Source: Alteromonadaceae bacterium Bs31
Lineage (GTDB): Bacteria > Pseudomonadota > Gammaproteobacteria > Pseudomonadales > Cellvibrionaceae
Assembly (NCBI GenBank): GCA_900177435.1
Contig: FXAI01000009.1
Location: 1-64,000 of the forward strand
DNA length: 64,000 nt
Direction of reading: 5' to 3'
Shown here one piece after another: positions 1-64,000 of this stretch. The first letter of the stretch is position 1; each line of letters starts with the position of its first letter. The notes beneath the pieces were generated by a model. It saw nothing but the letters and a program-made list of their open reading frames with translations, had not been told where the DNA came from and did no database searches. Position numbers and translations under genes: made by a program.

Positions 1-3000
1 ACAGAATAACTGGGCGCACTCTCAGTGCCGTTGTGCACAAACTTAATATCACCGTCGGTGACTTGTTGTTGAGTAAAGCTGGTCACCACGGAATCATCAC
101 TGACCAACTGGAACGAACCGTTAGTGACCGAGGAGACCGTAAAGATCAGGGTCGGATCACTGTTATCGGAATCCGTTGCGGCAAAATCCAAACCGTCCAA
201 CACCACCGATTGGCCTTCGTTCACGGTCAAACTGTTAGTGGTTAAGCTTGGCGTATCGTCGGTAGCATTGACGGTAATAACCTGGCTAGTCGCAGGATCA
301 TTCAGGCCAGCCTGATCTGCAACAGTGATATCGAATGTTCCTGATGATGCTTCTGAGCCGTCATGAACAAATTTGATTTCTCCGGCATTTATTTGGCCTA
401 GCGTAAATGTCGTTTTTGTCGTGTCGTCACTGACTAGCTGAAATTCACCGTTCGTAATATTGGAGACGGTAAACGACAGGTCGTCACTGTTGTCATCCGG
501 GTCGGTGGCAGAAATGTGAGCGTTGGTGATGACTAATGATAGGCCTTCATCAACTGTAAAACTGGAGTTTCCAAGGCTTGGTGCATCGTTGGTAGCGGTG
601 GCAGGCCCGGCAACATCTGATTCGATAGATTCATGTGTTCCCTGGTCGTCCACATAGCTTGCTACCAGCCTCAGATACTTGCCGTCGTCAGAACCGGCAA
701 TAACGTGGGTGGAGTTGGTTTCTCCGCCAATATCTGACCAATTTTTAATGCCGTCGTTACTTCGTTGCCACTGGTAGCTTACTGTGCCGGAAATGCCATC
801 CGTGTCCGTTGGGCCTGCAGAGCTTAGTGTGTTTCCCTCATTGGTAGTGCCGGAAATTGTGAGGGAGCCTGGCGTGGGGTTATTGTTATCATCGGTATAA
901 GTGAAACTTAAACGACCGATATCCGAATCGCCATCCGCGTCGGTAAGGGTGTAATCAAAATCAAGGTTTGCGGGGCTGTTATCTAAAACGGTAATTGAGT
1001 AAATACGAAAATCGTCATCAACTGCGTTACTCGTATCTCCGGTAAATACTAGGTATTGAAAATCGCCACTTACTTCAACCGTGTGGGTAGAATATACTCT
1101 GGAGTTACTGCCATCTAGAGAGCCAGTAAATGTGCCGGACTGAACCGAGGCCCCTAATGAGTCGTAGGCGGTCCAGACAAGCGTTTCTGAACTGCCGAAG
1201 TTTGTGAGTGTTGTCTGAAATATCCTTGCATCGGCACCGAAATCGATGGCGACGGCCTCGGTCTCTGCGTTGATTGCATCGACATCGCTATCAATGCCGT
1301 TATCGCCAATATGATCATTGCCATCGGAATAGCGTATACCCAAGCCTGACGAGCTAGCATAGAGCTCTGGCAAGGTGTTATTTGGATCTCCAAAGGGCAG
1401 GGCGTCGGCATTTCCGAGATTAAGGGAGCCTGTATCATAGACTATCCCCATGCTGAAACCATAAATGGTGTAGTTGAGTTCATCCCACTCAAAATCACCA
1501 CCAACCCCCACTAATGTGGGTGAATAGGTATATGAGCCGTCTTGGTTGAAGCTAATGGTACCGTTGGTGGTGTCGATACTCAGCTCGCCGTTCACCCAGT
1601 TGCTATATGTAACACTATCGTACTCAATCTGTGACAGCGTAGCAGAGCCCGTGCCCGGCGTATCAGCATTAATACCCGTTCCACCCTCTCCGGTAATCAC
1701 GTTGCCAGAGAGTGTTTCGCCCACATAAAAGCTGGCTGTGTCATCAGTGGCGACGGGTACATCTGATATTTGTATGGTCGTGGCTGAAACAGGAGTTTCT
1801 GCGGTGCCTGCGTCATCGGTGTAGCTGGCTGATACGCGAACGTATTGATCCACATCACTGGCTGAGAGGGTGTAGTTTTGATTGCTGCCAATGCTTGTCC
1901 ATGAGCCTAAGCCGTCGGCACTGCGCTCCCATTGGTATGAAATTCCGCCGGAAATTCCGTCAGCATCGCTGACACTTGCACTGAGGGTTGAATCCTTATT
2001 GGTAGTGCCACTTATGGATATGGAGGCTAAGCTGTTTATGTATCCCGATGCTGCTGAGTAAACATTTTCTGTATTACCTCCATCGTCAGTGAAACTTACA
2101 TTTGCCCTTACATACTTGCCTCCGTCGGCTGCTGTTAGTAAGTAGTCAGCGCTGTTTGCACCAGCGATATTGCTCCAGCTATCGTTTCCGTTATCACTGC
2201 GCTGCCATTGGTAGTTAAAGGTGCTACCGCTAGTGCCATCGCTGTCAGCAGGTGTGGCGGTAAGGGTTTGCCCTTCTGATTCGGTACCGGAGAACGTGAG
2301 TGTAGGAGCATTGTTGCTGTCACTGCGAGTTAGCGTAAGTGTGGCTGTTTGGAGGTCGCCATTGTCAGCATCATTATCGTCAACGGTGTAAGTAAACAGC
2401 TCGGTGGTTACGAAACTGGCATCGTCCGGGTCGTGGTGGTAAGCACTGACTTCCTCTATATACAGCGAGGCGTCGGTACCTATTAGTTTGTCTTCGGGTT
2501 CAATGGAAATATATCTAAAGCTGTCATATCCCAGCAGTGGGTTATCGTAGACAGTTGCGCTAACATTGCCATCTGCGTCCCCGCTTAGGCTACCCGTATC
2601 CACCTCACTAAAGTCTGAAGCAAACAAGGTGTAGTCGAGGTCCTCACCGTTGCCGAAGCTGTTTAAAGCAATGTCTGCACGTGTGTAGTCTGCGCCAAGA
2701 TCTATAACAATAACTTCTGAATTATCGAGCTCGTTGCTACCTGATTCACTATTTCCAAGGCCTGCACTGCTCTGGTTAACGGTAACCGTCGCATTGCCCA
2801 GGTCCAGGTCTGATGAAAGGAAAGCCGTATGGTCATCACCATCGGCGTAACCATAGAGAACATAGCTGTCTTCCCAGTTTCCGTACTCAGCGCTTTCGCT
2901 GACGCCATTGGAAGTGAAAGTGAAACTGCCGTCTCTATCCATTACCAGTGTGCCGTTATAGGCGTTAATGGTAAGTTCATCGCTGACAAAGGTGTTGTGG

Positions 3001-3917
3001 TCCACTCCGTTGTAATTTACGTTGGTTATCTCTGCTGGTGCAGAAACAACGGAGTCTGCGAAGATGCCTGTGCCGCCATCCCCCGTTAATACATTGCCGG
3101 TGATAACTTTTCCATGCCAATAATCTGCGGCGTCGTTGTTGGCGGTTATTGCACCGAGTACTCCGTGCCAGCTTGGTGCGAATAGGGCTTTTGTATCTAT
3201 CTCACCAACTTCACTTTCCAGCTTCCAGTCACCACCGAACTCACTATTTCCGGTTGCATCGTTACTCGCGGCTACGTCGGCTAGCGTGGCCTGAGCAATT
3301 TGCTCCATCAGTTCTAGGCCATTGTCGTTTGCGGCTAAATCACAGCCATATATGAGCAAGTCTGCATTGTCACTCAGCGCAGCTTGCCACTGCTCCATTT
3401 GCTCGCTGTGTTGTTCAATATTGTCGTTATTAAGCCACACTGTGCCGAGTTTAAGCTTGGCATCATCGCCGTGTGAAAGCAGGTGTACGCTTTTAACTCC
3501 AGCATACTGGGCCAGAAACAGAGAGATTTGCTCTAGTCCGTTTCCATTGGCATCCAGCGTGAACACCTGAAATTCGCTGTCTGAATTGCTTTTTATTTCT
3601 TCAATGAGCGCGTCTTTATCTTCCACACTGCTATCAACGAAAATAAGCTCGCCATCAAATTCTTGCCGCTCTGGGCTGGTTAGGGGGGCTTCATCTAGAT
3701 AAGTGTCTTGAGAGTCTTCAACTTCGGAGATTAGAGGAATATCGAAGGCGTCCAGCAGGTCGATGCTCTCGGCCTGTGTAACCAGGTCGTCCACATCCGA
3801 CAAACCATCGTCCAGCAGCACCATATCTGCCGTGGCGGAGAACAACAGCCTGGCCTCCAGGGGCTCGGCGACGATGCGTCGTTTTTTGGTGTGTGGCACT
3901 GGTTTTTTGAGGCGCAT
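1..3917 (-). CDS. Giant LEPR-XLL / DUF4347 repeat surface protein, 5' part (C-terminus beyond window)
   Basis: The frame is open from the ATG at 3917 to base 1, so at least 1305 residues are present. An in-frame TGA lies five codons upstream, which fixes the start. The N-terminus is basic with no hydrophobic signal peptide and carries PLEARLLFSA at residues 19-28, a variant of the LEPR-XLL motif of very large exported proteins. Residues about 90-245 match DUF4347, with LSHGD (His149) and YGCDLA (Cys192). After this come two VCBS-like blocks (about 3160-2900 and 1755-1495), three Ig-like repeats with YQWQRS-type cores (about 2312-2056, 2034-1773, 885-606) and two CSPG/cadherin-like repeats (about 597-262 and 261-1). 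Acidic Asp-rich loops suggest calcium binding. It lies downstream of three adaptor/protease genes on the same strand, which suggests it is their substrate. Adhesin or surface-protein function is inferred; the C-terminus, where a secretion signal might lie, is not visible. Confidence 0.85.
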   Translation of the reverse strand, partial: MRLKKPVPHTKKRRIVAEPLEARLLFSATADMVLLDDGLSDVDDLVTQAESIDLLDAFDIPLISEVEDSQDTYLDEAPLTSPERQEFDGELIFVDSSVEDKDALIEEIKSNSDSEFQVFTLDANGNGLEQISLFLAQYAGVKSVHLLSHGDDAKLKLGTVWLNNDNIEQHSEQMEQWQAALSDNADLLIYGCDLAANDNGLELMEQIAQATLADVAASNDATGNSEFGGDWKLESEVGEIDTKALFAPSWHGVLGAITANNDAADYWHGKVITGNVLTGDGGTGIFADSVVSAPAEITNVNYNGVDHNTFVSDELTINAYNGTLVMDRDGSFTFTSNGVSESAEYGNWEDSYVLYGYADGDDHTAFLSSDLDLGNATVTVNQSSAGLGNSESGSNELDNSEVIVIDLGADYTRADIALNSFGNGEDLDYTLFASDFSEVDTGSLSGDADGNVSATVYDNPLLGYDSFRYISIEPEDKLIGTDASLYIEEVSAYHHDPDDASFVTTELFTYTVDDNDADNGDLQTATLTLTRSDSNNAPTLTFSGTESEGQTLTATPADSDGTSGSTFNYQWQRSDNGNDSWSNIAGANSADYLLTAADGGKYVRANVSFTDDGGNTENVYSAASGYINSLASISISGTTNKDSTLSASVSDADGISGGISYQWERSADGLGSWTSIGSNQNYTLSASDVDQYVRVSASYTDDAGTAETPVSATTIQISDVPVATDDTASFYVGETLSGNVITGEGGTGINADTPGTGSATLSQIEYDSVTYSNWVNGELSIDTTNGTISFNQDGSYTYSPTLVGVGGDFEWDELNYTIYGFSMGIVYDTGSLNLGNADALPFGDPNNTLPELYASSSGLGIRYSDGNDHIGDNGIDSDVDAINAETEAVAIDFGADARIFQTTLTNFGSSETLVWTAYDSLGASVQSGTFTGSLDGSNSRVYSTHTVEVSGDFQYLVFTGDTSNAVDDDFRIYSITVLDNSPANLDFDYTLTDADGDSDIGRLSFTYTDDNNNPTPGSLTISGTTNEGNTLSSAGPTDTDGISGTVSYQWQRSNDGIKNWSDIGGETNSTHVIAGSDDGKYLRLVASYVDDQGTHESIESDVAGPATATNDAPSLGNSSFTVDEGLSLVITNAHISATDPDDNSDDLSFTVSNITNGEFQLVSDDTTKTTFTLGQINAGEIKFVHDGSEASSGTFDITVADQAGLNDPATSQVITVNATDDTPSLTTNSLTVNEGQSVVLDGLDFAATDSDNSDPTLIFTVSSVTNGSFQLVSDDSVVTSFTQQQVTDGDIKFVHNGTESAPSYS

Positions 3918-4151
3918 TAAGCAAACTCTTCAATAAGGCTGAATGTATTGCTCCATGCAATAACCGGTTTTATAGACTGCCGCTAGATGCTAATGCGTTC
4001 TGTCGGCATTTTCTACTCCAGGTTTTGCCAAAACTGTGACAAAAGTATTAGAAATTAACTCACTTTTAATTGTTGCGCATATTTCAACAAGCTTCCATGC
4101 GTTTCCACCCATTATCGCAAAAGGTTCTGGATAAACTGCTGTTAGCTCGAG

Positions 4152-4988
4152 TTAGTTATCTAAAAGACCGGTTTGACTGGCCACATCGGGGAAAGCGACC
4201 TTACATTTGAGACCGCTGGGCAGGTCCAGGCGAGGATTGGGGATTGAAAGGTTGATTCCGAAGGTGTTGCTGGGTGCGTCGATGACTTTATCCACTTCTT
4301 CGACGCGGGCATTGTAATGTTTACGAACGATCAGCAGTTCAGGTGTTACCACCGCGTTCATGCCGATTTTGATCTTGCCGTACAAGTGAGCAGGAGCAAA
4401 GACTTCCACCTTGAGCGGGTCGAGCTGCGCTATCTGCACAATGGGTTCGAAGTAAATGTGTTCGCCGGGTTCTTTGTAGCGCTCCGTCACTACTCCTTCG
4501 ATGGGGCTTAACACTGTTCTGCGCTCCAGGTCGGCTTGCGCGCGCTTATACTCCATTACTGCCTGTCGCTGCCGGTCTTTAGCCTGCTGCAGTTGCTGAG
4601 CTGCAAGCTCGTGCTCGGTTTTGGATTTGTCCAGCTCGGCAAAGGATGCTGCTTTTTTGTCGTAGAGGCCTTTTACTCGCTTTAGGTTGCGAGTGGCGAA
4701 CTCGTAGGCGAGTTCTTGTGCGTCAACATCACTTTCAAGCTCGGCCTGAAGCTGGCGCAGATCTACTGTTGCCGCCTCGAGGCTGGCTTCAAGTTTGGCG
4801 AGTACCTGGCCGACTTCTACGGAAGCATTCTTGCTGACCATTACTTCGCTGACAACGCCCTCTGCGGAACTACTCACATCAACTCTTACGTGAGGTTCAA
4901 TTCTGCAGTTTAGTTCAACGGGGTCGCCTGCTTGAACAGCCACACAGATTGGTAAAACAGCAAGCGCTACACCCAGAGTTTTAAGCAT
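4152..4988 (-). CDS. Periplasmic adaptor (HlyD/RND membrane-fusion protein family)
   Basis: This 278-residue protein starts with a cleavable-looking signal peptide (MLKTLGVALAV...VQAG). I chose the ATG at 4988; an upstream ATG at 5021 would put 11 extra residues before the signal. Two lipoyl-like half motifs (AEGVVSEVMV near the N-terminus and SPIEGVVTERY in the middle) flank a helical coiled-coil rich in Gln, Lys and Glu. A beta-barrel-like C-terminal region follows. This is the layout of adaptors that bridge an inner-membrane exporter and an outer-membrane channel. It is short for the family, and no pump gene adjoins it. It lies between the M50 gene and the giant repeat protein on the same strand, so a role in exporting that protein is inferred. 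Confidence 0.85.
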   Translation of the reverse strand: MLKTLGVALAVLPICVAVQAGDPVELNCRIEPHVRVDVSSSAEGVVSEVMVSKNASVEVGQVLAKLEASLEAATVDLRQLQAELESDVDAQELAYEFATRNLKRVKGLYDKKAASFAELDKSKTEHELAAQQLQQAKDRQRQAVMEYKRAQADLERRTVLSPIEGVVTERYKEPGEHIYFEPIVQIAQLDPLKVEVFAPAHLYGKIKIGMNAVVTPELLIVRKHYNARVEEVDKVIDAPSNTFGINLSIPNPRLDLPSGLKCKVAFPDVASQTGLLDN

Positions 4989-5175
4989 GTGTATTATTGT
5001 AAATTCTCGGTAAACATCCACATCAACTATAGATCACAAATTACGTGGCCGCACAGAGGGCAATTGTTCGCTCTTGCCTGCTGCCAGCTAATGGTGCGTT
5101 TCACGCCTAAGCTAAGCGCCCTTTATTATGTCGCGCGAATTATTACAGAGAAATGGGAAGTTTGCAGCGCTATTC

Positions 5176-7353
5176 TCAAATATTAAGCCCCGGCTGTTCA
5201 CCTTGTCTCATAATATTGATTACAAGCTGCTGTATAAGGCGTTTTATTTTTGCGGCAAGTGACTCTGGTTTGTGGCTGAAGCTCACATACACCTTGTGTC
5301 CAAATTGTTGAGCGTCTAATTGTTGTATGGATTCAATATCTATTATAAAAACCCGCTCCGTGGTGCGAGTGTAATTCTGTTCTTTCCCGTCTATTTGTAT
5401 GCGCCCTCCACCGCTTGTACCTAAAGCTTGGCTGGGCAGGGTATAAGTGCCACCAGGTACTTGGTGGCTAATCTGTCCGGTAAAACTGCGTTGCGGCTGG
5501 CTGGCAAGGCGAAACTGAATGTCTGTTAAGTTTGATCGTAGAAAGCCAATTTCTTCCTGTTTTAGCACGGCGCGTATATGGGGTGGATTCTCGTTCAGCA
5601 GCAGGCCAATGGTGTCTCCCTCTTTTATAAAGCTGCCTTCCAGCTGGTGGTTTTCCAGTTGTTTGAACCGGCCGGATGAAGGGCTGCGCACAATGAGATT
5701 ATTTACCTGTTCTTGCAGATAGCTAATTTCCAGCTCAATAGCGGCAATATCCTGTTCAAATAACTGTATTTGAGAGCGATCAAGAGACCAGGCTTGCTCG
5801 TAACGGGATTTGTACTCTTTGAGAATGGCCTGTTTCTCCAAGAGCTGGGCAGTGGTGTCTATGTTGGATAGGAATAATAGTGGATCGCCATCGCTAACTT
5901 CGCCGCCGTTTTTAACCGTGCTTTTTTCAACCGTGCCTGAGGCGAGCGCGCGAATGCGAGAGGATTCCGGTAGCCAGACAACGCCTTCTGCAAATGTGCG
6001 GTGAGGTATGGGTACGTACAGCGCTGCAAGCACAACCAAAACGAAGCTAAAAAAAGAAATTGCGATTGCGCGCTTGCGGCGTTTGGCCAGCTCGTCGCTG
6101 GCTAATAAATACATTAAATATTTACCTAAGGGCAACGCGAATTGAAATATTGCCATCCACACTAAAAACATCAGCCCCAACATAGGGAAGTTGCGAGCAA
6201 TAATTAAAACGATGCTCAACAAGATAAATAAACGATAGACGAATGCAGCAATGCCATAGGCACCCAGGCCAAAACCTTCTTTCCAGGATTGGGTAACAGG
6301 GTAGCTGTCTTTTAAGCCGTAGAGGTAACGCTTGGTGAAGTAGCGAATTTGATGAATGGAGCGCGCCGCCAGGTTAGGTTGCTCGGCAGCATCGCAGAGA
6401 ATGTGGTAGCCATCAAAGCGCATTAAAGGGTTGCCGTTGAAAAACAGTGTGGAAATACTCCCTATGAGTATTATGTTAAACAATATGCTCCGATAGACAC
6501 CGTCCTCAGCTTGCAGCCACAATATGAGCGCGATTGCAGCGAAAAATAACTCCACCGCCATACCTGCGCAGCCCACCATTAAACGCTGTTTTTTGCTGGA
6601 AAATCCCGTTGCGGCTGTAGCGTCTACGTAGGGAAAGGGCGTGCCTAAAATCACAACTACACCGAATTCATGAACATGGCCTCCCCATACCGTAGTGAAT
6701 AGCCCGTGGCCCAGTTCATGAAAGGCCTTAAGCACCGGGTAGGTTAGCCAGAGTAAAAATAGATTTTGTGGTGAAAGAATGTCGGTAAGCTGAGTAGCGG
6801 AAATCTCCGACCAGTTGCTGGCAGCCAGAAATAGGGCGTAAGCCACAGCAAGCAACCACACTATAGCCATAAATGGAGAGGCGAGCAGCAGAGCAAGGGG
6901 CTTGAGTGCTTGCAAAAAACGGTTGGGATTAAATAGAGTAACTTTCCAGGCGTAAGGGCTTTTAATCAACTGGTGCCAGAACTGCTGTTGTTTTTGTTGC
7001 CTGCGTTCAAATAATTTGGAGGCTTGCGGGGGGAAATCGCAAATCATTAGGTCTGCCACGTAAAGGTATTGCAGCAGGTCAATTAAGTCTTCTTGTGTGG
7101 GTATGTCGTCAAGTGTTTGATTCAGTGCTGCCTGAGAGGCGCTGCCAAGAATCTGTTCAAGGTTGTTGTTGCCGTTCATAAAGCCCAGCAACTGATAGGC
7201 GAGGGTGTTAAAGCGATGAAAGCGGCTGTTGGCTTTGTCTTCCAGTATGTACCATAACTCGCCATTGTAATGGCGTGGCTGAATCTCCACATGGCGAGGC
7301 AAGGAGGGTTTCATTATTACCAGTTGTTGCCATAAGTTCGAGTTACCAGGCAC
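5176..7353 (-). CDS. M50 (site-2 protease family) membrane protein with N-terminal PqqD-like and C-terminal HlyD-like domains
   Basis: The protein has 725 residues. Residues about 25-105 resemble the small winged-helix PqqD/RRE fold (a FHRFNTLAYQLL core followed by an acidic helix and LLQYLYVADL). Several membrane segments follow between about 150 and 450. They carry HELGH at 212-216, the M50 zinc and catalytic motif, and NPLMRFDGYH at 308-317, whose Asp314 fits the third zinc ligand. Residues about 455-700 form a periplasmic arm with lipoyl-like halves (ASGTVEKSTV, VRSPSSGRF) and a coiled-coil. PqqD-like domains bind peptide leaders and M50 enzymes cut near or within membranes. The fusion therefore suggests recognition and processing of an exported partner, but this is inference. 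The gene ends 10 bp downstream of the GAF-HlyD gene, consistent with an operon. Start at ATG 7353; an internal Met at residue 14 is an alternative. Confidence 0.88.
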   Translation of the reverse strand: MPGNSNLWQQLVIMKPSLPRHVEIQPRHYNGELWYILEDKANSRFHRFNTLAYQLLGFMNGNNNLEQILGSASQAALNQTLDDIPTQEDLIDLLQYLYVADLMICDFPPQASKLFERRQQKQQQFWHQLIKSPYAWKVTLFNPNRFLQALKPLALLLASPFMAIVWLLAVAYALFLAASNWSEISATQLTDILSPQNLFLLWLTYPVLKAFHELGHGLFTTVWGGHVHEFGVVVILGTPFPYVDATAATGFSSKKQRLMVGCAGMAVELFFAAIALILWLQAEDGVYRSILFNIILIGSISTLFFNGNPLMRFDGYHILCDAAEQPNLAARSIHQIRYFTKRYLYGLKDSYPVTQSWKEGFGLGAYGIAAFVYRLFILLSIVLIIARNFPMLGLMFLVWMAIFQFALPLGKYLMYLLASDELAKRRKRAIAISFFSFVLVVLAALYVPIPHRTFAEGVVWLPESSRIRALASGTVEKSTVKNGGEVSDGDPLLFLSNIDTTAQLLEKQAILKEYKSRYEQAWSLDRSQIQLFEQDIAAIELEISYLQEQVNNLIVRSPSSGRFKQLENHQLEGSFIKEGDTIGLLLNENPPHIRAVLKQEEIGFLRSNLTDIQFRLASQPQRSFTGQISHQVPGGTYTLPSQALGTSGGGRIQIDGKEQNYTRTTERVFIIDIESIQQLDAQQFGHKVYVSFSHKPESLAAKIKRLIQQLVINIMRQGEQPGLNI

Positions 7354-7362
7354 GTGCCGCTC

Positions 7363-9165
7363 CTATATCCACAACGCTAAGCGCAACCAGTGCCAAATGT
7401 CATGGAACCATATCCACCCGAGTGCACGCCTGTTGATGTAGATCTTTGCGGTGCCCGACATGCCTGGGCGCAATGTGTCTGGTGTGGCAGTGAGGTTCGC
7501 AAACACCTGGAAATAGTTTCTTCCATTTCTTACTTCGCTTAATGGTGTGATGCGCTCGATTCTAATTTCGAGTTTTTCTCCAGGTAAACTTTTTAAGTTT
7601 AACAGGCCAGTTTGCTGTGCCTTCAGGAAGTCGATATTTCGTTCGTCTACATAAAGAGAAATTTGATAGGCGGAGCTGTCTGCGATCTCAAACAAAATAT
7701 CCCCTTGTTGTACCGGGGCCCCCAGGGACTGGCTTATATCTTCCGAAACAATAATCCCCGAGATGGGGGACTTTAAGTGAACGCGTTCCAGCTTTTGCTC
7801 CACCAATCGCAAAGATATTTTACTTTGTTCGACTTGTGCATTGAGAATTGCAGCTTGTGCGCGGTTTCCATTGGCGAGAGCATTGTCGTATTCCAGTCGG
7901 TATTGTTGCAGCTGGCTGGAAAGCTTTCGTCGCTCCAGGTTCAGCTCTTCATCCTTCAATTTTGCCAGCAGTTGATCTTGTTTAACGGTGTCGCCGGGTC
8001 TGGCATGAATGGCGCCTAAGAAACCTTCATAGGGAGAAACCAAAAGATGTTTATTGGTGCTTTCAACGGTGGCGTTGTTGGAAACATAAAAATCACCCGG
8101 TATAAACAGCAGGACGATAAAAATCGCGCAGCAGGCGAAAAATACTTTTTCTATTGGGTGTTGGGTGCCAAAAATACGCTCGCTTGCCTTGGCGAGTTTT
8201 CTGCGAAGTATGCTCCTTATGCTCTGCTGACTTTCTTTTTTTAGCTGGAATATACTTGCTAGCGGTTTTTTGCTTTTTTCAATAAATGTACTGGTAGCGG
8301 TATTTAAATTATCTACTTTTGCGTTTTCTATTGTAATGACACCTACTAGGTTTCCTTCAGTGGTCAGCACAAGACTGTGGCAGCTTTTTAACTGGTGGCT
8401 ATCTAATAATATTTGATGGTTTCTCAGTATTGTCGCGTTGTCGTTTTCGGCTTTATCGTTTTTGCTCAGGTGAATATCTTTTTTTTGTGTTAGTGCCTCT
8501 TGCATCGCGTTTTGAATGTTTTGCATCGGCAAGGTACGTTCATCAAAATTGGCCGAAAAAGAGACGGCATAAAGAGGGAGCTCGTTGCCTTTGGTCAGGC
8601 TAATACTTACGCGGTCGAGGTTAAAGTGAGAAGCGAGGAAGTTAGCGATAGCAATTGTACTTTCATCCAGAGATTTCTCACGTAGCGCCGTAGAGAGCAG
8701 GTTCAGTTCTTGTGTTGGGCTGTTATTGCTTTCTACAGTGGCAAGGGATGAGTGAGCTTTGCTGTCTTCGAGAGCGCGTTGAATGTAAGTATCGTATTCA
8801 AAAAGAATAAACTGCAGCCAGGTTAGCCCCCAATCCAGCAACTTGATGACGGCTTTCATGGTGGTGCTGTCGTAGCGGCTGAGGTGAATTACCAGAACCC
8901 CCCAAAAATGATCGCGAATTTTAATCGGATACGCGAGATACACTGTTCCATCTTGGGTTTTGCACATCTGCATGCGTCTTTTTTCAATAACATCCCGCGC
9001 TGTTTGCACTGCGGTATTGTCTGTTGCTGCAGATTCAGGCCAGAGCGCGAGCACTTTTGCGCTTTTTTCTGATTCAGATTGCACCAGCAGGCCGAGAGAG
9101 CAGTCATGAATCATCTGGCATTGCATATGCAGCCAGTGTTTGAGCAAGGGTTTGAGTGCGTGCAT
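7363..9165 (-). CDS. GAF-domain HlyD-like adaptor protein
   Basis: The protein has 600 residues. Two GAF-like segments precede the membrane: residues about 5-130 (strand GVLVIHLSRYD) and about 150-295 (strand GVITIENAK). A single transmembrane helix lies near 340-358. The periplasmic part has lipoyl-like halves (YEGFLGAIHARPGDTV and LKSPISGIIVSE) around a coiled-coil of about 405-465, then a beta-barrel domain containing LRPGMSGTAKIYI. A cytoplasmic GAF pair on an adaptor is unusual and could sense a ligand or dock a partner; no ligand can be named from the sequence. It is the first gene of the minus-strand set, 10 bp before the M50 gene. The C-terminus is Trp-rich and hydrophobic and may touch the membrane again. 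Confidence 0.87.
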   Translation of the reverse strand: MHALKPLLKHWLHMQCQMIHDCSLGLLVQSESEKSAKVLALWPESAATDNTAVQTARDVIEKRRMQMCKTQDGTVYLAYPIKIRDHFWGVLVIHLSRYDSTTMKAVIKLLDWGLTWLQFILFEYDTYIQRALEDSKAHSSLATVESNNSPTQELNLLSTALREKSLDESTIAIANFLASHFNLDRVSISLTKGNELPLYAVSFSANFDERTLPMQNIQNAMQEALTQKKDIHLSKNDKAENDNATILRNHQILLDSHQLKSCHSLVLTTEGNLVGVITIENAKVDNLNTATSTFIEKSKKPLASIFQLKKESQQSIRSILRRKLAKASERIFGTQHPIEKVFFACCAIFIVLLFIPGDFYVSNNATVESTNKHLLVSPYEGFLGAIHARPGDTVKQDQLLAKLKDEELNLERRKLSSQLQQYRLEYDNALANGNRAQAAILNAQVEQSKISLRLVEQKLERVHLKSPISGIIVSEDISQSLGAPVQQGDILFEIADSSAYQISLYVDERNIDFLKAQQTGLLNLKSLPGEKLEIRIERITPLSEVRNGRNYFQVFANLTATPDTLRPGMSGTAKIYINRRALGWIWFHDIWHWLRLALWI

Positions 9166-9209
9166 GTAATAGTTTTAGTATTTGAGCAAGTTTTTGGCGT
9201 TGTTTTTAG

Positions 9210-9218
9210 CTTATACCA
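9210..9218 (-). promoter_or_regulatory. Possible extended -10 promoter for the GAF-HlyD/M50 operon
   Basis: Read on the minus strand this is TGGTATAAG, a TGn-extended -10 element 45 bp before the GAF-HlyD start. No good -35 is present at the usual distance, as is allowed for extended -10 promoters. The gap 9166-9278 holds no other clear signal. Confidence 0.33.
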
Positions 9219-9278
9219 AAAATAGCTGTAGCGATTAGCAGTAAGTAACGTATTTGCCAGCCTGGCCTACTGCGTATG

Positions 9279-10439
9279 CTAGCTGGTGATGGGTTCTGAG
9301 CCGAGAACGGCCTCAACAGTTTGTACTTTGCCCCGACGCATAATCTCGATGGAGACTGTGTCTCCGGGACGAGATTCGCCAATTTCTTGCCGTCCCCATC
9401 GCCCATCGCCCACCATCTGGCTGTTGATGCGTGTGATTATATCGCCGGGGCGCAAGCCTGCTTTTGCCGCTGGACCGTCAGCGTAAACGTGGGTAACTAA
9501 TACGCCGTTGGTGGAGCGGAGATTAAAAGACTGAGCCAGTTGTGGAGACAGGCGCTGAGCTTCTACGCCCAGCCAGCCGCGCACTACCCGGCCAAATTCA
9601 ACAATATCGTTTAAGGTTTGAATGGCGGTGTCTACCGGGATGGCGAACCCTATGCCGGCGGCAGAGCCGCTTTGGTCTAGCAATGCCACGTTTATGCCCA
9701 GCAGGTTGCCATGAGCATCAATCAGTGCGCCGCCAGAATTGCCGGGGTTTATTGCGGCGTCGGTCTGTATGAAATTTTCGTACGCAGCAATATTAAAGCC
9801 GCGACGACGCGTTGCACTGATAATACCCTGCGTGACACTTTGGCCCATGCCAAAGGAGTTACCGATGGCGAGCACCACATCTCCCACCATTGCGTTATCG
9901 GGAGAACCGATGGGGATAGGCGACAAGTCATCCAGCTCAATATGAAGTACAGCCAGGTCGCTTTCACTGTTCACACCTTTAAGTGTTGCGTGAGCTTCGC
10001 GGCCGTCGGCCAATGCAACGACTATCTCATCAACGCCGCGTATTACGTGGTTGTTGGTAAGAATGTAGCCTTGCTTGCTGACAATTACACCGGACCCCCG
10101 TGAAGACTGCATGCGTTTTTGGCGAGGTATGTCAGAAGTGTTGAAAAACAGGCGAAAGAGGGGGTCGTCGAGCAGGGGGTTGCGGCGTACGGTAACTTCT
10201 TTGCGGGTATAAATATTTACTACCGATGGCGCGGCTCTGGCCACCGCTCGTGCGTAGGAGACAGGGCCGCTCCAGTCTTGCTCAGAGGGAGAAAGAGAGG
10301 AAATGCTCTGGTCGCTGGTTATCGCTCTAATACTGCTGCTTCGCAGATCGGGAAACAGCACCAGGGCCGCAAGTGCGAACACCAGCCCAAGCACCACCGG
10401 CCAACGTACATACACCAGCGCTCTGTAGAGGGTTTCCAT
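9279..10439 (-). CDS. degS: DegS/AlgW-type periplasmic serine protease (HtrA family)
   Basis: This 386-residue protein has one N-terminal membrane anchor (about 12-31), a trypsin-like domain with triad His131 (TNNHVIRG), Asp161 (SDLAVL) and Ser235 (NPGNSGG), and one C-terminal PDZ domain (about 285-375). A single PDZ plus an anchor fits DegS/AlgW rather than DegP. In known systems this enzyme senses misfolded outer-membrane proteins and cuts the anti-sigma factor RseA/MucA, releasing sigma-E/AlgU. It follows yhcB by 30 bp on the same strand, the arrangement seen near algW in pseudomonads. DegQ-like function cannot be fully excluded, but the uncleaved-looking anchor argues for DegS. Confidence 0.93.
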   Translation of the reverse strand: METLYRALVYVRWPVVLGLVFALAALVLFPDLRSSSIRAITSDQSISSLSPSEQDWSGPVSYARAVARAAPSVVNIYTRKEVTVRRNPLLDDPLFRLFFNTSDIPRQKRMQSSRGSGVIVSKQGYILTNNHVIRGVDEIVVALADGREAHATLKGVNSESDLAVLHIELDDLSPIPIGSPDNAMVGDVVLAIGNSFGMGQSVTQGIISATRRRGFNIAAYENFIQTDAAINPGNSGGALIDAHGNLLGINVALLDQSGSAAGIGFAIPVDTAIQTLNDIVEFGRVVRGWLGVEAQRLSPQLAQSFNLRSTNGVLVTHVYADGPAAKAGLRPGDIITRINSQMVGDGRWGRQEIGESRPGDTVSIEIMRRGKVQTVEAVLGSEPITS

Positions 10440-10469
10440 CCTTAAGTCCTGCTGCTATGCAGTGAAAGT

Positions 10470-10958
10470 TTATATCGCTTTGCTTTGGGCTTTGGGGAAA
10501 GACTCGTCGAGAATATCTTCTGTTTTCTCGTCTGAGAGGCCGTATTCTTCGCTAAGCATGCCCGCCTCTCCGGGGGTTTTGGGCGCCCAGTCGCGAGGAG
10601 GCTCTGGTTGAACCTCGTTAATAGCCTCGCCGACCTCAATACCCAGCGCAGTGTCACCGCCGCTTATGAAGCTCTTGCTGATTTCTGCGTTGGTGAGCTG
10701 CACGGCGCCTTTAGCGAGGTGTTCGTGAACGTCTTTATAGTTTTGAGTGAGGTTATTCACCAGCCTGGATGTTTCTGCAAAATGGTGAGCAACATCCTGC
10801 TGGTATTTGTTCAGTTCCTGGCGAGTGAGTTGCAAGCTTTGTTCTAATTCTTTTTGCTGCTCGGGTGGCACCAGCCGACGACTTGCGATGGCGCCAATTA
10901 GCGCACCAATAATGGCGGCAACAGCGCCGACTGCAACAAGAATTTCTAGCGAAAACAA
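10470..10958 (-). CDS. yhcB: YhcB/ZapG family (DUF1043) inner-membrane protein
   Basis: The 162-residue protein has one N-terminal transmembrane helix with small residues (about 5-25), then a coiled-coil rich in Gln and Glu containing the family motif NKYQQDVAHHFAETS, and a low-complexity acidic tail. YhcB (ZapG) helps coordinate cell elongation, division and envelope growth in E. coli. The start is a TTG at 10958, chosen because a strong GGAGG lies about 7 bases upstream and no in-frame ATG precedes the membrane helix. It sits upstream of degS and divergent from zapE, as in related genomes. Confidence 0.9.
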   Translation of the reverse strand: MFSLEILVAVGAVAAIIGALIGAIASRRLVPPEQQKELEQSLQLTRQELNKYQQDVAHHFAETSRLVNNLTQNYKDVHEHLAKGAVQLTNAEISKSFISGGDTALGIEVGEAINEVQPEPPRDWAPKTPGEAGMLSEEYGLSDEKTEDILDESFPKAQSKAI

Positions 10959-11154
10959 GGCTTACCTCCAAAAGTTTTTATGCGGCAAAGCTCAAATGTT
11001 GTATCTGCCGCCACTACTTAATAATACACCAGAATGGTGAGCAAGATTTGAAATGGATTCATAGATTTTCGCTGTTAAGGCTATTTTAGGCGGACTTTGG
11101 TGACTGCCCCGCTAATTAAGGTAGAGTAGCAGTTTTTTATTTGCGAAAAAATCC

Positions 11155-12273
11155 ATGTTGGAAACTCCCCTAAACCGATATCAGGCAGACTTGGTTACTT
11201 CCGGGTTCAGCAAAGACCCCGCGCAACAGCAGGCCGTCGAGAGGCTTCAGGCGCTATACGACACACTTATTGACAGTCACGATCAGTCCGATTGGGCTAC
11301 TGGCAGCGACTTCTGGCGGCGCGCGCGTGGTTTGTTTATCACGCCTGCTGAAGTTCGCGGCCTTTATATGTGGGGAGGTGTGGGCCGAGGTAAAACCTAC
11401 CTGATGGATATTTTTTATGACAGCCTGCCCTTTGAGCACAAGATGCGCACCCACTTTCATCGTTTTATGCGCCGAGTGCATAAAGAGCTCAGCCTCTTAA
11501 ACGCGGAGAGAGACCCCCTCAAGCTGGTGGCTGCCAAACTCGCCAAAGAGGCGCGGGTACTTTGTTTTGATGAGTTCTTTGTGGTGGATATTACGGACGC
11601 AATGATACTTGCGGGCTTGCTGGAGCAGCTGTTTAAGCGGGGAGTGGTACTGGTGGCTACGTCTAATATCGCCCCCCCGGGCTTGTATGAAAATGGCCTT
11701 CAGCGGGCGCGATTTTTGCCGGCGATAGCCCTGCTTCAGCAGCACACTGAGGTGCTGAACGTGGATGGTGGCAAGGACTACCGCTTGCGCACTTTGGAGC
11801 AGGCAGAGTTATATTACCTCTCTTCAGACGCGAGTGCGCACCAGCTAATTGAGCAGTGTTTTGCAAAGCTGGCGCCGGAAAAGCATTTTTCACAACAGTC
11901 AGTTGAGATCGAAATTGAGGGGCGCATGATGCAAGCCGAGCGCATCGCCGACGACGTGGCGTGGTTTGAGTTTAGGCATCTTTGCGATGGCCCTCGCTCT
12001 CAGAATGATTACATTGAGCTTGCGCGTGAATTTCATGCAGTGATAGTCGAAAACGTTCCGCTATTCACTGAGCATAACGACGACCAGGCCAGGAGGTTTA
12101 TCAATATGGTGGACGAATTCTACGATCGCAATGTGAAGTTAATCCTTTCAGCGCAAGCTCCGATACTTGAACTCTACTCCAGCGGAAGGTTGAGCTTTGA
12201 ATTTCAGCGCACTCAAAGCCGCGTGCAGGAAATGCAGAGCACGGAATATCTGGCCAGGGCCCACCGAGCTTGA
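11155..12273 (+). CDS. zapE: Cell division protein ZapE (AFG1-like ATPase)
   Basis: This 372-residue P-loop ATPase has Walker A GGVGRGKT at residues 74-81 and Walker B CFDEFFVVD shortly after, matching the AFG1/ZapE family and its usual length. ZapE associates with the division ring in E. coli and affects FtsZ ring stability, particularly under low-oxygen or heat stress. The ATG at 11155 opens the conserved TPLNRYQ segment. It is divergent from yhcB and upstream of rplM, an order shared with Pseudomonas. Confidence 0.95.
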   Translation: MLETPLNRYQADLVTSGFSKDPAQQQAVERLQALYDTLIDSHDQSDWATGSDFWRRARGLFITPAEVRGLYMWGGVGRGKTYLMDIFYDSLPFEHKMRTHFHRFMRRVHKELSLLNAERDPLKLVAAKLAKEARVLCFDEFFVVDITDAMILAGLLEQLFKRGVVLVATSNIAPPGLYENGLQRARFLPAIALLQQHTEVLNVDGGKDYRLRTLEQAELYYLSSDASAHQLIEQCFAKLAPEKHFSQQSVEIEIEGRMMQAERIADDVAWFEFRHLCDGPRSQNDYIELAREFHAVIVENVPLFTEHNDDQARRFINMVDEFYDRNVKLILSAQAPILELYSSGRLSFEFQRTQSRVQEMQSTEYLARAHRA

Positions 12274-12298
12274 GTAACAGCTTACTTGAACGTGCTGC

Positions 12299-12327
12299 TT
12301 GAATCTTGAGCAGTGATTCTGTAGAAT
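12299..12327 (+). promoter_or_regulatory. Sigma-70-like promoter for rplM-rpsI
   Basis: A -35-like TTGAAT (12299-12304) and a -10-like TAGAAT (12322-12327) are separated by exactly 17 bp and lie about 90 bp before rplM. The position, just after the zapE stop, fits a dedicated ribosomal-protein promoter. A small palindrome, GATTCT/AGAATC, overlaps the -10. Confidence 0.55.
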
Positions 12328-12415
12328 CCGCGCTCCTTTCGCTAGGGCTCCTGGCTCAGCGCAAGTATTTTTAATTTTTCCCTTTTAGAATCCGTACCTT
12401 CGTAAGGCAAATAAC

Positions 12416-12844
12416 ATGAAGACTATTAGTGCCAAACCTGAAACAGTTAAACGCGACTGGTACATCGTAGATGCTGATGGCAAAACTCTCGGTCGTATGG
12501 CTGCAGAGATTGCTCACCGCTTGCGCGGTAAGCACAAGCCAGAGTACACGCCGCACGTGGACACCGGTGATTACATTGTTGTAGTCAACGCTGAGAAAGT
12601 TCACGTTACTGGCAAGAAAGCATCAGACAAGATGTACCACCACCACACCGGTTATATCGGTGGCCTAAAATCTATCAGCTTCGAGAAGTTGATTGCCAAA
12701 GCTCCTGAACGCACCATTGAGACTGCCGTGAAAGGCATGTTGCCGAAAGGCCCTCTCGGTCGTGCAATGTTTAAAAAACTCAAGGTTTATGCCGGCGATG
12801 CGCACCCTCATGCCGCCCAGCAGCCTCAAGAACTCAACATATAA
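12416..12844 (+). CDS. rplM: 50S ribosomal protein L13
   Basis: The 142-residue protein is full length for bacterial L13 and has the family segments [31 protein letters not shown] and [11 protein letters not shown]13 is an early assembly protein of the large subunit. It is followed 13 bp later by rpsI with AGGAG in the gap, the near-universal rplM-rpsI operon. In E. coli this operon is controlled by L13 binding to its own leader; the leader here is about 80 bases long and could serve this, but no specific structure was identified. Confidence 0.98.
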
Positions 12845-12857
12845 TTAGGAGCTAACA

Positions 12858-13250
12858 ATGGCAGCTGAACAATATTACGGTACGGGTCGACGTAAAACCT
12901 CGACCGCGCGTGTTTTCATCACCAGCGGCAGCGGCGTTATTACTGTTAATAACCGCCCTTTAGACGAATACTTCGGCCGAGAAGTGGCCCGAATGATTGT
13001 GCGCCAGCCTCTTGAAGCCACTGATAACGCTGAGAAATTCGACGTTAAAGTGACTGTTAAGGGTGGTGGTAGTTTCGGTCAAGCTGGAGCGATTCGTCAT
13101 GGCCTTACTCGAGCTTTGATGGCTTACGATGAAGGTAATCGTCCCACCTTGCGTGCAGCAGGTTACGTAACCCGCGATGCTCGTGAGGTTGAACGTAAGA
13201 AAGTTGGCTTGCGTAAGGCACGTAAGAAGCCACAATTCTCAAAACGTTAA
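12858..13250 (+). CDS. rpsI: 30S ribosomal protein S9
   Basis: The 130-residue protein has [15 protein letters not shown] at the N-terminus and ends in the basic RKKPQFSKR tail that reaches the ribosomal P site. The length is normal. It is preceded by the ribosome-binding site TTAGGAGC and is the last gene of the rplM-rpsI pair before a hairpin terminator. Confidence 0.98.
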
Positions 13251-13290
13251 TACTGGTACAACACGAATATTTCTATTGTGTTTTGTTATG

Positions 13291-13326
13291 GAACGCGCCC
13301 AGGCCCTCGATGGTTTGGGCGTTTTT
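13291..13326 (+). terminator. Rho-independent terminator after rpsI
   Basis: AACGCGCCCA and TGGGCGTTTTT form an imperfect stem, with a two-base bulge and a roughly 12-base loop, followed by a short T run. It lies 40 bp after the rpsI stop. Confidence 0.6.
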
Positions 13327-13673
13327 ATATGGCTTGTACATTTAGCTGTAACGGCGCAAAATCCCCCTTCGTCTTGTTAATTTAGGTGATTTTCATTACC
13401 ATATCGCCACTTTTTTTGGGGGCGCTTTTCTGCTAAATGGTATTTGCTTGCGGGTTTGCTAGTAGTAGCTCAATAAGCATTTCAGCAGTTCTCTGAGTTT
13501 GCGCCAGGCTCCATCTATAATAAAGAACATTGAATATGGAGCTACCAGAAAATGGTGCATGCCTTTCACACGCCAGCACGGTGTTGTATTTAAGCCTGCT
13601 CCAAAAGAGATTCAAGCTTCAGCAATAAACGAAATTTATTGGCCTTCATGAGCCTTAAGGGGAGAGAAACGTC
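13327..13673 (+). other. Intergenic leader of petA
   Basis: No gene was found here. A TATAAT hexamer occurs at 13516-13521, but the -35 region 17 bp upstream (CTGAGT) is poor, so it is only a weak candidate promoter for petA-petBC. Just before petA lies the strong ribosome-binding site AAGGGGAGAG. Confidence 0.4.
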
Positions 13674-14273
13674 GTGAGTAATGACGGTGTGAATGAAGGG
13701 CGTCGCCGCGTATTAACCGCGTTAACGTCTGTTGTAGGTGCTGCTGGTGTTGTTGGTGCAGCCGTTCCTTTTGTGGGTTCGTGGAACCCCAGTGCAAAAG
13801 CCAAGGCGGCAGGTGCGCCGGTTGAGGTGAGCATCTCCAAGCTTGAACCCGGGCAGATGGTTACTGTCGAGTGGCGTGGAAAACCAGTCTATGTGCTGCG
13901 CAGAACGCCGGAAGCACTGGCGAGCCTTAAAGAACTCGAGTCAGAGTTGCGAGACCCTTCCTCAGAAAAGTCTACTCAGCCCGAATACGTAAAGACGCCT
14001 ACACGCGCAGTTAAAGGTAAAGAAGATGTGGCTGTGCTGCTAGGGCTATGCACTCATCTGGGTTGTGCACCAACCTATCGACCCGATGTGGGTGCAGAAG
14101 ATTTGGGCGGGGATGCGTGGTTGGGTGGTTTCTTTTGCCGCTGTCACGGTTCCAAGTTTGATTTGGCGGGGCGCGTATTTTCGGGTGTTCCTGCCCCTAT
14201 CAATCTGGAAATCCCCCCTTATAAATTTCTGAGTGACAATGTGTTGCTCATCGGCGTAGATCAGGAGGCATAA
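13674..14273 (+). CDS. petA: Ubiquinol-cytochrome c reductase, Rieske iron-sulfur subunit
   Basis: The 199-residue Rieske protein carries the 2Fe-2S boxes CTHLGC (Cys126, His128, Cys131) and CRCHGS (Cys155, Cys157, His158). Cys126, His128, Cys155 and His158 would bind the cluster; Cys131 and Cys157 form the usual disulfide. The N-terminus has a twin-arginine-like RRRVLTALTS before a hydrophobic anchor, typical of Tat-targeted Rieske proteins. The start is a GTG at 13674, supported by GGGGAGAG about 8 bases upstream. It accepts electrons from ubiquinol in the bc1 complex and sits 4 bp before the cytochrome b-c1 gene. Confidence 0.97.
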   Translation: MSNDGVNEGRRRVLTALTSVVGAAGVVGAAVPFVGSWNPSAKAKAAGAPVEVSISKLEPGQMVTVEWRGKPVYVLRRTPEALASLKELESELRDPSSEKSTQPEYVKTPTRAVKGKEDVAVLLGLCTHLGCAPTYRPDVGAEDLGGDAWLGGFFCRCHGSKFDLAGRVFSGVPAPINLEIPPYKFLSDNVLLIGVDQEA

Positions 14274-14277
14274 GACG

Positions 14278-16329
14278 ATGACTAATTGGCTCACTGGTTT
14301 GTGGAACTGGATTGACGCTCGTCTTCCCGTGCAGCGTGCATGGGATACCCATATGGGTAAATACTATGCCCCCAAAAACTTTAACTTCTGGTACTTTTTT
14401 GGTGTTTTGTCTCTGTTGGTGCTTGTTAATCAGCTGTTGACGGGTGTTTGGCTCACCATGAGTTACAACCCATCGGCAGAGGGTGCTTTTGCCTCAGTTG
14501 AGTACATCATGCGCGATGTGCCCTACGGCTGGCTGATACGCTACCTGCACTCCACTGGCGCTTCTGCGTTTTTTCTAGTGGTTTATCTGCACATGTTTCG
14601 TGGGCTGATGTACGGTTCTTACCGCAAGCCTAGAGAGTTGGTGTGGATTTTCGGTATGTTCATCTATGTCGCGCTTATGGCGGAAGCATTCCTTGGCTAT
14701 GTCTTGCCATGGGGGCAAATGTCCTACTGGGGTGCGCAGGTTATTGTAAACCTCTTTGGTGCCATTCCCTACGTGGGCGAAGACCTTGTGCAGTGGATTC
14801 GTGGTGACTACCTGATCTCTGGTGCAACACTGAACCGCTTTTTTGCATTGCATGTGGTTGCTGTTCCTATTGTTTTGCTCGCTTTGGTAGTCTTGCATTT
14901 GTTAGCTCTTCACGAAGTCGGCTCTAACAACCCGGATGGCGTGGAGATCAAGAAGCTCAAAGATGAAAATGGTGTGCCCCTCGATGGCGTGCCCTTCCAC
15001 CCGTATTACACCGTACATGATCTAGTAGGTATTACTGTATTCCTGTTCGCTTTCCTGGGTATTGTGTTCTTTGCGCCGGAGTTGAACGGTTACTTCCTGG
15101 AACATGCTAACTTTGAACAGGCAAACGGCCTTAAAACCCCCGAGCACATTGCACCGGTTTGGTATTTCACGCCTTTTTACGCAATTTTGCGTGCCATTAC
15201 CTTTGACCTGGGTGGCGTGTTCACCTCCAAGCTGCTTGGCTTTATGGCTATGGCTCTGGCTATTGTTGTGCTATTCCTACTGCCATGGCTGGATCGCAGC
15301 CCGGCGAAATCTATTCGCTATAAAGGCCGTTTCAGTCAAGTGGCTCTGATTGTGTTTGCCGCATCATTCGTGGTGTTGGGGTATCTGGGCTTGAAGTCGC
15401 CCTCACCGGCTCGTACGGCATTGTCTCAGTTTTGTACTGTGCTCTACTTTGCGTACTTCATTGGCCTGCCTTTCTGGACCAAGATGGAGAAGAGCAAGCC
15501 TGTGCCGGAGCGAGTGCAGAAGAAAGGCTTAGGCGCCCCGCTTGTACTGGGCGCACTGGCTCTGTTTCTGGTGCTGGTGATTGTGCCTATTAAGGCTGTT
15601 GGCGCATCTGGTGGAGCCTGTGGTGCTATCCCTTGTGAGCATTTCGAAGCGGATTTGAGTAACAAAGAATCCCTGCAGAGTGGAGCGAAGACTTTCGTTA
15701 ATTACTGCATGGGTTGCCATTCGGCCTCCTATTCTCGATATGAGCGCGTGGCGGATGATCTGGAAATTCCACACGACCTCATGTTGGAAAACCTGGTGTT
15801 CAGCGACCAGAAAATTGGTGAGCTGATGAGTATCTCCATGACGCCGGAGCGATCCAAAAGCTGGCTGGGGGCAACACCACCTGACCTAACACTGGTGACT
15901 CGTGCACGCTCAAGTGACTGGGTTTACACCTTTTTAAAGAATTTTTACAAAGACGATAGCCGCCCGACTGGTGTCAACAATAAGGTTTTCGAAAGCGTGG
16001 GCATGCCCCATGTTTTGCTAGAGCTTCAGGGCTTGCCTGAGTGCGCGGCTGGAGAAAAGCTCGACAGCCATGGCCACGTCGTACGGAACAATCTGGGTGA
16101 GCCCATAAATACCGCCTGTGGCAGCTTGAAGGTTGGCGAGGTGAAAGGCAGTTTGACTGAGGAAGAATATGATCAGGCTGTCTATGATTTAGTGAACTTC
16201 ATGGCCTACTTGGCCGAGCCGGTAGCAGATAAGCGAAAGCGCATAGGCGTATACGTGTTCTTCTTCCTGGCTGTGTTGTTTGTGTTCGTGTGGTTGTTAA
16301 ACCGCGAATATTGGAAAGACATACATTAA
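14278..16329 (+). CDS. petBC: Fused cytochrome b - cytochrome c1 of the bc1 complex
   Basis: One continuous 683-residue frame contains both haem subunits. Residues 1 to about 410 are cytochrome b, with eight-helix topology, haem-ligand candidates His91 and His105 on one helix and His192 and His207 on another, and PVWY in place of the common PEWY at the Qo site. A hydrophobic helix near 425-445 corresponds to the c1 signal region. Cytochrome c1 follows, with haem motif CMGCH at 477-481, a GMPHVLLELQG segment carrying the likely axial Met, and a C-terminal anchor near 660-677. Pseudomonas encodes these as separate petB and petC; fused precursors (fbcH) are known in Bradyrhizobium, where they are processed. 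Whether this one is cleaved is unknown. The ribosome-binding site AGGAGG lies in the end of petA, indicating translational coupling. Confidence 0.95.
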   Translation: MTNWLTGLWNWIDARLPVQRAWDTHMGKYYAPKNFNFWYFFGVLSLLVLVNQLLTGVWLTMSYNPSAEGAFASVEYIMRDVPYGWLIRYLHSTGASAFFLVVYLHMFRGLMYGSYRKPRELVWIFGMFIYVALMAEAFLGYVLPWGQMSYWGAQVIVNLFGAIPYVGEDLVQWIRGDYLISGATLNRFFALHVVAVPIVLLALVVLHLLALHEVGSNNPDGVEIKKLKDENGVPLDGVPFHPYYTVHDLVGITVFLFAFLGIVFFAPELNGYFLEHANFEQANGLKTPEHIAPVWYFTPFYAILRAITFDLGGVFTSKLLGFMAMALAIVVLFLLPWLDRSPAKSIRYKGRFSQVALIVFAASFVVLGYLGLKSPSPARTALSQFCTVLYFAYFIGLPFWTKMEKSKPVPERVQKKGLGAPLVLGALALFLVLVIVPIKAVGASGGACGAIPCEHFEADLSNKESLQSGAKTFVNYCMGCHSASYSRYERVADDLEIPHDLMLENLVFSDQKIGELMSISMTPERSKSWLGATPPDLTLVTRARSSDWVYTFLKNFYKDDSRPTGVNNKVFESVGMPHVLLELQGLPECAAGEKLDSHGHVVRNNLGEPINTACGSLKVGEVKGSLTEEEYDQAVYDLVNFMAYLAEPVADKRKRIGVYVFFFLAVLFVFVWLLNREYWKDIH

Positions 16330-16386
16330 TCACTAGGGCGTGGTTCTTGTTCGTAACTGTGTACTGTAAATAACCGGGGATACAAA

Positions 16387-17028
16387 ATGGGAGTTGTTAC
16401 CAAGCGCTCATCCATGACTTATTTTTCTGATGGCAGAGACCATTACAGCCATCGTGTCCGCATAGTGCTTGCGGAAAAGGGCGTTACTGTGGATGTGGTG
16501 GAGTGTGACCCAAGCAATATCCCGGATGAGCTTCGTGAGCTTAACCCTTATGGAAGCTTGCCGACCTTAGTTGATCGAGACCTAACGCTCTACGAAACGC
16601 GTGTGATGATGGAGTATCTGGATGAGCGTTTTCCTCATCCACCCTTGTTGCCTGTCTACCCGGTTGCGCGGGCTGAGAGTCGTCAATTCATCTATCGAAT
16701 TGAGAACGATTGGTGCCCACTGGTGAGTATTCTTAAGAATTCTGCTGGCACCGAAGCGGCTGATGCTGCGGCAAAAGAGCTAAAAGACAGCCTTGTTGCC
16801 ATCGCACCGATATTTGGAGAAAAGCCTTTCTTTATGAGCGAGGAATTTACTCTGGTTGATTGTTGCCTGGCACCAATATTGTGGCGCCTCGAAAGCTATG
16901 GTGTTCAGCTTCCCCGCACACGGCAGGCTATTCCCTTACTGGAGTACATGGATCGTATGTTCCGGAGAGATTCTTTTCAGGAAAGCCTGACAGAGCTTGA
17001 AAGGGAAATGCGACCCGAATACGGTTAA
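16387..17028 (+). CDS. sspA: Stringent starvation protein A
   Basis: The 213-residue protein has the glutathione-S-transferase fold signature of SspA: an N-terminal thioredoxin-like part with HYSHRVRIVLAEKG, cis-Pro region NPYGSLPTL and YETRVMMEYLDERFPHP, then a helical domain. SspA binds RNA polymerase and changes promoter choice during stress and stationary phase; it is not an active transferase. It follows petBC and precedes sspB as in many gammaproteobacteria, but here a repeat array begins at the base after its stop codon. Confidence 0.96.
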   Translation: MGVVTKRSSMTYFSDGRDHYSHRVRIVLAEKGVTVDVVECDPSNIPDELRELNPYGSLPTLVDRDLTLYETRVMMEYLDERFPHPPLLPVYPVARAESRQFIYRIENDWCPLVSILKNSAGTEAADAAAKELKDSLVAIAPIFGEKPFFMSEEFTLVDCCLAPILWRLESYGVQLPRTRQAIPLLEYMDRMFRRDSFQESLTELEREMRPEYG

Positions 17029-17390
17029 CCCCAGGGATGGGGTGTATGCCGAAGTTTGTCTGGAACAAACTCGGCGAAGCCCAGGGATGGGGTGTATGCC
17101 GAAGTTTGTCTGGAACAAACTCGGCGAACCCCAGGGATGGGGTGTATGCCGAAGTTTGTCTGGAACAAGCTCGGCGAAGCCCAGGGATGGGGTGTATGCC
17201 GAAGTTTGTCTGGAACAAACTCGGCGAAGCCCAGGGATGGGGTGTATGCCGAAGTTTGTCTGGAACAAGCTCGGCGAAGCCCTGGGATGGGGTGTATGCC
17301 AGACTGTTTGTCTGGAGCAAACCCGGCCAATTCCTCTGAGTGAGGTGTATTCCGAGTTTTGTCTGGAACAAAACTCGGATAATCTACACT
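17029..17390 (+). repeat. Tandem 50-bp hairpin repeat array between sspA and sspB
   Basis: Units begin at 17029, 17079, 17129, 17179, 17229 and 17279, with a diverged seventh ending near 17390. The first five are nearly identical. Each holds a GC-rich CCC-AGGGAT-GGG mini-hairpin and a larger stem: GCCGA, bulged A, GTTTGT, loop CTGGA, ACAAAC, TCGGC. Units 3 and 5 change ACAAAC to ACAAGC, keeping a G-U pair. The seventh unit has a perfect 11-bp stem, CCGAGTTTTGT/ACAAAACTCGG (17352-17378). Because 50 is not a multiple of 3, open frames run through all phases on both strands; I treat these as artefacts. The array lengthens the sspA-sspB spacer to 426 bp. Confidence 0.95.
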
Positions 17391-17454
17391 CATAACAGCC
17401 TATGCCCTTTGGGCTAATCAACGCACTTCAAGATACAAAGAGCGAGCGACGCCA

Positions 17455-17856
17455 ATGGCGATGACTTCAAGTAGGCCCTATCTCATTCGCGCCCTCTACG
17501 AGTGGATTGTTGACAACGATTTCACCCCTCACATCGTGGTTAACGCCTTGGCAGGTAGTGTAGAGGTGCCTCAAAAATACGTTAACAAAGAAGGGCAGAT
17601 TGTTCTTAACATTGCACCACGTGCGGTGGCTAGCCTCGAGCTGGGCAACAAGGCTATTGTCTTTAATGCACGATTTGGCGGTATACCCACCGATATATAT
17701 GTCCCGTCTCATGCTGTTCTGGGAATATATGCCCGTGAAAATGGACAGGGAATGATGTTCGACAGTGAGCAAGCCCCGGAGCCAGAGCCAGATCCAACAG
17801 ACTCGTCAGGCGGATCAGAGCCTGCTCGCCGCCCCAGTTTGAGGGTGGTTAAATAG
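17455..17856 (+). CDS. sspB: ClpXP protease specificity-enhancing factor SspB
   Basis: The 133-residue protein has the SspB fold sequence (SRPYLIRALYEWIVDN, then IVLNIAPRAV and FGGIPTDIYVP), a flexible acidic linker and a C-terminal RRPSLRVVK tail, the known ClpX-docking module. SspB tethers ssrA-tagged peptides from stalled ribosomes to ClpXP. Starts at 17455 and 17461 are both possible. It is separated from sspA by the hairpin array, so co-translation is unlikely and transcription from sspA may be modulated. Confidence 0.96.
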   Translation: MAMTSSRPYLIRALYEWIVDNDFTPHIVVNALAGSVEVPQKYVNKEGQIVLNIAPRAVASLELGNKAIVFNARFGGIPTDIYVPSHAVLGIYARENGQGMMFDSEQAPEPEPDPTDSSGGSEPARRPSLRVVK

Positions 17857-17869
17857 CCTTAAATTAAAT

Positions 17870-17896
17870 GCGGTTTTTGACGTAAGTCAAAGCCGC
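17870..17896 (+). terminator. Hairpin after sspB, possible terminator
   Basis: GCGG..TTTGAC and GTCAAA.CCGC form a stem around a GTAA loop. The downstream sequence is T-rich but interrupted, so termination is plausible rather than certain. Confidence 0.45.
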
Positions 17897-18036
17897 TTAT
17901 TGTCTTATTCTTGATTTTTCTATTTTTTTATAGCGAACCAATCTAAAAATCCTTCTTTTTTCATCCCCCTTCCAAATTCCCTTCCCATACAATTAGACTA
18001 ATTCCCATAAAAACTATAAAGAAATTAGGAGGTCTT

Positions 18037-18654
18037 ATGGCTTTATTGCAGCATGCGTTTGGAATTATGACCAATCCCTCGGCGGAGTGGGTGTCTGTTC
18101 GCGATGATAAAAGCTCATTCAAACAGGTGTTTCTTGGCCATGTTCCTTTTTTGGCTCTCATTCCCGCGATTGCATCTTTCTATGGCGTAACGCAGGTTGG
18201 CTGGAGTGTTGGTGATGGTGAGGCTATCAAATTGACGGTCGATTCCGCACTCACACTTTGCGCAGTAACGTATTTTGCACTGATTATCGGCGTCTTCGTT
18301 TTGGGTGAGTTCATTAACTGGATGTCTCGTACCTATGGTGTTACCGACAGCGAAGAACGTCGCCACCACGCTGGTACAGCCTTGGCCGTTTGCGTAACCA
18401 CTCCCCTGTTTCTTGCGGGGGTATTTCTAATTAAGCCCTCGATTTGGCTCAATGCGCTGGCAATGATTGTAGCGGGCTCCTACGCGGTGTATCTGATCTA
18501 TCGCGGCTTGCCTGTGGTGATGAATATCGATAAGGACAGAGCGTTTATGTACTCTTCATCGGTGATCACAGTGGGCTTGGTGCTTATGGTCACAGCTATG
18601 ATTGGCACCGTGCTTGTTTGGGGCATGGGCGTTGGTCCTCTGTATGTTGACTAG
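18037..18654 (+). CDS. YIP1-family inner-membrane protein
   Basis: The 205-residue protein has five predicted hydrophobic helices (about 37-55, 68-92, 112-132, 136-155, 175-198) after a short N-terminal region containing NPSAEWVSVRDD, typical of bacterial YIP1-domain proteins. The function of the bacterial members is not established. A strong ribosome-binding site, TTAGGAGG, precedes the ATG. It stands alone between sspB and an exonuclease-like gene and is followed by a clear terminator. Confidence 0.85.
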   Translation: MALLQHAFGIMTNPSAEWVSVRDDKSSFKQVFLGHVPFLALIPAIASFYGVTQVGWSVGDGEAIKLTVDSALTLCAVTYFALIIGVFVLGEFINWMSRTYGVTDSEERRHHAGTALAVCVTTPLFLAGVFLIKPSIWLNALAMIVAGSYAVYLIYRGLPVVMNIDKDRAFMYSSSVITVGLVLMVTAMIGTVLVWGMGVGPLYVD

Positions 18655-18672
18655 ATTCTCGGTGTTGTTCGT

Positions 18673-18702
18673 GAAAAACGGCGCTTAGGCGTCGTTTTTT
18701 TT
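18673..18702 (+). terminator. Rho-independent terminator after the YIP1 gene
   Basis: AAAACGGCGC and GCGTCGTTTT pair over ten positions (one G-T) around TTAG, followed by a run of T. Confidence 0.85.
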
Positions 18703-18737
18703 ACTAAGCTAGAGTAAGTGCAACTGAGGATTGATTG

Positions 18738-19274
18738 ATGAAAGATAATAAAAATTACAGTTTTCCGGCGATTCTCGATTTTGAAGCCTCAGGCTTTGGT
18801 AGCGACAGTTACCCTATAGAGGTGGGCGTGGTGTCCGAGTTTGGAGAACGATACTGTGCACTCATTCAGCCAAAGTCTGACTGGAATCACTGGAACATGG
18901 ATGCTGCGCAAATTCATAAAATCCCACGAAGCTCGTTGGTGCAACTCGGCAAACCCGTGATTCAGGTGTGCGAAGAGTTAAATACCTTGCTTGAGGGCAG
19001 AAGAGTGTATTGCGATGCTTGGGCCCACGACAATGTGTGGATGATAAAGCTCTTTCATGCTGCTGCTATGGCCCCCAGCTTTTATCTTAGCCCGATTGAA
19101 TCCATTATCACCGAAGCGCAGATAAGTATCTGGGATGACACTAAAAAGCGAGTGCAAAGAAATCTCGGTGTGCTTCGCCATCGCGCTAGTAGTGATGCGC
19201 TTGTTATTCAGCAGACCTTTCTCGAGTCAAAAAGAGCCTCCGACGCGGGGCTTAATAAAAGATTGCAGGCTTAG
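18738..19274 (+). CDS. DEDDh-type 3'-5' exonuclease family protein
   Basis: The 178-residue protein has an exonuclease-like first motif, LDFEASGFG (Asp and Glu metal ligands, near residue 13), an Asp in the AWAHDNVWM region, and a C-terminal HRASSDALV motif (His and Asp) as in the DEDDh superfamily. These enzymes trim DNA or RNA 3' ends; the substrate here is unknown. I chose the ATG at 18738, with GAGGA about 8 bases upstream, over the adjacent TTG. It stands as a single gene, convergent with the M48 protease gene. Confidence 0.82.
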   Translation: MKDNKNYSFPAILDFEASGFGSDSYPIEVGVVSEFGERYCALIQPKSDWNHWNMDAAQIHKIPRSSLVQLGKPVIQVCEELNTLLEGRRVYCDAWAHDNVWMIKLFHAAAMAPSFYLSPIESIITEAQISIWDDTKKRVQRNLGVLRHRASSDALVIQQTFLESKRASDAGLNKRLQA

Positions 19275-19277
19275 TTG

Positions 19278-21206
19278 TTAGCTTACCAGAGGCGGTACGG
19301 GGCAATCCATCGAGTCTGCTATTGCTCGGAATAATTCCGCTTCTACCGGTGTGACCACACCATCTGCTGAAATAATCTCTGTCATTGCTTTTAGCAGACG
19401 TGGTTTTTGTAATAGCTTTAATTCAGATAGTTTTTGTATTGCTTCATCAATGGGGCGATAAGAAAAATCATCGGTGTTGAGCGTGAATTTCACGTTTTTG
19501 AGGCCGATAGCTTCTACCCCTTTTTGGAACGCTCCCCCTGGTGATGCGCTTTTTCCAGCATCAACAATCAAGCTAAAAATCAGACTGATTTCTTTCGGCA
19601 AATCACTCAGGCTGTATTTTACTTCGGGCACTTTTGCTTCAGCATTGTTCGTTACAATTCTGTATACACACCATTCAAATAGGCTCACCTTTCTATCCGC
19701 TTGAATGAGTGTTTTTAAATTATTTTTAAACACCTTGTATTGCGGAGCCGAGAGAAGTTTCAATGCGGGAATGGTCATTTCGATCAGGGCTATATGCTGA
19801 GTGCGAGGCAGCTGGAATACGTACTGATAGAGCTTTTTCATTACTTGAAAGGTGCTTGGGTGAGCGCTGTCTTGAAGGTGGGCTATCTGTTGAGTGCGCA
19901 CAGCTCTATCGTTATCGAGTAAGAGGCAGTAAATTAATGCTCGAGCACTGAAAGGCTGGTGTGCAGCATCTCGCAGTATCTGGGGTATCGCCTCAACTAC
20001 GGCGCGTGCGTGCTGTACGTGTTCTACACCGGGTTCGCCGATGGTTCCAATGGCAGCCCCGGAAAACTGTTCTCCGTGTATGGCTTGTGTTTGTGCGGCA
20101 AAGCCCATGCTCGCTGCATGAGGTTTGGTTTGCTGTCGCTGGGTTTGCTGTAATTCTTCATCGGGATGAATATAACCGCCGTTCCAATCCGGTAACACTC
20201 GTCGAATTCTATCGTGCAGCGGTGGGTGGGTTGCCATCATACCGCCCAGGGCGGATTTTATTCCCTGACAGAAATACATGTGGCTGAATTGAGAAGCGGC
20301 GCTGCTGCCAATTAATGAGCCCTCGTGGAAACCGCCGATTTTTTTCAGCGCGTTGCCGATGCCCGGTGGATTTCGCGTAAATTGCACCGCAGATGCGTCT
20401 GCCAGGAATTCACGTTGCCTGCTCACCGCTGACTTAATAATGCTGCCAAAAAAGGTTCCCCCATAGCCTATTGCCACAAGTGCTAAACCCAGCCCCAGCT
20501 GTGCGCCAGCGCCTTTCGAGCGTGAGCCGTAGCGACGCGCGGATGATCCGCGAAGAATTACATAACCAATAAGGCCAATAATCAATACGCCGTGTAATAC
20601 TGCCACCAGTCGCATGTTTAAGCGCATGTCGCCGTTGTGAATGTGGCTGAACTCATGGGCGATAACGCCTTGTAGTTCGTCCCGATTGAGTAAGTTAATG
20701 CAGCCTCGTGTCACACCAATTACGGCGTCTCTGCGGGAAAGCCCCGCCGCGAAGGCATTGATACCTGCATCCTCTATAACGTATACCGGAGGAACCGGGT
20801 TACCGGAGGCGATGGCCATTTCTTCTACCACGTTAAGGGTTTTTAACTCCTCGTCATTCGCGCCGTCGTATGTTAAAGGGCGCCCGCCAAGTGCTTCTGC
20901 AACCTTTTTTCCTCCGCCACTGAGCTGTAGATATTTATAGATGGTACCCATGGCGACCACCGTTATTACCGCCAGCGCGACCCATAAGGCTGTTTCTGTT
21001 TGAGCGAAATGTATTAGATGCTGTAACAGTGGCGTGTTTTGGGCTTGTGCGGCGTTTACGCTGGTAACATAGGTTTGAAAAAAATAGAAGAAAACACCGA
21101 GAGCAATCACAGTGATTGCAATCAGGCTTGCGACGGCAAGAATTAACAGGCCTACCAGCAAGCCCGTTTTTTGCCTTGCGGCATCTTGATGTTGAAAAAA
21201 ATTCAT
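19278..21206 (-). CDS. M48-family membrane metalloprotease with C-terminal TerB-like region
   Basis: This 642-residue protein is about twice the length of HtpX. It has two N-terminal membrane segments (about 15-45 and 72-92), zinc motif HEFSH at 184-188, two further hydrophobic helices (about 203-220 and 240-260), and a downstream REFLADASA segment giving the third zinc ligand Glu. The C-terminal 300 residues are soluble; the last 140 or so look helical and TerB-like (SADGVVTPVEAELF). It lies 57 bp after lemA on the same strand. LemA-M48 pairs are common and are thought to act in membrane-protein quality control; the substrate is unknown. Confidence 0.9.
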   Translation of the reverse strand: MNFFQHQDAARQKTGLLVGLLILAVASLIAITVIALGVFFYFFQTYVTSVNAAQAQNTPLLQHLIHFAQTETALWVALAVITVVAMGTIYKYLQLSGGGKKVAEALGGRPLTYDGANDEELKTLNVVEEMAIASGNPVPPVYVIEDAGINAFAAGLSRRDAVIGVTRGCINLLNRDELQGVIAHEFSHIHNGDMRLNMRLVAVLHGVLIIGLIGYVILRGSSARRYGSRSKGAGAQLGLGLALVAIGYGGTFFGSIIKSAVSRQREFLADASAVQFTRNPPGIGNALKKIGGFHEGSLIGSSAASQFSHMYFCQGIKSALGGMMATHPPLHDRIRRVLPDWNGGYIHPDEELQQTQRQQTKPHAASMGFAAQTQAIHGEQFSGAAIGTIGEPGVEHVQHARAVVEAIPQILRDAAHQPFSARALIYCLLLDNDRAVRTQQIAHLQDSAHPSTFQVMKKLYQYVFQLPRTQHIALIEMTIPALKLLSAPQYKVFKNNLKTLIQADRKVSLFEWCVYRIVTNNAEAKVPEVKYSLSDLPKEISLIFSLIVDAGKSASPGGAFQKGVEAIGLKNVKFTLNTDDFSYRPIDEAIQKLSELKLLQKPRLLKAMTEIISADGVVTPVEAELFRAIADSMDCPVPPLVS

Positions 21207-21263
21207 GTGCTTTCCTTTTTCTAATTAATGTCGCGCGCTGCTGGAATTAACAAGCCGCTACAA

Positions 21264-21860
21264 TTAAAAAGAAACTTTTGGAGCAGCCTGAATTTGTGCG
21301 CTGTCTTCAAACTCCAGTAACTCCGCATCCTTAGAATGGCCGAACATACTGGCAAAGGCTACCGGAGGGAAGCTCTGGCGGAAGGTGTTGTATTCCGTAA
21401 CTGCGTCATTAAAAGCCTGTCGCGAGAATGCAACTCGATTTTCCGTAGACGTGAGTTCTTCTGTAAGCTGGCTCATATTGGAGCTGGCTTTTAAATCTGG
21501 GTAGGCCTCCATAACAACATTCAGTCGGCCTAATGCTCCGGCGAGTGCACCTTCCGCACCAGCCAGAGATTGCATGGCTGCGGCATCACCTATATTTTCT
21601 GAGGCTGTTTTTAAGCCTGCGAGCGCAGTGTTTCTCGCGCTGATAACGGCCTCGAGAGTTTCCCTTTCGTGAGCCATATAGCCTTTAACGGTTTCCACCA
21701 GGTTGGGAATTAAATCGTAGCGACGTTTTAGTTGTGTTTCGATTTGGGCGAAGGCATTTTGAAATCTGTTTTTTAGGGCAACCAGCCTGTTGTAAATAGA
21801 GATTACATAAAAAACCAGGCCCACAAGAATAACAAGGGTAACGATGTTGGCGACTGACAT
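21264..21860 (-). CDS. lemA: LemA family protein
   Basis: The 198-residue protein has one N-terminal helix (about 4-24) and the LemA core: FAQIETQLKRRYDLIPNLV, then VKGYMAHERETLE and SRQAFNDAVTEYNTF, forming long helices facing the outside. The start at 21860 is preceded by AGGAG; an open frame reaching to 21968 lacks a ribosome-binding site and has no LemA similarity. It is paired with the M48 protease gene downstream. Confidence 0.92.
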   Translation of the reverse strand: MSVANIVTLVILVGLVFYVISIYNRLVALKNRFQNAFAQIETQLKRRYDLIPNLVETVKGYMAHERETLEAVISARNTALAGLKTASENIGDAAAMQSLAGAEGALAGALGRLNVVMEAYPDLKASSNMSQLTEELTSTENRVAFSRQAFNDAVTEYNTFRQSFPPVAFASMFGHSKDAELLEFEDSAQIQAAPKVSF

Positions 21861-22181
21861 AGAGCGCTCCTGCTGTTTATTGTCTGAAATGCTCTGAAGA
21901 GGGGTCAGAGACTTTCTAAAGTCTACTACAGTCGGCGCGAATGCCAAGCCTGTATGTATCAACTCCACGCTTTATCGAAAAGCCATGAATGGGGAAAGGG
22001 GCTGTCTGTTGTGGATGGTGTCTGGAAACTCCGCTCTGTTAATCGGGGCGCCAAAGTGTGCGCTGCTGCCCTTGAAAATACACAGATCGTTCAGGGGCGT
22101 GTATGCTATCGCCTCGGTTTGACGCGGCGCTAGAGAGAACGAAGAGCGCATATAATCCGGGTAGAACAGAGGATAGTTGCC
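21861..22181 (+). other. Intergenic region between lemA and thiolase (divergent)
   Basis: No gene can be supported. A TATAAT occurs at 22151-22156, 30 bp before the thiolase gene, but the only TTGAC-like box (22119-22124) is 26 bp upstream of it, too far for a standard promoter. A short open frame, ending at a TAG near 22131, reads across the interval without recognisable similarity. Confidence 0.4.
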
Positions 22182-23363
22182 ATGAATACTAATTCAATAG
22201 TTATTGCTGGCTATGCTAGAACGCCCATGGGAGGCATGCAGGGCGTTTTTAGTGATCTTCCAGCTCCAGCTCTGGGTGCTGAGGCTATAAAAGGCGCTTT
22301 ACTGGATGCTGGCGTTAGTGTTAATCAAGTTGATGAAGTGATTATGGGCTGCGTGCTTCCCGCTGGAATGGGGCAGGCCCCAGCCAGGCAGGCGTCACTA
22401 GCCGCAGGCATACCTAACAAGGTTCCTACTACTACAGTGAATAAAGTGTGTGGGTCTGGGCTTAAGTCTTTGATTATGGGCTATCGATCCATACAGTTGG
22501 GTGAGTTGGATGTTGTCGTGGCGGGAGGTATGGAAAACATGACCCGTGCGCCCTACATACTTGCCAATGCTCGCAGTGGAATGCGCCTTGGCCATGGCGA
22601 GGTTTTGGACCATATGTTCCTCGATGGTTTGCAGGATGCCTACAGCGGCGACTTAATGGGTAACTATGCTGAGGCTACCGCCGAGAAATATGGATTTAGT
22701 CGCGAAGACCAGGATTCCTTTGCCATAGAGTCTTTGAACCGCTCTCTTAAGGCAATTCAAGAAGGAAAATTCAAGCGGGAAATCGTGCCCGTTACGCTAA
22801 AGTCGCGCAAGGGCGATATCCTTATCGATGTAGACGAGCAACCTGGAAATGCGCGCCCCGATAAAATTCCGCAATTGCGACCAGCTTTTAAAAAGGGCGG
22901 TACCGTTACTGCTGCCAACTCCAGTTCAATTTCAGATGGCGCAGCAGCCTTGGTTCTTATGAAAGAGAGCTATGCTCGTGCTCACGGTGTCAGGCCCATC
23001 GCAAAAATAGCGGGTTATGCGGAGTATGCTCACCAACCTGAATGGTTTACAACTGCACCCGTGGGGGCAGTGAATCGCCTGTTGGAGCAAACTTCCTGGT
23101 CTGTATCAGACCTTGATCTTATTGAAGTCAATGAGGCTTTTGCGGTTGTCACGCTGGCAGCAATAAAAGACCTGGGCCTGGACCATAAAAAAGTCAACGT
23201 GCATGGTGGCGCTTGCGCCTTGGGTCATCCTTTGGGTGCCTCCGGCGCACGTGTGCTTTGTACTTTGCTGGCCGCTTTGGAAACCTATAGCCTGCAACGC
23301 GGTATAGCGGCTCTTTGTATTGGTGGCGGAGAGGGCATAGCTATGGCTGTGGAGATGGTGTAA
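22182..23363 (+). CDS. Acetyl-CoA C-acetyltransferase (thiolase)
   Basis: The 393-residue thiolase has the nucleophile Cys90 in NKVCGSG, the EVNEAFA motif, the C-terminal GGACALGHPLGASG motif carrying the catalytic His, and CIGGGEGIA with the second Cys. It condenses two acetyl-CoA to acetoacetyl-CoA or runs the reverse cleavage. This type feeds polyhydroxybutyrate synthesis, ketone-body use or short-chain degradation; with no phaB, phaC or fad gene nearby the pathway cannot be fixed. It stands alone and is convergent with dolP. Confidence 0.93.
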   Translation: MNTNSIVIAGYARTPMGGMQGVFSDLPAPALGAEAIKGALLDAGVSVNQVDEVIMGCVLPAGMGQAPARQASLAAGIPNKVPTTTVNKVCGSGLKSLIMGYRSIQLGELDVVVAGGMENMTRAPYILANARSGMRLGHGEVLDHMFLDGLQDAYSGDLMGNYAEATAEKYGFSREDQDSFAIESLNRSLKAIQEGKFKREIVPVTLKSRKGDILIDVDEQPGNARPDKIPQLRPAFKKGGTVTAANSSSISDGAAALVLMKESYARAHGVRPIAKIAGYAEYAHQPEWFTTAPVGAVNRLLEQTSWSVSDLDLIEVNEAFAVVTLAAIKDLGLDHKKVNVHGGACALGHPLGASGARVLCTLLAALETYSLQRGIAALCIGGGEGIAMAVEMV

Positions 23364-23396
23364 GGCCTGTTTGATTTTCGGATGGTAAGCTGCAAG

Positions 23397-23975
23397 TTAT
23401 TCGATATATTCGATTGCGCGAATCACTTTTTTAACGCCACCGGTACTGGCAACCACTTCGGTAATTTTTTCTGCCTGGACCTGAGTCATAAGCCCCATTA
23501 AAAAAACGACCTCATCCTCTACAATGACCTTAACGCGACCAGAATCGATATCTCGATGGCCAAACAGTTTTGAATTAATTTTTAGTTCAAGGTACTCATC
23601 GTTGGTGCGAGAAAGAAAGCTGGATTGAGACTGAATCTGTAATTCGTTGTAGACCTGCCGCACACGAGCCACCTCTCTCGCTGTTTTACCTGCCAGTTCA
23701 TAGGCCTCTTTACTGGGTACCTCGCCAGTGATTAAAACCGTCTGGTTAAATGTATATACATTGACATGTGCTTCGTGCAGTTCATCGCTGGCTTTGCGAA
23801 TATTGACGGCAACAATGGTACTAATATTCCCATCGTCCCATTTGTCACCCAGGGTTCGCTTTCCCGGGTCTGTTTTGATGGGCGCTCGTGTGGTTGCGTC
23901 TACGATAGAAACACAAGCGCTTAGAGAAAAAGGCACAAGGATAGAAAAAATAATGAGTAAAGCAGATTTCAGCAT
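23397..23975 (-). CDS. dolP: BON-domain outer-membrane lipoprotein DolP (YraP)
   Basis: The 192-residue lipoprotein has a signal peptide ending in lipobox LSAC (Cys near residue 21) and two BON domains (about 45-115 and 120-190). The start at 23975 gives a proper signal peptide and lies just after the diaA stop; a longer frame to 24053 overlaps diaA. DolP supports outer-membrane integrity and the BAM machinery in E. coli. It is the last gene of the lpoA-yraN-diaA-dolP cluster, a widely conserved order. Confidence 0.92.
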   Translation of the reverse strand: MLKSALLIIFSILVPFSLSACVSIVDATTRAPIKTDPGKRTLGDKWDDGNISTIVAVNIRKASDELHEAHVNVYTFNQTVLITGEVPSKEAYELAGKTAREVARVRQVYNELQIQSQSSFLSRTNDEYLELKINSKLFGHRDIDSGRVKVIVEDEVVFLMGLMTQVQAEKITEVVASTGGVKKVIRAIEYIE

Positions 23976-23982
23976 TATTTGT

Positions 23983-24567
23983 TTATTCGATTCCAAATAG
24001 TTTATTGTCGATAAGGTCGCAAAGGCAAAATAACACCAATAGATGTATTTCATGTATGCGCCCGCGGGAATTCACTGCGGCGCAGATCTCAAGATCATTG
24101 ACCTCCATTAAGGTAGAAAGATCCCCACCATCTCTCCCGGTTAGCGCAACAACATTTACGCCTCTTTCGTGAGCGGCGCTTACTGCCGAGATTAAATTGG
24201 CAGAATTGCCGCTGCTGCTGAGTGCCAGTAGAACATCCCCCTGTTGTCCAAGTGCGCGTATGGGCTTAGCGTATATATCACTGTAATTGTAGTCGGCGGC
24301 GATAGCGGTGTAGGTTGAAACCGTGCTGCCTAACCAGATAGCCGGGAGGCTGGGGCGTTCTTTTTCATAGCGATCCAACAGCGAGGATGTGAAAATCTGG
24401 GCGAGAGCTGAAGAGGTGCCATTGCCGCAAACTAATATTTTTTTGTCGGCGAGGAGGGCATTGACCAGCATGTCCCCGGCTTGATCGATTAATGGAGCAA
24501 GTTCTTCTCCAACCTGCATTTTTGCTTCGACACTTTTTTGAAATAAATTGTAAACACGTTGGCTCAT
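23983..24567 (-). CDS. diaA: DiaA/GmhA-like SIS-domain protein
   Basis: The 194-residue SIS-domain protein has the phosphosugar-binding type loops CGNGTSSALAQ and LALSSSGNSANLI. By position between yraN and dolP it corresponds to DiaA, which binds DnaA and promotes initiation at oriC, rather than to the heptose isomerase GmhA, which belongs to the same family. The sequence alone does not separate the two fully. Confidence 0.88.
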   Translation of the reverse strand: MSQRVYNLFQKSVEAKMQVGEELAPLIDQAGDMLVNALLADKKILVCGNGTSSALAQIFTSSLLDRYEKERPSLPAIWLGSTVSTYTAIAADYNYSDIYAKPIRALGQQGDVLLALSSSGNSANLISAVSAAHERGVNVVALTGRDGGDLSTLMEVNDLEICAAVNSRGRIHEIHLLVLFCLCDLIDNKLFGIE

Positions 24568-24596
24568 GAGCTTCGCTTATAGTATTAAAAAGGGAC

Positions 24597-24962
24597 CTAA
24601 AAGGCGGCGGGGATCCAGTCTAGATTGTGCCCGTCGCTGGCGACCACATCAAATCGCATGGCGGTATTTTCGGGAAGTTTTTTTTCCAGCAGGTAATGCT
24701 GGGAGCTTAGAATAACTTTTTGTTGCTTTTGGGCGGTGACCGTTTCAGCGGCCGAGCCAAACTGGCTGGATTTACGCAAACGGACTTCCACAAACACCAG
24801 GGTATTCGCCGTTTTCATTATCAAATCAATTTCACCGTATTTACATTGGTAGTTGCGGTGAAGTAAGCGCAAGCCGTTTTTTTCAAGGTGAAGCAGGGCT
24901 GCGTATTCCGCATCATCACCTGCTTTTCGCTTAGCGGTTGTTTTGCGAGCTTTAAATATCAT
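24597..24962 (-). CDS. yraN: YraN family protein (UPF0102), predicted endonuclease-like
   Basis: The family core is present: KAGDDAEYAALLHLEKNG, CKYGEIDLIM and TLVFVEVRLRKSS, a restriction-endonuclease-like Asp/Glu-x-Arg/Lys arrangement. The function is not established. I chose the ATG at 24962 (121 residues), which overlaps the end of lpoA by 11 bp and suggests coupling; an open frame to 25028 would add 22 unrelated residues. Confidence 0.9.
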   Translation of the reverse strand: MIFKARKTTAKRKAGDDAEYAALLHLEKNGLRLLHRNYQCKYGEIDLIMKTANTLVFVEVRLRKSSQFGSAAETVTAQKQQKVILSSQHYLLEKKLPENTAMRFDVVASDGHNLDWIPAAF

Positions 24963-26886
24963 CTTGATAGGCAACCGTGGGCGTCGCGTAGGCTCTGCCG
25001 CGAATAAACTGGGCCCAGGTTTGCTCACGCACTACGCGTCTATGGTCGTCAAGGCTCAAGGTACCCGTGCTGCCGTAATAACGGGCGTTGCGCAGCTCGT
25101 CTAATTGGCGCAAGCGGGGGTAGAGGTGAAAGGCGTCCACACCCAGCGCGTATAAACGCTGGTAGGCGCTGTTGCGCGTGCTGTGTTTATCAATGGCCTG
25201 TTTCTCGGGGAGCGCTTCATTGAAAAACCAGGGTAGGGTGGCAAAACGAATGCCGTTCATATCTCTATCGGCATTACTATCTATTTCGCCGTTGTAAATA
25301 TAACTGGTGGAATACACGGGAATGTCGCCGGCATAGTGGAAGGCCAGAATGGGCTTGATTTGGCGTGCCTGACTCGGGTGAGCCATTAAAAATATCAGGT
25401 CGATATCTTTACGCGGGCGGGGTTCCGCTTCCAGCGCCTGCCCAAGGATTTGCCGAATTCGGCTCGCGCGGGCCTGGCTGTCGCTAACATCCATGGCATC
25501 GCGGACAAGGTTGGAATAGTCCTTCTGGCTTTTGAATCGATAGTCTCCGGCCAGTGAGCCACCCATGTACTGCCATTGCTCTATAAAGGTTTGCGCACCG
25601 CGATCGCCCCAAGGATTAGCGGGCGCAAGTACCATGGCGCGCCGCATACCGTCGCGCCAGGCGCGAACGGCCACTTGTTTGGCCTCGTCTTCAACCGCCA
25701 AGCCAAACTGGAATAACTGCAGGGTGTCGCCAACGGGGTTTTCCGGGTAATTTAGCGCCAAAGTGGGCACGGCTAGTGCTGGCCTCAGGGCGAGTTCATC
25801 TATTTTGTCTTTGTCGAGAGGCCCTATGACTACCTGTGCTCCCTCCAGCACGACCTGGTCGTACAGTTCGTTTATATTTTTACTGCTGGTATCGTAAAAA
25901 CGGAGATCGGGTTGCTTATCGCTGCTAGTCGCTGTTTCATAGAACGCGGCCATCATGCCATCGCGGATCGCATCTGCGGCACCGGAGAGTTTTCCCGTTA
26001 GTGGGAGTAAAACCGCTATTTGCCGGGCTTGTTCCTCCACCAGTTGTTTTAGCAGTTGCAGGTCTGCTGGCAAACGCAGGCTCGCCGGGTGTTCAGGCCA
26101 GCGCTGCGCCCAGCTTTCGACGCTTTGCAGCTGCATGCGCATATTGGTTTGGTTATCTTTGCTCAGCCTGGCCAAGGTGTACCAGCCCCGCAAGATTGGC
26201 TCTTTTTGCATCTGCGATTCCATTTGCAGGTCTTTCAGCGGAAGCTCCATAAGCGCAAGCCAGGTGAGATCCTGGTTCAGGTCTCGCTCATCTGCCAGTT
26301 GCTCCGGGTTTTTTTCATAAAGAGTATCTATAGTAATGCGTTCAGATATGCACTCTCTGTATTCTGCAATATCACACAGCAGTGTGGCGCGTAAATCTCG
26401 GCTGAATAGCTGGACGTCTATTGCTTGTGATGCCAAAAGCTTAATGAAGCGCTCTTCCCACAGGTGGCGTTTGGCAATAAAGTGCTCACCCTCAGCCAGA
26501 GCGGTGCGTGCCGATAGCAGTGAGTATGTGAAATAATGATCGTCTGACAGTGCTGGCGGGAATATAGTGTTGAGGGTGTTTTGCGCCCAAGGGTAGTCCC
26601 GTAATGCCAGCATTTTATCGATGGCATCGAGAGTGTAGGCTAGGCGTTGATCTCCGCTTGCCTGGTCGGCCTTTACCAGCAGCTCTTCCACTTGCTCGCG
26701 GTTCACTGAGGCCTCGCTTGCGAGTGTTGGCCCATCCTTTACCGATGGTGAGCCACAGGCACTGAGCAGGAACGTAAAGCACAGCAGGCTCAGGTAAAAA
26801 AAGCGTTTAATAAACGCAGAATCCAGCGAATTGAATGGCAATCGAAGCAAAAAATTATCCCCCAAAACGTTATCCCCAAAAGGCAA
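24952..26886 (-). CDS. lpoA: LpoA, outer-membrane lipoprotein activator of penicillin-binding protein
   Basis: The 644-residue lipoprotein has lipobox LLSAC, an N-terminal TPR-like helical domain (about 60-280) and a C-terminal domain resembling periplasmic binding proteins (about 285-630, starting IAVLLPLTGKLSGAA). LpoA crosses the periplasm and activates PBP1A; mrcA is also in this window. The ATG at 26886 leaves only 10 bp to the divergent rsmI and gives an overlong signal n-region, so the true start may be a TTG some 12-15 codons in. Confidence 0.93.
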   Translation of the reverse strand: MPFGDNVLGDNFLLRLPFNSLDSAFIKRFFYLSLLCFTFLLSACGSPSVKDGPTLASEASVNREQVEELLVKADQASGDQRLAYTLDAIDKMLALRDYPWAQNTLNTIFPPALSDDHYFTYSLLSARTALAEGEHFIAKRHLWEERFIKLLASQAIDVQLFSRDLRATLLCDIAEYRECISERITIDTLYEKNPEQLADERDLNQDLTWLALMELPLKDLQMESQMQKEPILRGWYTLARLSKDNQTNMRMQLQSVESWAQRWPEHPASLRLPADLQLLKQLVEEQARQIAVLLPLTGKLSGAADAIRDGMMAAFYETATSSDKQPDLRFYDTSSKNINELYDQVVLEGAQVVIGPLDKDKIDELALRPALAVPTLALNYPENPVGDTLQLFQFGLAVEDEAKQVAVRAWRDGMRRAMVLAPANPWGDRGAQTFIEQWQYMGGSLAGDYRFKSQKDYSNLVRDAMDVSDSQARASRIRQILGQALEAEPRPRKDIDLIFLMAHPSQARQIKPILAFHYAGDIPVYSTSYIYNGEIDSNADRDMNGIRFATLPWFFNEALPEKQAIDKHSTRNSAYQRLYALGVDAFHLYPRLRQLDELRNARYYGSTGTLSLDDHRRVVREQTWAQFIRGRAYATPTVAYQDDI

Positions 26887-26896
26887 TATATAGCAA

Positions 26897-27742
26897 ATGC
26901 AGAGCTCTAACGCCCTTTACATTGTGGCAACACCCATCGGTAACCTGGAGGATATTACCTTCCGGGCCGTAAAGGTGTTGCAGAAGGCAGACATTATAGC
27001 CGCTGAAGACACTCGGCACAGCGCCAAATTGTTACAGCATTTTGGCATTGAAACGCGTTTGATGGCATACCATGATCACAGTAATGAGCAACAAACGCAG
27101 CAATTGCTCCAGCGCCTGGGCAAAGGGGAAAATATAGCCCTTATTTCCGATGCTGGAACGCCACTTATCTCTGATCCGGGCTATCGGCTGGTGAAGGCCG
27201 CTCGGGAGCAAGGCTACTCGGTAGTGCCTATTCCAGGCTGCAGTGCACTTGTTGCCGCCCTCAGCGCAGCGGGGCTACCCAGTGACCGTTTTTCTTTTGA
27301 AGGTTTCTTGCCTGCTAAAAGCGTTGCTCGTATGAATCGTCTTGAAGCGCTGCAAAAAGACCCACGCACCCTGATCTTTTATGAATCCCCCCATCGTATT
27401 CGAGAATCTGTGGAGGCCATGACCCAGGTATTTGGCGAGGCGCGAAATGTAGTGCTCGCCAGAGAAATCACTAAAACCTATGAAACTTTTATTACTACAA
27501 GTTTCGCCAATTTACTGGAAGCCTTTGATAGCGATCAGAATCAATTGCGAGGAGAGATGGTGATCCTGGTTCAGGGTTTCGACGAGCCGAAGGGTAATGA
27601 TGAAAGCCTGGACTGCGATACAGAAAAAATGATGAAGCTTTTAATGGAGGAGCTACCGCTAAAAAAAGCAGCAGCTATTGCAGCCAAAATGAGTGGTGTC
27701 GCCAAAAACCGACTGTATCAGTGGGGTCTTGAGGCAAAGTAA
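26897..27742 (+). CDS. rsmI: 16S rRNA (cytidine1402-2'-O)-methyltransferase
   Basis: The 281-residue SAM-dependent tetrapyrrole-methylase-fold enzyme has TPIGNLEDIT, AAEDTRHSAKLL, SDAGTPLISDPG and PGCSALVAALSAAGLP, all diagnostic of RsmI. It methylates the 2'-OH of C1402 in the ribosomal decoding centre. It is divergent from lpoA, an arrangement kept across gammaproteobacteria. Confidence 0.97.
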   Translation: MQSSNALYIVATPIGNLEDITFRAVKVLQKADIIAAEDTRHSAKLLQHFGIETRLMAYHDHSNEQQTQQLLQRLGKGENIALISDAGTPLISDPGYRLVKAAREQGYSVVPIPGCSALVAALSAAGLPSDRFSFEGFLPAKSVARMNRLEALQKDPRTLIFYESPHRIRESVEAMTQVFGEARNVVLAREITKTYETFITTSFANLLEAFDSDQNQLRGEMVILVQGFDEPKGNDESLDCDTEKMMKLLMEELPLKKAAAIAAKMSGVAKNRLYQWGLEAK

Positions 27743-27768
27743 GTGCTGCTTACCACGGTGCGTGTCTG

Positions 27769-28905
27769 CTATAGGGAGCTCCATGCTTTAAAAGCCGGGC
27801 TAGCCAAGAAACCTTCCATACCTTCCACGTCTGACAGCAGTGCAAAATCAAGCTCTGTTCCAAAGTCGTCTCTCAGTACATCCAGCACTAGCGTCGCGTC
27901 TTTGTAGCGGTTTTGGCTGGCCAGAATCATAAGTGTTGTATAGTAGGGTAACTCATCTTCTGGGTATTTCTCTAAAATTCGGGCAAGTAATTTGCGCGAT
28001 TTTTTTTGTTCTCCCATGTTATGCAGAGTATCGGCTTCCATGATCTGCGTTTGTGCATCTCCACCAATACGCTTGTTAAAGGTCTGGATGGCCTGCAGCG
28101 CTAACGGGTAGTTTCCAGATGTATAGTAGTAGCTATATTTGGCAAATGAAAACTGTTCTTTCTTAGAACGGGGAATTATTCGCTTAACCGCTTCAGCGTA
28201 AAGTGCCGGATTATTATGGGTAGAGCATATCCCGAGTAACATTTTCTGAATTATTTCACTGTTTTGTTCTTCCTTGGGGAGCCGGTCATAAATGGCAAGG
28301 ATATCTGCTTCCGGGTTTTGTGCAGCCATTATCAAGGGGTTCTGTTCTTTTTTTGCTATCGAGGACCTCATGACAATACCTGCTACCTCGCCAATAGCCT
28401 CTGACATCCAGACCTCTTTGCTGTGCGAAAACGAGCCGATAATGCGCCAGTTACCCTGTTCTTTTTTAATGGCAAAGTCCATGTAATCTATGTAGTCACC
28501 AATCTCAGCCCTAAATAGCAGTGTTTCTGTTTTTTGCTTTTTTCGGTAGCTTACAAAATGCCAGCTATCGATAGTGCTAAAATTACCCTTGATACGGTCG
28601 GGTATGTTCTTTCGAATTGGCTGAAGAAGGGCGGGTAAAATTGGACCGGAAGCAAACGTTTCTCTGTCGGTTTTGTTTAGCTCGGACAGCAGCCTTAACG
28701 ATATTCGTTCAATCTGCGCGTTTATATCGAAGACATTAAAAAAGTAGTTAAGGTCGCCGTTGTTTAAGTGGTCTTGCAGGGCGAGTGCAAATGACTGAAC
28801 CTCAAGGGGGGCGGCTTTGTGTTTGAATTTTTCGTCTGGTGGCGGCAGAGTAAAGCAGTTTGCAGAAAAGCATAAAGTGCATATAAATATTAATAAACGT
28901 TTCAT
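27769..28905 (-). CDS. Secreted hypothetical protein, helical-repeat (TPR-like) C-terminal half
   Basis: I do not recognise a specific family. The 378-residue product has a clear signal peptide (about 1-19). Its middle part, up to about 165, has alternating strands (WHFVSYRKKQ, WRIIGSFSH), and its C-terminal half has repeated helix pairs like TPR units (YYYTSGNYPLALQAI, ADTLHNMGEQKKSRKLL, LMILASQNRYKDATLVL). It starts 2 bp after the stop of the transglutaminase-like gene, so the two are probably co-translated and may act together in the periplasm. Confidence 0.75.
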   Translation of the reverse strand: MKRLLIFICTLCFSANCFTLPPPDEKFKHKAAPLEVQSFALALQDHLNNGDLNYFFNVFDINAQIERISLRLLSELNKTDRETFASGPILPALLQPIRKNIPDRIKGNFSTIDSWHFVSYRKKQKTETLLFRAEIGDYIDYMDFAIKKEQGNWRIIGSFSHSKEVWMSEAIGEVAGIVMRSSIAKKEQNPLIMAAQNPEADILAIYDRLPKEEQNSEIIQKMLLGICSTHNNPALYAEAVKRIIPRSKKEQFSFAKYSYYYTSGNYPLALQAIQTFNKRIGGDAQTQIMEADTLHNMGEQKKSRKLLARILEKYPEDELPYYTTLMILASQNRYKDATLVLDVLRDDFGTELDFALLSDVEGMEGFLASPAFKAWSSL

Positions 28906-28907
28906 GC

Positions 28908-30938
28908 TTAATTCTCCAACGATTTCAGCAGTTTTTGGTATGCCGGGCTCATTGTCGGCTCGTAGGGGTGTGCGAATGTCAGGGAAAAATCGATATCTTT
29001 TTCAATGAAATCAATGGCATCGATATAGCGGGTGATGCCCTTACCCTCAACCCATGTTTGGTCAATTTTCAGTTTCGCTTTATATTCAAAGCGATTGCTG
29101 ACTTTTGCGCTGCGAGAAGAAAAGTGAAAGCCGTCCTGCGTGTGTTTGTACGGGGTGCTATCGATATAGAGCCCGGAGTTTTTAGGCATGTCGAACAAAA
29201 TGTCGTGATTGACAACGCGAGGTTCGCCGATATCTACGGGTGTTGTTCTAAGTATTTGTTCGGGAACATACAGGGACATGCCAATCCCCCGTGCGTAGAA
29301 GTTTGCCGAAAAACTATCTTCGTCGGGCTTAATGAAATCTGGAATGGTGTAACTCTCCCTAACAGTAAAAGTATTGGTGTTCTTGTCGTCCTGAAATTCT
29401 ATTGACTTTTTTACGGCTATTTTTGGGTACAGTTTGGCGAAATAGTTGTGTCGGCGCAGTTGGATGTCTTCGGGTGTGCTTGCTGAGAATCGGTAGCGCT
29501 GATCCTCTGCAGAAGAGCCTTGATATCGTGATTCAATATTTAAAGTGGTCGGTTTGCTGGTGTTTTTTGCGATAAAATGTTCTTTTATATAGATGCTGTT
29601 TTCTTCTTTGTTTATAGGCAAAATATTTTCAATGGGCGTTTCTTTGTCGCTTTCTATTACTAAGCCTGCGCCGTAATGGGTGAAGCCCAGTTCATATAGG
29701 CCTCCAGCCTGGAATGTTTTCGTGGGGTCCAGCCACACAATATTTCGATCAACTTCTGCGCGAACAATGACATGATTAAAGGCCGAGGGGCTGGGTAGGA
29801 ATTTCTTGAAGCCGTGTCGATAGTTACTTGCTACCAGTACAGAATTCGCTTTTATATTATTAGCCCTCAGGATTTTTACCAGCAGATTGGACTTGTCTTT
29901 ACAGTCGCCGTAGCGTTTTTCCAGTACTTCCGTGGGTGCATGGGGTAAATGGCTATTTTGTCCTATCTCCAAACCAAGGTAGCGAATGTCTTCTTGCACA
30001 AAGTTCAGTGCGTTTAGCACGTAATTTTCAATGGAATGGGAATCCTCGAGCAATGTTTTTACCAGCGTATCAACCGCGCTGGATTCTTGCTCAATTGATG
30101 CATACATGCTTGCTGCCCATTGGTCAACTTCCTGCCAGTTTTTATATTCACTGAACTCCACCCAGCCATAGCGCAGGTACCAGAGAGGATAGTCGCCCTC
30201 ATCAATGATTCCCTGAACGTTTTTAGCTTGCCAGACATGCTCTAGGTATTTACCTTTCTTTTTGAGCTTTTTCTTGATGTCTGTATGGTGTTCGCGCGTT
30301 TGTATACGAAGCTCTTTGGGAACTAAGATACGAATATGAAGACGTGCGACGTCTACCCCCCACCCTGCCGAGTATGCGCCAAAAACTTTTTCTCCAAAAA
30401 TGGGGTTTCTGCCCTTTACTGTGTAGCTGTAATCGAGAATATCTCCCGGGCGTGTGTCGGCTACTATGGCGATGGCGGTAACCTGGCCGTCAAAAATGCC
30501 ATTGCGTAGATCCTCTTCGCGCTGGATTAACCTAACGGCCTCAGGTTGAAGTGCGTTAATGGTTTTTCCGTTTCGAACAATATTAATGTAGTGAAAATAG
30601 AGTGCTTGATACTCGGGATTAAACTGCGCATGGATCTCAGAACCGTCTGCCACCGCCTGACTGGTATGAAGTTTTGAGGTGGTGCGATAGTAGCTCTCGT
30701 AGTTATTTGCATCCGCCAGCACTTGTGTATCTACCAGCAAGTATTCCGTATTCTGGCCTTTCTTTTTTCCTTTCGCTTTGGCGGGTTTAACCTTTGCCAG
30801 CCAGTCCGGTACGCTATGGTCAACGAAAAAACTGAATTTGCCGTAGGGGTGTTCGACGGCTCCATTTGCGATGTTGCAAAGCAAGAGTAGAAAAAAGCTT
30901 AAAGTAAGCGGATGTTTGCAAATTGTTTTAAACGGCAT
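28908..30938 (-). CDS. DUF3857/transglutaminase-like exported protein
   Basis: The 676-residue protein has a signal peptide (about 1-26), a DUF3857 region (about 60-245) and a transglutaminase-like core whose triad fits Cys346 (RYGDCKDKS), His389 (FNHVIV) and Asp404 (WLDPTK). A C-terminal beta-rich region of about 220 residues follows. Bacterial members of this fold are often peptidases or amide-forming enzymes acting outside the cytoplasm; the substrate is unknown. It forms a two-gene unit with the TPR-like gene downstream. Confidence 0.85.
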   Translation of the reverse strand: MPFKTICKHPLTLSFFLLLLCNIANGAVEHPYGKFSFFVDHSVPDWLAKVKPAKAKGKKKGQNTEYLLVDTQVLADANNYESYYRTTSKLHTSQAVADGSEIHAQFNPEYQALYFHYINIVRNGKTINALQPEAVRLIQREEDLRNGIFDGQVTAIAIVADTRPGDILDYSYTVKGRNPIFGEKVFGAYSAGWGVDVARLHIRILVPKELRIQTREHHTDIKKKLKKKGKYLEHVWQAKNVQGIIDEGDYPLWYLRYGWVEFSEYKNWQEVDQWAASMYASIEQESSAVDTLVKTLLEDSHSIENYVLNALNFVQEDIRYLGLEIGQNSHLPHAPTEVLEKRYGDCKDKSNLLVKILRANNIKANSVLVASNYRHGFKKFLPSPSAFNHVIVRAEVDRNIVWLDPTKTFQAGGLYELGFTHYGAGLVIESDKETPIENILPINKEENSIYIKEHFIAKNTSKPTTLNIESRYQGSSAEDQRYRFSASTPEDIQLRRHNYFAKLYPKIAVKKSIEFQDDKNTNTFTVRESYTIPDFIKPDEDSFSANFYARGIGMSLYVPEQILRTTPVDIGEPRVVNHDILFDMPKNSGLYIDSTPYKHTQDGFHFSSRSAKVSNRFEYKAKLKIDQTWVEGKGITRYIDAIDFIEKDIDFSLTFAHPYEPTMSPAYQKLLKSLEN

Positions 30939-31069
30939 AGAGATTAAGTCACTTTTATGTGGTTAGCATTGTAGATAATATTCTAGTTTGCACGGGCAGG
31001 TAAAAAAATTGAGAATAACTTGCCACAGGCCTGCCGCCAATCAGCTGATAGCTCTTTATGGCGTTATTT

Positions 31070-34000
31070 TCACGGCTGCTTTGTGCTTTCACTTTCCCCT
31101 TCTGATTGCGTGGTGCTTTCCGGGGGCGTTGAGTCCCAGGTGTAAGTGAGGTCGATGGTGTCTGTTTCACCGGAGCCTGCTTCCATCTTTAAGCGCTGGG
31201 TAAGTTGGTATTCAATAACAAAGCGACCCACAGCACCCACCAGGCCGTACTGATACTTTACAAATAGCTTGTCGTTTAAGCGTTTACCGGCGGCGATGGA
31301 GCCTCCCCCTCCGGCAGGTCCGGCTTCGACTGATATGTCGCTTAAACCAAATTGGCTGCCTATTTTTTGCAGCGCCGGTAAAGCCTGTCTCAGGCCCATA
31401 GCCAAGGCGGCGGCTTCCATATGACTGGACTCGCTGCTGTTGCTTTGACTCATTGGGCGCCCGGTGATCATGTAAGAAAGAATATCGGCTTCACTCATGC
31501 TAGGTGTGGAATACAGGCTGCTTTCAGGCCTTCGGGCGGTGCCGTGGAGCCATATGCCCGCGCTTACGCTATCTATGCGGCGTGCGGCTCGCACATCCAA
31601 AGCCGGGTTGTTAACGGGCCCGGAAAAATAGATTTGGCCGTTTTCAATTTCGAGTGTTTGACCGTAGGCTTTGAACTCACCTTCGGGCAAGCTCAACCCC
31701 CCCTGTAATTGGTTAACTCGGCTGTTATCTCGCGTGAAATGTACCCTGCCTTCAATATCAGTACTGAGGCCAAAGCCTTCAAAACGAATATTTTCTGCGG
31801 CAACAAGTTGTACATCACTTGTGAAAGAAAAGGGCGATTGCCGCTGTTCTGTTATGCCGTAAACATGTGAATCTTCTGATACTCGTATGGCTGAGGCGGG
31901 CAGCTCAACCAGTTTGAGGTAAGAGTCTGAAACACGAAGATTACCGGCTAAATGCCATAGCAGGCCGTTCCCTGTAAGGTTTAAATTCGGGCTGGCGGTA
32001 AGGCGTGTATCGGGTAAGTTTACCAGGGATAGTTTTTCTCCTTTTATCATTGCCTCTACAGCGAATGGTGGCTTACCCTGGCTGCGCTCTGTTTCCGTTG
32101 TAGCGGTAACGCTGCCGTTTATTGTTGCTTCTCCTTTACCAATATTGCCACTACCGCTAAGGGAAATGTTGTTTTTCGTAGCATCGATACCAAGTGACCA
32201 GTTGGCTACTTCTGTACCGTAAGCTGGAATGAGCAACGAAAACTTATCCAACTTGATGGAGCCTACCACTAGTGCTTTGGGTTCCTTAATGTTCTGCAGG
32301 TATTGAATATTCGCACGAAGCCTGCCGTCGAGAGACTGTATGCTTGGAAAAAATGCCTGGAAGTATTTAAGTTTGTCGAGTTCGCCATACAGTTTTACGG
32401 CTATATTGCGCTCGGCGCTCTGCCATTTTTTTATATGCCCGTTTAGCGCAAAACTCTGCTCATTGTCGAAAAGTATTTTACCTGTAGGCTTAAGGTCATT
32501 TTCGTCCCCGCTCAGATTCAGCCATAGCTCGTTAAACTGAAAGTCTTCAATAAGTTCGGAATTTGTATCCCGGTATTGAAAGGCCAGCCCCTCTGCTGCC
32601 ACTCGAGAACTAAGCGCTAGCTGTTCGACTTTTGTAAAGTCGGCAGCGAGTGAACCTTGTGCAAGCAATTCTGCATGCAATTCGCCTTTAACCGTCCAGT
32701 CTTCAGGTAGTTGCTCCTGCAATTGTGTAAATACGGTTTTCTCATTATCCAGATATACACCGCCCAGTTTTGCCTCCAACTCAAAGCGGGTCTTTTCATT
32801 GAGCGATAAATTATTGATGCAAAGGTAGGCCAGCGCTTGTTTGAGGCATAGGTCTTTTAGCTGATTTTTTTCAAGAGATAGCTCTAAGGGTGCTGGTGAC
32901 TCTAGAGCAACAGCAGTATTCGATAAAGCTGGTATTTGGAAAGACAGGTCTGCAAGCTCTCCCTTCCAGTTACTACTGCTCCAATCAATACGCTTTGCTT
33001 GGGGTTTTATGTCCAGGCCGCCTGTGAGCGCCAAGGTTTCCAGTCTGACCCCTGCTTGCTGCAGGTTTCCACTTAGATAAAATGCGTGGTTTTTCAGGTC
33101 ACCGCTCAGGTTCAGGCTAAGCTGCTCGACTTTATACTCGCCCCATAAAGCTTCTTCTGCCTGAAGGTTTAACGTGGTGATACGCAGCGAATCTGCCAAT
33201 TGGTATGCTGTAGTTGTATCTGAGCTAACTTGTGTTGCGTCTATATCAACTTTGAAAGAGAGGTTCTGGGAGGAAAAGTAGGGGCTCGAGAATTCCTTCG
33301 AGTGTATATACAGATCTGCATTAGGAGATGTGGCTCTGCCATCGAGCTTGACAGTTGCTTCAAGGCTGCCTTTCGAATTTGGGAATATGTTTTCTGACTT
33401 GCTTATAATAAAGTCTAAATTTGTTAATAGAGTTTGGTCTTGGAAGCTATAGCTTCCGTCTAAATTCAATTTAGCGCTTTCATTTTGGAGTGTTAACTTA
33501 TCTACCTGTAAATTCGAGTTGTCTATTTTAACAAGCACGTCTCCACTAAGCGGTTGTTTTCCTAGTGTGAGTCCCTGAATCTTTGTTTGTATATTTGCTG
33601 AATAATTGTTGTCGTTAAACGCTGCTTTAATATGGCTGGTAAAGCTAATTTTACTTTGATTTAGTTTTTCTGGTAGCCATTCTGCAAGGGATATCTCGCT
33701 TGCCTTAGCTTGCACCTCGAGGTTCAGCTTATCTGACCAGTTGAGTTCTCCGCTAAGACTTAAAGCACCATTATTCATAGGCGCTGTAATATCTTGAATG
33801 CTGAGTTTCTTGTTTTTAAAGTCAAGGCTGGTGCTACTCGATATATTCAAGTCTTTGTGCTGGTAGTTTAAGCGGTTCTCACCCTCTGCCGAAAGTTTTA
33901 AGTCATCATATGACAGTGTAAACTTGCCGCTTGGGATGCCTAGCTCACCAGTGATGTGATGTGAAAAATGCGCCCACTGCAATTCCGCGTCACAGCTTAG

Positions 34001-34672
34001 CTGACCTTGCTCATTACAGTGTCCGTTTAAGGATATGCTCCCGTGAGATGTTTCTTTAAGCTTGAACGCTAGTCGGGTGCCGAATTCGAATTGGGCTTCT
34101 CCTTTATAGTGTTCATCCTGGTAGTCGATCGCCAGCGCTTTTAAATGTAATAAATTTCCATTCACCTGCAGGGCAAGCTCTATATCCGGCAATTTACTGC
34201 TCTGCTCACTATTGCTCCAGATTTTGCCCTCTGTGAAGCTAAGCCTGTTCACGGTTATATCCACAGGGCTATGGAACCGGGGTAATTTTATGGCAGAGTC
34301 TGTCTCACTCTTTGGGCTGCTTAAATGTATGTTTACGCCCTGGCCCTCAAGTTGGCTAACAGAAACATGTTGGCTCAATAGAGCCGCTGGGCTCCAAGCA
34401 AAGCGTAGTTCGCTTGCACTAATACGGCTAAAACCCAAATCGATTTCTTTTGCTTTGATCTCAAGGCTGTTTATCGCCAGCCCTTGCCAGAGGTTACCCC
34501 TCAATTTCTGATAGCTAATACTGACGGGGATGTAGGGCTCAGCCATAGCCAAAGCCCAGCCGGCACCGGCGCGGGTGCCGAGCAGCCAAAATACAAAGCT
34601 GCTGGTAAGTAGCCCGAAAAATAGCATGCCCATGAACAACCATCGGCCCGCTTTTGCTATCCGCATGAGCAT
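31070..34672 (-). CDS. tamB: Translocation and assembly module subunit TamB
   Basis: This 1200-residue protein has an N-terminal signal-anchor (about 12-32), a very long beta-helical AsmA/TamB-type middle, and the conserved C-terminal TamB domain (DUF490) with SEADILSYMITGRP and GKRLNDKLFVKYQYGL. TamB spans the periplasm and, with TamA, helps assemble outer-membrane proteins or move phospholipids. Its ATG overlaps the tamA stop by one base (TAATG), indicating translational coupling. Low GC in parts of the middle is usual for such repeat proteins. Confidence 0.95.
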   Translation of the reverse strand: MLMRIAKAGRWLFMGMLFFGLLTSSFVFWLLGTRAGAGWALAMAEPYIPVSISYQKLRGNLWQGLAINSLEIKAKEIDLGFSRISASELRFAWSPAALLSQHVSVSQLEGQGVNIHLSSPKSETDSAIKLPRFHSPVDITVNRLSFTEGKIWSNSEQSSKLPDIELALQVNGNLLHLKALAIDYQDEHYKGEAQFEFGTRLAFKLKETSHGSISLNGHCNEQGQLSCDAELQWAHFSHHITGELGIPSGKFTLSYDDLKLSAEGENRLNYQHKDLNISSSTSLDFKNKKLSIQDITAPMNNGALSLSGELNWSDKLNLEVQAKASEISLAEWLPEKLNQSKISFTSHIKAAFNDNNYSANIQTKIQGLTLGKQPLSGDVLVKIDNSNLQVDKLTLQNESAKLNLDGSYSFQDQTLLTNLDFIISKSENIFPNSKGSLEATVKLDGRATSPNADLYIHSKEFSSPYFSSQNLSFKVDIDATQVSSDTTTAYQLADSLRITTLNLQAEEALWGEYKVEQLSLNLSGDLKNHAFYLSGNLQQAGVRLETLALTGGLDIKPQAKRIDWSSSNWKGELADLSFQIPALSNTAVALESPAPLELSLEKNQLKDLCLKQALAYLCINNLSLNEKTRFELEAKLGGVYLDNEKTVFTQLQEQLPEDWTVKGELHAELLAQGSLAADFTKVEQLALSSRVAAEGLAFQYRDTNSELIEDFQFNELWLNLSGDENDLKPTGKILFDNEQSFALNGHIKKWQSAERNIAVKLYGELDKLKYFQAFFPSIQSLDGRLRANIQYLQNIKEPKALVVGSIKLDKFSLLIPAYGTEVANWSLGIDATKNNISLSGSGNIGKGEATINGSVTATTETERSQGKPPFAVEAMIKGEKLSLVNLPDTRLTASPNLNLTGNGLLWHLAGNLRVSDSYLKLVELPASAIRVSEDSHVYGITEQRQSPFSFTSDVQLVAAENIRFEGFGLSTDIEGRVHFTRDNSRVNQLQGGLSLPEGEFKAYGQTLEIENGQIYFSGPVNNPALDVRAARRIDSVSAGIWLHGTARRPESSLYSTPSMSEADILSYMITGRPMSQSNSSESSHMEAAALAMGLRQALPALQKIGSQFGLSDISVEAGPAGGGGSIAAGKRLNDKLFVKYQYGLVGAVGRFVIEYQLTQRLKMEAGSGETDTIDLTYTWDSTPPESTTQSEGESESTKQP

Positions 34673-36411
34673 TACAAGTCAGCTCCCACAGAAAGGTGAA
34701 TGCGATAATCGTTTTCACTTTGTTGTGGAAAGGCGATATCCAGCCGTAAGGCTCCTACTGGAGAATACCATCGAGCGCCCACTCCCCAGGAGGTCTTCAG
34801 CTCTGGCTCAGTATCGAATGCGTCACCGGCATCATAGAATGTAGATACGGACCAGCTTTTGAAAAGCAAATAATCAAGCTCTGCACTGCCGACGGCTAGC
34901 TTACCACCACCAATGACTTCGCCGTTTTCGTTTACTGTACCCACAGAATTATATTCATAGCCGCGAATACTGTTGTCACCACCAGTAAAGAAACGTACTG
35001 ACGGGGGAAGATCGGTGAAGTCGTCCATTAAGGTGCCGGCAATTTCAAAACGTGAAATCAGGCGCAGTTTTTTTGTGGGGGCAATTACAAATTTACTCCG
35101 TGTGTAGCCCTGCAGATAATCAATATCCGATTTCCAGTGGTTGTGGCTTGCAGTTAGGCCAGCCTCAAAGCGCAGACCGCGATTTTGTCTGGCCGTTTCG
35201 TCGGCACTGGACCAACTGAAACCGATACCCGGAATAACCAGGGTTTTATTATCTATAGGTGCATCACCAATGACATAGCGCTCGTTAAATATATTTAGGC
35301 CAACATTCATTACCCAGTCATGGGGCATGGCCGTAATGATACGTGCGGTAGTTGATTTGTTTGTGGTTGAGTAGCTTGTGGTCTCTTCCTCCCTGTACCC
35401 TGCGCCGAACTCAAGCCATTCGTTAGCCGCATCTCTGCGAGGCATTCTGTAAAGACCAGAAAGTTGTCTCAGTCGCTGGGACCAAAGTGCAAATGCGCCG
35501 AAGTTGTGTCCTGCGGTGTTAAGGTAGCGGTTGCGGTAGTCGCCGCGAATACGTGTTCCCTGGTCTGTGGAGTATCCTACACCAGCACCAAAGCTGTGGC
35601 GGTTGTTAAGGGCAAGATCTACTTGCAGGGGGACAACCAGGTCTGTCTTGTCATCGGAAACTAGGGGCGTTACCAGTACCTGTCGAAAATAGTCACTGCC
35701 TTGCAAACGACTGTAGGTTTCCTGGACATCTTCGCTTGAGTAGTACTTTCCTTTAACTGGCTCCGCCAAGCGATGCAAGAGGCTTTCGTCAAAATAAATT
35801 TCAGGAAATTCATAGGCGCCAAATCTATAGCGAGGCCCAAGATATAAATGTAGATAAACATCCGCAGCGAGCTCTTCGGGGTAAATTGCCAATGTGGATT
35901 TAGTGAACGTTGCTTGCCAGTAACCCAGGGCTCTGGCTGTGTCCATCAAGGCTGTTTTGTAGTTATCATAAAGTTGATGATTCAATTGCAAATTGCGAGT
36001 AAATCGCGGTGCAGCAAAAAGCTCTTGCAGGGCGAGGGGCATATTTTCGGGCTCGTCTTCGATTTTAATGTCCACATTGCGAAACATCACCGCCGAGCCC
36101 GGAGTAATATTTAAGTTTAATAACCAGCACTTTTCATTTTGACTGAATTGATGACTTATTTCTGGTTGATAGTGGCCGAAGGCTTGAAGTGCGGCTTTAA
36201 CTTGTTTGTCCAAATCCCTCCTGCGTTGCTGTACCCTCCAGCCAGGTGCATCACAGCTTTCTTGATTGAGAGTGAGGTGGGCACGCACGTTTTCAAGCAG
36301 TGGAGATTCGACACCCGTTATTTTAACTTCGCCGAAAACCTTAGGGGCAGCCAGATAGAAAACTGCGAAAATAGTCAGTAGTTTTGTAGAGGATTTGAGT
36401 CGAGGTGCCAT
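34672..36411 (-). CDS. tamA: Translocation and assembly module subunit TamA (Omp85 family)
   Basis: The 579-residue Omp85 protein has a signal peptide (MAPRLKSSTK...VFG), three POTRA domains (about 25-260) and a 16-strand barrel containing the family signatures FFTGGDNSIRGYEY and GVGARWYSPVGALRLDIAFP. The last residue is Leu rather than the more common Phe. I chose the ATG at 36411 for the clean signal peptide; an upstream ATG at 36459 adds 16 residues. It follows ubiB and overlaps tamB. Confidence 0.93.
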   Translation of the reverse strand: MAPRLKSSTKLLTIFAVFYLAAPKVFGEVKITGVESPLLENVRAHLTLNQESCDAPGWRVQQRRRDLDKQVKAALQAFGHYQPEISHQFSQNEKCWLLNLNITPGSAVMFRNVDIKIEDEPENMPLALQELFAAPRFTRNLQLNHQLYDNYKTALMDTARALGYWQATFTKSTLAIYPEELAADVYLHLYLGPRYRFGAYEFPEIYFDESLLHRLAEPVKGKYYSSEDVQETYSRLQGSDYFRQVLVTPLVSDDKTDLVVPLQVDLALNNRHSFGAGVGYSTDQGTRIRGDYRNRYLNTAGHNFGAFALWSQRLRQLSGLYRMPRRDAANEWLEFGAGYREEETTSYSTTNKSTTARIITAMPHDWVMNVGLNIFNERYVIGDAPIDNKTLVIPGIGFSWSSADETARQNRGLRFEAGLTASHNHWKSDIDYLQGYTRSKFVIAPTKKLRLISRFEIAGTLMDDFTDLPPSVRFFTGGDNSIRGYEYNSVGTVNENGEVIGGGKLAVGSAELDYLLFKSWSVSTFYDAGDAFDTEPELKTSWGVGARWYSPVGALRLDIAFPQQSENDYRIHLSVGADL

Positions 36412-36477
36412 TGAGTGCGCATCAAGGAGCTGACTTATCCATTTAACTCCGCAGGTCATGGCAGGAAGTCAACGCTC

Positions 36478-38118
36478 CTAAGGCTTGATCAAAAAAATAA
36501 GTGTGCCAAGGCCAAGTAGTAGCACAGCTTCTTTTGTAGAGTTGAATAATTCGGGCGCGGCATCACCAATTAAATACAGGCCTGACAACAGGCAGGCAGC
36601 ACCTGCGGTATTTAAAAGAGTGTTGCTAAGCCGTCTACTGTTTTTTGCTTGTGAGTAACGCAGGGCTTTACTGGCCTCTTTTAGCTCCGGGGCTATTTTT
36701 GCCAATTCCTTTACTTCGTTTAATGTGTCAAAAACCAGGTGGGGAACTTGTGGGAATTTTTCCATCCATTCAGGAGAGTGGTATTTGAAATCCTTCCAGA
36801 GAGTTTTTGGATGGAAGCGGTCGCGCACCCAACGCTCCAAAAAGGGGTGGGCGGTATCCCACAGGTCAAGATCGGGATAGAGCTGCCTGCCGAGCCCTTC
36901 TATATTTAACAGGGTTTTTTGTAGCAGGACCAGTTGCGGCTGCACAGGCATCTGGTAACGTTGTGCGGTTTTAAACAGTGATATTAGCGCTTCGCCGAAG
37001 GAGATTTCCTTTAGGGGTTTTTCAAAGATTGGCTCACAAACCGCTCGAATGGCTGACTCAAAACCAGCAATGGACGTTGTGCGTGGTACCCAACCGCTCA
37101 ACACGTGCAGCTCTGCCACCTGGCGATAATCTCTACGAAACATGGCGAGCAGGTTGCGTGCAAGATAATATTGATCCTCTCGCGTAAGTGTGCCCACTAT
37201 TGCCATATCCACAGCGATATAGCTAGGCTTCTCTGGGGTCTCTTTGGAAATAAATACGTTGCCCGGGTGCATGTCCGCATGGAAAAAATTGTGTTCAAAC
37301 ACCTGAGTAAAAAAAACTTCTACTCCTCTTTCGGCAAGTAGTTTCAGGTTGGTATTTTGTGCTTTAATTTGCGCCATATCGGAAACGGAAATACCATAAA
37401 TGCGCTCCAATACCAGTACGTTGCGGGTACTGTAGTCCCAATAGACCTGAGGAATGTAAAGCAGCGAGGAATTTTCGAAGTTACGGCGCAATTGCGAGGC
37501 ATTGGCACCTTCTCGCGCCAAGTCGAGTTCATCAAAAATGGTAGATCTATAATCATCAACCACTTCAACGGGGCGAAAACGCTTACCATCACTGGCAAAG
37601 CTTTCTACAAGCTGCGCAAGCATACGTAGCAGTTGAGTGTCTTTTTCGATTATGGGTTCCAGGCCGGGGCGAATCACTTTAACCACTACCTCTTCACCAC
37701 TGTGAAGCACTGCGGTGTGAACCTGGGCAACTGAGGCAGACGCGAGGGGCTGTGGGTCGAATGCTTTAAATAGATTGTCGACACTGTCTTTGAGGTTAAG
37801 CTCTACAATGTCAATAAAGGTCTCGCTGCTGAAGGGTGCAACGTTATCCTGGAGGTGATCCAGCTCTTCAATAATATCTGCTGGGATGAGGTCTGGTCTG
37901 GTGGACAGTAGCTGGCCGAACTTAACGAATATTGGCCCCAGTTCTTCAAGGGCATGCCTTAGCCTTTTTCCACGAGTTTGCTTCGCTTGCGGGTAAAGTC
38001 GGTAAACCTGTAGGCACAGCTGCAGCCAGCGAGGGCTGTGGGAATGATGTAAAAATTCATCCAGCCGGTAGCGACCTATAGTGTGTAGTATCTGAAATAA
38101 ACGAAAAAGCTTTGCCAC
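36478..38118 (-). CDS. ubiB: Ubiquinone biosynthesis protein UbiB (ADCK-like kinase)
   Basis: The 546-residue atypical kinase has the KxGQ motif in FVKFGQLLSTRPDLIP, an Ala-rich loop (PLASASVAQVHTA), HADMHPGN in the catalytic loop, and two C-terminal membrane helices (about 500-545). UbiB is needed for ubiquinone synthesis and has ATPase activity that probably helps extract lipid precursors. It ends the ubiE-ubiJ-ubiB series. Confidence 0.97.
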   Translation of the reverse strand: MAKLFRLFQILHTIGRYRLDEFLHHSHSPRWLQLCLQVYRLYPQAKQTRGKRLRHALEELGPIFVKFGQLLSTRPDLIPADIIEELDHLQDNVAPFSSETFIDIVELNLKDSVDNLFKAFDPQPLASASVAQVHTAVLHSGEEVVVKVIRPGLEPIIEKDTQLLRMLAQLVESFASDGKRFRPVEVVDDYRSTIFDELDLAREGANASQLRRNFENSSLLYIPQVYWDYSTRNVLVLERIYGISVSDMAQIKAQNTNLKLLAERGVEVFFTQVFEHNFFHADMHPGNVFISKETPEKPSYIAVDMAIVGTLTREDQYYLARNLLAMFRRDYRQVAELHVLSGWVPRTTSIAGFESAIRAVCEPIFEKPLKEISFGEALISLFKTAQRYQMPVQPQLVLLQKTLLNIEGLGRQLYPDLDLWDTAHPFLERWVRDRFHPKTLWKDFKYHSPEWMEKFPQVPHLVFDTLNEVKELAKIAPELKEASKALRYSQAKNSRRLSNTLLNTAGAACLLSGLYLIGDAAPELFNSTKEAVLLLGLGTLIFLIKP

Positions 38119-38289
38119 GCTGGGTTACATTCCTATTGTTTCTGTTTTTGCTACTTTATTAACCTGGCAAATAAGTAGATTACCCTGGTCGATGTGTTGA
38201 TCCCCATAAAGCCTGGCGGCTTTGTGCGAAAACCGAAGCGCTGCCGCGAACCTTTCTGGGTTCGATTGGATGCATGCTGGCATCCAGGG

Positions 38290-38928
38290 TTAACTTGATG
38301 GCTTTAGTTGCTGAAGTTGCTGACTTTGTAAAAGCTTGATACGTGCGTCCAAGCGTTCTGTTTTTTGACGCAATTCTTCAACTTCCCTGCTGAAGCTTTC
38401 CACTTCAGTTCTGTGCGGAAGGGCTTGAAGTTCTTCCGTCAGAAATTCTGCGATAAAACTCGGCAATAGTTTACCGCGAGGCAGTAGCCAAGCCAGGCCG
38501 TTTTTCCCTAGTCGTGCGATTTGGTGTGCAGGTAAATCTCCGACTAATGACGACAGGGCGTCTTCCCAGTCTATATCGAGGTCTTTAACAATCTGCTGAT
38601 ATTCCGCGAGTAAAGCAACTTGCCCCTCCACTCTCACACCACTTTCCGCGAGCGAGGGAGCGTTGTTGATCAGCAGGCCGGACAGATTGATAAAAGACCC
38701 ATTTAATGCGGTTGTGGCTTCACCATCTTGGTGGGCACTGACGGATATTCGCTGTTGGTTGGCGGAGATGAATAAATTAAAAGTCGGTTGTTCGCATTTA
38801 ATGGCCAGGGTTTTGTCTTCTACCTGTTTAAGTTTTGCTCGTGTACCGGGGTCGAATTTTAGCGCTGTATTTATAGCGCTTTCCAGGCTGAGAGCGAGTG
38901 CGCTTGCTAGGCTCGGGTCCGTAAACAT
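38290..38928 (-). CDS. ubiJ: Ubiquinone biosynthesis accessory factor UbiJ (SCP2 domain)
   Basis: The 212-residue protein has an SCP2-like lipid-binding N-terminal domain (about 10-130), a middle with DWEDALSSLVGDLPAHQIA, and a C-terminal coiled-coil (VEELRQKTERLDARI). UbiJ binds ubiquinone intermediates in the soluble Ubi complex. It lies between ubiE and ubiB, with 171 bp before ubiB. That gap holds a small hairpin without a T run. Confidence 0.94.
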   Translation of the reverse strand: MFTDPSLASALALSLESAINTALKFDPGTRAKLKQVEDKTLAIKCEQPTFNLFISANQQRISVSAHQDGEATTALNGSFINLSGLLINNAPSLAESGVRVEGQVALLAEYQQIVKDLDIDWEDALSSLVGDLPAHQIARLGKNGLAWLLPRGKLLPSFIAEFLTEELQALPHRTEVESFSREVEELRQKTERLDARIKLLQSQQLQQLKPSS

Positions 38929-38942
38929 TCCGTATCGGCCCT

Positions 38943-39710
38943 CTACGCCTTGATGCCTTTGTGAAGTGCTACAACGCCGCCTGTCATGTTGTAATATTTC
39001 GCTTCGCTAAAGCCCGCAGTTTTCATCATGCCTTTTAACGTTTCCTGATCCGGGTGCATACGAATACTTTCGGCTAAGTATCGATAGCTGTCGGCATCAT
39101 TGGTAATGAGCTTACCCATTAAAGGTAACATGGTGAACGAATAGGCATCATAGGCTTTTTTCAGCAAGGTATTTTTAGGTTTGGAAAACTCCAGCACTAA
39201 TAAACGGCCGCCCGGTTTGAGTACGCGAAACATGGAGGCAAGTGCCAGGTCTTTGTCCGTGACATTGCGCAAGCCAAAGGCGATGGTAATGCAGTCGAAA
39301 TAGTTGTCCGGGAAAGGCAGGTATTGCGCGTCTGCCTGGGTAAACTGCACATTGCCCGCAATGCCATGATCGATTAACTTGTCTCGGCCAACTTTTAACA
39401 TGGAGTCGTTAATATCGGCCAATACAACCTGGCCTTGCTCTCCTACAATACGTGAAAATTTCGCTGTCAGGTCGCCGGTACCACCAGCGATGTCGAGCAC
39501 TCTATTGCCGGCCCTCACGCCAGAAAGCTCGATGGTGAACTTTTTCCAAATGCGATGTACGCCACCTGACATTAAGTCGTTCATCAGGTCATATTTACTG
39601 GCCACCGAGTGAAAAACGTCAGCCACGCGCTCGGCTTTTTCTTCGACGTTGACGGTCTGGTAACCGAAGTGGGTGGTTTTATCTGTTGCGCCGTCGGCCT
39701 TGCTTGACAT
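38943..39710 (-). CDS. ubiE: Ubiquinone/menaquinone C-methyltransferase UbiE
   Basis: The 255-residue class I methyltransferase has SAM motif [12 protein letters not shown], the [11 protein letters not shown] segment and the family signature FGLRNVTD, with RMHPDQETL near the C-terminus. It carries out the C-methylation step in quinone synthesis. It is 14 bp upstream of ubiJ. Confidence 0.97.
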
Positions 39711-39780
39711 GTTTTGCTGCCCTGAAGTTGGAGGGGCTTATTGTAGCGCAGAATGGGTGTGGGAGCGTTATTTTACCCGG

Positions 39781-40182
39781 CTATTCGGGCTCTACCCAGC
39801 GAACGGTAGAGGTGATGGCGGCCTCTGCCTGTTCAGCTTCGCTTGCCTTATGCTGTTCGACCTTTTGCTGGTACTGTTGCCACTTTTCTTGCTGATGCGA
39901 GCAAAGCTGGTACAGGTAGGGCCAGGCGTAAATGCCTGAGTCATGGCCATCGCTGAATATAAGCTTTATGGCGTAGTTGCCTTGAGGCTCTATGCCTGTG
40001 ATGGTGACGTTTTCCTTGTTGAGTTGCAGCACTTCTTCACCGGCTCCATGGCCTTTGACTTCCGCGGAGGGAGAGTGAACACGAAGGTACTCCGCTGGCA
40101 GATGGAATACCTCCTCAGCAAAAACGAGCTCCAAAATGCAGGATTTTCGGTGCAGCTTAATTTTGCTGGGTACGGGGCTCAC
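39781..40182 (-). CDS. DUF971 family protein
   Basis: This 133-residue protein resembles the small N-terminal domain of gamma-butyrobetaine hydroxylases (DUF971): LRVHSPSAEVKGHG, YAIKLIFSDGHDSGIYAWPYLYQL. Free-standing members next to hslVU are common; roles in iron-sulfur or metal handling have been suggested but not proven. It starts 12 bp after hslU and is probably co-transcribed. Confidence 0.9.
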   Translation of the reverse strand: MSPVPSKIKLHRKSCILELVFAEEVFHLPAEYLRVHSPSAEVKGHGAGEEVLQLNKENVTITGIEPQGNYAIKLIFSDGHDSGIYAWPYLYQLCSHQQEKWQQYQQKVEQHKASEAEQAEAAITSTVRWVEPE

Positions 40183-40194
40183 GACAGGGCCTGC

Positions 40195-41511
40195 TTAGAG
40201 AATAAAGCGACTGAGGTCTTCATCTTTAGCAAGCTCCGCCAGTTGCTCGTCTACGAAGGCCGCGTCGATGGTAACGCTGAGGTTTGCGTTATCTGTTTCA
40301 AAGGACACTGTTTCAAGCAGTTTTTCCAACACGGTGTGCAGACGCCGAGCGCCGATGTTCTCGGTATTCTCATTCACTTCATAGGCGGTTTCAGCGATAC
40401 GCCGAATGCCCTCGGGGGTAAACTGCAGCTGTATATCCTCGGTGGAAAGAAGTGCCTGGTGTTGCTCTGTAAGTGAGGCATCTGGCTCTGTGAGAATACG
40501 CTCAAAGTCCTCTGGCGTAAGGGCTTCCAGTTCAACGCGGATGGGAAGTCGCCCCTGCAGTTCAGGAATTAGGTCCGATGGTTTGGACAGGTGAAATGCG
40601 CCAGAGGCAATAAATAAAATATGATCGGTTTTGATCATGCCGTGCTTGGTGCTTACGGTGCAGCCTTCAATGAGTGGCAGCAAATCCCGTTGCACACCTT
40701 CGCGGCTTACATCCGCGCCACTGGTGCCTTCACGCTTTGCAACTTTGTCAATCTCGTCGAGAAAAACTATACCGTTTTGTTCTGCCGCATCAATGGCTTG
40801 GGCCTTAAGCTCATCTTCGTTAATCAGCTTGGCAGCTTCTTCATCAGTCAGTTTTTTTAAGGCCTTCTCAACATTCATCTTGGCCTTTTTTGTTTTACCG
40901 GATGACATAGTGGAAAACATATTCTGCAGCTGGCTGCTCATGTCTTCCATACCGGGTGGGGCCATGATTTCAACGCCTACGCTGGCCGCAGACACCTCGA
41001 TTTCAATTTCCTTATCGTTCAGTTCGCCTTCCCTGAGTTTCTTGCGAAATATTTGTCGGGTATTGCTTTCGTGCTGCTGTTCGCCGTCTGTGCGGGCGGG
41101 TGGCAGCAGTGCGTCTAACACCCGGTCTTCCGCGGCATCAACCGCCCGGTGGCGGCATTTGGCCATTTCCTGTTCGCGGAACAGCTTAATGCTTCTATCT
41201 ACTAGGTCGCGCACGATGGACTCTACATCGCGTCCAACGTAGCCCACTTCAGTAAATTTGGTGGCTTCCACTTTTATAAAGGGCGCGTTTGCCAGCTTGG
41301 CCAGGCGGCGGGCTATCTCGGTTTTACCTACGCCGGTTGGGCCTATCATAAGAATATTTTTAGGGGTTATTTCGTTGCGCAGGGTTTTATCCAACTGCAT
41401 ACGCCGCCAGCGGTTGCGCAGAGCAATGGCCACAGCTTTTTTTGCGGCCTGTTGGCCAACGATGTGTTTGTCCAGTTCGTGGACGATTTCCCGGGGTGTC
41501 ATCTGAGACAT
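40195..41511 (-). CDS. hslU: ATP-dependent protease ATPase subunit HslU
   Basis: The 438-residue AAA+ unfoldase has Walker A GPTGVGKT, Walker [10 protein letters not shown], the pore motif region GYVGRDVE, an inserted I-domain and the C-terminal DLSRFIL tail that docks into HslV. It unfolds substrates for HslV. It lies 40 bp after hslV in the usual operon. Confidence 0.98.
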
Positions 41512-41551
41512 GTATTACAACCTTATAAATTGGTAGCGTAGCGCTGCTCCG

Positions 41552-42091
41552 TTAGTACTCTAATTGCTCTATGGTGAAGTTGTGATTGGTATAGACACAC
41601 ACATCGCCCGCGATGGTGAGACTTTTCTTCACGATTTCTGTTGCGGATAGCTCAGTATTGTCTTGCAGGGCGCGAGCTGCAGACTGAGCGAAGGCACCGC
41701 CTGAGCCAATGGCGATTAAATCATTTTCCGGCTGAATCACATCGCCGTTGCCTGTGATGATTAGCGAGGCGTCTTTATCTGCCACCGCCAGCAAGGCCTC
41801 CAGGCGACGCAATGCGCGATCTGTGCGCCAGTCTTTGGCCAGTTCCACGGCGGCGCGCACCAATTGGCCATTGTGAGATTCCAGCTTGGCTTCAAAGCGC
41901 TCGAACAGAGTGAAAGCATCAGCTGTGCCTCCGGCAAAACCTGCTAGCACTTGGTCTTTATAAAGCCTGCGTACTTTGCGCGCATTGCCTTTCATGATGG
42001 TATTGCCAAGGGAGACCTGGCCATCGCCGCCAATCACCACTTGGTTATTTCGACGAACAGAGAGAATGGTGGTACCGCGATATTGTTCCAC
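41552..42091 (-). CDS. hslV: ATP-dependent protease proteolytic subunit HslV
   Basis: The 179-residue threonine peptidase has MEQYRG followed by TTILSVRR; the first Thr after the short propeptide is the N-terminal nucleophile once processed. GDGQVSLG and [16 protein letters not shown] are family motifs. It forms the HslUV proteasome-like protease with the downstream gene. Confidence 0.97.
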
Positions 42092-42162
42092 TAGCGATCC
42101 TTAAACGAGGGTGCAAAGCCCTCTAAGTGGGGCTGGTTTTGGGGGAATTCAAGCAGCAATTT

Positions 42163-42741
42163 CTATTGCGTTGTGCTTGGTGCCCGCTTCAATACTAAGG
42201 CTTCGTATCGATTTTCGACCAAAGTGCTGCGAGCCGCGGCCAGCTGAGAGCGAGAAGTAAACGGGCCCACTAATACCCGGTGCCAGGTTTGGCCGTTACG
42301 GATCCGGGCCTTTTCTACTTCTGCCTGCAAATTAAGGAGGATCAGCTCCACTTTGAGTTGCTCTGCGTCATCGGCCTCTCTAAAGGAGGCGACCTGCAGA
42401 ATGTATTCCTGCGGGCTTTGTTGCTCACCCTCTTTGCCCTTTTCCTGCTGAAGCTCTGAAAAATCCGGAATGCTAATCTTTGTTTCTTTCAGGATTTCAT
42501 AAAAATCGAATCGTGGTTCGCTGGGCTTGGCTTGCTGTTTTTCCGCTTTGGGCGCCTGTTTTTCTGCAGATTTGTGAGCCACTTTCTGCACCGGGTCCAG
42601 CTCGGAGAGGCGCATCAAAAACATTACAAAAGCCCCTAAAACACAGCCCGTAAATAGCCATACCCAAGCGGGAACACGGGGTTCCTGCGCGGCTTTGCGG
42701 CTGGCGTGTGTTCGGCTTTTGCGGTTGTAGCTCTTACTCAT
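42163..42741 (-). CDS. FtsN-like SPOR-domain protein
   Basis: The 192-residue protein has a short basic cytoplasmic tail, one membrane helix (about 27-44), a Lys/Ala/Gln-rich linker and a C-terminal SPOR domain (about 108-185) that would bind denuded septal glycan. Position upstream of hslV matches the FtsN-like gene of pseudomonads. In those genomes argS follows; here it does not. Confidence 0.92.
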   Translation of the reverse strand: MSKSYNRKSRTHASRKAAQEPRVPAWVWLFTGCVLGAFVMFLMRLSELDPVQKVAHKSAEKQAPKAEKQQAKPSEPRFDFYEILKETKISIPDFSELQQEKGKEGEQQSPQEYILQVASFREADDAEQLKVELILLNLQAEVEKARIRNGQTWHRVLVGPFTSRSQLAAARSTLVENRYEALVLKRAPSTTQ

Positions 42742-42769
42742 AGGGGGATTTAGTGCAGGTTTGGCGCGT

Positions 42770-43024
42770 ATGGTTGTATTTAAGCTAGGTAATTACAGGC
42801 ATTGTAAAGCCTACCATAAGATATTAACTATAATATGGATTTCTTTAATACTTTTATTGGTTTACGTCTATAACTTAATATATTATCGAGTTTATTATGT
42901 AGTGAATTGTAAGGCCGGTAAGCTACAACGCTCTCAATTTGCTACATTACCATTTAGGCCAATGTTAAACACCCATGCTAAACGGCCAGCCGACTTAATT
43001 TATCTGAACTGGGAAGAGCCATGA
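42770..43024 (+). CDS. Possible small membrane protein
   Basis: An 84-codon frame starts at an ATG at 42770 and stops at a TGA overlapping the ATG of the next gene (ATGA). It contains one hydrophobic stretch (ILTIIWISLILLLVYVY). The DNA is AT-rich, no clear ribosome-binding site precedes it, and no family is recognised. It could be a real leader gene of the lipoprotein or a chance frame in the promoter region. Confidence 0.22.
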   Translation: MVVFKLGNYRHCKAYHKILTIIWISLILLLVYVYNLIYYRVYYVVNCKAGKLQRSQFATLPFRPMLNTHAKRPADLIYLNWEEP

Positions 43025-44148
43025 TTAGAACTATTTTTCAGAGAGTGCCATTTCTGCTTGCAGCGCTTTTGTCTTTGCTGGCCGGGTGTGGCGGCGCGCC
43101 GGGCGACAATCCGAATTATACGACCGGTACCAGTACTATTACAGACGATGTGCCTGTAATTAGCTTTGTTTCCGCAACACCTGATCAGCTTTCCATTGCT
43201 GGGCAGGGTGGGGACGATGCTTCCGTAGTCATTTTCAAAGTTACAAATCAGGAAGGCAGTCCTGTTGGCGGCGCGACAGTCGATTTTGAGCTGAGTGAGG
43301 GCGTGGGGAGTGTGGAGCTGGTGACTGTTAGCGCTACCAGTGCGTCCAATGGCGAAGTAAAAACTACCGTGCGGAGCGGAGCGACAGCGGTCTCTCTTTT
43401 CGTATCTGCTCAGTTGAGGGGAACCGATACTGTTTCTTATTCTGATGAGCTTACAGTATCTACTTCTGGATTTTACGGAGAGTATTTCCGTATTGGAGTT
43501 ATTACTGAAGGGGACCCTTATGCCAGTGCTGGCGTGTCGTCTTCTCCTTACTTTAAAAATCCACTTATCCCCAGCTCGAATGCCGCTTATACCCTAGTGA
43601 AGGCCGCAGATATTGTGGGTGTAGACTATGAGCTTCAGCTCATACTGAGGGACCAATTTGGTCACAAGGTTAGGGATGGAGCGCGGGTCACCGTAGTCAG
43701 CCCGCAGACAGGCTTGATTATTCCATCAGCATGCACATCCCAAGATGGCATTTGTAAAACAACATGGACAACGACGGATTGGTTCACCCCGGGTACCGAG
43801 GTTTTCGTTATGGCCTATGCCAGTGGCGCAGAGCCATTTGTCGACGCTAACGGTAATAATATCTATGATTTAGGTGAGGTGTTTCTAGATTACCCGGAGG
43901 CCTATATCGATTACAATATGAATGGAGTTTTTGACCCCGGAGAGTTTTACTTGGATTCAAATAAGAATAATTTGTACGATACAGAAGGAAATGGAGCTTG
44001 GGACGGTCCTTGCCTGAGTGGTACCTGTGAAGGGGAAATAGCGACAATTATTTGGGACACTGTTGCTTTGGTACTAGAAGAGTGCCCCGTTGAAGACTGC
44101 CCTGAACCTACAGCTGAACCTACAGCTGAACCTACAGCTGAACTCTAA
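43021..44148 (+). CDS. Ig-like (Big_1-type) lipoprotein with calcium-loop-like repeats
   Basis: The 375-residue protein has a signal peptide with lipobox LAGC, an Ig-like domain (about 40-160; FKVTNQEGSPVGGATVDFEL is typical of Big_1/invasin repeats), a second Ig-like part (about 195-275), and a segment with three Asp-rich loops (DANGNNIYDLGE, DYNMNGVFDPGE, DSNKNNLYDTEGN) like EF-hand or dockerin calcium loops. It ends in PTAEPTAEPTAEL, encoded by a 12-bp direct repeat. A surface or periplasmic structural role is inferred. Its last bases overlap the convergent priA end. It occupies the place of argS in the Pseudomonas order. Confidence 0.85.
   Translation: MIRTIFQRVPFLLAALLSLLAGCGGAPGDNPNYTTGTSTITDDVPVISFVSATPDQLSIAGQGGDDASVVIFKVTNQEGSPVGGATVDFELSEGVGSVELVTVSATSASNGEVKTTVRSGATAVSLFVSAQLRGTDTVSYSDELTVSTSGFYGEYFRIGVITEGDPYASAGVSSSPYFKNPLIPSSNAAYTLVKAADIVGVDYELQLILRDQFGHKVRDGARVTVVSPQTGLIIPSACTSQDGICKTTWTTTDWFTPGTEVFVMAYASGAEPFVDANGNNIYDLGEVFLDYPEAYIDYNMNGVFDPGEFYLDSNKNNLYDTEGNGAWDGPCLSGTCEGEIATIIWDTVALVLEECPVEDCPEPTAEPTAEPTAEL
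44102..44142 (+). repeat. 12-bp tandem repeat at the lipoprotein C-terminus
   Basis: CCTACAGCTGAA is repeated three times, the last copy altered at its end, coding for PTAE units just before the stop. The copy number could vary by slippage without a frameshift, because 12 is a multiple of 3. Confidence 0.85.
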
Positions 44149-46373
44149 ACCTCCAGTGCATCCACATCCACAGACCAGCGTGCCCGCTTAGAAAGCGCAT
44201 GCTGGTCGATTCTTTCCAGTGCTTTATCGAGCACTTGCTGTAACTCAGCACGAGAATCGCACATAAGCTGAAACTGGTAACGATAACGTTCATTTACTTT
44301 TTCCATGCGCGAAGGAATAGGCCCTAGATAACGAACTGAGGGTGAGGGTGGCGCAATGTCGACGAAGGTTTTTCCAACCATACTTAAAAATTCTCTAGCG
44401 ATTTCTGCGCGCTTTGACTCTGCGCGAAACATTGCCATGTAAGTGATGGGTGGTAGCTTGGATATCTGCCGCTCTTTGAGTAGCTCTCTGGCAAAGAGGT
44501 GGTATCCCTTGCTCAGCAGCAACTCCAGTAAGGGGTGGTCCGGTGTGTGACTTTGAATCAGCACCGTGCCGGCAATCTCCTCTCTGCCTGCCCGGCCTGC
44601 TACCTGAGTAATAAGCTGCCCCATACGCTCCGGCCCACGGAAATCGGCACTTAACAAACCCTGATCACAGTCAACCACAACCACCAGGGCTATTTTGGGT
44701 AAATGATGGCCCTTGGCCAGCATCTGTGTGCCTATTAAAATGCAGGGCTCGCCCTTGGCTACCACTTCCAGATATTCGCTCAGCGCCTGCTTTCTCTGGG
44801 TGCTGTCTCGGTCGACTCTTATCACCTGCACTTGCGGAAACTGTGCTTGCAGCCACTGTTCGGTTTGTTCCGTGCCGAGCCCCTTCGGGGTGAGTTGGTG
44901 GTTGTTGCACTCGGGGCAGTGCCGGTTTATGGCTTGCTGTCTGCCGCAGTGGTGGCAGTGTAGGTGCGGTGGTGAGCGGTGCAGGGTCAGTTGTGCGTCG
45001 CAATTGCGACAGCCCGCGTGCCAGCCGCAGTTGTGACAGAGCAGTGTTGGCGCGTAACCTCTACGGTTAATAAATATCATTACCTGATGACCATTACTAA
45101 GCGTATTGGCAATAGCGCTAATGGCGTCTTGGCACAGGCCGGCTGTGAGGGCTTTTTGCCTCAGGTCAACGAGGTGGATAGACGGCGGCTTTGCGACTCC
45201 CGCGCGTTTGGTTAGGCGTAAGTGCTGATAGCGGCCGTGGATGGCATTGTGCAGGCTTTCCAGAGAGGGGGTGGCCGAGCCAAGAACAACAGGTATATTT
45301 AGCTTGCTGGCGCGATAAATGGAGAGGTCTCTTGCTGAATAGCGCAGGCCGTCCTGTTGTTTGAAGGAAAGGTCGTGCTCTTCATCGATAATGATAAGCC
45401 CCAGGTCTCTCATGGGGGAAAGGGAGGCCAGACGGGTACCAATAATAATGTGGGCGCAGCCATCCCGTGCTGCGAGCCAGTTTTGTGCGCGTTTAGCCTC
45501 GCTGACGTTGGAGTGGAGTTCAGCTACTTCGCAATTGAAGCGCTGGCGCACACGCATAACGGTCTGTGGTGTTAGGCCTATCTCAGGAATAAGTATCAGG
45601 GCTTGCTTGCCCGCTTGCAGCACGCGGGCAACCATCTGCAAGTAAACTTCTGTCTTACCGCTTCCCGTTGCGCCTTCCAGCAAATAAGTGTTGAACTGGT
45701 GATAGCGTATTTGATCCAGAGCCACTTGCTGCTCTGCTGTGAGCGCGGGGCTTTCCTGGCTGAGGAGTTGCTCGCCAGAGAGGCCAGAATTAAGCGTTTC
45801 AAGCACAAGCTCCGTTTTTTCAATGAGACCCTTTTTGCTCATGGCCTGGAGAGTCGCATTGCTGATGTTCTGTTGCGCTGCTGCTTCCGCGCTGAGATTC
45901 GAATGTTTGAGCAAGTACTGCAGTGCTTGTTGCTGTTTGGGTGCGCGGGCAAGCGCTGTTTCCGGTAGGCCTTTGCCTTCTGTACTTAGTCTCCATGCTG
46001 GCCTTGTGTTGATACCGGGTTTGCCGTGACGCAGAGCTTGCGGTAGCGCTGTGGAAATGGTTTCGCCAACCGGGTGATGATAATAACGGGCGGCCCATTG
46101 GCACAAGCTGAGCAGCTCAAGAGGGAGCACCGGCTGGCTATCAATTATGGTTTCTACCGGTTTAATTTTGGATGGGTCGTAGGTGGCGGTTTTTTGCACG
46201 CTAAGTACAAGCCCAATCAACAATTGTTGACCAAATTTAACCTCCACCCTTCTGCCAATAAAGCTTTGGGCAATGTTATTTTCAAGAATGGGCAGTTGGT
46301 ACTCAAAGAGGCGCCTCAGAGGCACTGGGAGGGCAACGGAACAATAGGTGGCTTGTGAGGGTGGCTTGGTCAT
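44145..46373 (-). CDS. priA: Primosomal protein N' (PriA helicase)
   Basis: The 742-residue helicase has Walker A EGATGSGKTEVYL, the DEEH box IIDEEHD, and an inserted zinc region of eight Cys (CHNCGWHAGCRNC ... CHHCGRQQAINRHCPEC). PriA restarts stalled replication forks by binding D-loops and loading DnaB. The N-terminal 3'-DNA-binding domain is present. It ends within the last four bases of the convergent lipoprotein gene, a tight overlap. Confidence 0.98.
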   Translation of the reverse strand: MTKPPSQATYCSVALPVPLRRLFEYQLPILENNIAQSFIGRRVEVKFGQQLLIGLVLSVQKTATYDPSKIKPVETIIDSQPVLPLELLSLCQWAARYYHHPVGETISTALPQALRHGKPGINTRPAWRLSTEGKGLPETALARAPKQQQALQYLLKHSNLSAEAAAQQNISNATLQAMSKKGLIEKTELVLETLNSGLSGEQLLSQESPALTAEQQVALDQIRYHQFNTYLLEGATGSGKTEVYLQMVARVLQAGKQALILIPEIGLTPQTVMRVRQRFNCEVAELHSNVSEAKRAQNWLAARDGCAHIIIGTRLASLSPMRDLGLIIIDEEHDLSFKQQDGLRYSARDLSIYRASKLNIPVVLGSATPSLESLHNAIHGRYQHLRLTKRAGVAKPPSIHLVDLRQKALTAGLCQDAISAIANTLSNGHQVMIFINRRGYAPTLLCHNCGWHAGCRNCDAQLTLHRSPPHLHCHHCGRQQAINRHCPECNNHQLTPKGLGTEQTEQWLQAQFPQVQVIRVDRDSTQRKQALSEYLEVVAKGEPCILIGTQMLAKGHHLPKIALVVVVDCDQGLLSADFRGPERMGQLITQVAGRAGREEIAGTVLIQSHTPDHPLLELLLSKGYHLFARELLKERQISKLPPITYMAMFRAESKRAEIAREFLSMVGKTFVDIAPPSPSVRYLGPIPSRMEKVNERYRYQFQLMCDSRAELQQVLDKALERIDQHALSKRARWSVDVDALEV

Positions 46374-46411
46374 GGTGAGCTATTGTATTACGGGTAATCC
46401 AATATTCAGGC

Positions 46412-46447
46412 AAAAAAATACCCGCTGTTGAAGTAGCGGGTATTTTG
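46412..46447 (-). terminator. Rho-independent terminator after rpmE
   Basis: On the minus strand AAAATACCCGCT pairs with AGCGGGTATTTT around an eight-base loop and is followed by a T run. It lies just after the rpmE stop. Confidence 0.9.
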
Positions 46448-46469
46448 AGAAATTTTTACGGGATAAGGC

Positions 46470-46682
46470 TTATTTGCTGCCGCGACGCGTAAAGCGCTTG
46501 TTGAAGCGATCGATTCGGCCACCACTATCCAGAACTTTCTGCTTGCCAGTATAAAAAGGGTGGCATTCTGAGCACACATCGATGTGAATTTCTTTTGCCA
46601 GCGTAGAGCGAGTTTTGATGGTATTGCCACAACTGCAAGTAGCAGTCATTTCGCCATATTTGGGTTGGATATCTTCTTGCAT
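46470..46682 (-). CDS. rpmE: 50S ribosomal protein L31 (zinc-binding form)
   Basis: The 70-residue protein carries the four-Cys zinc set (CSC near residues 16-18 and CSEC near 37-40) and the CHPFYTGKQ motif of the C+ L31 form. Zinc-free paralogues normally replace it under zinc limitation; none is seen here. Confidence 0.97.
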
Positions 46683-46856
46683 TGTTGCCTCTCTATTGGC
46701 CCGCCACCTGATCGATTGCCAGGCACGGCACCTAGTGCTTGAAATTAGGGTTGCGCATACTAACAGATTGCTGAGAGCCTGTTAACACTAATTTCGTCGC
46801 CCCACCGCTAGGTGACAAAGGCAGAGAAACTGGCTCGCTTAGTTTGCCTGCAGAGC

Positions 46857-49427
46857 TTAGAAAATATCCTCCGCCAGAGACTCTTCTTCATACGGCATAT
46901 GCTCCGGGGGGCTGCCGATTTGCAGCTTCGGCGCATTTTCGCTGCGGAAGATCTCGAAGATGGCGTCTGGATCACCTGGCCGTGCTCGTTCCCCGGTTTC
47001 TGGGTCAATTTTTACTGTGACCACTCCAGGTGGTTGGGCGCGCTTGGTTTCAGGTGTGCCTTTGAGGGCGTCACGCATAAAATCTATCCAAATGGGCAGT
47101 GCAGCGGTGCCGCCGTATTCACGCTTGCCCAAGGGCAGAAACTGGTCGAAGCCCACCCAGGTTGTGGCGGCGATATTGCCATTGTAACCAGAGAACCAAA
47201 CATCGTTGGGACCGTTGGATGTTCCGGTTTTTCCTCCCAGGTCGCTGCGGCCCAGTACTTTAGCCTTTACGCCAGTGCCTCTTTGAATAACATCCTTGAG
47301 CATTGAGTCGATGATGTAGGCCACGCGTTCGTCCAGTATGCGTTCAGCCCTTGGATAATCTTCGTCCTCCAGTATGCCTAGCAGACCTTTGATCTCGAAA
47401 GGCAGTACGAAAGGGTCTTTGTCAAAGTCGAAGGGAGCTCTGAATTCTTCGTCTTCTGGTGTTGCGGTTTCTTTATCACACTCCTCGCAGACGGTTGACG
47501 GAAGCGCCTGGTAAACGGCGTCTCCATTGGAGTCTTGAATCAAGTCGATCAGATAGGGTTGGACGCTGTAACCTCCGTTAGCCAATACGGCATAACCGAC
47601 AGCTACCTCCATTGGCGTTAAGCCCTGGCTACCCAGTGCAAGTGACAGGTCTCTTGGTAAGCTTTTTTCGTCAAAACCAAAACGTGACATGCCCCTTATC
47701 GTGTTGCCAATACCAATTTCCCTGAGTACACGCACGGACACTAAATTTTTCGAGCGGTATAGAGCTTCTCTCAGGCGAGTTGGCCCCTCGAAGCGATTGT
47801 TGGAGTTCTCTGGTCGCCAAACGGTTTCAAGGGCGGCATCACTCACCACGAAGGGCGCGTCGTTGATGATGGTTGCGGGCGTCATGCCGTTTTCCAGAGC
47901 TGCGGTATAAACAAAGGGTTTAAAGTTGGAGCCGGGCTGCCGCTTTGCCTGTACAGCGCGATTAAAGTGGCTCTGGTTAAAATCGAAGCCTCCTACTAAA
48001 GAAAGAATAGCGCCATTTTTAGGGTTTAAAGCCACCAGAGAGGATTGTGCTTCGGGAATTTGGCAAAGGTGGTAGCCGTCTTCCTGTTGCCGCAGCCGGA
48101 TCAGGTCTCCGATACTCACTACCTCGGATGCCAGTTTTGGTTTTGGGCCTCGCGCGTTTTCGTTCACGTGGGATCTGGCACTTGATATGCCTTGTTCCCA
48201 GGTGATTTCCACCTCTTCGCCTGTGGCGAGCAAGGCCGTGAAGGATTGCTCACTCAGATGTGTTACCGCTGCTGGCTCCAACCCGCCAAAGACCGGGGTG
48301 CTTTTAAGAACCTTAAGCCATTCCTCTTGATTAAAGCTAATAATAGGGGAGGGTTCAGGGCTTGCTTTCGTGTTTTCTGTAGCATCTTCATCGGCACTAA
48401 CTTCACTGTCTTCGGGCTCAAAGGCTTGATCGACTAGTTCAATTTCCAGCGTTTTTTCTGGGCCTTTATAGCCGTGGCGGGCATCGTACGTCAGTAGTCC
48501 GTTCACAACAGCGTTGCGAGCGCTGTTCTGTAGCCGGCTATCCACTGTAGTGTGGACTCTGTAGCCCTTTGTATAGGCGTCCAAGCCAAACAGTTCTATG
48601 GCCTTGGAGCGCGCCATTTCCGCTACGTATGGTGCATTTACGTCGACCATGCCGCTATGGTATTTGGCGGTAACAGGTTCGCTGACAGCGAGGTCGTGCT
48701 GTTCTTGAGTAATAATCTCCAGATCCAGCATTCTACTCAAAATCCAGTTTCTTCTATCGATAGCCCGACTGGGGTTTGCCAGTGGGTTCATAGTGGAAGG
48801 ACCCTTCGGTAGTCCTGCGAGCATGGCATATTGGGCTAAACTTAACTGATCGAGGGCTTTGCCGTAATACACTTGGCTTGCGGCGTGGATGCCGTAAGCG
48901 CGGTTGCCCAGAAAAATTATGTTGACGTAAAGCTCAAGGATTTCTTCTTTGGAAAGCTCCTGCTCAATGCGCAGGGCAAGCAGGATTTCGTTAAATTTTC
49001 GAGCAAAGGTCTTGCGCCGTGAAAGGTAGTAATTGCGCGCAACCTGCATGGTTATGGTGCTGCCTCCAGAAGCCCTGCGGCCCGTGAGTAGTAATTGAGT
49101 ACTTGCTCGCATTAAGCCTTTCAGGGAGACGCCGTTGTGCTCGAAGAAGTTGTCGTCCTCTGCAGACAGCAGAGCATCGATATAACTTTGCGGGATTTGG
49201 TCGAATTTTATCGGCGTTCGACGTTTTTCGCCGAATTCCGCGATGAGCTTCTTGTCTGCAGAATACACCCGAAGCGGTGTTTGCAGTTTAACGTCGCGCA
49301 GGCTTTCAACAGAGGGCAATTGCGGGCTCAGATAGAGATACATGCCCGCCAGGACGCAAAGAGTTCCACCTGTACCGGCTAATATCAGCCATGCGGTGAC
49401 GATAAAAAAGGGTTTTTTGAGTTTCAT
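46857..49427 (-). CDS. mrcA: Penicillin-binding protein 1A (bifunctional)
   Basis: The 856-residue protein has a membrane anchor (about 7-30), a GT51 glycosyltransferase domain with SAEDDNFFEH and GGSTITMQVARN, an OB-like insert (about 290-430), and a transpeptidase domain with Ser500 in the SNFK tetrad, a SKN motif and KTGTS. It polymerises and cross-links peptidoglycan and is the expected partner of LpoA, also in this window. It is divergent from pilM. Confidence 0.97.
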   Translation of the reverse strand: MKLKKPFFIVTAWLILAGTGGTLCVLAGMYLYLSPQLPSVESLRDVKLQTPLRVYSADKKLIAEFGEKRRTPIKFDQIPQSYIDALLSAEDDNFFEHNGVSLKGLMRASTQLLLTGRRASGGSTITMQVARNYYLSRRKTFARKFNEILLALRIEQELSKEEILELYVNIIFLGNRAYGIHAASQVYYGKALDQLSLAQYAMLAGLPKGPSTMNPLANPSRAIDRRNWILSRMLDLEIITQEQHDLAVSEPVTAKYHSGMVDVNAPYVAEMARSKAIELFGLDAYTKGYRVHTTVDSRLQNSARNAVVNGLLTYDARHGYKGPEKTLEIELVDQAFEPEDSEVSADEDATENTKASPEPSPIISFNQEEWLKVLKSTPVFGGLEPAAVTHLSEQSFTALLATGEEVEITWEQGISSARSHVNENARGPKPKLASEVVSIGDLIRLRQQEDGYHLCQIPEAQSSLVALNPKNGAILSLVGGFDFNQSHFNRAVQAKRQPGSNFKPFVYTAALENGMTPATIINDAPFVVSDAALETVWRPENSNNRFEGPTRLREALYRSKNLVSVRVLREIGIGNTIRGMSRFGFDEKSLPRDLSLALGSQGLTPMEVAVGYAVLANGGYSVQPYLIDLIQDSNGDAVYQALPSTVCEECDKETATPEDEEFRAPFDFDKDPFVLPFEIKGLLGILEDEDYPRAERILDERVAYIIDSMLKDVIQRGTGVKAKVLGRSDLGGKTGTSNGPNDVWFSGYNGNIAATTWVGFDQFLPLGKREYGGTAALPIWIDFMRDALKGTPETKRAQPPGVVTVKIDPETGERARPGDPDAIFEIFRSENAPKLQIGSPPEHMPYEEESLAEDIF

Positions 49428-49517
49428 TAACGTAGTTTAAAACCGAATAAGGGGCTGGGTAGTCATGGGTTTGTCCATTATAAGACCTTTTTCACACTTT
49501 ACCTATGCAGTCTCTAG

Positions 49518-49545
49518 TTGCAGCCTATACTTAAAGTGCTATAAC
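49518..49545 (+). promoter_or_regulatory. Sigma-70-like promoter for pilMNOPQ
   Basis: TTGCAG (49518-49523) and TATAAC (49540-49545) with a 16-bp spacer lie about 36 bp before pilM in the mrcA-pilM divergent gap. Confidence 0.55.
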
Positions 49546-49560
49546 ATAAACATAACCTAA

Positions 49561-50649
<1,089 letters not shown>

Positions 50650-50650
50650 C

Positions 50651-51223
50651 ATGGCTCAGATTAACCTATTACCTTGGCGAGAAGCACATCGCGAAGAGAA
50701 AAAGAAGCAGTTTTTAACACAGTTGGCGGGTGTTTGTATTCTGGCTGTTGGCGCTGCGTTTTTATGGATACAGTCCGTGGAGGGCTCTATAGAAAATCAG
50801 CGCACCAGAAACAATATGCTGCAAACTGAAATTTCTCAGCTGGAGAAGCAGGTTCAGGAAATCAAGGATCTGAAAAGAAAGCGGCGAGAGCTTATTGACC
50901 GCATGAAGGTTATTCAGGATCTCGAGGGCAAGCGTTCTATCATTGTTCACTATTTTGACGAGTTTGCTAAGGCGATGCCTGACGGTGTTTATATTACTTC
51001 GATCAAGAGAACCGGCAATAACCTGTCAATACGGGGCGTGAGCGATTCTAACAACAGGGTATCTACCTTGATGCGAAGGCTGGATAAATCAGAGTGGTTT
51101 TCAGAGCCTAACCTGAAATCCGTTGAAGCTGCACCAAAGCATGGTCCTCAGTCCAGTATATTTAGAATGCAGTTAAAAGCGATTTTGCCTCTCGACGAGC
51201 AAAATCGCGTGACAAAAAAGTAG
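50651..51223 (+). CDS. pilN: Type IV pilus assembly protein PilN
   Basis: The 190-residue protein begins with the conserved QINLLPWRE tail that PilM binds, then one membrane helix (about 23-40), a coiled-coil and a ferredoxin-like periplasmic domain. I chose the ATG at 50651; a longer TTG-initiated frame lacks support. It is followed by pilO. Confidence 0.97.
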   Translation: MAQINLLPWREAHREEKKKQFLTQLAGVCILAVGAAFLWIQSVEGSIENQRTRNNMLQTEISQLEKQVQEIKDLKRKRRELIDRMKVIQDLEGKRSIIVHYFDEFAKAMPDGVYITSIKRTGNNLSIRGVSDSNNRVSTLMRRLDKSEWFSEPNLKSVEAAPKHGPQSSIFRMQLKAILPLDEQNRVTKK

Positions 51224-51260
51224 TTTCACAATTTCAAGTGAATATTGAAGGCAAAATCAG

Positions 51261-51890
51261 ATGGCCGACCTGAACAAATATTTGGAAGACTTACAGAATA
51301 TCGATTTCAATGATATTGATTGGGATCGTGTGGGGGTATGGCCTATTCCTGCAAGAGTGTTCCTTTGCATACTTGCAGCGGGATTAATCGTTTTTTTGGG
51401 ATACTATTTTATCGTAAAAGACAAGAACGCCGAGCTGGAGATGGTTCGAAACAAAGAAGTTCAGCTTCGTAAATCTTTTGAATCCAAAGCCTTTGAAGCA
51501 GCTAATCTTGACCGTTATCGCGAGCAAATGCTCGAAATGGAGGAAACTTTTGGCGCATTGGTATCCCGGCTCCCGACAGATACTGAGGTGCCTGGTCTAC
51601 TTGAAGATATCGATGATAAAGGTGTTGAAAGTCGCTTGAATATAAAAAGCATTGCTTTGCAAAATGAAGTTTCTACCGAGTTTCATATTGAGCTTCCCAT
51701 TAAAATTGTTGTTGAAGGTGGCTACCATGAATTTGGTGCCTTTGTTAGCGGGATTGCAGGAATGCCCCGAATTGTTACCTTACACAATTTCTCAATTGAG
51801 AAGCCGGGCAAAAAAAACAGTGGGCAAAATAGCACCTTGCGCATGGAAATTATGGCAAAAACTTATCGCTACAAATCACAGGACCGATGA
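51261..51890 (+). CDS. pilO: Type IV pilus assembly protein PilO
   Basis: The 209-residue protein has one membrane helix (about 31-52), a coiled-coil (about 55-105) and a ferredoxin-like domain, the standard PilO layout. It pairs with PilN and PilP. The stop overlaps the pilP start (ATGA). Confidence 0.96.
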   Translation: MADLNKYLEDLQNIDFNDIDWDRVGVWPIPARVFLCILAAGLIVFLGYYFIVKDKNAELEMVRNKEVQLRKSFESKAFEAANLDRYREQMLEMEETFGALVSRLPTDTEVPGLLEDIDDKGVESRLNIKSIALQNEVSTEFHIELPIKIVVEGGYHEFGAFVSGIAGMPRIVTLHNFSIEKPGKKNSGQNSTLRMEIMAKTYRYKSQDR

Positions 51891-52426
51891 TCATGAGAAG
51901 TGTTAAGCGTGTCCTCCTATTGTTTCCGCTCAGCGTTTTCTTGGCTTCCTGTGATTTTGGCGGGGGCAATTCAGACTTGTCTGCCTACATCGCAGAGGTA
52001 AAACAGCGGCCAGCTGGAAATATTGAGGCCCCTCCGTCTTTTCGTCCCTATGAGGCGTTTGTATACAGTGCTTCAGCCATGAGAAGCCCCTTTGAGCTAC
52101 CCGTCGATGTTGAGCGTCGCGTGTATGCTGCGTCAAGCTCCAATGTGAAGCCAGACTTTACTCGTGAAAAGGAATTCCTGGAGGGTTACTCCCTAACATC
52201 ACTGAGAATGGTGGGAACCCTTAAGAAAGGACCAACATTATGGGCCTTGATAAATGACGGTGGTGGTGGAATTCATATGGTTACCGACGGCAACTACATG
52301 GGTAAAAATCACGGCAAAATTATTGAAACCACCGAATCGAAGATTGAGCTGCTGGAAATTGTTTCTGATGGCCTAGACGGCTGGGTGGAACGACCAAAAG
52401 TTCTCGCCATATCCGAGAAGGAATAA
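51887..52426 (+). CDS. pilP: Type IV pilus assembly lipoprotein PilP
   Basis: The 179-residue lipoprotein has lipobox LASC (Cys22), a disordered linker with MRSPFELPV, and a beta-sandwich (about 95-175) that contacts PilQ. Starts at 51887 and 51893 are both possible; the first gives the ATGA overlap with pilO. Confidence 0.96.
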   Translation: MIMRSVKRVLLLFPLSVFLASCDFGGGNSDLSAYIAEVKQRPAGNIEAPPSFRPYEAFVYSASAMRSPFELPVDVERRVYAASSSNVKPDFTREKEFLEGYSLTSLRMVGTLKKGPTLWALINDGGGGIHMVTDGNYMGKNHGKIIETTESKIELLEIVSDGLDGWVERPKVLAISEKE

Positions 52427-52432
52427 CTGATT

Positions 52433-54610
52433 ATGTTTATAAGAAATTTGACACTCCTACTCATTGCTGCAATGGCCCTTCCATCGGGTGCCGTTATGGC
52501 GGCAGGGCTTACAGATATTCAGTTTGCTGAATTGCCTGGGGAGCGTGCTGAACTTCGTATACTGTTTGAAGGAGGCGTCAGCGAGCCTAAAGGCTACACC
52601 ATAGACCAGCCCGCTCGAATCGTTTTGGATTTCGCCGATGTGGAAAACCTCTTGCCGCAAAAAAAATATCCAATGTCTGTAGGAGAAGTTGACAGTGCGG
52701 TGGTTATATCTGGTGGTGGAAGAACGCGCTTAATTGTTAATTTGACTGATCTGGTGCCCTTTACCACTCATGTAGAGGGGGACTTCCTTGTTGTTGAAAT
52801 AGGCACAGATTCCATTCCCAGCTCTGCCGCACAGCAGGCGAGTATGGAGTCCTCAGCGAGTTTCATCACTAACAACGAGCCTGAACCTGCTTCGTCATAC
52901 TCTGGAACGGGAATTAGCAATATAGATTTTCGTCGCAGTGAAGCTGGTGAGGGCAAGGTCGTAATTAATCTCACCAGCGCGAATGTCGGGATTGATGTAG
53001 AGGAAGTTGGTTCCGGCGTAATCGTGACCTTTATGGATACGCATCTTCCTGCTGAGATGCGTCGTAAGCTGGATGTGATCGATTTCGCCACACCGGTTAC
53101 CATGTTGTCCTCGAGTATGCAGGGCGGTAATACCGTTATAAAAATAGACGCCTCAGGCGACTATGATTACCTCGCTTATCAGGCGGATACTGAATATGTG
53201 GTGAGTGTTAAACCGCTTACGGAACAAGAGTTGGAGCAGAAAAAGAAAGCCTTCGAATTTGTCGGTGAAAGGCTCTCCCTTAATTTTCAGGATATTCAGG
53301 TTCGTTCGGTTTTGCAGCTGATTGCCGATTTTACAGAGCTAAATTTGGTGGCCAGTGATACGGTGCGAGGTAGTATCACTTTACGCCTTGAAAATGTACC
53401 GTGGGACCAAGCGCTTGATCTAGTGCTTAAAACAAAGGGGCTGGATAAGCGGCAAATAGGCAATGTCTTAATGGTGGCGCCTGCAGCTGAAATAGCGCAA
53501 AGGGAAAAGCAGGAAATCGAAACCAAGAAACAGCTACAAGAGCTCGCACCTCTGCGTACGGAATATATTCGTATTCGATACGCTAACGCCAAGGAGCTTT
53601 TTTCACTGTTTATGGCAGGTAGAGAGGGTGGTGGCTTAGGTGGTGGAGCGGGCGGTCAATCGAGGAATTCGACCGGGACCATTCTTTCGGATAGGGGGCA
53701 AGCCATCGTTGATGAGCGAACCAACTCAATCATATTGACCGATACCGAAGAAAAAATTGCCGAGTTTAAAGTTCTGGTGGATCGCATTGATATTCCCGTG
53801 AAACAGGTCATGATTGAGGCGCGCCTCGTCATTGCCAACTCTGAGTTTCGAAAAGAGCTGGGATTTCGGATGTCTGGTGATGCTGTAGAAACGAGCGAGT
53901 CAGGCAGCCACAAACATGAATTTACCGGCAGGATGGAAGGCCTGAGTACTGCTGTTGGTGCCGGTCCGGAGGGGATGTTTACAGACACAACTGGGGACGG
54001 AGTTACTGACCGGCTTCGAAATCTGGAGGCCTCCAACTTGGTGGACCTGGCGGTGTTCAATCCGACGGGAGCGATTACCTGGAATGTTATTAGCAGTAAT
54101 TTCCTCTTGGGTATGGAGCTCTCAGCTTTGCAAGACTCCGGCTTCGCGGAAATTGTCTCTCAGCCAAAAGTCATTACCGGAGATAAACAGCCCGCTGTGA
54201 TTCAATCCGGTACCGAGGTTCCCTATCAAGCAGAATCTGCTAGTGGTGGCACTACTACCTCATTTAAAGAGGTCGTTTTAAAGCTGGAAGTAACGCCGCA
54301 AATTACACCGGACAATCGCGTCATTATGGACCTGATAATAGATCAAGACTCCGTAACAGGTGTTTCTGCCGGTGTGCCGGTAATTGATGTTACTCACTTG
54401 GAAACATCTGTTCTGGTTTCCGATGGTGATACTGTGGTGCTTGGTGGTATCTATTCAACTGAGACAGTGAAGGGTGAGAGTAAAGTGCCTTTGCTGGGCG
54501 ACATTCCTTTCGTAGGAGTCCTGTTCCGCCATGAGATCAATGACGAGCAAAAGCGTGAGCTACTGATCTTTGTAACTCCGCGCATTATGACATCCGATTT
54601 TCTAGAGTAA
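52433..54610 (+). CDS. pilQ: Type IV pilus secretin PilQ
   Basis: The 725-residue protein has a signal peptide (about 1-24), two AMIN domains (about 28-115 and 150-255) for peptidoglycan binding, an STN/N0 domain (about 280-350), an N1 domain (about 375-470, with a Gly-rich insert GGGLGGGAGG) and the secretin core (about 480-722; VPYQAES, VVLKLEVTPQI). It forms the outer-membrane pore through which the pilus passes. aroK begins 1 bp after its stop. Confidence 0.97.
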   Translation: MFIRNLTLLLIAAMALPSGAVMAAGLTDIQFAELPGERAELRILFEGGVSEPKGYTIDQPARIVLDFADVENLLPQKKYPMSVGEVDSAVVISGGGRTRLIVNLTDLVPFTTHVEGDFLVVEIGTDSIPSSAAQQASMESSASFITNNEPEPASSYSGTGISNIDFRRSEAGEGKVVINLTSANVGIDVEEVGSGVIVTFMDTHLPAEMRRKLDVIDFATPVTMLSSSMQGGNTVIKIDASGDYDYLAYQADTEYVVSVKPLTEQELEQKKKAFEFVGERLSLNFQDIQVRSVLQLIADFTELNLVASDTVRGSITLRLENVPWDQALDLVLKTKGLDKRQIGNVLMVAPAAEIAQREKQEIETKKQLQELAPLRTEYIRIRYANAKELFSLFMAGREGGGLGGGAGGQSRNSTGTILSDRGQAIVDERTNSIILTDTEEKIAEFKVLVDRIDIPVKQVMIEARLVIANSEFRKELGFRMSGDAVETSESGSHKHEFTGRMEGLSTAVGAGPEGMFTDTTGDGVTDRLRNLEASNLVDLAVFNPTGAITWNVISSNFLLGMELSALQDSGFAEIVSQPKVITGDKQPAVIQSGTEVPYQAESASGGTTTSFKEVVLKLEVTPQITPDNRVIMDLIIDQDSVTGVSAGVPVIDVTHLETSVLVSDGDTVVLGGIYSTETVKGESKVPLLGDIPFVGVLFRHEINDEQKRELLIFVTPRIMTSDFLE

Positions 54611-54611
54611 C

Positions 54612-55118
54612 GTGCATCAACCTGTCTTTTTAGTCGGCCCCATGGGGGCCGGCAAGTCTACTATCGGCCGTTTACTCGCGCAGCGCTTGTGCTGTGAGTT
54701 TTTTGACACGGACCACCTCATAGAAGAGCGCACTGGCGCTGATATCCCCTGGATTTTTGATGTGGAGGGGGAGGCGGGCTTTCGTGAGCGTGAATCATCT
54801 GTTCTGGCAGAAATGACCGAGCTGTCTTCCGGTGTCGTGGCGACTGGAGGTGGAATTGTGATGAGAGAAGACAATCGCAAACTGCTTAAATCAAAGTGTA
54901 AGGTGGTGTACTTAACTGCCAGTATCGAACAGCTTGTCGAGCGTACCTATAAAGATAAAAAGCGCCCGCTTCTGCAAGTGAAAGATCCGAAAGCAAAAAT
55001 TGTTGAGTTGTTTGAGTTAAGAGACCCTTTGTACCGTGATGTGGCAGATCATGTACTGATGACGGATAGTCGCAGTCCGAAGCATGTGGTACAGGCCTTA
55101 GTTAATTATATCTCTTGA
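54612..55118 (+). CDS. aroK: Shikimate kinase
   Basis: The 168-residue kinase has Walker A GPMGAGKST, FDTDHLIEERTG for shikimate binding, and the lid region RPLL. It phosphorylates shikimate in aromatic amino-acid synthesis. The start is a GTG at 54612, adjacent to the pilQ stop. The aroKB pair after pilQ is a conserved order. Confidence 0.96.
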   Translation: MHQPVFLVGPMGAGKSTIGRLLAQRLCCEFFDTDHLIEERTGADIPWIFDVEGEAGFRERESSVLAEMTELSSGVVATGGGIVMREDNRKLLKSKCKVVYLTASIEQLVERTYKDKKRPLLQVKDPKAKIVELFELRDPLYRDVADHVLMTDSRSPKHVVQALVNYIS

Positions 55119-55164
55119 TGCCTTTCTCTCCCTGTTGCTGTGCGCGATAGTTCGTCAGCGTTTC

Positions 55165-55197
55165 GGGCTTAGTGAACCGAGCCTTTCTATTTTTTTG
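55165..55197 (+). terminator. Possible weak terminator after aroK
   Basis: GGGCT and AGCCT could form a short five-pair stem with a ten-base loop, followed by TTTCTATTTTTTT. The stem is weak, and aroB lies about 150 bp downstream. The rest of the 55119-55349 gap shows no gene. Confidence 0.3.
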
Positions 55198-55349
55198 TTA
55201 AGTTAAGGGTTTTTCGCAAGGGATATCGTTCTTTGCTTGGCCGTCTTAGTAGTTTTTTGCGAAAATTAAGTAGACTGTCTTATTATGTCAGCCCTTCAAC
55301 GCCATGGGCTTTTCGCCTGTTCCTGCAGAAAATTTGAGAATGTAAGTAG

Positions 55350-56429
55350 ATGCGTACACTGAACCTAGACTTGGGAGATCGAAGCTACCCAATTTTTATC
55401 GGGCATAATTTGCTTGCTAACAAAGCCTTATTTGAACCGTATTTAAGGTCTAGTCAGGTGATGCTGGTAAGCAATACCACAGTGGAGCCTTTATACGCTG
55501 CTCAGCTTGAGCAAACTCTGTCCGGGTATAGTTGCGACAAGGTGGTTTTGCCGGATGGAGAGAAATTCAAGAACCTGGAAACACTGAACCTTATTTTTGA
55601 TCGCCTGTTAAGCCAGAGACACAATCGTAAAACCACTATTGTTGCTCTGGGGGGCGGTGTAGTGGGGGATATGGCCGGCTTTGCGGCTGCCAGCTATCAG
55701 CGCGGCATAAATTTTATTCAAGTCCCTACCACGCTACTTTCACAAGTGGACTCCTCTGTTGGAGGTAAAACCGGTGTAAATCACGCGCTGGGCAAAAATA
55801 TGATTGGTGCTTTCTATCAGCCTCAATCGGTAGTTATCGATACCAATGTTTTGGCGACCTTACCTGACCGTGAGCTTGCAGCAGGTTTGGCGGAAGTGAT
55901 TAAGTACGGTTTGATTGCAGACGCAACTTTTTTTCAATGGCTGGAAGAAAATATAGACAAACTTATTGCTCGAGATAGTGATTTGTTGGCCTACGCCATA
56001 GAAGTATCGTGTAAAACCAAGGCTACGGTGGTTGCGCAGGATGAAAAAGAATCGGGTATTCGTGCGATACTTAACCTCGGTCACACCTTTGGGCACGCAA
56101 TCGAGGCCTATCAAAATTACAATGGCTGGGTGCATGGGGAAGCCGTTGCTGTTGGTATGTTGATGGCCTGTGATCTGTCTCAGCGCTTGGGTTGGATTGA
56201 TATCTCACTTGTTCAGCGCGCGCAGCGTCTGATAGAGAGGGCGAAGCTGCCGATGATTCCGCCTTCAACTATGACGCCGAAAGATTTTATGGCTTATATG
56301 GCGGTGGACAAGAAAGTACTGGACGGATCTTTGCGTTTGGTCTTGCTGAAGGCTTGCGGTAAGGCCTTAGTCACAAGCGAATTCGATTCAAGTAAACTGA
56401 GCGAAACACTGGAAAAATATTGTTGTTAG
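55350..56429 (+). CDS. aroB: 3-Dehydroquinate synthase
   Basis: The 359-residue enzyme has the NAD-binding loop [32 protein letters not shown] and zinc ligands in [15 protein letters not shown]. It makes 3-dehydroquinate in the shikimate pathway. The length is normal. It is followed 29 bp later by the DamX-like gene. Confidence 0.98.
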
Positions 56430-56458
56430 CTTAATCGTTTAATGCATAAAGGTAGGTG

Positions 56459-57964
56459 ATGGAAAATCAGGAGCTGGACCTGACAACACCGGAAAATTCA
56501 TCGCCCGAAGCTGAAGGGGACTTTTTCCTTACGCCTGCCCGTCAGGGCTTAATTGATCAACTTGTTCATTTATTGCAGTTCGGTGAAGGTATTCCCGTGC
56601 TGGTGGGAGCTGCCGGCGCAGGGAAATCAAGGTTCTTGACCGCGCTAAGGCAGCAGCTCTCTCACCTCGAATTTTCTCCTCATGTGACGATCCCCGATGA
56701 TCTGGAGCTTATTGCTAGCCTGTCTTTAATTGCTACGCGCCTTGGCATACAGATTCCTGCTGAAGCGACCGCCGGAGAAGTGCTCGCAATACTCCGGCAT
56801 TTCAGTGCTAGCCTGGCAAACGAGCAGCAACAGGGCGTAGTGCTTATTGATAACGCAGATAAACTGGATGATTCAACCCTTGGTGCGCTGGTCAGCTTGC
56901 TGCAGGGGCACGAGGATTCCAGCTACGGCCTGCATCTGTTGTTCGCTAGCAGGCCAGGCTTGGTCGAGCGGCTGGATGCTATGCAGCTAATAGACGTTCC
57001 TGTGTATGATTTCGATATGCCTTTGCTGTCAGCCAAGGAGCTTGGCGCTTTGCTAAAAGAGCTTGGTCTCGTGGTCGATGGCTCGGCGGAGAGCGAGATC
57101 GTTCGAAATACCTGGGCGAGGTCCCTTGGTAATCCTGGTTTGGCGATCCCTCTCGTATCCAATTACAGCATGGGCGATGGGGTGAAACAGTCCAACGAGG
57201 GCGACGCGAAAGCGATATCCTTCGTCGGGCTGCCGATTGGGCACATTGTTGCAATGGGCTTGCTGGTGCTTGTGTTGGGCTGGGCTTTGCTGTCTCGAGA
57301 TAGCAATGAAGCAGACGGTATTGAGTCGGTTCCTCTGGCGAAAGAGGCTCCGGTAGTGACAGAAATAGAAACGGCTTTCGCCGGCGATGGGGCGCGGCAG
57401 GTTCCAGGCCAGCCAGCATCAGAGGCTGCGGAACAGCTCACTCCTGCCAAAGGAGATGGGACTACTATTGCGCTGGTTCGTGAGCCTGTCGAGGAGCTCT
57501 ACGCCATCACACCTGAGCCCTCTCTGACGCCCACACGAATGCCTACTCAGATGCCCGTAAGCCCGCCAGTGTCCAAGCTTGCTGTTCGGCCAACTGCAAT
57601 ACCAAGCCCCCTTCCCCTTGCTAGTCCTGCTCCAAAGCCCCAAACTGTCAGGGAGCATTCATCCGACGAAGCCTTTCTACTGTCCACGGCTGATACCAAA
57701 TATTCTCTGCAGGTACTGGCAGCCAGCAAGCGGGAATCTCTGGAGGCATACATTCAGCGGCAGCCCAATAAGAAAGACCTCTATCTGTATCAGGGGCTTC
57801 GGCAGGGCAAGAGCTGGTATGTTGTGCTTGCTGGCGTATATTCTTCGCGGGAAGCCGCTGTTCAGGCTCGCTCGGCGCTTCCAAGTGAGCAGAGAAAAGC
57901 CGGTCCCTGGCCTCGGTCGTTGAAGGATATCAAGCAAGAAATCAATGAAAACCGACGAAAGTAG
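56459..57964 (+). CDS. damX: DamX-like protein: AAA ATPase plus SPOR domain
   Basis: The 501-residue protein has an N-terminal ExeA/AAA-like ATPase domain (Walker A GAAGAGKS near residue 47; Walker B VVLIDNADK), one membrane helix (about 258-278), a Pro/Thr-rich linker with PTRMPTQMPVSPP and a C-terminal SPOR domain (about 415-490) for septal glycan. DamX-like proteins take part in division. I chose the ATG at 56459 over the in-frame GTG just before it. Position after aroB is the conserved damX site. Confidence 0.88.
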   Translation: MENQELDLTTPENSSPEAEGDFFLTPARQGLIDQLVHLLQFGEGIPVLVGAAGAGKSRFLTALRQQLSHLEFSPHVTIPDDLELIASLSLIATRLGIQIPAEATAGEVLAILRHFSASLANEQQQGVVLIDNADKLDDSTLGALVSLLQGHEDSSYGLHLLFASRPGLVERLDAMQLIDVPVYDFDMPLLSAKELGALLKELGLVVDGSAESEIVRNTWARSLGNPGLAIPLVSNYSMGDGVKQSNEGDAKAISFVGLPIGHIVAMGLLVLVLGWALLSRDSNEADGIESVPLAKEAPVVTEIETAFAGDGARQVPGQPASEAAEQLTPAKGDGTTIALVREPVEELYAITPEPSLTPTRMPTQMPVSPPVSKLAVRPTAIPSPLPLASPAPKPQTVREHSSDEAFLLSTADTKYSLQVLAASKRESLEAYIQRQPNKKDLYLYQGLRQGKSWYVVLAGVYSSREAAVQARSALPSEQRKAGPWPRSLKDIKQEINENRRK

Positions 57965-58069
57965 CCCGGTAATAACAGACGAAAATGCCTCTATTTGATC
58001 AAGAATAAGGCAGAAATTCCCTTGCCAAGGTCTAACGCTGCAGTTAACATTCGGCGCCCGAATACCGAC

Positions 58070-58096
58070 AGCCCCGCTTATCTGGGGCTTTTTTGT
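58070..58096 (+). terminator. Rho-independent terminator after the damX-like gene
   Basis: AGCCCC and GGGGCT pair around GCTTATCT, followed by TTTTT. It lies about 105 bp after the stop and separates this operon from gltBD. Confidence 0.85.
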
Positions 58097-58257
58097 CTGG
58101 GCGTGTCGCTCCAACCTCTTCAAGGATCGGTTTGTGCATAGCACTGATCCAGCGTGACAGAAACTCGGAAAACCCGCAGTTTTGTAAGCAATAAAACCAG
58201 ACTTACAGCAACATCGCCTGCATTTTGCCCTAATATGGGGCGCGCGCTTACTTCGGT

Positions 58258-58357
58258 GAGTTTGTTTCAGGCCAACTTGCAGAATACACCCCTCCTTGGG
58301 GATAACGGAGCTTGTCCCAGGCAAGCTTACTGAATACACCCCCTTCCCGGGGTTAAT
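58258..58357 (+). repeat. Two diverged copies of the 50-bp hairpin repeat in the gltB leader
   Basis: Units start at 58258 and 58308, a 50-bp period as in the sspA-sspB array, but in the opposite orientation. Shared blocks are GAGyTTGTyyCAGGC, an AATACACCCC element and a CCCC/GGGG mini-hairpin. Unit 2 has a perfect AGCTTG/CAAGCT stem, in which a T-A pair of the array has become C-G. The second unit ends just before the gltB ribosome-binding site AAAGG. The rest of the 57965-58373 gap holds the damX terminator and no gene. Confidence 0.8.
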
Positions 58358-58373
58358 CAAAGGTAATAATTGA

Positions 58374-64000
<5,627 letters not shown>

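Follow-up and report, generated by a model that had tools for sequence, protein, structure and literature searches.

Organization of the locus

The window analysed here is a stretch of 64,000 nucleotides from Alteromonadaceae bacterium Bs31, whose first base is base 1 of contig C19. Four genes lie on one strand at positions 1..9165, as an earlier sequence-only reading of this DNA had stated; the strand is the minus strand (Table 1). That reading gave a gap of 10 bp between the first two genes; by the ORF ends it measures 9 bp. Both the GAF and the HlyD domains of the first product are detected by Pfam. The true start of the HlyD3 gene is likely the ATG at 4988, and its product has a signal-peptide-like N-terminus.

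Table 1. Genes, domains and motifs of the operon and the giant gene (window coordinates)
Feature	Position	Strand	Remarks
GAF-HlyD adaptor	7363..9165	-	600 aa; GAF part and HlyD arm, with a single TM predicted around residue 341
PqqD-like/M50/HlyD fusion, intramembrane protease-like	5176..7353	-	725 aa; six hydrophobic peaks
PqqD-like winged-helix part, M50 protein (~residues 15-100)	7054..7311	-	candidate signal reader
HExxH metal site, M50 protein (H212, E213, H216)	6706..6720	-	invariant in 30/30 aligned relatives
Second M50 motif NGNPLxRFDxY (N306-Y316, including D314)	6406..6438	-	from alignment
HlyD3 adaptor, Sec-type signal peptide	4152..5021	-	289 aa
Giant LEPR/DUF4347/cadherin-repeat protein	3..3917	-	N-terminal 1305 aa, open at contig end
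LEPR-type motif EPLEARLLFSA (residues 18-28 of giant)	3834..3866	-	from alignment A4
DUF4347 domain (PF14252) of giant, predicted caspase-like fold	3174..3647	-	168.6 bits, cut-off 24.6
DUF4347 H149	3471-3473	-	invariant in 24/24
DUF4347 C192	3342-3344	-	invariant in 24/24

A scan of 24 window proteins (the window has 64 ORFs of at least 120 aa) turned up no ABC transporter, RND pump or OEP, which for these proteins upholds the earlier claim that the 64 kb contain no ABC ATPase, RND pump or TolC. The possibility that a standard ABC exporter lies immediately beyond the window was considered, and none was found; the C-terminal part of the giant gene lies on contig C17 (G000:C17), ends at base 3580 and leads into a membrane PAS-GGDEF gene. 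A TolC-type gene, for which the earlier reading had advised a search, was likewise not seen beside the giant on C17; such genes do occur near the operon in some relatives. The genes beyond the PAS-GGDEF gene resemble fumarate reductase by eye.

Elsewhere in this genome, a search for a SecA paralog found none; the only SecA matches are a weak one of 204 bases, in another ORF of 724 aa, and the housekeeping SecA on C40. Contig C41 carries a type I ABC gene (10970-13054), whose neighbours are an OEP gene and a gene for a large protein, the N-terminus of which, judged by eye, we take to resemble a LapA-type retention module. Only two OEP proteins were found in the genome, both encoded on C41; the OEP gene at 27069-28460 is unlinked to the operon.

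The M50 protein

The second product had been described as a PqqD-like/M50/HlyD fusion. Its metal site of the HExxH/NPLxRFDxY type bears out the M50 part: besides the HExxH residues, N306, N308, P309, L310, D314 and Y316 are invariant in all 30 aligned relatives. Pfam Peptidase_M50 (PF02163), however, scores 15.4 bits, under the gathering cut-off of 27.2, and the M50 models of the daptide and YydH/LiaK families (NF041824, NF058609) match the transmembrane part below their curated cut-offs. The PqqD-like N-terminus gives a weak profile match to the solved PqqD structure 3g2b (E 0.0059, positions 11-96), and its AlphaFold (AF2) model has the bbb-aaa order of elements, of the winged-helix type. 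The HlyD arms of the module resemble MacA/MexA/EmrA adaptors.

The giant protein

The LEPR-type motif is visible in alignment A4, where R23 is invariant and E18, L20 and E21 are nearly so. The LEPR-XLL-like N-terminus noted earlier is present, but in a divergent form: the NCBIfam LEPR-XLL model (NF012209) reports nothing at E<=0.1 for the window giant or across the window's genome. In three close relatives it scores 11.1-12.4 bits (cut-off 17), and a fourth, G016, has no match. The giant was also said to have no Sec signal; the N-terminal hydropathy of the giants is mostly under that of HlyD3 signal peptides, but the ranges overlap. Bacterial open frames with the LEPR-XLL label are very long and reach 14,112 aa in the genomes searched.

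The DUF4347 domain of the giant is accompanied by cadherin-like repeats (Pfam). H149 and C192 correspond to the conserved His and Cys pair of clan CD cysteine peptidases, and the domain is predicted to be a caspase-like cysteine protease. The Gly after the catalytic His is replaced by Ser in L170. A PDB sequence search with alignment A4 gave weak matches only, including a DUF4347 chain at E 0.023.

On C17 the giant ends in a C-terminal membrane anchor. Giants of the window kind mostly add DUF4347 and such a predicted inner-membrane anchor to the LEPR N-terminus. Six of them have a C-terminal hydrophobic segment and a tail of 40-66 residues, and in the anchor segment WxxRAxS...P.W...DPLPV the W, R, A, S and DPLP are invariant (6/6). 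Thirteen anchored giants could be assessed for a membrane sensor gene, and each has one beside the operon; the sensor is PAS-GGDEF without EAL in the window's genome and GGDEF-EAL in G016. The anchor is not universal among DUF4347 giants, as one giant (L162, genome G199), complete at 2016 aa, has neither an anchor nor a sensor match. The giant of L158 has an anchor and no DUF4347 match.

Gene order in related genomes

The order GAF-HlyD, M50, HlyD3, giant, GGDEF is kept in G006, G007 (two copies), G008, G011 and G016, and, across two contigs, in the window's genome. In a distant relative, G360, an OEP gene is situated between the M50 gene and an anchored giant, with GGDEF after the giant. Gene order is also kept across divergent M50 clades (LEPR ORFs in the loci were marked by a motif pattern instead of a profile).

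Within 5 kb of the M50 gene, relatives of GAF-HlyD are found in 73 of 80 GTDB loci, relatives of HlyD3 in 57, SecA paralogs in 65, and TolC-type genes, on either strand, in 11; seven of these 11 were checked by Pfam, and all are OEP. Twenty-one of the 25 SecA paralogs counted in 80 genomes sit less than 1 kb from M50. In most relatives the operon thus includes a SecA paralog, which the sequence-only reading had no means of seeing. The loci without it do not form one clean clade: on the M50 tree (FastTree only, with long branches present) the SecA-less label turns up in scattered places, with 7 changes if cut loci are excluded and 11 if they are included.

Co-occurrence of LEPR proteins and M50

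The earlier reading had asked for a test of whether LEPR proteins and the M50 gene co-occur, and the association is strong. In 369 genomes of the class, M50 (E<=1e-30) was found in 55 and LEPR-XLL (E<=1e-3) in 28. Both are present in 26, against 4.2 expected (p=2e-22, a value that overstates independence because the sampled genomes are related); these 26 genomes span 19 family codes. At E<=0.01, LEPR is found in 30 of 55 genomes with M50 and in 4 of 314 without it. The two LEPR genomes without an M50 match are G250 and G113. In the M50 search no more than three candidates were scored for each genome, so that further copies can be missed. Among the 29 of 55 M50 genomes with no LEPR match at E<=1e-3, some, including the window's genome, have divergent motifs, and others fall in an M50 clade that is more distant. 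All 14 LEPR matches (E<=0.1) located up to 10 kb downstream of M50 in this sample are on the M50 strand.

In the 48 named M50 genomes, which cover 50 of the 80 loci, an above-cut-off LEPR protein is present in 43. The other five have no LEPR match, although a LEPR-type ORF of divergent form is present in two of them (loci L092 and L115). A tie of LEPR to type I ABC transporters (TIGR03375) instead of M50 was also considered: the two occur together in 8 of 28 LEPR genomes (p=0.077), which is no significant link.

Comparison with known systems

The earlier reading took the system as a candidate undescribed one, but it has been described. A locus of GAF/HlyD, Peptidase_M50/HlyD, HlyD and secondary SecA_DEAD genes was published in 2015 (Kamneva, Poudel, Ward; PMC4452313). 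There its role was called "completely unknown", and the authors proposed that the SecA paralog serves as ATPase while M50 forms the membrane pore. Both that locus and the window operon encode the same three HlyD-bearing proteins together, with no ABC transporter and with OEP sometimes nearby. However, the window's genome has no secondary SecA_DEAD, and its operon is therefore classed as a variant and not as a full member. The main text of PMC4452313 has no match for LEPR or giant; the present analysis adds to it an anchored giant and a linked sensor. What is new here is the link between LEPR giants as cargo and the SecA/M50/HlyD locus. This link was not found in literature titles and abstracts (a search that excluded bioRxiv and covered few subscription papers), and the passages found that name LEPR-XLL are silent on export of such proteins. 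The locus has been in print since 2015 with no cargo; the LEPR link makes both its cargo and the export of LEPR proteins testable.

Type I secretion of large adhesins uses HlyB/HlyD/TolC systems, such as LapBCE for LapA. The window system shares with them HlyD adaptors, a TolC-type exit, very large repeat proteins and a link to c-di-GMP signalling, and a TolC-type OEP, unlinked, is available in the window's genome. Unlike them, the operon contains no ABC transporter, the label proposed for the giant is N-terminal instead of C-terminal, and the giant has a C-terminal inner-membrane anchor. In the LapA/LapD/LapG control of adhesins, LapD is an inner-membrane receptor with an EAL domain, whereas the window sensor is PAS-GGDEF without EAL.

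PqqD-like domains also occur with M50 proteases in the handling of RiPP leaders (daptide, YydH/LiaK families). The combination of a PqqD-like winged helix with an M50 membrane protease is the same, but the window M50 protein adds a HlyD arm, and the proposed cargo is a giant protein and not a peptide. Tce1 (PA0256), a DUF4347 protein, is described as an effector of the T6SS and a putative cysteine protease (PMC13323088, PMC8262886; PDB 9qpe). In contrast, the window DUF4347 sits behind a proposed export label inside a giant repeat protein, which makes autoprocessing likelier than a role as an injected effector.

Proposed mechanism and alternatives

Our preferred reading, with a probability of roughly 60%, is that the operon represents the GAF-HlyD/M50-HlyD/SecA-paralog/HlyD module in a SecA-less variant and that LEPR-XLL giants are its cargo. 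It seems best described as a non-ABC tripartite exporter for LEPR giants, wired in the window's genome to c-di-GMP. If so, the module would export one of the largest proteins of the cell without the usual ABC pump.

From the conservation and linkage described above we infer the following route. The short LEPR N-terminus would be the address label of the giant, probably read on the cytoplasmic side by the M50 protein through its PqqD-like winged-helix domain. Together with GAF-HlyD and HlyD3, the M50 protein would build an adaptor in the inner membrane and periplasm, which would dock on a TolC-type channel and stand in for the ABC part of type I secretion. In most lineages the motor would be the SecA paralog; for the window's genome our default guess is the housekeeping SecA. 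The giant would leave N-terminus first, with the label probably cut off by M50 and DUF4347 probably processing the giant itself. A giant of the window kind would then be halted by its C-terminal hydrophobic segment and anchored in the inner membrane, with its C-terminus beside the two-TM PAS-GGDEF sensor. If the giant is truly anchored beside a c-di-GMP enzyme, this would be a second, independently built coupling of a giant adhesin to attachment signalling, besides LapA/LapD.

A wider version is more tentative, and we regard it as possible but doubtful. According to it, a separate, widespread tripartite secretion class, with a SecA-type motor, an M50/PqqD gate and no ABC transporter, carries LEPR giants; and the window-kind giant is an envelope-spanning tether, plugged through the envelope with its C-terminus in the inner membrane and its N-terminus outside, whose contact or processing state might be read by the membrane sensor and converted into a c-di-GMP or phosphorelay signal.

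One alternative is that M50 cuts the C-terminal anchor and frees the giant under sensor control, a LapG-like release, with export by plain Sec. M50 enzymes are established to cut within membranes, and the invariant anchor residues and the sensor gene beside the operon of every assessable anchored giant fit this scheme. However, the M50 site is just as invariant where the neighbouring giants lack the anchor, an argument against the anchor as its common task, and in hydrophobicity LEPR N-termini mostly lie below HlyD3 signal peptides, although the two overlap. We consider release unlikely, and it is slightly less probable still that an ordinary type I ABC system elsewhere exports the giants while the role of the M50 operon is limited to processing or regulating them. 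Such a system exists on C41 of the window's genome beside OEP and a large protein, and G250 combines a LEPR giant and type I ABC with no M50 match. But the C41 system adjoins a large protein of its own, presumably with the LapA-type retention module mentioned above; LEPR and type I ABC go together in only 8 of 28 LEPR genomes; and the hydrophobic segment with its tail in six giants is unlike a free C-terminal type I signal.

A coincidental or regulatory neighbourhood, in which an efflux-type adaptor operon merely adjoins a large adhesin gene, is quite improbable. In its favour, adaptors of the MacA/MexA/EmrA type, which the HlyD arms resemble, mostly serve small-molecule pumps. Against chance stand the presence of M50 in 26 of 28 LEPR genomes, the common strand of all 14 nearby LEPR matches, and a gene order that survives across divergent M50 clades.

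The operon in the window and the far end of the giant gene

The sequence-only reading had placed four same-strand genes at the start of the window, and these positions are borne out: the genes for the GAF-HlyD adaptor, the PqqD-like/M50/HlyD fusion (M50), a secreted HlyD protein (HlyD3) and the giant LEPR/DUF4347 protein are all on the minus strand. Neither an ABC transporter nor an RND pump had been noticed, and none was found among the 24 window proteins scanned, nor was a TolC-type outer-membrane channel (OEP). The genome (G000) is a 5.0-Mb assembly of 46 contigs, and the giant gene is truncated by a contig end, since the window starts at base 1 of contig C19.

The C-terminus profile of related giants (alignment A2) has a single match in this genome, on contig C17. 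This contig starts within the repeats of the giant and contains a stretch of N; the C-terminus of the giant ends at base 3580. An ORF of 530 aa with PAS and GGDEF domains opens 6 bases beyond this end, with the likely ATG further in, and its close relatives have two hydrophobic segments. It is followed, on the opposite strand, by genes resembling fumarate reductase by eye. The same order of giant, PAS-GGDEF and fumarate reductase-like genes was observed in G006 and in one of the two G007 copies. Genes for TamB and TamA (outer-membrane assembly) lie about 22 kb from the operon.

Conservation of the operon

Of the 37 other genomes examined, 8 contain near full-length relatives of the M50 protein, at nine positions in total. 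The order GAF-HlyD, M50-HlyD, HlyD3, giant, PAS-GGDEF is conserved in G006, G007 (twice), G008 (same family as the genome of the window), G011 and G016, the latter with GGDEF-EAL in the PAS-GGDEF place.

When the M50 alignment was scanned against the species genomes of GTDB, there were at least 592 pattern matches, at least 586 of them confirmed, and the best 80 loci were analysed. They come mostly from Proteobacteria, and also from Nitrospirota, Rokubacteria, Omnitrophota, Desulfobacterota and Planctomycetota. Counted on either strand up to 5 kb from M50, these 80 loci contain GAF-HlyD (73 loci), a SecA paralog, that is, a secondary SecA_DEAD protein (65), HlyD3 (57), a small DUF3467 protein (22) and a TolC-like gene (11), all counts being lowered by contig ends. 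Eight TolC candidates, seven belonging to the best 80 loci, were checked with Pfam, and all are OEP; in G360, from a more distant M50 clade, OEP lies between M50 and the giant. The DUF3467 protein (about 100 aa, one Pfam-confirmed) is often ahead of GAF-HlyD in SecA-type operons, e.g. in L109, L144 and L149. SapC-like genes (PF07277, one Pfam-confirmed) are near the operon in ten loci of Alphaproteobacteria, including L128.

Co-occurrence of LEPR proteins and M50

Among 369 genomes evenly drawn from the class, the M50 profile matches 55 (E<=1e-30), and the NCBIfam LEPR-XLL model NF012209 matches 28 at E<=1e-3 and 57 at E<=0.1. The co-occurrence proposed for checking in the sequence-only reading is strong: both are present in 26 genomes versus 4.2 expected (p=2e-22), and eight other pairs of thresholds yield p from 2e-26 to 3e-20, these values treating kindred genomes as independent. 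The control, type I ABC model TIGR03375 (E<=1e-200), matches 62 of the 369 genomes, with 8 of the 28 LEPR genomes versus 4.7 expected (p=0.077). All 23 listed pairs of LEPR (up to E 0.1) and M50 on one contig are on the same strand; 14 LEPR matches in the class sample are at most 10 kb downstream of M50, eight of these at E<=1e-3. A LEPR protein scoring above the cut-off is present in 43 of 48 named genomes selected because they carry M50; this set represents 50 of the 80 loci, some of which already displayed an LEPR ORF.

The favoured reading of these observations is that LEPR giants are probably exported by a non-ABC module of GAF-HlyD, M50-HlyD and HlyD3, often with the SecA paralog. At E<=1e-3, LEPR without M50 was observed in G113 and G250. 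The best exception to the export model is G250, with a LEPR giant frame of 7373 aa on contig C57, a type I ABC gene and no M50 match. Judged from sequence, the weak points of the model are that no motor is seen in the genome of the window, TolC is unlinked, and the LEPR motif is divergent. Because of this divergence NF012209 misses the window's own genome. Separate genes for a type I ABC transporter and an OEP are present on contig C41 of the same genome, next to that of a large protein and with a 473-aa ORF at the adaptor position; by eye, the start of the large protein resembles a LapA-type retention module.

LEPR-bearing open frames reach 14,112, 13,848 and 13,738 aa (G277:C84, G090:C1 and G439:C78, respectively). 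The genome G447 (Phycisphaerae, locus L141) has eleven LEPR matches, which suggests one exporter serving many cargos.

SecA paralogs

A SecA paralog of 668-721 aa lies between M50 and HlyD3 in G018, G021 and G027, the only ones of 38 genomes in which SecA_DEAD strongly matches a protein other than housekeeping SecA. In 80 genomes (55 with M50, 25 without), 25 SecA paralogs were counted, leaving out fragments and weak partial matches: 21 at most 1 kb from M50, three non-adjacent in M50 genomes, and one in a genome lacking M50. A clear SecA paralog is present in 23 of the 55 M50 genomes. As the SecA-less loci are spread over the M50 tree, the paralog was probably lost or gained more than once.

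In PMC4452313 (2015), SecA is proposed as the ATPase and M50 as the pore of a locus of SecA paralog, GAF-HlyD, M50-HlyD and HlyD, whose broader role is called "completely unknown". In the literature passages naming LEPR-XLL, no link to this locus was found.

Types of proposed cargo

Of the best 80 GTDB loci, 18 show an ORF with the LEPR pattern; 15 of these ORFs lie downstream in the same orientation. Eleven of these 15 contain DUF4347, which is absent from L103, L111 and L116, the L073 ORF being too short to judge. The DUF4347 profile detects ORFs in 27 of the 101 loci examined (L100 and L155 are identical in sequence). Among 20 LEPR N-termini, mostly of very long frames, the motif was read back in 17, two of these with DUF4347.

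The profile of the anchor, a C-terminal hydrophobic segment of the giants, matches nine loci beyond its six source sequences. Of the complete DUF4347 ORFs in this survey, those of L113, L161 and L170 have the anchor and that of L162 has none, the others being cut or interrupted by N; the L158 giant has the anchor and is not matched by DUF4347. Different ends are seen in giants located upstream of SecA-type operons, several with RTX or HExxH-type tails. Since L092 and L170 combine the anchor with a SecA operon, anchor and SecA-lessness are not a single trait.

The anchorless L162 giant directly follows M50 and precedes a 504-aa gene, TolC-type lipoprotein-like by eye. The L165 giant is split into three same-strand ORFs (2295, 286 and 517 aa) with 4-base overlaps. 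The first ends just past a short N run, and thus at least this break is probably an assembly gap; the anchor is on a separate ORF behind the N run.

A membrane sensor beside anchored giants

Thirteen distinct anchored giants were assessed (the window genome, G006, G007 twice, G008, G011, G016, L113, L156/L157, L158, L161, L165, L170), that of L092 not being assessable. In all 13 the operon is adjoined by a gene related to the membrane PAS sensor. In nine cases this sensor lies directly downstream of the giant and carries GGDEF, and in two (L158 and L165) it is likewise downstream, with a histidine kinase-receiver-Hpt output in place of GGDEF. It lies between HlyD3 and the giant in L156, and is divergent at the operon head in L170. 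In the control over 101 loci, matches covering the membrane part of the sensor occur in seven, all on contigs with anchored giants, and in no other of these loci. The sensor is also present in G027, a SecA-type locus with no adjoining giant.

Coordinates of features
Feature	Position	Remark
Match of giant C-terminus profile	C17:2777-3574	
TamB and TamA genes	window 31070-36459	
ABC/OEP system	G000:C41:1-14827	
SapC-like gene	L128 7372-8121	
Anchorless giant and following gene	L162 9690-17278	
Split giant	L165 3193-12487	
Sensor with histidine kinase-receiver-Hpt	L158 15303-19597	next to anchored giant; then receiver-GGDEF-EAL gene
Sensor with histidine kinase-receiver-Hpt	L165 251-3196	next to anchored giant
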